From an uncultured Bacteroides sp. (GTDB lineage Bacteria > Bacteroidota > Bacteroidia > Bacteroidales > Bacteroidaceae), in the NCBI GenBank assembly GCA_900557355.1, contig USSR01000026.1, positions 1-21,929 of the forward strand: DNA of 21,929 nt, in the 5' to 3' direction. The translations under genes and the position numbers were made by a program. The notes beneath the pieces were generated by a model, which did no database searches, was not told where the DNA came from, and was given only the letters and a program-made list of their open reading frames with translations. Of this stretch, positions 1 through 21,929 are shown one piece after another. Numbering within the stretch: position 1 is the first letter of the stretch; every line of letters starts with the position of its first letter.

Positions 1-163
1 GTAGGTATTATGAAACGTTTAGGATTAACATTAAAAGAAACTTCACAATGCAGTTGATGGAAACTTGAAGTTGATGAGAAAAGCACTGACTGACAAGCAA
101 TATGCTGAATATGCAAGAGTATTGAATGTCACTTTGCAGAACAAGGGTATCGAAATGAAATAA
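1..163 (+). pseudogene. 3' end of a small Bacteroides hypothetical gene, frameshifted
   Basis: The reading frame ending in TAA at 161-163 gives a C-terminus with NLKLMRKALTDKQYAEYARV followed by LNVTLQNKGIEMK. This resembles, from memory, the tail of small exported Bacteroides proteins of about 150-170 residues that end in a 'LT..QY..Y..vLNvTl.N+G' pattern. That frame is closed upstream by a TAA at 32-34, while the frame open from base 1 (GLTLKET...) stops at TGA 55-57. A single extra base around 41-47 would join the two frames. The 5' part lies outside the window. It could be a true pseudogene or a one-base sequence error. No function is known to me. Confidence 0.45.
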
Positions 164-214
164 TTTTATGCCAACAATTAGAAATATCCTTTTGGATTAA
201 TAAATAAATTGGAG

Positions 215-252
215 AAGAGGGCGCTGAACATCACGTTTAGCGCCCTCTTTCC
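215..252 (+). terminator. Intrinsic terminator hairpin
   Basis: An 11-bp perfect stem, AAGAGGGCGCT (215-225) pairing with AGCGCCCTCTT (239-249), encloses a 13-nt loop and is followed by a T-rich run (CTTTCCTTT). It lies between the 3' end of the small gene ending at 163 and the 3' end of the convergent response regulator, so it may serve both directions. The T-run is better on the plus strand. Confidence 0.8.
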
Positions 253-301
253 TTTATCAACACTATCCAAGTGCCGACTCCCTAACCAATACGTATTTCA
301 T

Positions 302-1054
302 TTACAAACAATATCGATCTTGCAGCTCCTTCTTGTATTTTCTTGAAACTAAAAGTTCTGTTATCTTATCAAAAGGAGGATACAATAAACATTTGCTATC
401 CTTAATAATCATCAGATAATCAATATTAATAATATAAGACTGATGTATCTGGACAAAACAAGGCGAGTACTGGGTTATCTGTTCGGCAGTCATTCCACGG
501 CGCAATACCAACGGCGGCTGATCATTAAGCACCACTTCCCACTGCCTACGATCGGAACAATACCGGAAAAAGCCAACCTCAGCAGAACGCAATGCACGCA
601 TATCATTTGTCGGGGTAAATACAATGAACGTCTGTCCACTATGCAGTGGCATTCCCATGGGCAATGTCGCTTTTTGTCCCATTTCAGCCTGTTTCACAAA
701 ACGTGCAAGTATATCTTTCAGTTCCTGTTCTTCAAATGGCTTCAGCAGATAGTCGAACGCGGATTCACGAATGGCTTGTATCATATATTTGTCGTAAGCA
801 GTATAAAAGACGACTCTCATATTCCACGAAATATCATCCCGAATCTCCTGCAATAACTCCATTCCGGTTATATCCGGCATTTCAACATCCAGAAAAAGCA
901 GATCCGGGCGTGTCTTGAGAATCGCTTTCTTTCCCTGTTTACCATTTCGGGCTGTTTTTTCCAGAGAAAAGCGCGCATCCTTGCCCAACTCGAAACTTAA
1001 GCTCTCAAGTGCTACATCATCATCATCAACTATTATAACTTTGTATTTATCCAT
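302..1054 (-). CDS. LytTR-family response regulator
   Basis: Cytoplasmic DNA-binding response regulator of 250 aa. The N-terminal receiver domain (about 1-120) has the acidic pocket D10-D13, the phospho-acceptor D56 in LLFLDVEMP, T85 in FYTAYD, and K105 in the LLKPF motif. The C-terminal LytTR DNA-binding domain (about 140-245) ends with an IHQSYIINIDYL-type segment typical of the family. I chose the ATG at 1054 because the protein then starts directly at the first receiver strand (MDKYKVIIVDD). An in-frame ATG at 1117 would add 21 unlikely residues. The gene follows the LytS-like kinase on the same strand and is presumably its partner. The target promoter is unknown. Confidence 0.9.
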   Translation of the reverse strand: MDKYKVIIVDDDDVALESLSFELGKDARFSLEKTARNGKQGKKAILKTRPDLLFLDVEMPDITGMELLQEIRDDISWNMRVVFYTAYDKYMIQAIRESAFDYLLKPFEEQELKDILARFVKQAEMGQKATLPMGMPLHSGQTFIVFTPTNDMRALRSAEVGFFRYCSDRRQWEVVLNDQPPLVLRRGMTAEQITQYSPCFVQIHQSYIINIDYLMIIKDSKCLLYPPFDKITELLVSRKYKKELQDRYCL

Positions 1055-1178
1055 GTTTATTTCATGTATTCTCTGGCGAATATAGCCATTATTCAATCCT
1101 TGGGCAAAACCATCCAAGCTATTTTATGGCCTATTCGTCAATATCCCATCCTATCCGTACCAAAAACGAGATTATATA

Positions 1179-3206
1179 TCATATTTTATAATCATACTTA
1201 TCGGGTAACAAAAAGGTAACTTCACATCCGGCCTCACCACCGGGCAAAAGAACATTATGTACAGCAACATCTATCGCCTCCTTATTCTTCATGTTCAGAA
1301 TCTGGATAGTCTGCATAATAACCCTCATACCTGTACCGGTCCCCTTGTTCCGGCTGTTCATACGATAACCACCCCCATTATCCCTTATCTTAATGCAGGT
1401 TCCATTCGCCTGACTACTGATGATAATCCACAAATTCCTTTCTCCCTCTTTTCCCCTTAAAGCATGTTTTACGGCATTCTCTACAGGAATTTGTATCAGC
1501 ATAGAAGGAAGTTGAACTTGTCCGGGGTGCACACCATCCCCTATCTCTATCACCGGATGGAAAGTTGTTCCCAAAGAACGGCGTTCCAGGTCAATGTAGG
1601 TTTTCACAAAGTCCAGCTCTTCCTCTAAAGTAACACACAATTGCTCTGCCAGTTCCAGATTACGTCGCATCAGTTTGACTAAAGAAGGCAGTTCCTGATG
1701 TTCTTCCGCTTTCCTTTCCGCCATTTCCTGATTAAGTACATTGAAAATGAAGTGGGGAGACAAGCGGTTACGAATATTTTCCAGACGGAGAGTAGAAACA
1801 GTACGGCGATTTTGGGCAAGCAATAGAGCACGCTTTTTCTTATTGTACGTATAGATAAAGCCAACCACCATTAAAGTTATAATGGAAAGAGCAATCCAGA
1901 ATGTCTTTGTCTGCCGCAGTTCAAGCACTTCGTTTTCCTTTTCCCTGATAAAGACTTTTTGCGCCATCACGGTAGAGTCCTGTTGATAGCGCAAGGCCAG
2001 ATCCGCCGTACGCATCTCTACACGTTCGTTACGGACAGAGTCATCCATCCGGTTATTCTCTTTCAGATAGAAATAAGCTTTCCGATAATTCCCTGTTTCT
2101 TCGTAGTATTGTTGCAGATATTTGTTACGTATATGTATCATATCCGGATCAATGTCCGGAGGAGCAACGCTTCCCGTCAATATACGTTGCGCCTGGGATA
2201 AGTCTTTTCGGATCAGAGCTAATTCAACGTTCTGCGTATCAATATAGTAGAGAGCAGTCGGTATACCTGTTTTCTTGAAAAACGGTTGGCATTTACTGAT
2301 ATATTTTGCAGCAGAATCAGCTTCATTCACTTGCAGGAAACAATCGCCTAAATTCAGCCAACCCAGATTTTGTTCAAAAAGCATATCCGGATAATCTTTC
2401 GTAAGATCGATAACCCTCCTGAAGTAGCTGATGGCAGTTTCGTAATCTCCCCGATAGTAATAGGAGGTACCCCGGTTGTTCAGGTAGAAATGCTTCTCAA
2501 AAGGCAGCATGCTTTCGTAGCTTCCGGCTGCAAGATTATAATAATAATCACATTGATCAAAATCGCGCAAAGCTACATAGATCTGTGCCAATCCATAATA
2601 AATAGGTGGTTTCTTGGTAGAGACGATATCTAACGAATCACACAATATCAATGCCCTCCTGTACCAGGCAGCTCCTGCATCCAATCTGCCCAAACGGTTA
2701 CTGGCATCAGCAAGATTCATCAGGATATCCGGCACCACCTCTATTTTTGTACCTTGCATCCGTTGTTCATAAGCTTTTCGGAAATACACTTCCGCAGAGT
2801 CCATATATCCTGTACGGGCATACACATTTCCCTTCATATTATAGCACTCGGACTTTAAGTCTGCCAGTTGCGCAGAGAAGGGCTGTTTCATTGTAAAATC
2901 TTCAATCTGTCGTGTCAAGAGTCGGGCAGAATCGATATCGGAAGACATCAAACAAGTTTTAGATGCCACTGCCAGATAATTATAGCGCACCAGGCTATCC
3001 TTAGCTTCCTGCATCTTCTGCAATGCTTGTGTACGTACTTTCCGAGGAGTAATGGACACAGAATCTCCATCCGCATCAAAAAAAGCTTCGAATGCCTGCA
3101 TCTCACTTTGTTCCATTTTTTGTTTGTGAGGTGTACAAGCAGTCAAGGCAATAAATGCTATTATTACAATGCATAGTAGTCTTTCAATCCACGCTATTTT
3201 CCACAT
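1179..3206 (-). CDS. TPR-containing LytS-type sensor histidine kinase
   Basis: Membrane sensor kinase of 675 aa from the chosen start. Residues 1-24 form a signal sequence ending in the lipobox-like ALTAC (Cys24), so the N-terminus may be lipid-anchored. A periplasmic region (about 60-400) is built of TPR-like helices. A single membrane helix lies near 435-453 (FWIALSIITLMVVGFIYTY). The cytoplasmic His_kinase/HATPase part follows: phospho-acceptor His485 in RLSPHFIFNVLN, N-box around Asn577 (IPVENAVKHAL) and G-box IRDNGGG at 607-613. An upstream in-frame ATG at 3278 is less likely because a promoter-like TATGTTTG lies inside that extension. It pairs with the downstream LytTR regulator. The signal sensed is not evident. 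Confidence 0.88.
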   Translation of the reverse strand: MWKIAWIERLLCIVIIAFIALTACTPHKQKMEQSEMQAFEAFFDADGDSVSITPRKVRTQALQKMQEAKDSLVRYNYLAVASKTCLMSSDIDSARLLTRQIEDFTMKQPFSAQLADLKSECYNMKGNVYARTGYMDSAEVYFRKAYEQRMQGTKIEVVPDILMNLADASNRLGRLDAGAAWYRRALILCDSLDIVSTKKPPIYYGLAQIYVALRDFDQCDYYYNLAAGSYESMLPFEKHFYLNNRGTSYYYRGDYETAISYFRRVIDLTKDYPDMLFEQNLGWLNLGDCFLQVNEADSAAKYISKCQPFFKKTGIPTALYYIDTQNVELALIRKDLSQAQRILTGSVAPPDIDPDMIHIRNKYLQQYYEETGNYRKAYFYLKENNRMDDSVRNERVEMRTADLALRYQQDSTVMAQKVFIREKENEVLELRQTKTFWIALSIITLMVVGFIYTYNKKKRALLLAQNRRTVSTLRLENIRNRLSPHFIFNVLNQEMAERKAEEHQELPSLVKLMRRNLELAEQLCVTLEEELDFVKTYIDLERRSLGTTFHPVIEIGDGVHPGQVQLPSMLIQIPVENAVKHALRGKEGERNLWIIISSQANGTCIKIRDNGGGYRMNSRNKGTGTGMRVIMQTIQILNMKNKEAIDVAVHNVLLPGGEAGCEVTFLLPDKYDYKI

Positions 3207-3234
3207 AGTACGAGAATCAAGCAATTTATTCGCA

Positions 3235-3266
3235 CAAACATACTGTTTTTCGGTGATATACAACAA
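3235..3266 (-). promoter_or_regulatory. Bacteroides-type promoter of the kinase-regulator operon
   Basis: On the minus strand, TATGTTTG (3235-3242) matches the -7 consensus TAnnTTTG. A TTG sits 18-21 bp upstream (3261-3266) as a partial -33 element. Transcription would start near 3228, just upstream of the ATG at 3206, which supports that start codon for the kinase. Confidence 0.55.
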
Positions 3267-3344
3267 TATTTTTATCAAATTCTCCAGAAAAGCTGTCGCA
3301 TTTATAACTTGAACTCAAGCAGCTCTAACAGGAGTTTATGCCCA

Positions 3345-3449
3345 TTTTTACCTACACGCTTACACTCATGCGCTACATCGCCCTGTTTATCGGCATTTAG
3401 CGATGGTGTAGGCAAAGAGAAACAAAGTGCAGGCAAATTTACCTACACT
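3345..3449. repeat. Inverted copies of a GTGTAGGYAAA element, including a 24-bp near-palindrome
   Basis: Four related copies of a 10-12 bp element lie within about 105 bp: TTTACCTACAC ending at 3357, GTGTAGGCAAA at 3407-3417, and two facing halves, AGTGCAGGCAAA and TTTACCTACACT, that together form the near-palindrome 3426-3449. As RNA the arms pair with two G-U wobbles. As DNA it looks like a dimer-type operator. No gene is supported here. Confidence 0.6.
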
Positions 3450-3580
3450 CCATATTTCATTCTGTTTGCCACTTGCTTTCACCGGTTCGGAAACAGTGTT
3501 TATAGGTATCACCGCTTATGTTTATTAGATTAGCACTGCATGTTTATTTCACTGACAGTCAATATTTAGCATTTACCACA
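3450..3580. other. Gene-free stretch within 3279-4068
   Basis: The whole interval 3279-4068 holds no convincing gene. Open frames of 74 codons (3309-3533) and 116 codons (3637-3987) show no recognisable domain and run through repeats and promoter elements. In this sub-stretch I see nothing beyond low-complexity intergenic sequence. Confidence 0.5.
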
Positions 3581-3646
3581 GCTGTAAATCGCCTGCTTCA
3601 CGGCTGTGAATATCCTGCTTCACGACTGTAAATCTCGTGCTTCACA
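3581..3646 (+). repeat. Three 22-bp imperfect tandem repeats
   Basis: Units at 3581-3602, 3603-3624 and 3625-3646 share the pattern CTGTRAAT at the start and TGCTTCAC near the end, with a few substitutions in the middle. They lie head to tail with no spacer, upstream of the accessory operon promoter. They could be protein-binding sites or a slippage product. They are not a CRISPR array. Confidence 0.75.
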
Positions 3647-3925
3647 TACGTGGTCAATACAAAATAAAGAAGACGGAAGCAAAGAAAAAGGTATATGAAT
3701 ACAAAGAGAAAGGCGTGCTATACGGTAGCAAACGTCTTTACCGGGTAAGATTGATGCATGGTTTTATTCAAACAGGCCGGATTTCAATAGTGCAAGTTCT
3801 TTCGTGTGCACTCAATTTCTGCATTATACGATCCAATCTCTCAATAAAAACAATCCGAATAATCCTTTTTTTAGTCACAATAAGACATCTTTTCAACAAG
3901 ATAAGATCATTCTGGCAAATCGCAG

Positions 3926-3957
3926 TTTGCATGCAGAATATTATTATTCTACTTTTG
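3926..3957 (+). promoter_or_regulatory. Canonical Bacteroides promoter of the accessory operon
   Basis: A -33 TTTG (3926-3929) and a -7 TACTTTTG (3950-3957, matching TAnnTTTG) are separated by 20 bp, the usual Bacteroides spacing. Transcription would start near 3964, about 105 nt before the truncated DUF445 ORF and 245 nt before the sigma factor gene. It is the only strong promoter I see upstream of the operon. Confidence 0.75.
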
Positions 3958-4068
3958 AAAAAATATAATATAGCTCTTATGTCTTAACACAAAAGAAGTT
4001 AAATACCAGGTGGCAGCTAAATTATTGAAGCCGTACTACCTTCTAATTTAACAAAGAAGGAAAGGAAT

Positions 4069-4194
4069 ATGAAAACACAATTAATAATAGGCCCCCTTGT
4101 AGGAGCAATCATCGGACTCATCACAAATGGCATTGCCATCAAGATGATATTCAGACCATTATATGCCAAATATTTATGGGAAATCATAGTTTAA
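4069..4194 (+). pseudogene. Truncated DUF445-family gene (41-codon N-terminal remnant)
   Basis: The ORF encodes a 41-residue peptide with IGPLVGAIIGLITNGIAIKM followed by IFRPLYAKYLW. This matches my memory of the N-terminal membrane segment and 'G.iiG..TN.iAikMlFRP' signature of DUF445 membrane proteins, which normally run to several hundred residues. It has a good ribosome binding site (AAGGAAAGGAAT) and lies behind a canonical promoter, but stops at TAA 4192-4194. No further DUF445 sequence is found downstream. The sigma factor gene starts 13 nt later. I infer that the rest was lost when the AT-rich operon was inserted, and that the remnant now acts as a leader ORF. Confidence 0.7.
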
Positions 4195-4207
4195 AATCCA
4201 ATATTTA

Positions 4208-4831
4208 ATGATGACAGTTAAACAGATATATACTGAAGATTTGCAACTTGCTAAAGCTTTAATAAAGAGAGACGAGCTAACGACTCGTAAGTTCTTTTAT
4301 AAGCAATGCTATCCTCTCTTTAAATCAATCTTCGACAATTATTACACTGACTGTGAAAATTGCAAGGAGTTTATTGATGAGATTTATTTACTAGTGCTAT
4401 CACCAAGTAAAACTACTGGCAAATGTCAAATGGAGAACTTCCGAGGAGAAAGTACATTGACCAGTTGGTTGAAATCTTCTTGCCTCTTTTACTGCTACAA
4501 AAAGTTTGAAATCAAGGAAAGAATGCCCAAATATGAAAAAATTACGCATCAAAATGAGAATAATTCAGATGAAGATGACAGGAATGACTCAATTTACGGC
4601 TCTTTAGAATTAGACTTTTCAAAACTCAATCGTAATGATGCTATGTCATTATTGAAGCAAATGCCGAACAAGCGTTATAGTGAATTAATTCGCTTGCGTT
4701 ATTTGGAACAGAATACGAATGAGGAAACAGCAAAAGCATTAGGAATGACAATGGAGAATTATTATAGTAAACATAAGCTGGCAAAAGAACAATACCAGAT
4801 AATTCAAAGAAAGGAGGCAAACAATGGATAA
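4208..4831 (+). CDS. ECF-like RNA polymerase sigma factor
   Basis: Sigma-70 family protein of 207 aa. Residues about 15-100 resemble region 2: a helical segment, then FRGESTLTSWLKSSCLFYCY, the equivalent of the 'F.g.s.f.tWL..Ia.n.' stretch of ECF factors. An acidic linker (about 116-130) is followed by a region-4 helix-turn-helix at about 145-200 (LKQMPNKRYSELIRLRYLEQ, then TNEETAKALGMTMENYYSKHK). Start is ATG 4208 or the adjacent 4211. The end overlaps the next gene by 8 nt, with a strong AAAGGAGG site just before it, as in sigma/anti-sigma pairs. It presumably directs RNA polymerase to this or related operons. Confidence 0.85.
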   Translation: MMTVKQIYTEDLQLAKALIKRDELTTRKFFYKQCYPLFKSIFDNYYTDCENCKEFIDEIYLLVLSPSKTTGKCQMENFRGESTLTSWLKSSCLFYCYKKFEIKERMPKYEKITHQNENNSDEDDRNDSIYGSLELDFSKLNRNDAMSLLKQMPNKRYSELIRLRYLEQNTNEETAKALGMTMENYYSKHKLAKEQYQIIQRKEANNG

Positions 4832-5297
4832 TGAATTCATGCTACCTGTAAGTGTTGAAGAATTTGCAGCTTTCCTTGATGGGAATCTTTCTCAAGAGCA
4901 TATGAATAAAGTAGAAACGATCATTGCTACTGATGATGCAATGCATGATATTGCTTTGAATTGTCAAGCTATCGATGATTCGATGACCAATAGTGAATCT
5001 ATAGAGTTAATGCTTCCAGATGAGTTATCATCTCTTGATTTTGAATTACCAATTATAGAAGATAATTACTTCGACGACAATAATTTTGATTATCCTGAAG
5101 TTGCAGCATGCGCAGCAGAACCAATTGATGACACAACAGATGCTGAAGGCACTGATGTGGATTCACCGATTAACGAGGATTAGGATGTATTAAACCATCC
5201 TGGATTCTCAGAGGATGCAACAGAGAATATTGACAATCATTTAACAAACCAAGATGGTGTTGAAAATTTAGACACACTTGAATTTAACGACTTATAG
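4824..5297 (+). pseudogene. Anti-sigma-like acidic protein interrupted by an in-frame TAG
   Basis: The first 119 codons (4824-5183) give a protein whose N-terminus (VSVEEFAAFLDGNLSQEHMN..) resembles the helical N-terminal domain of anti-sigma factors ('e.la.yLdGels..e...ve'). A highly acidic tail follows. The frame is cut by TAG at 5181-5183 but stays open in the same phase for another 37 codons, ending at TAG 5295-5297, three bases before the next ATG. The extension has the same acidic composition (DVLNHPGFSEDATEN...). The full-length version (about 157 aa) would restore the tight gene spacing seen elsewhere, so I read this as a nonsense mutation. The 119-aa product may still work, because the sigma-contact part precedes the stop. 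Confidence 0.65.
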
Positions 5298-5300
5298 AAT

Positions 5301-6347
5301 ATGAGTAGAGAAGCATGTTTTAGCCCTTATATGCTGATTACGTCAGCTCTTCAAACAGTCTTTGGTTTTGAGAGACGCAGTGAACAAGATAAGCAGGCAG
5401 ATATCTCACAACGACATCAAATAGAACTACGCAATGCAAGAGAGGAGTTTCAAGATGAACTTGAAGCTGAAAAAGTTGCTAGTATGAGAGCAAAGATGGC
5501 TGTTGCTCGTAAATATCGTGCCGAAGAAAGATTTGACCAAACAATATTACAACACCGCACAGAGGAATTGAAGACTTTTTTTGTCAAAAGTCTTCCAATC
5601 CAGCAACAAGCGATTCCAATACTCTTGGATATTGCGCAGAATTATAAACAACAGGAATATAGTAATTGTCCATTAAATGTTGTGCTGTTACATACTAAAC
5701 AGGCTGCATTAAATTACAATGATATATGCAATGAACTTGATAAAAACAGCCTGTTGATAGGCAATGTTGAATACCGTAGATGGTGTAACAAAGATATTGC
5801 TCACAATTCAGCAATATTAAATCTACATGCTATTATGAGCAATATACCGACATTGGTTATTTCTCCTAATTTTCAAGGTGGGTCTATACATTTCACAGCA
5901 TCAATGTGGGACGCACAATCAGATGCAAAGCCTTTGATTCGTCCATTATTTTCCATACCCTGTCCTGCTAACTATTTGGCATCACCACAGAGTTTTACCG
6001 GGGAAGGAAAGAAAGCAATAGAAAGTCGTATGGCGTTAATATCAACAATTGTATCTGGATGCGCACGAGACAGTTATATGCTTATGTCACAAGGACGAAC
6101 GCCAACATTGCCTCAATTCTTAAAAAACAACCAAGATGTTTTAAACAATTTGTTAAAGGATGAAAATAAGGAATTGCGTTCATTTATACTTAATGAATAT
6201 AAAGCAATGGAACAATTGCTGGACAAGGCAGATTGTCCAACCCACCTGTTTAATCCTGAAGAAATAAAGAAGTTGGGACTAATTGCAAATAAAGCATCAA
6301 AAGAGCTTCAATGTTTGACACATAACGATTACTTTTTAAGCAGATAG
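5301..6347 (+). CDS. Coiled-coil protein, paralogue of the next gene
   Basis: Family unknown to me; 348 aa. A short hydrophobic/amphipathic N-terminus (about 8-23) is followed by a charged coiled coil (about 25-95) and then a globular part. It shares an architecture with the 531-aa product of the next gene: coiled coil, then NCPLNVVLL (versus NWPLNVLPF), then NIPTLVISPNFQGGSIHF (versus NIPVVVITPYFD..), then a tryptophan-containing strand before a 'P.f.IP' segment, then a helical part ending TPTLPQFL (versus PPRLPELL). No catalytic motif is visible. It has no ribosome binding site of its own, so it is probably translated by coupling to the gene before it. A scaffold or membrane-associated role is only a guess. 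Confidence 0.8.
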   Translation: MSREACFSPYMLITSALQTVFGFERRSEQDKQADISQRHQIELRNAREEFQDELEAEKVASMRAKMAVARKYRAEERFDQTILQHRTEELKTFFVKSLPIQQQAIPILLDIAQNYKQQEYSNCPLNVVLLHTKQAALNYNDICNELDKNSLLIGNVEYRRWCNKDIAHNSAILNLHAIMSNIPTLVISPNFQGGSIHFTASMWDAQSDAKPLIRPLFSIPCPANYLASPQSFTGEGKKAIESRMALISTIVSGCARDSYMLMSQGRTPTLPQFLKNNQDVLNNLLKDENKELRSFILNEYKAMEQLLDKADCPTHLFNPEEIKKLGLIANKASKELQCLTHNDYFLSR

Positions 6348-6351
6348 TAAT

Positions 6352-7947
6352 ATGGATCCAGTAACAATGATGGTGGCAAGTATTGGAATGCAGTTTTTCA
6401 CCCAGCATGCCACAAGTAAAAAAAACGCTGAGATTCAAGAGAAACAACGCGAATTTCAGAAAGCTGCAGCAGAACATGATTTTGAGAGAATGCGTAAATT
6501 ACAAGCAGAGTCCGCTCGGCTTGCTCTAGAACTTGAAGCTGAAGTTCATAAAGAACGTGTTGAGGATATAAATAATAATTATGATGCATTGCTGGAAAAT
6601 TTCGCTCACAGTTTTGCCATACAAAATTGGCCACTTAATGTTTTACCTTTTGTAATGAAAGGCGAATCTTTTGGAAGTTTATTCAATGGAACAACACAAT
6701 CAGTAAATATGCATTGTATACTCACCCCGTCGAACTGTGAGTGGTTTAATGCAATGTTCTATGATGATATTGATCTACGATTAGAAGCTGAATTGAATAA
6801 CAATTGGAATGCTCAAACAACGCATCCTGTGGTTTATTATGGTGGTGGATGGAATCGTAGAACTATGCGCCATGGAATATCTGTTCCTGACGAGATAAAT
6901 CTTGTTGATATAGATCTTCTTAAAGTAAAGCTTAAGAATATTCCCGTTGTTGTTATTACACCTTATTTTGATTATGATTATGATTCTGATCCTGATTCTG
7001 GTTCATGGCTTCAATTTAGAGTACAATTATGGGGCATGGGAAAAGACTCCGACGAACCATTCAGAATATATATACCTCATGGAAACGGCCTTAAATATTC
7101 AAAAAGAATTTTTTCTTATGATTACAATAAAGATATAAAAGATGGAATATCAAGCGATTTCATCAATACAACCATTGAGGAATTCGTTCCATATCTTGAA
7201 AGTCTGATTGGCTTTATTGCTGATAAATATTTTTGGGGAGTATATTCTTTGCCCCCAAGACTTCCAGAACTTCTTGAAAAGGCAACAAGTAATATTAACA
7301 TATATAATAATCAATATATAGCTTTTGCTCAAGATAAATTATGTTTAAACAAGATACCCACACTTAAAGATTTCCATAGTTATATCGAATACATTAAGTC
7401 AATTAAAAATTATGTGGATCAAAAGCAAATAGAAGATATAAAAAAACAGTTGCTAAAAGTCTTTCATGAAACATATATTCCATCACAAAATGAAACCGTC
7501 AATACTAGATCATATGAAGATGTCGTAACATATGTTAATGCAGAACAGCAAAAAGAGGAGTTGTATGAGTGGAGTGATCAAAAAATAATAAATAATGAAT
7601 ATGTTGATTTTATCAATATTGACAGACTAGATATTTCAACATATATAGATGAATTTCGAAACTATATAGATGGTCATGGTGATAGATTCAATCTCAATAG
7701 CATATCTTTATATATAAAGCATGAGGGCTATAAACTATTTGAATTGCTTGTTTATGATGCAGATGGGAAAAAGTATTTAAACACAAAGGATGGTTTTAGT
7801 TATAAAATAACAACTAATCGACCTCTTCATTTTAGGAAGATAAAATACATTTTCAAGAATAATGACCCAGGGGTTATTATATGTAGGTATGATCGACTAG
7901 ATAAATTACAGAATGAATTAACAGAAGAAGAAACTTTAATATTTTGA
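6352..7947 (+). CDS. Coiled-coil protein with extra C-terminal region, paralogue of the preceding gene
   Basis: Family unknown to me; 531 aa. Residues 1-19 are weakly hydrophobic and about 22-75 form a charged coiled coil. A domain shared with the upstream 348-aa protein spans about 90-310 and includes an acidic insert DYDYDSDPDSGS (207-218) absent from the paralogue. A C-terminal region (about 320-531) is unique to this copy. It ends LDKLQNELTEEETLIF, which loosely resembles the tail module seen in several later products of this operon. Four nt separate it from the upstream gene, and its TGA lies 2 nt before the next ATG. Codon use is strongly AT-biased. Confidence 0.8.
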   Translation: MDPVTMMVASIGMQFFTQHATSKKNAEIQEKQREFQKAAAEHDFERMRKLQAESARLALELEAEVHKERVEDINNNYDALLENFAHSFAIQNWPLNVLPFVMKGESFGSLFNGTTQSVNMHCILTPSNCEWFNAMFYDDIDLRLEAELNNNWNAQTTHPVVYYGGGWNRRTMRHGISVPDEINLVDIDLLKVKLKNIPVVVITPYFDYDYDSDPDSGSWLQFRVQLWGMGKDSDEPFRIYIPHGNGLKYSKRIFSYDYNKDIKDGISSDFINTTIEEFVPYLESLIGFIADKYFWGVYSLPPRLPELLEKATSNINIYNNQYIAFAQDKLCLNKIPTLKDFHSYIEYIKSIKNYVDQKQIEDIKKQLLKVFHETYIPSQNETVNTRSYEDVVTYVNAEQQKEELYEWSDQKIINNEYVDFINIDRLDISTYIDEFRNYIDGHGDRFNLNSISLYIKHEGYKLFELLVYDADGKKYLNTKDGFSYKITTNRPLHFRKIKYIFKNNDPGVIICRYDRLDKLQNELTEEETLIF

Positions 7948-7949
7948 TT

Positions 7950-8294
7950 ATGAATTGGAATTATCTGATAATCGGATCAATCATTGCAGCAGGAGGTGCG
8001 GCTATTGCTATTTATCGGAAAAGCAAAATTGGCAAAATGACTTTTACAGACTATTGTTCTAGTTGTGAAAATGCCGCCACATCTGAAATCGTCAATTCTG
8101 ACGATGTAGTTAAAACAATTTTGGTTTTGGCCAAAGTGGATGAAAACAGAATTGCGCCATTTCTTTACCGTAGTTATAAAGATGGTAAAATAAGAAAGAA
8201 ACGTATAGGCTATAAGACCTACCTATTCAGTTTATGTCCAGAAGATGTTCAAGAGTCTATCAATAAAGGTGAATACATTATAAAACGTTATTAA
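7950..8294 (+). CDS. Small membrane-anchored protein with C-terminal tail module
   Basis: 114 aa from ATG 7950; a TTG at 7944 would overlap the upstream stop. One N-terminal membrane helix (about 4-22, YLIIGSIIAAGGAAIAIY) is followed by a basic segment and a soluble domain with cysteines in DYCSSCENA. The C-terminus reads CPEDVQESINKGEYIIKRY, one of the repeated tail modules of this operon, preceded by DGKIRKKRIGYK. The positive-inside pattern suggests a cytoplasmic soluble part. The function is unknown. Its position just before the ATPase gene (1-nt gap) suggests a membrane partner. Confidence 0.75.
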   Translation: MNWNYLIIGSIIAAGGAAIAIYRKSKIGKMTFTDYCSSCENAATSEIVNSDDVVKTILVLAKVDENRIAPFLYRSYKDGKIRKKRIGYKTYLFSLCPEDVQESINKGEYIIKRY

Positions 8295-8295
8295 C

Positions 8296-9225
8296 ATGGG
8301 ATATACATTCATTGAAAAAGACAAGCCAGAGGATTCTACTAAAAAAGGTGGATCAAAGACTTCATTTGTAGCAATTGAACCAGAATGGACTTTGGATCAA
8401 ATAGTTTTCCAAGATTCTTTAAAAGAACAACTTGCCGATATTGTATCGTTTTGTAAAAACAAAGACCAAATCATAAACGATTGGGAATTGTATAGATTTA
8501 TGAAAGGGAAAGGTTGTATAGGAATTAACCTATGGGGAATTCCAGGAACTGGTAAAAGTATTGCGGCAGAAGCGATAGCAGCATCATTAGGGATGAAGCT
8601 AATTCAAGCATCATATTCTTCATTAATGGATAGTTTACAAGGTAATACAGAAAAGAATATATCTGCACTTTTTGAAACAGCTGTTAATGAAAACTGTGTA
8701 ATACTATTTGACGAAGCAGATGGACTTCTTAGTGCTCGCAAAACAGGAGGAGCTAATTCTGAGACATCCAATATGATAAAATCTCATCTACTCAACATAT
8801 TAGATCGAAGTACAGCAATAGTTGTGTTTACTACTAATTTTTTCAAAAGTTATGATCGGGCTTTCGTAAGAAGAATACTTTGGAATATTGAAGTTCCTGC
8901 ACCAGGCCTTCATGAAATGACGAAAATATGGCAATTACATCTAGGGAAAAATGTTCCTAAAGAGATATCATACAGGGAACTTTCAGAATTAGCAATTGAC
9001 CTTTCAAAAGAAAAATCTTTAAATATAACTGGTGGTGATATAAGAAAATTGACCCTTATGTTCTGTACTCAATTAACATCTGGAAGATACCCTGCTATCA
9101 CGAAGGAAGTAGCGAATATGGTACTAACTAAGTATTTGAATGACTTACAAGAGGCTAATCCTGTAAAAAACAAGAGGAAGAAGTCAATCCTAAAGATATT
9201 TCGGAAAAGGTTAAAAACGAATTAA
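8296..9225 (+). CDS. Classical AAA+ ATPase
   Basis: 309-aa ATPase with one AAA module of the FtsH/Cdc48/spastin-like (classical) group. Visible elements are a short N-terminal extension (1-35), Walker A GIPGTGKS (81-88), Walker B VILFDEAD (135-142), sensor-1 Asn in VVFTTNFFKSYDRAFVRR (Asn181), an arginine-finger candidate among Arg188/192/193, and sensor-2 TGGDIRKL (245-252). The C-terminus is basic (KNKRKKSILKIFRKRLK). There is no protease domain or membrane segment in the chain, so any substrate handling must be with partners. It likely remodels or unfolds proteins of this operon; that role is inferred from position. Confidence 0.9.
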   Translation: MGYTFIEKDKPEDSTKKGGSKTSFVAIEPEWTLDQIVFQDSLKEQLADIVSFCKNKDQIINDWELYRFMKGKGCIGINLWGIPGTGKSIAAEAIAASLGMKLIQASYSSLMDSLQGNTEKNISALFETAVNENCVILFDEADGLLSARKTGGANSETSNMIKSHLLNILDRSTAIVVFTTNFFKSYDRAFVRRILWNIEVPAPGLHEMTKIWQLHLGKNVPKEISYRELSELAIDLSKEKSLNITGGDIRKLTLMFCTQLTSGRYPAITKEVANMVLTKYLNDLQEANPVKNKRKKSILKIFRKRLKTN

Positions 9226-9241
9226 ATAAAAATTAAAGATT

Positions 9242-9565
9242 ATGGGCGTTTTTATTATTGTTGCAGCCATACTTGCGCTTGCTGCATATATCTTTCAACA
9301 AATTTGGAAGTTTGCATTAAAATTTTTCTATTATGCCTTATTAGGAGCAATTGAAATCGTAAAAAAGATTATAGTTGCTACCAGGAGACTTGGAAAGGTA
9401 ATGTTTATACTTTACAAACGTCACCAAAATGGTAAAGTTTACAAGGTTAAATACGAAGAAGAAGAGGTTAACGAGGATGATATTCCAGAAGGACTTAAGA
9501 ATGAATTGGAATATCACGAAGAAGTTATTGTAAAAAAAGGAGATATTGACCCATCAGAATTTTAG
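9242..9565 (+). CDS. Small membrane/amphipathic protein with tail module (paralogue 1)
   Basis: 107 aa. N-terminal membrane helix (about 2-19), an aromatic/amphipathic helical stretch (20-60) with basic residues, then an acidic C-terminus containing NGKVYKVKYEEEE and the tail module DIPEGLKNELEYHEEVIVK. It is similar in layout to the next gene (111 aa), which suggests duplication. Family not recognised. It sits 16 nt after the ATPase gene and belongs to the same operon. Confidence 0.72.
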   Translation: MGVFIIVAAILALAAYIFQQIWKFALKFFYYALLGAIEIVKKIIVATRRLGKVMFILYKRHQNGKVYKVKYEEEEVNEDDIPEGLKNELEYHEEVIVKKGDIDPSEF

Positions 9566-9571
9566 AAGAGT

Positions 9572-9907
9572 ATGTTAGATTTACTATATTATTTAGGAGC
9601 AGCTGCAATAGGTGGCGTTGCAGGATATTTCATCGGTAAAGCACTGTCTAAATATTGGGAAAGTGCTAAAAGCTGGTTTGAACAAGTCTGGAAAGGAATC
9701 AAACGTGCAACAAGAGCTGTAGGTATCTTAATTAGGCAAGGCAATCGACTATTTAAAAGATTTGTTACTCTACTGAAAAATGATGAAGTTGAAGAGTATT
9801 ATGACGAGTCTGATGAAGGCGTTGAAATTGAATGGGATAGTCTTACCGACGAGGCAAAAAAAGCATTGGAAGAAGATGAATACATTCTTGTTGCATGTTA
9901 TCAGTAA
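9572..9907 (+). CDS. Small membrane/amphipathic protein with tail module (paralogue 2)
   Basis: 111 aa. Glycine/alanine-rich N-terminal hydrophobic helix (about 5-24, with GGVAGYFIGKAL), then a basic amphipathic helical stretch (28-68, with WKGIKRATRAVGILIRQG) and an acidic C-terminus ending in the tail module SLTDEAKKALEEDEYILV. The organisation mirrors the preceding 107-aa gene, with a 6-nt gap. The amphipathic basic helix next to a membrane segment could be membrane-active, but nothing shows this directly. Confidence 0.72.
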   Translation: MLDLLYYLGAAAIGGVAGYFIGKALSKYWESAKSWFEQVWKGIKRATRAVGILIRQGNRLFKRFVTLLKNDEVEEYYDESDEGVEIEWDSLTDEAKKALEEDEYILVACYQ

Positions 9908-9937
9908 ACGAATTAATTACATTAATATCAAATAATT

Positions 9938-10573
9938 ATGAGCGAATTATTTTCATTTATAAAAGAAATATTTGAAGTAGTGGCTGATTGTTATAAATAT
10001 GCAGAGCTAGACTTCTACAAGTTAAAATCTGAAGTGGTATCCCAACTTGATAAGGCCAAGAATAGAGGTTATGGGATGCCTGATTATGGTTCTCTTTCTA
10101 TTAAGGTTAAGAGTAGAATAGAAACGAGTGTTTTGATTGAAACCTATTATAATAAGGGCAATGGGAAATATCAAAAATTTAAAAAGACTCTTGATCTCGG
10201 AGAATTGACGAATATTCCAAGCGTTGTTAAGAGTAGATTAGATAGAACAGGTGAGGTTGATATTAAACTATCCGACTTTAACAATCTTTATTCTTTGAAT
10301 GAAAGAGATATAATTAATACAGTTGACTTCAAGAATCTCTACAATTTTACACTTAAGAATGCTAAAGGGATTCCTGTAAAAAAGGAACTTCACATTACTG
10401 ATGAGCTCTTCTATTATAAAGTCGTTCTTGTTTATGTCTATGAAAATGAACCCAAAGAAATTCGTATCAAATATTTCGGGAACATTAAAGACATCCCCGT
10501 AGAGGTTATTGAGAAGATAGCTTCAAATGAAGACAAATCATGTTTTCTTGATGTTACAAATACCAATATTTAA
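9938..10573 (+). CDS. 211-aa protein carrying two tail-module-like units
   Basis: Family not recognised. It has no signal peptide and no clear membrane helix. Two parts of the chain look alike: a strand-rich segment followed by NIPSVVKSRLDRTGEVDIKL (about 93-112), and a second followed by DIPVEVIEKIASNEDKSCFL (about 183-202). Each is preceded by alternating basic/hydrophobic strands (KYQKFKKTLDLGEL and PKEIRIKYFGNIK). This suggests an internal duplication of the module that occurs singly at the C-terminus of the neighbouring small proteins. It is preceded by a 30-nt AT-rich gap and followed by the remains of a secreted-protein gene. Confidence 0.75.
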   Translation: MSELFSFIKEIFEVVADCYKYAELDFYKLKSEVVSQLDKAKNRGYGMPDYGSLSIKVKSRIETSVLIETYYNKGNGKYQKFKKTLDLGELTNIPSVVKSRLDRTGEVDIKLSDFNNLYSLNERDIINTVDFKNLYNFTLKNAKGIPVKKELHITDELFYYKVVLVYVYENEPKEIRIKYFGNIKDIPVEVIEKIASNEDKSCFLDVTNTNI

Positions 10574-10584
10574 ATTTGACTAAT

Positions 10585-11030
10585 ATGAAACGATTTAAAA
10601 ATTTACTATCTACAATGTTCGTCGCATTAGTGTGATTTTCAAGTCAACCTATAATGGCTCAAAGTTGGGTGAAAGTTGGTAAAGTTGTTAGCAAACAAGC
10701 AGCAAAAGCAATAAAGCATAACGGCTCAAAACAACAAAATTAACTCGCCCTATTCAAAATCAGCTACTACAACTAGAGGTGTTAGTAAATCAGCAGTAGC
10801 TGGATCTCAAGATATCAAAATACAATACAGTTCTTGTCTGGGTATGATTATAAAATTATAAGACGATACTAATTGAAACACCGTTTTTATTCTTAATCAT
10901 ATGCCACTTATACTAAAGAAATGCAAAGAGTATTAAGATAGAATACTTTGAGCTTGAATATCCTAAGTCTATTAAAAAAGAAGTTGGGGAAAAGTTGTCT
11001 TCACATGCTAAAAAAATCATAAAAGAATAA
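10585..11030 (+). pseudogene. Decayed gene for a small exported protein with tail module
   Basis: The frame from ATG 10585 reads MKRFKNLLSTMFVALV, hits TGA at 10633-10635, then continues FSSQPIMAQSWVKVGKVVSK. Together this is a normal signal peptide with cleavage near MAQ, broken by one stop. About 100 nt further the frame ends, and a neighbouring frame continues (NSPYSKSATTTRGVSKSAVA). Near the end a third piece reads YPKSIKKEVGEKLSSHAKKI and stops at TAA 11028-11030, resembling the operon's tail module. At least one stop and two frameshifts make it a pseudogene. The intact product would have been an exported member of the set. Confidence 0.6.
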
Positions 11031-11037
11031 CGCATTC

Positions 11038-11059
11038 TATTACCTATCTATGGGTAATA
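11038..11059 (+). promoter_or_regulatory. Short hairpin in the leader of the cysteine peptidase gene
   Basis: TATTACC (11038-11044) and GGTAATA (11053-11059) can form a 7-bp stem with an 8-nt loop, 15 nt before the ATG at 11075. It is not followed directly by a T-run, so I do not call it a terminator. It may affect translation or RNA stability. Confidence 0.3.
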
Positions 11060-11074
11060 AAGAAGATTTTTAAT

Positions 11075-12001
11075 ATGCTAACATTCGGACCAAAAGTAAC
11101 TCAGACAGATTTCGACTATAATATCTTCCAAGGTCAGGAGCCAATTTGTGCTATTCGTAGCCAAGAGATGATATTACGAGATTTCGGAATTCAGATTCCC
11201 AAGGAGGAATTAACTGCATATGCAACAGAGCAAGGCTGGTATCATGGTAATGGTACCAAACCAAGCGATGTTGGAAACCTATTAGAGACATGTAATATCG
11301 GAACACATTCTCAGCATTGTGATTCAGTATATGACCTTATCAATGAACTAAAGGATGGTCATAGAGTTATTGTCGGCGTTGATGCACATGAACTTTGGGC
11401 CGAACCAGGCTCAGCAGAATATGAGTATTATCGTAATCTGACTAATGCCGACCATGCCTTAATCGTTACAAGTGTCAATATTGACCCTCTAAACCCTGAG
11501 AATTCTACAGTTGTATTAACAGACCCAGGTAATGGTTCTATTATGGAATATGACTTTGAAAAGTTTGCTCACTCATGGAAGGATTCTAAATATTTCATGA
11601 TGGCAACAGATGAAGCTGCACCTTACCAGTATGATGCAGAAAATCATTGTATGCAAATATCAAATTTTGCAACTGATTTCTCGGTTCAAGAATTCCCATT
11701 TCACAATGAGTTTACCGATATCTGGCAAGTAGATGATTTAGGGTATGTCCCCTACTATTCAGATGGGCATCTGCTAAGCATAACAGATGATTTATCATAC
11801 GATGATTTCAATTATGCATTCAATAGTGATAGTTTTGAGACATTAGATGATTCTTTTAATATAGACGATATAGATGACAGCTGGTCTCATGTAGAATTCA
11901 CTGATAATGACATCATTACAGATATACAACCAATGGGTGATCTTTTTGATTATAGCTCAGAAAGCATGATTGACGATATGCCCTTAAGTTGTGATAGTTA
12001 A
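11075..12001 (+). CDS. C39/papain-like cysteine peptidase with acidic C-terminal tail
   Basis: 308 aa. Residues about 10-180 resemble C39-type papain-fold peptidases: Gln19 six residues before the nucleophile Cys25 (QGQEPICAIRSQEMIL), the segment GNGTKPSDVGNLLE (58-71), His127 in ADHALIVTSV, and Asp150 in LTDPGNGSIMEY as the third residue. The rest (about 180-308) is strongly acidic and aromatic (DDLSYDDFNYAFNSDS and similar), with no known domain. There is no signal peptide and no ABC-transporter fusion, unlike bacteriocin-exporting C39 proteins, so it probably acts in the cytoplasm. The neighbouring acidic protein and SPASM enzyme suggest it may process a peptide, or cleave the acidic anti-sigma-like protein; both are inference. 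Confidence 0.75.
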   Translation: MLTFGPKVTQTDFDYNIFQGQEPICAIRSQEMILRDFGIQIPKEELTAYATEQGWYHGNGTKPSDVGNLLETCNIGTHSQHCDSVYDLINELKDGHRVIVGVDAHELWAEPGSAEYEYYRNLTNADHALIVTSVNIDPLNPENSTVVLTDPGNGSIMEYDFEKFAHSWKDSKYFMMATDEAAPYQYDAENHCMQISNFATDFSVQEFPFHNEFTDIWQVDDLGYVPYYSDGHLLSITDDLSYDDFNYAFNSDSFETLDDSFNIDDIDDSWSHVEFTDNDIITDIQPMGDLFDYSSESMIDDMPLSCDS

Positions 12002-12031
12002 AACAATTGTTTAATAAAAGAACTATTTAAT

Positions 12032-12550
12032 ATGAACATGGATGAAATGATACCATTAGAGGACGGCATGGAAAATCCAATCTATGAAGATACAACTGAT
12101 GTTTTGGGTTCTAGTAGCCACAGTCCTTTCAGTTCCGGATTTGATGATGAACATCCAATTCCATCATACGAAGAGCTACGAAATGCCGGATTTAGTGATT
12201 ACTTAGCTCATAATATATCAGAAGGGGGATGTCATTCTTACTCTGAACGCGAACTTTTTCATGTATTATATGAGTCAGACGACCCTGTATCAGCTTACAA
12301 TGACATGATGAACGGAAAAGCCCAAGCTGTCATAATTAAAGCTGACATGATTGCTGATAATATTGAGAACAGTGGATTATTAGGAACATCTATTGAGGAA
12401 GAGATGAGCAACGTTGACGATCCTTATAATAACCCTAGTTCACAAACGACAGAAGAAGCCCCCCAATTAGGCCTATCTGATTGTTGGCCCGCTTGCAAGG
12501 CCATAACCGGAGATGTTTCCAATAATGCAAATTTTGGATTCCATGCTTAA
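12032..12550 (+). CDS. Acidic Cys-containing protein, candidate radical SAM substrate
   Basis: 172 aa, no recognised family. The N-terminal half is acidic and rich in Ser/Asp/Pro. A Gly-Gly followed by Cys occurs at 65-67 in AHNISEGGCHSY. The middle (68-120) is probably helical. The C-terminus holds a compact segment GLSDCWPACKAITGDV (147-162) with Cys151 and Cys155. It lies directly between the C39-like peptidase and the radical SAM maturase, where a precursor peptide is often found. GG before Cys67 would fit cleavage by a C39-type peptidase. I consider it a candidate substrate. It could equally be a structural acidic partner like the other acidic proteins here. Confidence 0.65.
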   Translation: MNMDEMIPLEDGMENPIYEDTTDVLGSSSHSPFSSGFDDEHPIPSYEELRNAGFSDYLAHNISEGGCHSYSERELFHVLYESDDPVSAYNDMMNGKAQAVIIKADMIADNIENSGLLGTSIEEEMSNVDDPYNNPSSQTTEEAPQLGLSDCWPACKAITGDVSNNANFGFHA

Positions 12551-12579
12551 TGAGTAGACAATGGTTAAAGTAGAATCGT

Positions 12580-13869
12580 ATGCATACATTCTCCACTACA
12601 TCGGGTAAACTTCTATGGTACGAGGTTAAAGACAATAGGATATATCTTTGGTCTTTAGATAAAGAACAACAGGTATTTCCTATTGTTCATTTTACTGCTC
12701 CTATGACCCTTGATTCTTCTAAGATAGCAAAATTCACCATCGAGATGACTCAGCAATGTAATCTAAGGTGTTCATATTGTTGTTTTTCGGGAGATTACCG
12801 AAATCTGAGAGCTCATAATGAAAAAGAAATATCTTACGAGACATTAAGAAGTGTAGTAGAATTTATAAAAAAACATGCAGACAAGGAAGCATCAGAAATT
12901 ACTGTTTGCTTCTATGGTGGCGAAGCTTTATTGGCAAGAAAGAAAATAAATTGGATTATTTCAGAGCTTAAAAAAGAGTTTGCTGAAAAAATAAGATTCT
13001 CGCTTTCTACAAATGGTTTAGCCCTAACTGAAACTGTCGTTGATTGGATATGTACATTCAATAAATTTCTTGTCAATGTTACGCTAGATGGGAATAAGTT
13101 TATGCACGATAAGCATAGGAGAACAATATCAGGAAATGGATCTTATGATGTTATCATAAAGAATTTAGAACTTTTCAAGACAAAATATCCAGAAATTTAC
13201 CAGAATCAAGTGCGGTTTCTGTCCACGATATATTCGTGGAATGATGTCATACATCTTGATGAAGTGTGGGATAATGAACCTGTATTAAAAGGCCATTACC
13301 CAATACACATATCTCATATTATCCCTAATTTTTCTGACCAATCGCGTACATACGATACATGGGAAATAAAAGATAAATTCTATCAAAAGGCTTTCTATGC
13401 ATACCAAACAGGCAAAAAGGGAATCCTTGCCGGATGCTTTCAGGAATTGATAGATATAGTTGATAATCGGAACTATCTGAAGCTACCTAATGAATTGAAA
13501 ATAGAGACTTGCTTTCAAAAGCTTTTCTCTTGTTTTATAAACGTTGACGGAGATTTATATGCCTGTGAAAAGTTCAGTGGTAACTTAAAGATGGGTAACA
13601 TAAAAGATGGCATCAATTCAGAGCTCTCATACACTCTACTGAATCAATTTACGGATAGAAAGAATAGGCTTTGTTCTTCTTGTTGGGCTCAACGTTTCTG
13701 CCGGATGTGTATAACTAATCTGAATTACACTGATGAAGAAATTAAAGCTATGTGTAAGATGGAAAGAGACACCATTGACTTGGCCTTAAAATACTCTTGT
13801 GAGCTAAAAGATTGGGAACAAGGTAATATAACATTAAAAATAAATATTTATGGCACTATTGGAAATTAG
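12580..13869 (+). CDS. Radical SAM/SPASM peptide-modifying enzyme
   Basis: 429 aa. The radical SAM [4Fe-4S] motif CxxxCxxC is at Cys60, Cys64 and Cys67 (CNLRCSYC). The SAM-binding GGE motif is at 113-115 (FYGGEALL). The C-terminal SPASM/twitch part supplies auxiliary cluster cysteines: Cys318 and Cys329 (CFINVDGDLYAC), Cys365, Cys368, Cys374, Cys377 (CSSCWAQRFCRMC) and Cys392. This is the layout of RiPP maturases that form C-S or C-C crosslinks. The 50 residues before the core could be a peptide-binding domain. The 172-aa protein just upstream and the 36-aa peptide overlapping the 3' end are the nearest possible substrates. The reaction is not determinable from sequence. Confidence 0.9.
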   Translation: MHTFSTTSGKLLWYEVKDNRIYLWSLDKEQQVFPIVHFTAPMTLDSSKIAKFTIEMTQQCNLRCSYCCFSGDYRNLRAHNEKEISYETLRSVVEFIKKHADKEASEITVCFYGGEALLARKKINWIISELKKEFAEKIRFSLSTNGLALTETVVDWICTFNKFLVNVTLDGNKFMHDKHRRTISGNGSYDVIIKNLELFKTKYPEIYQNQVRFLSTIYSWNDVIHLDEVWDNEPVLKGHYPIHISHIIPNFSDQSRTYDTWEIKDKFYQKAFYAYQTGKKGILAGCFQELIDIVDNRNYLKLPNELKIETCFQKLFSCFINVDGDLYACEKFSGNLKMGNIKDGINSELSYTLLNQFTDRKNRLCSSCWAQRFCRMCITNLNYTDEEIKAMCKMERDTIDLALKYSCELKDWEQGNITLKINIYGTIGN

Positions 13870-13960
13870 CGAAACCGAGCCTCTTTATATAATAATAGCA
13901 GCAGTAGTAATATTGCTATTTTGGGGGCTTTTTAAAATGATTGGCAAAAAGAATAAGTAG
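13850..13960 (+). CDS. 36-aa single-pass membrane peptide
   Basis: A short ORF starting inside the last codons of the radical SAM gene (20-nt overlap, different frame) encodes a peptide with an acidic N-terminus (MALLEISETEP), one strong membrane helix (LYIIIAAVVILLFWGLF) and a basic end (KMIGKKNK). The ordered acidic-hydrophobic-basic layout argues for a real gene, although there is no clear ribosome binding site beyond an AT-rich stretch. The following metallopeptidase fragment is in the same phase, separated by two TAG codons. It could be the N-terminal anchor of a once longer protein, or a separate small membrane peptide. Confidence 0.5.
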   Translation: MALLEISETEPLYIIIAAVVILLFWGLFKMIGKKNK

Positions 13961-13972
13961 CACTTCCCTTAG

Positions 13973-14323
13973 AACAATGATAGCCATCGTCCTGCAACAA
14001 ATATCCGTTCCGAACAAATGGAGGCAAGCTTGTCTGGCTATCAACTCAACGGTTACATTGCTATAAACGAATCAATGTTTGAACTGCCTGGTACGAATCC
14101 TGCGATATTGGATAAAATACTTGAAACTTTAATTCACGAAGGCCTTCACGCATATCAACACTATAATGTTGAGGAACACGTGGTTCACCAATCAGAAACA
14201 CAAGTGCATGAACTATCTTGCTGCACTATTGACAATGGATTGGTTGATAAAAGAACCGGAAATAGCAAAGCCAATAATGGAAGGGTTCTTAATAATATAA
14301 GAAAAATAATCAAGAAAAATTAG
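13973..14323 (+). pseudogene. Fragment of an HExxH zinc metallopeptidase-like protein
   Basis: The open frame begins right after TAG 13970-13972 with NNDSHRPATNIRSEQ and has its first ATG at 14018. It contains HEGLHAYQHYN (His/Glu/His zinc-protease motif, about residues 38-48 from that ATG) in a context typical of small metallopeptidase or toxin domains (YIAINESMFE upstream). A further acidic residue in QSETQVHEL may serve as the third ligand. The portion before residue 1 that would complete such a domain is missing, so I read this as a 5'-truncated gene. Translation from 14018 would give 101 aa, and a short functional protein cannot be ruled out. Confidence 0.55.
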
Positions 14324-14365
14324 AATAAACCGACTTTTTTAGTTCATCATTACCAAATGGTTTAG

Positions 14366-14390
14366 TAACTATATAAGCCTATAATAGTTA
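14366..14390. repeat. Small inverted repeat at the right edge of the AT-rich region
   Basis: TAACTAT (14366-14372) and ATAGTTA (14384-14390) form a 7-bp inverted repeat in the 136-nt gap between the metallopeptidase fragment and the DUF1232 gene. A TAAATTTC just after it is one base from the -7 consensus but lacks a good -33 element. It could be an operator or a chance AT-rich match. Confidence 0.3.
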
Positions 14391-14459
14391 AATTTCGTTT
14401 TATCTGCAAGAAAAATAAAGATTCAGCCTCTATATAAGAAACAGTTAAAATGAAATTAT

Positions 14460-14816
14460 ATGAAAAAGCAAAGCCTCATCAACTACCCCCTATTATGGGA
14501 AAAACTTGGCGACTATGCCAGAAGAGCAGGAAGAGTAAGCGCACGCCCTTTACTCCTATTGTATTATGTAATGAAAAGCCCAGATACTCCCAAATCAGAC
14601 AAGCTACTCATTGCATCTGCAATCTCCTATTTAGTGTTCCCCATTGATTTAATTTCGGCTAAACGCCTACCCATCATCGGCTGGATAGACGAAGTAGTAT
14701 CACTAACCATTGCCTATCAAAAGGTGTGCAAATACATTACCCCTGAAATTGAATCGGAAGTAAATAACATTCTGGAACGATGGTTCCCCGAATGTAAATA
14801 TGAACTAATATCGTAG
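14460..14816 (+). CDS. DUF1232 (YkvA-like) membrane protein
   Basis: 118 aa. The core SYLVFPIDLISAKRLPIIGW, followed by IDEVVSLTIAY (about 61-90), is the DUF1232 signature ('Yl..P.DliPd.ipviG..DD'). It is preceded by a moderately hydrophobic helix (RPLLLLYYVMK). Family members are small membrane-associated proteins of unknown role. I chose ATG 14460, because the ATG at 14450 opens a different frame without similarity. It starts a plus-strand cluster of better-composed genes (less AT-rich than the operon before it), 27 nt ahead of the YbjN-like gene. Confidence 0.8.
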   Translation: MKKQSLINYPLLWEKLGDYARRAGRVSARPLLLLYYVMKSPDTPKSDKLLIASAISYLVFPIDLISAKRLPIIGWIDEVVSLTIAYQKVCKYITPEIESEVNNILERWFPECKYELIS

Positions 14817-14842
14817 GACTCTATAATAGAAAGGAAACAATC

Positions 14843-15331
14843 ATGGAAACAACAACACTAAAACCCTTAAGAATACACCTTCAAGAATTCCTGGAAAGCG
14901 TTGGCGCAGATTATCAATGTGACGAAGAAAACCACTTCTTTACATTTGGCATGACAAGTAACGGCATGAACATAAGAGCCTTCATTCTGTACAACGAAGA
15001 AAACGACTGGATGAGATGCCACATGCCTATGCCGGTCAAAGTTCCGGAAGAGAAAAGAACCGCCGCCATACTTCTTCTGAACAAGATGAACAATGAAACT
15101 CCCGGAATATGCCTCAGCATGGACGAAGAAGACGGAGAAATCGTATCTACGATGATGGTCAATACAGACAACGGCGCTATCAACTACCCGATTCTAAATG
15201 CAATGATACACACTTGTTATAACGCAATCGATGCTTGCATACCCCGTATAATGCAACTAATATATCAACAACCAGAAGATATGTTATTGCAAATCTCAAG
15301 CAAACAAATCAATAACAGCATAGCAAACTGA
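14843..15331 (+). CDS. YbjN-like domain protein
   Basis: 162 aa, soluble. The fold pattern resembles YbjN-type (type III secretion chaperone-like) proteins: N-terminal helix (IHLQEFLESVG), a strand pair (HFFTFGMTSNGMNIRAFILY), a central helix (EEKRTAAILLLNKMNNE), strands (GICLSMDEEDGEIVSTMMV) and a final long helix. A good ribosome binding site (AAAGGAAAC) precedes the ATG. It lies between DUF1232 and the ADP-ribosylglycohydrolase with short gaps, probably one transcript. The molecular role is unknown. Confidence 0.65.
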   Translation: METTTLKPLRIHLQEFLESVGADYQCDEENHFFTFGMTSNGMNIRAFILYNEENDWMRCHMPMPVKVPEEKRTAAILLLNKMNNETPGICLSMDEEDGEIVSTMMVNTDNGAINYPILNAMIHTCYNAIDACIPRIMQLIYQQPEDMLLQISSKQINNSIAN

Positions 15332-15351
15332 CAATAAAAAGATATAATAGT

Positions 15352-16434
15352 ATGGACGAGAAAATACAAAAAGACAGAATACGCGGCTCATTGATAGGCG
15401 GAGCCATAGGCGATGCTTTAGGCTATCCTGTAGAATTTATAGACTCGTATGCAGGTATTCAAAGGAAATATGGGAACGCAGGAATTACCCGTCTTGACAC
15501 CAGGCAATGGTGGAAGGGCGAAGACTGTCCTACCGGAAAGGCTTGGGTTTCTGATGATACACAAATGACACTGTTTACAGCCTGTGGCATTCTGAATGCA
15601 AAAGAAAAAGGGAATGCTCTCATACCAAGTATTTGCGAAGCTTACATAGAGTGGTATTATACGCAATCAGGCAGGAGAAACAAGCGTTTTAAGGAATGTT
15701 GGATCGGAGATATCCCAGAACTGAATCAACGCAGAGCCCCCGGCAATACCTGCCTCACTGCCCTTTCTGACATTATTGCCGGAAGAGATTCCCATAATAA
15801 CAGTAAGGGGTGTGGTGGCGTTATGCGCATCGCCTCCATTCCTCTATACGGTGTAGCCCAAGGGCGAATATCAGATATAGATGCTCTTGACCGCCTTGCA
15901 GCGGATGCCGCAAAACTTACTCACCAGCATCCGTTAGGTTTTATTCCGGCAGCCTTTACAGCCCATATCATTTATCGTCTGGCTACCGACGAGCATCCGG
16001 AGAAGGAGACATTCAGAAACTATATTCAGGAAGGGTTGGAATCCACACAACGAATGTTTGCCAACCATACCGAAGAAGTAGAAAAATTTGTTTTCTTGAT
16101 AAAGAAAGCGGTCCTTTTGTCGGATATCCCGACAGATGATGTACGCGCCATCGAAGACGAGTTGGGTGGCGGATGGGTGGCTGAAGAAACCGCCGCCATA
16201 GCCATCTACTGTGCTTTGACCTATTTTGGGAACTTCGAAAGAGCTATGATTGCGGCTGTGAATCATGCAGGTGACAGTGATTCCACAGGTGCTGTGACCG
16301 GTAACTTGTTGGGTGCTGCCATCGGTTACGATGCAATACCACAATTCTACAAAGACGACTTGGAACTGCACGATGTGATATTGCATATCGCTGATGACCT
16401 GTACCTCAGCAAAACAACATCCTACCGGAAGTAA
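15352..16434 (+). CDS. ADP-ribosylglycohydrolase family protein (DraG-like)
   Basis: 360 aa, cytoplasmic. The family's metal-binding residues are visible: GGAIGDALG near the N-terminus (16-24), SDDTQMTLF (67-75, Asp68/Asp69/Thr70), the middle NSKGCGGVMRIASIPL (150-165), and the C-terminal HAGDSDSTGAVTGNLLGAAI (305-324, Asp308/Asp310). Such enzymes remove ADP-ribose from arginine or other residues, or hydrolyse related ADP-ribose compounds, using two Mg or Mn ions. It is followed 51 nt later by a PARG-type hydrolase, which suggests a shared ADP-ribose pathway. The precise substrate cannot be told from sequence. Confidence 0.92.
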   Translation: MDEKIQKDRIRGSLIGGAIGDALGYPVEFIDSYAGIQRKYGNAGITRLDTRQWWKGEDCPTGKAWVSDDTQMTLFTACGILNAKEKGNALIPSICEAYIEWYYTQSGRRNKRFKECWIGDIPELNQRRAPGNTCLTALSDIIAGRDSHNNSKGCGGVMRIASIPLYGVAQGRISDIDALDRLAADAAKLTHQHPLGFIPAAFTAHIIYRLATDEHPEKETFRNYIQEGLESTQRMFANHTEEVEKFVFLIKKAVLLSDIPTDDVRAIEDELGGGWVAEETAAIAIYCALTYFGNFERAMIAAVNHAGDSDSTGAVTGNLLGAAIGYDAIPQFYKDDLELHDVILHIADDLYLSKTTSYRK

Positions 16435-16485
16435 GATAAATATCGATAGCAATTTTAGGATTGTTGAATTTAAACATATAAACTT

Positions 16486-17460
16486 ATGACAAATACATGG
16501 AATGCTGAAATATGGAAAAAAGAATTCCTACTTGCTTCACAAAACAAGGACAGAGACCAACTACGCAGGCTACGTGTGGCAGTATTTCAAGATACAATCA
16601 CACGCATAAGTAACAGTGGATATATTTCAGCAGGCAAAACCATACAGATTGCAGGCGAAGATTCGATGATACACCATACTAAATTTTATTGTGAGCAGAT
16701 ATCATCAGTCCATACTCAAGCGGAAATACAAACCATCGTTCATGTTATAAATGGCGATACATTGGTTACTGCCAAGTCATTATTGGATGAGGGTCTTCAT
16801 CCCGCTGTACTGAATATGGCAAGCCGACAAAATCCGGGTGGTGGCGTATATAGCGGTGCAGGAGCTCAAGAAGAGAACCTGTTCCGTCGTACTAATCTTT
16901 TTCGTTCGCTATTTCAGTTTGCATCTTATGCCGAGGAGTATGGCTTGAACAAATCAACCGACCAATATCCTCTCGACCGTAATTGGGGCGGCATTTATAC
17001 TCCTCAAGCCTGCGTGTTTCGTGGAACAGAAACTGATGGTTATCCTTTGCTTGAAGAACCGTATTACCTTGACTTCATAGCCGTCCCTGCCATCAATCGT
17101 CCGGAACTGGATACGGACGGATTGATTGTACCGTATCTTGTGGATGCCACGAAGAACAAGATGCGTACTATCTTCCGCATTGCACTTGCCAACAATAATG
17201 ATTCCCTCGTGCTTGGAGCTATGGGATGTGGAGCATTTCGTAATCCACCTGCCCACGTCGCACGAATTTTCCACGAAGTAATGGATGAAGCGGAGTTCAA
17301 GAATCGGTTCAAGAAAATAGTTTTTGCAATTCTTGACGACCACAATGCCGGGCATAAGCATAATCCAAACGGGAATTTCCAACCCTTTGAAAAAGAATTT
17401 CAAAATTACAGTAAGAATGAAGAAGAGGTGCAAGAAAAAATCTTTTATGGCAGATTATAG
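16486..17460 (+). CDS. Bacterial-type poly(ADP-ribose) glycohydrolase-like protein (TIGR02452/DUF2263)
   Basis: 324 aa. It has the microbial PARG signature GGG-x(7)-QEE at 118-130 (NPGGGVYSGAGAQEENLFRR), with Glu129/Glu130 as catalytic candidates. It also has the macrodomain-like NMASRQNPGG start and the later VLGAMGCGAFRNPP phosphate-binding loop with the following helix (AHVARIFHEVM). The family hydrolyses ADP-ribose polymers or terminal ADP-ribose units. With the DraG-like gene upstream it forms a two-enzyme ADP-ribose-removal cassette. A small frameshifted ORF overlaps its 3' end. Confidence 0.9.
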   Translation: MTNTWNAEIWKKEFLLASQNKDRDQLRRLRVAVFQDTITRISNSGYISAGKTIQIAGEDSMIHHTKFYCEQISSVHTQAEIQTIVHVINGDTLVTAKSLLDEGLHPAVLNMASRQNPGGGVYSGAGAQEENLFRRTNLFRSLFQFASYAEEYGLNKSTDQYPLDRNWGGIYTPQACVFRGTETDGYPLLEEPYYLDFIAVPAINRPELDTDGLIVPYLVDATKNKMRTIFRIALANNNDSLVLGAMGCGAFRNPPAHVARIFHEVMDEAEFKNRFKKIVFAILDDHNAGHKHNPNGNFQPFEKEFQNYSKNEEEVQEKIFYGRL

Positions 17461-17559
17461 AATTATTAATGGAAACCTGATGCGGATAATGATATTATCC
17501 GATTAAAAGAATTCTGTGATGAGAATAATATTTCCTATCACTATGAAATGGAGGATTAA
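17447..17559 (+). pseudogene. Small ORF overlapping the PARG-like gene, frameshifted
   Basis: ATG 17447 lies 14 nt before the end of the PARG-like gene and reads MADYRIINGN. Around 17476 a one-base shift is needed to continue with PDADNDIIRLKEFCDENNIS and YHYEMED, ending at TAA 17557-17559. The joined product would be about 38 residues, acidic and soluble. As written, neither frame is complete: the first stops after 19 codons and the second has no start. No family is recognised. Confidence 0.4.
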
Positions 17560-17561
17560 AA

Positions 17562-18749
17562 ATGAAACGAGCAATTATTTTGTTTTGGCATGGGCTGACC
17601 GGCATTCTGACCGGCATTGCCAATTGGATTACAGTAGTCTTGGGAATGAAAGATGACTCAAGGTATGGAAAACTCCTGCGCCGTATCGTCGGCACCTGCT
17701 TCACCTTATTTGTAATTTTATGCACTATTGCTGCAAGCTGCAGTTTTTTTGAAACATTGTGTAACCGCTATGACATTACATTTACCAATGCCCCGGAAGA
17801 TGTCTATACACAATATCTTTCACGCAACGCAACCTTTTGCCGTACGGGCTACTATGAAAAGGGATATGTCATCGACCATGATGGTAACAAGACATTAAAA
17901 GACATTCTGTGGATAGCTAAGCCTCTGGGTAATGATTCGCTAATATGTTATAGTGACGGTAAACAGCGTGGATACTTCAATAAGTTCAATGGTAAAATAG
18001 CCATAGAGCCCCGATATAATCACGCATGGATATTCTCCGATGGATTGGCCTCAGTTGATGATAATGGTTGGATAAAATTTATCGATCCGACCGGCAAAGT
18101 GATTATCGACAATCATCAACCCTATATTCCAGGTATGGAGGGATATGTGTTCCACAATGGATTTTGTGTGGTACATAATGAATGTAGAGATAAAGTAGGA
18201 CTGATAGATCCCACCGGTAAATGGATTTTAGAACCGCAATATTTCTCTATCCAACAATATGACACGTTACTGATAGTAAATAACGGCATAGCAGAAACAG
18301 TGATGAACACTAAGTTAAATACTGTCATTCCTTACACCAAAGCAAGTTACTGGATTTATGACGGTATTATCTTTGGCACGATGCAGGACCACACTATGCG
18401 TCAATATGATCTGCAAGGCAATCTCATCGATGACTTCTACATCAGCAATGTAGAGAAAATCACCTATCCGACAAATGAATTACGCTATAGCACCACAAAA
18501 AACTACGATGATAATGGCAAAGTAATAAGTGAAACGGAAGATAATGAACCAACCCATATGCAGGCAATCGCCGGATGTATGTGCTATCAGGCAGAACAGG
18601 GGTGGTACGGCCTGATGTCGCCGGATGGTCAAATCATCACACCGCCTTCATATAGTGCCATCACCGCTGTGGGAGCAGATCTATATCTCTGTGAATCTCA
18701 GGATGATTACGGCGTGCTACTGAATTGCAAAGGAGAGCGGATAAAATAA
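17562..18749 (+). CDS. WG-repeat protein with N-terminal membrane helix
   Basis: 395 aa. One membrane helix at about 41-60 (RIVGTCFTLFVILCTIAASC) is followed by a periplasmic/extracytoplasmic region. Several WG-type beta repeats are visible: GYFNKFNGKIAIEPRYNHAW, FSDGLASVDDNGWIKFIDPT, VGLIDPTGKWILEPQY and GWYGLMSPDGQIITPPSY. WG repeats are probably protein-interaction modules. A GGAGG ribosome binding site sits 8 nt before the ATG. It directly follows the ADP-ribose genes. Whether it works with them is unknown. Confidence 0.85.
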   Translation: MKRAIILFWHGLTGILTGIANWITVVLGMKDDSRYGKLLRRIVGTCFTLFVILCTIAASCSFFETLCNRYDITFTNAPEDVYTQYLSRNATFCRTGYYEKGYVIDHDGNKTLKDILWIAKPLGNDSLICYSDGKQRGYFNKFNGKIAIEPRYNHAWIFSDGLASVDDNGWIKFIDPTGKVIIDNHQPYIPGMEGYVFHNGFCVVHNECRDKVGLIDPTGKWILEPQYFSIQQYDTLLIVNNGIAETVMNTKLNTVIPYTKASYWIYDGIIFGTMQDHTMRQYDLQGNLIDDFYISNVEKITYPTNELRYSTTKNYDDNGKVISETEDNEPTHMQAIAGCMCYQAEQGWYGLMSPDGQIITPPSYSAITAVGADLYLCESQDDYGVLLNCKGERIK

Positions 18750-18854
18750 CATGTGCCTATAGGCCGCAATCATCTTATTTTTCCCACTCAATCCAATTAT
18801 AAAGCCACATAGCCATGAAGGCAGCTTCTTATTCAATTTTTATTTATTATATAA

Positions 18855-18886
18855 TTTTGATATAACAAATAGTTCTTTTAACTTTG
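18855..18886 (+). promoter_or_regulatory. Bacteroides-type promoter of the DUF5723 gene
   Basis: A -33 TTTTG (18855-18859) and a -7 TAACTTTG (18879-18886) are separated by 19 bp. Transcription would start near 18893, about 46 nt before the ATG at 18939. Confidence 0.75.
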
Positions 18887-18938
18887 CAACAACAAATATA
18901 AGTAATCATTAACAGTAATCCACAATTTACGAAGCACA

Positions 18939-20246
18939 ATGAGAAAGCTTTTACTTCTGGGGATTTGCATCTCTTTTCTTCTCCCCACAGCCATGCAAGC
19001 GCAGTATATGCGCTCATCTTACTTTATGGACGGTAGCAGTACCCGTATGCAACTAAACCCCGCAGCGCAACCAAAGCGTGGCTATATCAATCTACCCGTT
19101 ATCGGGTCATTGACCGCCGAGGTATCCTCTAACTCTTTGGGTATCCAGGATGTTATTGACGTCTTTGACTCCGACGGAGAGTTTTACAACAATGATAAGT
19201 TCTACAACCGCCTGAAAGGAATGAATGAGCTGAACATCAATCTTAATACGGATGTCATCTCTTTCGGATTCTATAGAGGCAAGGGATTCTGGTCATTCAA
19301 TGTAGGAGCACGTGTAGATGTGGATGCAACTATTCCTAAAACCATGTTCGAATATCTGCGTGCTACAGATGCGGAAGATTTTACTTGGGGAAGCGGTAGA
19401 ACCTTTAATATTCAGAATGAGAAACTGCGCCTGAACTCTTATATAGAAGTTGGAGCAGGCTATTCACGTGCCATAAACGACCGTCTGACTATAGGTGGTA
19501 AAGCCAAACTATTGTTAGGTGCCGGAAATTTGAATCTGAAGATCAACCAACTTTATATGTCTGGTAAAGAAACAGGATTAGACTCCGAATTCCAACTAAA
19601 ATCAGATGCTTATCTGGAAGCTTCTGCTAAAGGTCTGGACTTGGAAGAAGAAAATGGATACATCACAGATCTAGACTACAATAATTTCGGTATCAGTGGA
19701 TACGGAGCAGGCTTAGATCTGGGAGCAAGCTATCAAGTGATGAAGAACCTTACGTTCTCTGCTGCCATCCTCGACTTAGGTTTTATCTCTTGGGGTAAAT
19801 CAAGCACCCAGATAGCCGAATCAAACAAAGATATCGCTATTGATAAAGATAATTACAGTGAATCTACTGATGTACTGGACTTTGAATTATACGGTTTGCA
19901 GAAGAAGGAGAATAAATCCCGCACCACTTCTTTATCCCCGACTATGGTTTTAGGAGGAGAATACGGATTCCTGAATAATAAACTGGGAGTAGGATTATTA
20001 TCAACTACCCGCTTCGGACAGTTAAAGACATATTCCGAATTGACTTTATCCGCCAATTATCGTCCGAACACTTTAATCAACGCTACATTAAGTTACTCCA
20101 TGCTTCAAGGTGGTGAAACATTCGGCTTTGCTTTCAAGGTAGGTCCTTTGATGCTGGGTACTGACTATATGTTCTTCGGAAATAATTCCAAACATGTAAA
20201 TGCTTTCATCGGACTTTCTATTCCTTTGGGAAAGAGGAAGATATAA
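18939..20246 (+). CDS. DUF5723-family outer-membrane protein
   Basis: 435 aa. A cleavable signal peptide (1-21, MRKLLLLGICISFLLPTAMQA) is followed by a chain of alternating strands ending in a basic C-terminus (SIPLGKRKI). The early motif 'YFMDGSSTRMQLNPAAQPKR' (28-47) and the beta-barrel-like repeats (GVGLLSTTRFG, LMLGTDYMFFG) match DUF5723, a Bacteroidetes family of predicted outer-membrane barrels without known function. It is a single gene with its own promoter. Codon use is typical of the chromosome rather than the AT-rich region. Confidence 0.85.
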   Translation: MRKLLLLGICISFLLPTAMQAQYMRSSYFMDGSSTRMQLNPAAQPKRGYINLPVIGSLTAEVSSNSLGIQDVIDVFDSDGEFYNNDKFYNRLKGMNELNINLNTDVISFGFYRGKGFWSFNVGARVDVDATIPKTMFEYLRATDAEDFTWGSGRTFNIQNEKLRLNSYIEVGAGYSRAINDRLTIGGKAKLLLGAGNLNLKINQLYMSGKETGLDSEFQLKSDAYLEASAKGLDLEEENGYITDLDYNNFGISGYGAGLDLGASYQVMKNLTFSAAILDLGFISWGKSSTQIAESNKDIAIDKDNYSESTDVLDFELYGLQKKENKSRTTSLSPTMVLGGEYGFLNNKLGVGLLSTTRFGQLKTYSELTLSANYRPNTLINATLSYSMLQGGETFGFAFKVGPLMLGTDYMFFGNNSKHVNAFIGLSIPLGKRKI

Positions 20247-20332
20247 GAGCTACGAAGCTACGAGCTACAAGTAACAAGTGCCTTTCGGAATGAAAGCGCA
20301 GCTACTTGTAGCCTGTAGCTCGTAACCTGTAA
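20247..20332. terminator. Convergent-gene hairpin repeat (bidirectional terminator candidate)
   Basis: The gap between the convergent DUF5723 and Smr genes is filled by a long imperfect inverted repeat. TACGAGCTACA (20259-20269) pairs with TGTAGCTCGTA (20314-20324), or alternatively CTACAAGTA (20265-20273) pairs with TACTTGTAG (20303-20311). A small inner stem CTTTC/GAAAG (20282-20296) forms the tip. Such 'agctacgagctacaagt' units recur between genes in Bacteroides genomes. It probably ends both transcripts, although no strong T-run follows. Confidence 0.6.
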
Positions 20333-21436
20333 CTATTTTATCGTCACCATCGTCGCTCCGAAACCATATTCCTGGAAAGAAGCATCCTGATGCCGGAAAT
20401 TCGGATATTTACGTTTCAGTTCTTCCAGCAATGCTTTGCGCAACACACCGTCACCTTTACCGTGAATAAAAACAATGCGCTGTTCACGTTTATTCTTATA
20501 TTGTTCCAGAACTTCCCGGAATTTGTCCAGTTGGTAATTCAATATTTCGCTGTTACTCATTCCTTTAATATCGTCCAGCAGTTCTCCGATATGTAAATCG
20601 ATCTCGATGATAGCATTTTGTCCACCACGCTTCACAATTGGCTGGGACTTTGGTTTATCTTCAGTTTTCTTTTGCAGCAAAGCAGACTGTAAATCTTCAG
20701 CTGATACATACACTTGTTTGGCGGGAACATCATCTTTCACTATATCATAAATCAGTGCAGGTGTCTCAAAGAATTCTGATTCCTGGAATGTGTGTAGCTT
20801 ATAAAACTTCACCGTATCTATGCGAAGTTCCACACTGACTGCCGGCTTCAAAGCAAAAGAGCGATCCTCTTTAAAAGCGATGAACTGTACTGCAACATGT
20901 TCACGGTCATTCAGCTCCACCTTCTCAAATTCCTCCAGCAGCAACTTCGTATTCGGCTCTACTATTCCATTGGAACGGACATTCCATGCTTTTCCTTCTG
21001 CACAGAGGTAAGTGTAATACAGATAGTAATTACTATCATTCACCAGATAAGATTCAAAAGGAGTAGTACTGACAGCCTTAATATCTTCCGGTACAAAAGC
21101 CAGAAAAACATTTAGAATATCTCCACCACGCATTTCCGGCTGACGGTAAACAGATACCTGCGGTTTGGACAAGCGCTGCATCTCACTTTCTTCCTGAACC
21201 GAGTGAGAAATAGAAGAACGTACCGGCTTCTCCTCCGCTTTCTTCGGAGTTGCTTTCGGCACCGGCCGGGTCATATTATAATCATCCGTATCAATTACTA
21301 CGCACTCACGCATGGGCATCGGAATATCAAAGCCATCGGCATCTTCCACCAATACAATATCCTTCCCCCTGAATCCTTTCACGATTCCTCCGCCGATTTC
21401 ATTGAGGAAACGTACTTTATCACCAATTTTCATCAT
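20333..21436 (-). CDS. DUF2027 and Smr domain protein
   Basis: 367 aa, cytoplasmic. The N-terminal small beta domain (1-50, [20 protein letters not shown]) and the central strand-rich part (about 100-235) correspond to the DUF2027 type found in Bacteroidetes. A charged linker follows. The C-terminal Smr domain (about 275-367) shows DLH (280-282) and [12 protein letters not shown] (325-336), the Smr motifs seen in MutS2 C-termini and Smr nucleases. There is no MutS ATPase region, so it is a stand-alone Smr protein and may act on nucleic acid or ribosomes. Start is either of two adjacent ATGs (21436 or 21433). Confidence 0.9.
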
Positions 21437-21440
21437 ATTA

Positions 21441-21472
21441 TTTACAATTTAGCTATTTACAATTTATGATTG
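21441..21472. repeat. Short direct repeat in the Smr leader
   Basis: ATTTACAATTTA occurs twice in close succession between the Smr start codon and its promoter-like element. It is short and AT-rich, so chance is possible. Confidence 0.45.
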
Positions 21473-21499
21473 AAGTTGCTTAAACAAACAATCGTTCTA

Positions 21500-21507
21500 C
21501 AAAGATA
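21500..21507 (-). promoter_or_regulatory. Probable -7 element of the Smr gene
   Basis: On the minus strand TATCTTTG (21500-21507) matches TAnnTTTG, 64 bp upstream of the start codon. A clear -33 TTTG is not visible, only a T-rich run at about the right distance. Confidence 0.45.
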
Positions 21508-21552
21508 CGGCAACTCAATAAAAAAAGATAGAAAAAAGACGATAAATATCCG

Positions 21553-21560
21553 TACCTTTG
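21553..21560 (+). promoter_or_regulatory. Probable -7 element of queA
   Basis: TACCTTTG (21553-21560) matches TAnnTTTG and lies 21 bp before the queA ATG, giving a very short leader. The -33 region is A-rich without a clear TTTG. Confidence 0.5.
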
Positions 21561-21581
21561 CAACCCGTAAAGAAGTTTATC

Positions 21582-21929
21582 ATGAAAGAAGATCCAAAAC
21601 ATATCCGTATCAGCGAATTCAATTATCCATTACCGGATGAGCGTATTGCCAAATTTCCTCTGCCAGTACGCGATCAGTCCAAACTCCTGGTCTACCGTCA
21701 CGGCAAAGTTTCCGAAGATCGCTTCACTTCACTTTCATCCTATCTGCCGACAGGGAGTCTGATGATATTCAATAACACAAAAGTAATACAGGCACGACTG
21801 CACTTCCGCAAAGATACCGGTGCTCTGATTGAAGTATTTTGCCTGGAACCCATTGAACCAAACGACTACGTCCTCAATTTCCAGCAAACCGAACACGCTG
21901 CCTGGCTCTGCATGATCGGTAACCTGAAG
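21582..21929 (+). CDS. queA: S-adenosylmethionine:tRNA ribosyltransferase-isomerase, 5' part
   Basis: The first 116 codons are present and the gene runs off the window. Characteristic N-terminal motifs are ISEFNYPLPDERIAKFPLP (10-28, 'F.Y.LP.e.IA..P...RD.S+Ll'), RDQSKLLVY, and the MIFNNTKVIQARL segment (about 81-93). The enzyme transfers and rearranges the ribosyl group of SAM onto preQ1 in tRNA to form epoxyqueuosine, in the cytoplasm. It is divergent from the Smr gene, with a promoter-like element in between. Confidence 0.92.
   Translation, partial: MKEDPKHIRISEFNYPLPDERIAKFPLPVRDQSKLLVYRHGKVSEDRFTSLSSYLPTGSLMIFNNTKVIQARLHFRKDTGALIEVFCLEPIEPNDYVLNFQQTEHAAWLCMIGNLK

Follow-up and report, generated by a model that had tools for sequence, protein, structure and literature searches.

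Which kind of system is encoded by the 13 open reading frames (ORFs), all on the + strand, that lie between positions 4208 and 14323 of a 21,929-nucleotide stretch of DNA from an uncultured Bacteroides sp. (hereafter the window, meaning the whole stretch analyzed)? The original prediction, made from the letters, described an AT-rich block whose genes form one system that matches no known one. The ORF list confirmed the gene set and its order, and analysis in 1-kb windows confirmed the AT richness, with a GC content of 0.295 to 0.369 inside the block versus 0.39 to 0.46 further out on both sides and transition zones at 3.0 to 4.5 kb and 14.0 to 15.5 kb. Island proteins were scanned against the Pfam, NCBIfam, PADLOC and PHROGs libraries. 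The block matched no known system in these libraries, and no description of this gene set was found in the portions of the literature available to our search. The features are listed in Table 1.

We propose, with a probability of about 45%, that the block belongs to an island family of the Bacteroidales that combines a sigma-B-(C)-D head with exchangeable NTPase cassettes and would serve a regulated conflict or stress response, with D docking its cognate NTPase and a peptidase freeing sigma from B. The original prediction's guess at function, a regulated conflict system or one that matures peptides, is plausible.

Table 1. Features of the island and of its right edge in the window
Feature	Position	Strand	Basis
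A, ECF-like sigma factor, first head gene	4208..4831	+	TIGR02937; homologues head 16/18 island loci
B, acidic sigma partner, putative anti-sigma	4824..5183	+	Alignment of 6 relatives
C, coiled-coil paralogue of D	5301..6347	+	Comparison with other loci
D, coiled-coil, predicted NTPase adaptor	6352..7947	+	Homologue comparison
E, small protein, hydrophobic N-terminal stretch, AAA+ cassette	7950..8294	+	L001 orthologue at the matching position
F, classical AAA+ ATPase, nearest Cdc48/IetA-type models	8296..9225	+	PF00004, PADLOC
G, small membrane protein, AAA+ cassette	9242..9565	+	Hydropathy; L001 orthologue
H, small membrane-type protein, AAA+ cassette	9572..9907	+	L001 orthologue
I, uncharacterized, weakly similar tail	9938..10573	+	No Pfam family above cut-off; four-way tail block
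Degenerate small gene(s)	10585..11031 (about)	+	Reading frames with stops
J, C39-like cysteine peptidase, acidic tail	11075..12001	+	PF13529
K, putative precursor, conserved body and C-terminal DCWPACK core	12032..12550	+	60 homologues
L, radical SAM/SPASM enzyme, CcpM/PapB-like	12580..13869	+	Pfam, NCBIfam
M, HEXXH fragment (HEGLH), 101 aa	14018..14323	+	Motif; no Pfam family above cut-off
DUF1232 protein, treated as flank	14460..14816	+	PF06803, 36.2 bits

The sigma-B-C/D head is conserved in other genomes

Searching other genomes for the same genes in the same order showed that sigma, B and C/D, with no more than two genes between them, recur in this arrangement in 16 of the 18 island loci read from 17 other genomes. 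In L018 and L052, C and D are present with no sigma-B pair in front. The window order extends further in L001, where a complete head is followed by E-AAA-G-H. No case of scattered, unlinked homologues was found. On this comparative evidence, the gene block is real and forms one system, as had been predicted. Chance juxtaposition of the genes is ruled out by the retention of their order in other loci.

The A protein scored 42.6 bits against TIGR02937, just under the cut-off of 42.9, and its match to Pfam sigma region 4 also lies under the cut-off. B, whose gene begins at 4824 and overlaps the end of the sigma gene at 4831, contains 33 D/E residues versus a single K/R and has no match in Pfam, NCBIfam or PHROGs; gene order, overlap and acidity mark it as a putative anti-sigma factor. 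C shows 31 to 35% identity to the C proteins of five loci, and its predicted paralogy to D was supported by a D profile that matches C of L004 (E 7e-7) and L003 (E 9e-7). Neither C nor D belongs to a named family in any library scanned, D having no Pfam, NCBIfam, PADLOC or PHROGs family above cut-off.

The C-terminus of D varies with the NTPase cassette

The first ~305 residues of D are constant and the C-terminus is variable, the 120 D homologues listed falling into six C-terminal clusters of 71, 35, 7, 4, 2 and 1 members. Homologues of D on metagenome contigs number 312. P0011 and P0012 share 93% identity with the window D over the constant part but are unrelated to it beyond that point. We compared the C-termini of 16 D proteins (15 loci and the window), excluding L005, L020 and L057, in which D is truncated or disrupted; the analyst chose where each C-terminus begins and assigned the module labels. 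All 10 same-module pairs matched at E 2e-4 or better, most of these pairs also being close relatives, with kinship separated from module only by the pairs L003-L051 and window-L001. Among different-module pairs, 3 of 110 matched at E 1e-3 or better, and two further pairs were borderline (E 0.0014 and E 0.0052). The D of L028, an Hsp70 island, has the same C-terminal type as in the WG islands. Comparison shows a C-terminal type that follows the cassette across loci, and the predicted role of D is to bind the matching NTPase via the C-terminus. As described in the available portion of Zhang et al. 2012 (PMC3482391), polymorphic toxins likewise have a constant N-terminus and an exchangeable C-terminus; unlike in those proteins, no trafficking or toxin domain is recognized in D.

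One head is joined to different NTPase cassettes

The modules found behind the head comprise AAA+, septin/AIG1-like GTPases, three dynamin arrangements, Hsp70 and WG repeats, the WG-type protein of L054 having no Pfam match and taking its label from its cluster. GTPases occur in other islands of the family, and the window's 13 island proteins include none. The AAA+ module is present in the window and in one metagenome-assembled genome. At the DNA level, L003 and L004 are 81% and 78% identical over the sigma, B and C genes and the beginning of D and 71% identical in the terminal peptidase gene, and the NTPase genes between head and peptidase do not align; those of L003 encode a dynamin and a dynamin-collar protein, and L004 has the septin/AIG1-like type. 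These comparisons show that cassettes are exchanged, the same head being joined to different NTPase cassettes.

In the window, the predicted AAA+ ATPase, F, matches PF00004 with 87.3 bits, has Walker A and Walker B motifs and is 65% identical to the AAA+ protein of L001. H shows 53% identity over 92 residues to its L001 orthologue, and E and G have hydrophobic N-termini; for E, the ATG at 7950 is a more likely start than the listed TTG at 7944. A second contig of G001, the genome that contains L001, carries J, K-like genes and a radical SAM enzyme at its end, the order across H and J spanning two contigs that are not joined.

If our main reading is true, unrelated NTPases (AAA+, dynamin, septin/AIG1-like and Hsp70) would be interchangeable effectors behind one regulator, and the role of such bacterial dynamins and AAA+ proteins could be tested by comparing cassettes under one head. 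A bolder version, which we put forward tentatively and hold to be on the doubtful side, is an immune-like plug-in system in gut-type Bacteroidales. Its sigma-switched coiled-coil adaptor would take up one or another engine (AAA+, dynamin, septin/AIG1-like or Hsp70) through changes in the C-terminal domain used for docking, and in the AAA+ form a peptide crosslinked by the radical SAM enzyme inside the cell would be an added messenger or effector.

The island differs from described NTPase and sigma-linked systems

IetAS is a defense system composed of the AAA+ protein IetA and the subtilisin-like protease IetS. It resembles the island in combining an AAA+ protein with a peptidase, and IetA is the PADLOC model nearest to F (E 9e-32). 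Unlike in IetAS, F lies far below the IetA cut-off (102.8 bits against NF042959, cut-off 510), no subtilase match was found among the 13 island proteins, and the island has many other genes.

In the accessible part of Kaur et al. 2020 (PMC7159879), NTP-dependent conflict systems are based on MoxR-vWA pairs or GTPase-GAP1. Like the islands, they vary some parts around a constant core, use AAA+ or GTPase engines with some HSP70, and have peptidases as a second switch, often near the membrane. The window differs in that its constant proteins are sigma, B, C and D and its AAA+ protein matches the classical family PF00004; neither a vWA nor a GTPase domain was found among the 13 island proteins. 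The ECF-sigma-linked systems in the accessible part of Kaur et al. 2021 (PMC8195603) keep EACC2 and a caspase constant. An ECF sigma (ECF-like in the island) beside a peptidase-centered system and variable C-terminal domains are common to both, whereas the island instead has C/D, C39-like or HEXXH peptidases and NTPase cassettes.

Every island uncut by a contig end encodes a C39-like or HEXXH peptidase

A peptidase is present in all 15 islands uncut by a contig end, C39-like in seven and HEXXH in eight. J, predicted to be C39-like, scored 22.0 bits against PF13529, under the cut-off of 24; its homologues in L028 (29.4) and L056 (25.4) pass the cut-off, and all 8 aligned sequences share the active-site residues Gln, Cys, His and Asp. 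The J orthologue in L040 has no Pfam match at E 0.01. In five islands (L019, L027, L029, L051 and L056), B is fused to a C39-like domain. M corresponds to the expected metallopeptidase fragment, and the HEXXH motif occurs in all 10 family members; the HEXXH protein of L003 has no Pfam match, and we take the HEXXH proteins to be metallopeptidases.

In the mechanism that we favor, B would hold sigma inactive until C/D or the peptidase senses a signal. The C39-like or HEXXH peptidase would then act on B or another island protein, and the freed sigma would raise island expression. The AAA+ ring may dock on the C-terminus of D and, as the effector step of the window version, remodel E, G and H or extract these small proteins from the membrane. 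In this version, crosslinking of the CX3C core of K by L could yield an extra signal or effector peptide.

Islands are sporadic and mobile

Three draws recovered islands in 5 of 399, 4 of 398 and 7 of 397 genomes, centers included. A class-wide draw outside the nearest families gave 1 of 395, the center itself, and one genus gave 2 of 44, both already among the finds of the first of the three draws. The island DNA of L054 and L055 is 83 to 90% identical with unrelated flanks, and a tyrosine recombinase adjoins sigma in L001, L002 and L019. Phage or plasmid cargo was not seen: of 27 stretches in viral_contigs that matched a pattern, none encodes D by tblastn, and 72,556 plasmid records gave no tblastn match. 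The island ends carry no attachment repeats, the longest common word of 11 bases being the same as in shuffles, and the window contains no tRNA genes. Within one genus, 7 of 150 genomes match the right-flank ADP-ribosylglycohydrolase, and no clean empty site was found in the five of those seven neighborhoods that were read.

This sporadic, mobile and cassette-swapping distribution is consistent with anti-phage abortive infection, in which D or C would sense a phage product, the NTPase would be the killer or pore former and sigma would set the dose. The proximity of F to the defense ATPase IetA in PADLOC and the presence in L019 of a Cdc48-like AAA and a caspase ~5 kb after the island point the same way. 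However, Pfam recognizes no known effector or toxin domain in D or in five of its C-terminal variants, and no PADLOC system was matched as a whole; we regard this explanation as unlikely. Envelope or protein-quality stress, in which sigma would direct the NTPases to mend or reshape membrane or protein complexes with no invader, is more unlikely still, since presence in few genomes per group and mobility are unexpected for a housekeeping role. The exchangeable engines are nevertheless remodeling NTPases, WG and DUF1232 genes often adjoin islands, and E and G have the hydrophobic N-termini noted above.

The peptide-maturation genes are an add-on

The predicted SPASM maturase, L, passes the Pfam cut-offs for PF04055 and PF13186 and carries the CX3CX2C motif as CNLRCSYC; the structure 5wgg we take to be CteB. 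L is 41% identical to the enzyme adjoining K-like genes in L040, where genes with a K-type core lie beside the radical SAM enzyme. The 60 K homologues have cores of DCWPxCK or DCRSEC, or none. Of 11 island genomes searched for K, a single one has it; on this distribution, the peptide-maturation part is an add-on and not island core. A maturase beside a small protein with a C-terminal Cys-containing core, here the candidate precursor K, is also seen in the radical SAM/SPASM RiPP clusters of CcpM and PapB; unlike those, the island has no transporter and its maturase sits in a sigma-headed NTPase island. That the block is a RiPP cluster, in which J would cut the leader off K, L would crosslink the core and the other genes would regulate or export the peptide, is highly improbable: a K body with a swappable CX3C core does adjoin a CcpM/PapB-kind enzyme and a C39-like protein, and the same K-L-J trio lies at a contig end in G001, but K is rare among island genomes, islands in which K was not detected have J homologues fused to B, and the block lacks the C39 ABC transporter that, in the accessible part of PMC10352776, is found in most Bacteroidales RiPP clusters examined. 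On the main reading, a sigma-headed island houses a radical SAM peptide maturase that has no exporter of its own. Bounds are also set on the B, C, D and K families, for which the scanned libraries contain no model that scores above its cut-off.

The window copy is partly decayed

B stops at an in-frame TAG (5181-5183), beyond which the frame is open until a stop at 5296-5298, the degenerate gene has an in-frame TGA near its start and an open tail fragment further on, and the HEXXH protein M is only a 101-aa fragment. The island copy in the window is partly decayed, and it may lack full working order because of the stop in B and the degenerate gene.

Two proposed details need correction. The "canonical promoter" TTTG-N-TANNTTTG at 3926-3957 is within chance, its two matches in the window being reached by 24 of 100 shuffles. 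A sigma-70-type scan of the window gave no more sites than shuffles, and no common motif was found by simple pattern or 10-mers upstream of 16 sigma genes (15 loci and the window; L027 was excluded because it lies close to the start of its contig). Support for the "shared tail module" in E, G, H and I is weak: among pairs within the window, none rises above shuffles (best 163/2000), and the best four-way tail block scores 82, which 8 of 400 shuffles reach.

We treated the right flank as a separate locus because relatives of the flank genes are present in L066 and L068, where the island is missing. Other flank genes are presumably DUF445-like, CbbX-like, PP2C, Sir2 and RelA-like. Homologues of the DUF1232 protein lie near islands in L018, L028, L030, L040, L051 and L056.

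The island and its recurrent head

The island comprises thirteen ORFs (A to M), all on the same strand, with a GC content of 29.5 to 36.9%, compared with 39 to 46% in the flanks. They encode, in order, a sigma factor (A), an acidic protein (B), coiled-coil paralogues (C and D), a small hydrophobic protein (E), an AAA+ ATPase (F), small membrane proteins (G and H), protein I and, beyond a degenerate gene, a C39-like protein (J), K, a radical SAM/SPASM enzyme (L) and a HEXXH fragment (M). This gene set and order stand as described in the original prediction. Scans with Pfam (all 13 proteins), NCBIfam (ten), PADLOC (six of these) and PHROGs (ten) yielded names for F and L; A scored just below cut-off and the C39-like domain of J below it, and B, C, D, E, G, H, I, K and M gave no above-cut-off match in any library scanned for them. 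The promoter claimed upstream was no better than chance, and the similarity proposed between the tails of E, G, H and I was weak. Because B carries an in-frame TAG, one gene has degenerated and M is fragmentary, the window copy may be in decay.

D homologues numbered 312 in the protein collection, of which 120 were listed, and five D loci came from the genome contig collection. D-bearing genomes, each count including its central genome, made up 5/399 in the family and 1/395 in the class of the Paraprevotella MAG G004, 4/398 in the genus of the Prevotella MAG G005, 2/44 in the genus of G003 and 7/397 in the family of the MAG G001 (titled Bacteroides sp.). The resulting set contained 18 island loci from 17 genomes (L001 to L005, L018 to L020, L027 to L029 and L051 to L057). 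The order sigma, B, C/D was kept in 16 of the 18, with at most two genes intervening: L020, L028 and L053 have a peptidase gene there, and L027 and L028 have a small ORF. In L018 and L052, C and D are not preceded by sigma and B; the L018 contig carries a longer sigma-like gene farther along (L031). L001, from G001, reproduces sigma, B, C, D, E, AAA+, G and H as in the window, and its contig ends directly after H. A second G001 contig (L040) ends with J, two short genes carrying the core region of K and a radical SAM enzyme (41% identical), and we infer that the two contigs are parts of one island. The proposal that these genes form one system was correct, and the system is larger than first stated.

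Coordinates of features in the window and in related loci
Locus	Position	Feature
Window	4069-4194	41-codon ORF immediately upstream of sigma; by eye, it resembles the beginning of a DUF445-type membrane protein
Window	4208-14323	Island, A to M
Window	10585-11031	Degenerate gene
Window	14460-18749	Right flank: DUF1232, YbjN, ADP-ribosylglycohydrolase, microbial PARG and WG genes; similar sets lie near other islands and, without an island, in L066 and L068
L003	13999-15465	Phage tail collar domain fused to dynamin-type GTPase domain
L051	10398-11801	Same fusion as in L003
L004	14005-14739	After the GTPases, three small proteins belonging to a single family; they may correspond to E, G and H
L019	16652-19405	Cdc48-like AAA+ plus caspase (PF00656, 71.6 bits) after the island
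L020	9656-11265	D gene split over two overlapping frames, another decayed copy
L028	4042-5451	nuoN-like gene flanking the island
L028	18883-19956	Second flanking nuoN-like gene, 83% identical to the first over 300 residues; a duplication or an assembly artefact
L040	664-8194	After the radical SAM enzyme: kinase-AAA fusion, two YbjN-like, WG, vWA-like and later DUF1232 genes; presumably also Sir2-like and PP2C-like genes (labels by eye)
L041	5105-6847	Second radical SAM/SPASM enzyme (30% identical) with C-terminal extension, adjoining HEXXH proteins; carried by a further contig of the island genome G133

D as a candidate adaptor for exchangeable cassettes

The genes behind D differ between islands. 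They encode an AAA+ ATPase (window, L001), septin/AIG1-like GTPases (L002, L004), a dynamin with a dynamin-collar protein (L003, L051), a dynamin pair (L019, L029, L056), a single dynamin (L027), Hsp70 (L028), WG-type proteins (L020, L053 to L055) or HEXXH proteins only (L018, L052); L005 and L057 are truncated within C/D. L003 and L004 show cassette exchange in DNA: identity is 81% and 78% across sigma, B, C and the beginning of D, the NTPase genes have no match, and 71% identity is regained at the terminal peptidase gene. The island DNA of L054 and L055 is 83 to 90% identical and their flanks do not match. A tyrosine recombinase adjoins sigma in L001, L002 and L019.

Among the 120 listed D homologues, residues 1 to 305 were conserved (68.7 to 99.7% identity to the window), and the C-termini fell into six clusters of 71 (including the window's type), 35, 7, 4, 2 and 1. 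Homologues P0011 and P0012 share 93% identity with the window over the constant part and carry C-termini of other types; P0002, of the window's C-terminal type, shows 86% identity in the constant part and 70% in the C-terminus. When 16 D proteins (15 loci and the window) were compared, C-termini were related in 10/10 same-module pairs (E of 2e-4 or better), most of them confounded by kinship, and in 3/110 different-module pairs (E of 1e-3 or better; L002-L003, L028-L053 and L028-L055). For 19 of the 22 different-module pairs with close constant parts (E of 1e-20 or better), the C-terminal E value lay above 1e-3, two being borderline (0.0014 and 0.0052). In L003-L051 and window-L001, the C-terminus tracks the module, although the constant parts are about equally far from those of other-module relatives. 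D and five of its C-terminal variants matched no Pfam family above cut-off, and a fold search with D gave no clear match. On these sequence comparisons, the best reading is that D would act as an NTPase adaptor in a regulated conflict or stress island.

Peptidases and a possible role in sigma release

Contig ends truncate L002, L005 and L057. The 15 remaining islands encode a C39-like protein in seven cases (L001, on its second contig, L019, L027, L028, L029, L051 and L056) and a HEXXH protein in eight (L003, L004, L018, L020 and L052 to L055); the window encodes J and the fragment M. B is fused to a C39-like domain in L019, L027, L029, L051 and L056. All 8 aligned proteins retain the Gln, Cys, His and Asp that a C39 peptidase should have. 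For this reason, we suggest that proteolysis may release sigma.

Comparison with known systems

A literature search found no description of this gene set. The design resembles that of ECF-sigma-linked EACC2 systems in the excerpted text of Kaur et al. 2021 (PMC8195603) and of NTP-dependent conflict systems in that of Kaur et al. 2020 (PMC7159879); however, the latter are defined there by a MoxR-vWA pair, which the window lacks. F resembles IetA, but below the NCBI cut-off, and the window block has no subtilase partner. We infer, as the best reading, that the island may serve a regulated conflict or stress function.

K and the radical SAM enzyme

Of 60 K homologues, 43 terminated in a DCWPxCK-type core (40 by strict pattern) and 6 in a DCRSEC-type (type-2) core (5 by strict pattern); 11 had neither, three of these being apparently truncated or frameshifted by eye. 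Four type-2 members compared with the window were 53 to 64% identical in the body and 31 to 35% in the core, and in L040 the type-2 core is common to both short genes. L is closest to CcpM, PapB and related maturases, below their cut-offs, and also to PDB 5wgg; it would therefore probably make a thioether-type crosslink. K was present in 1 of 11 island genomes, and the peptide part (K and L) is therefore an add-on. Relatives of L (E of 1e-10 or better) occurred in 4 of the same 11 genomes, with K-like neighbours in G001 only.
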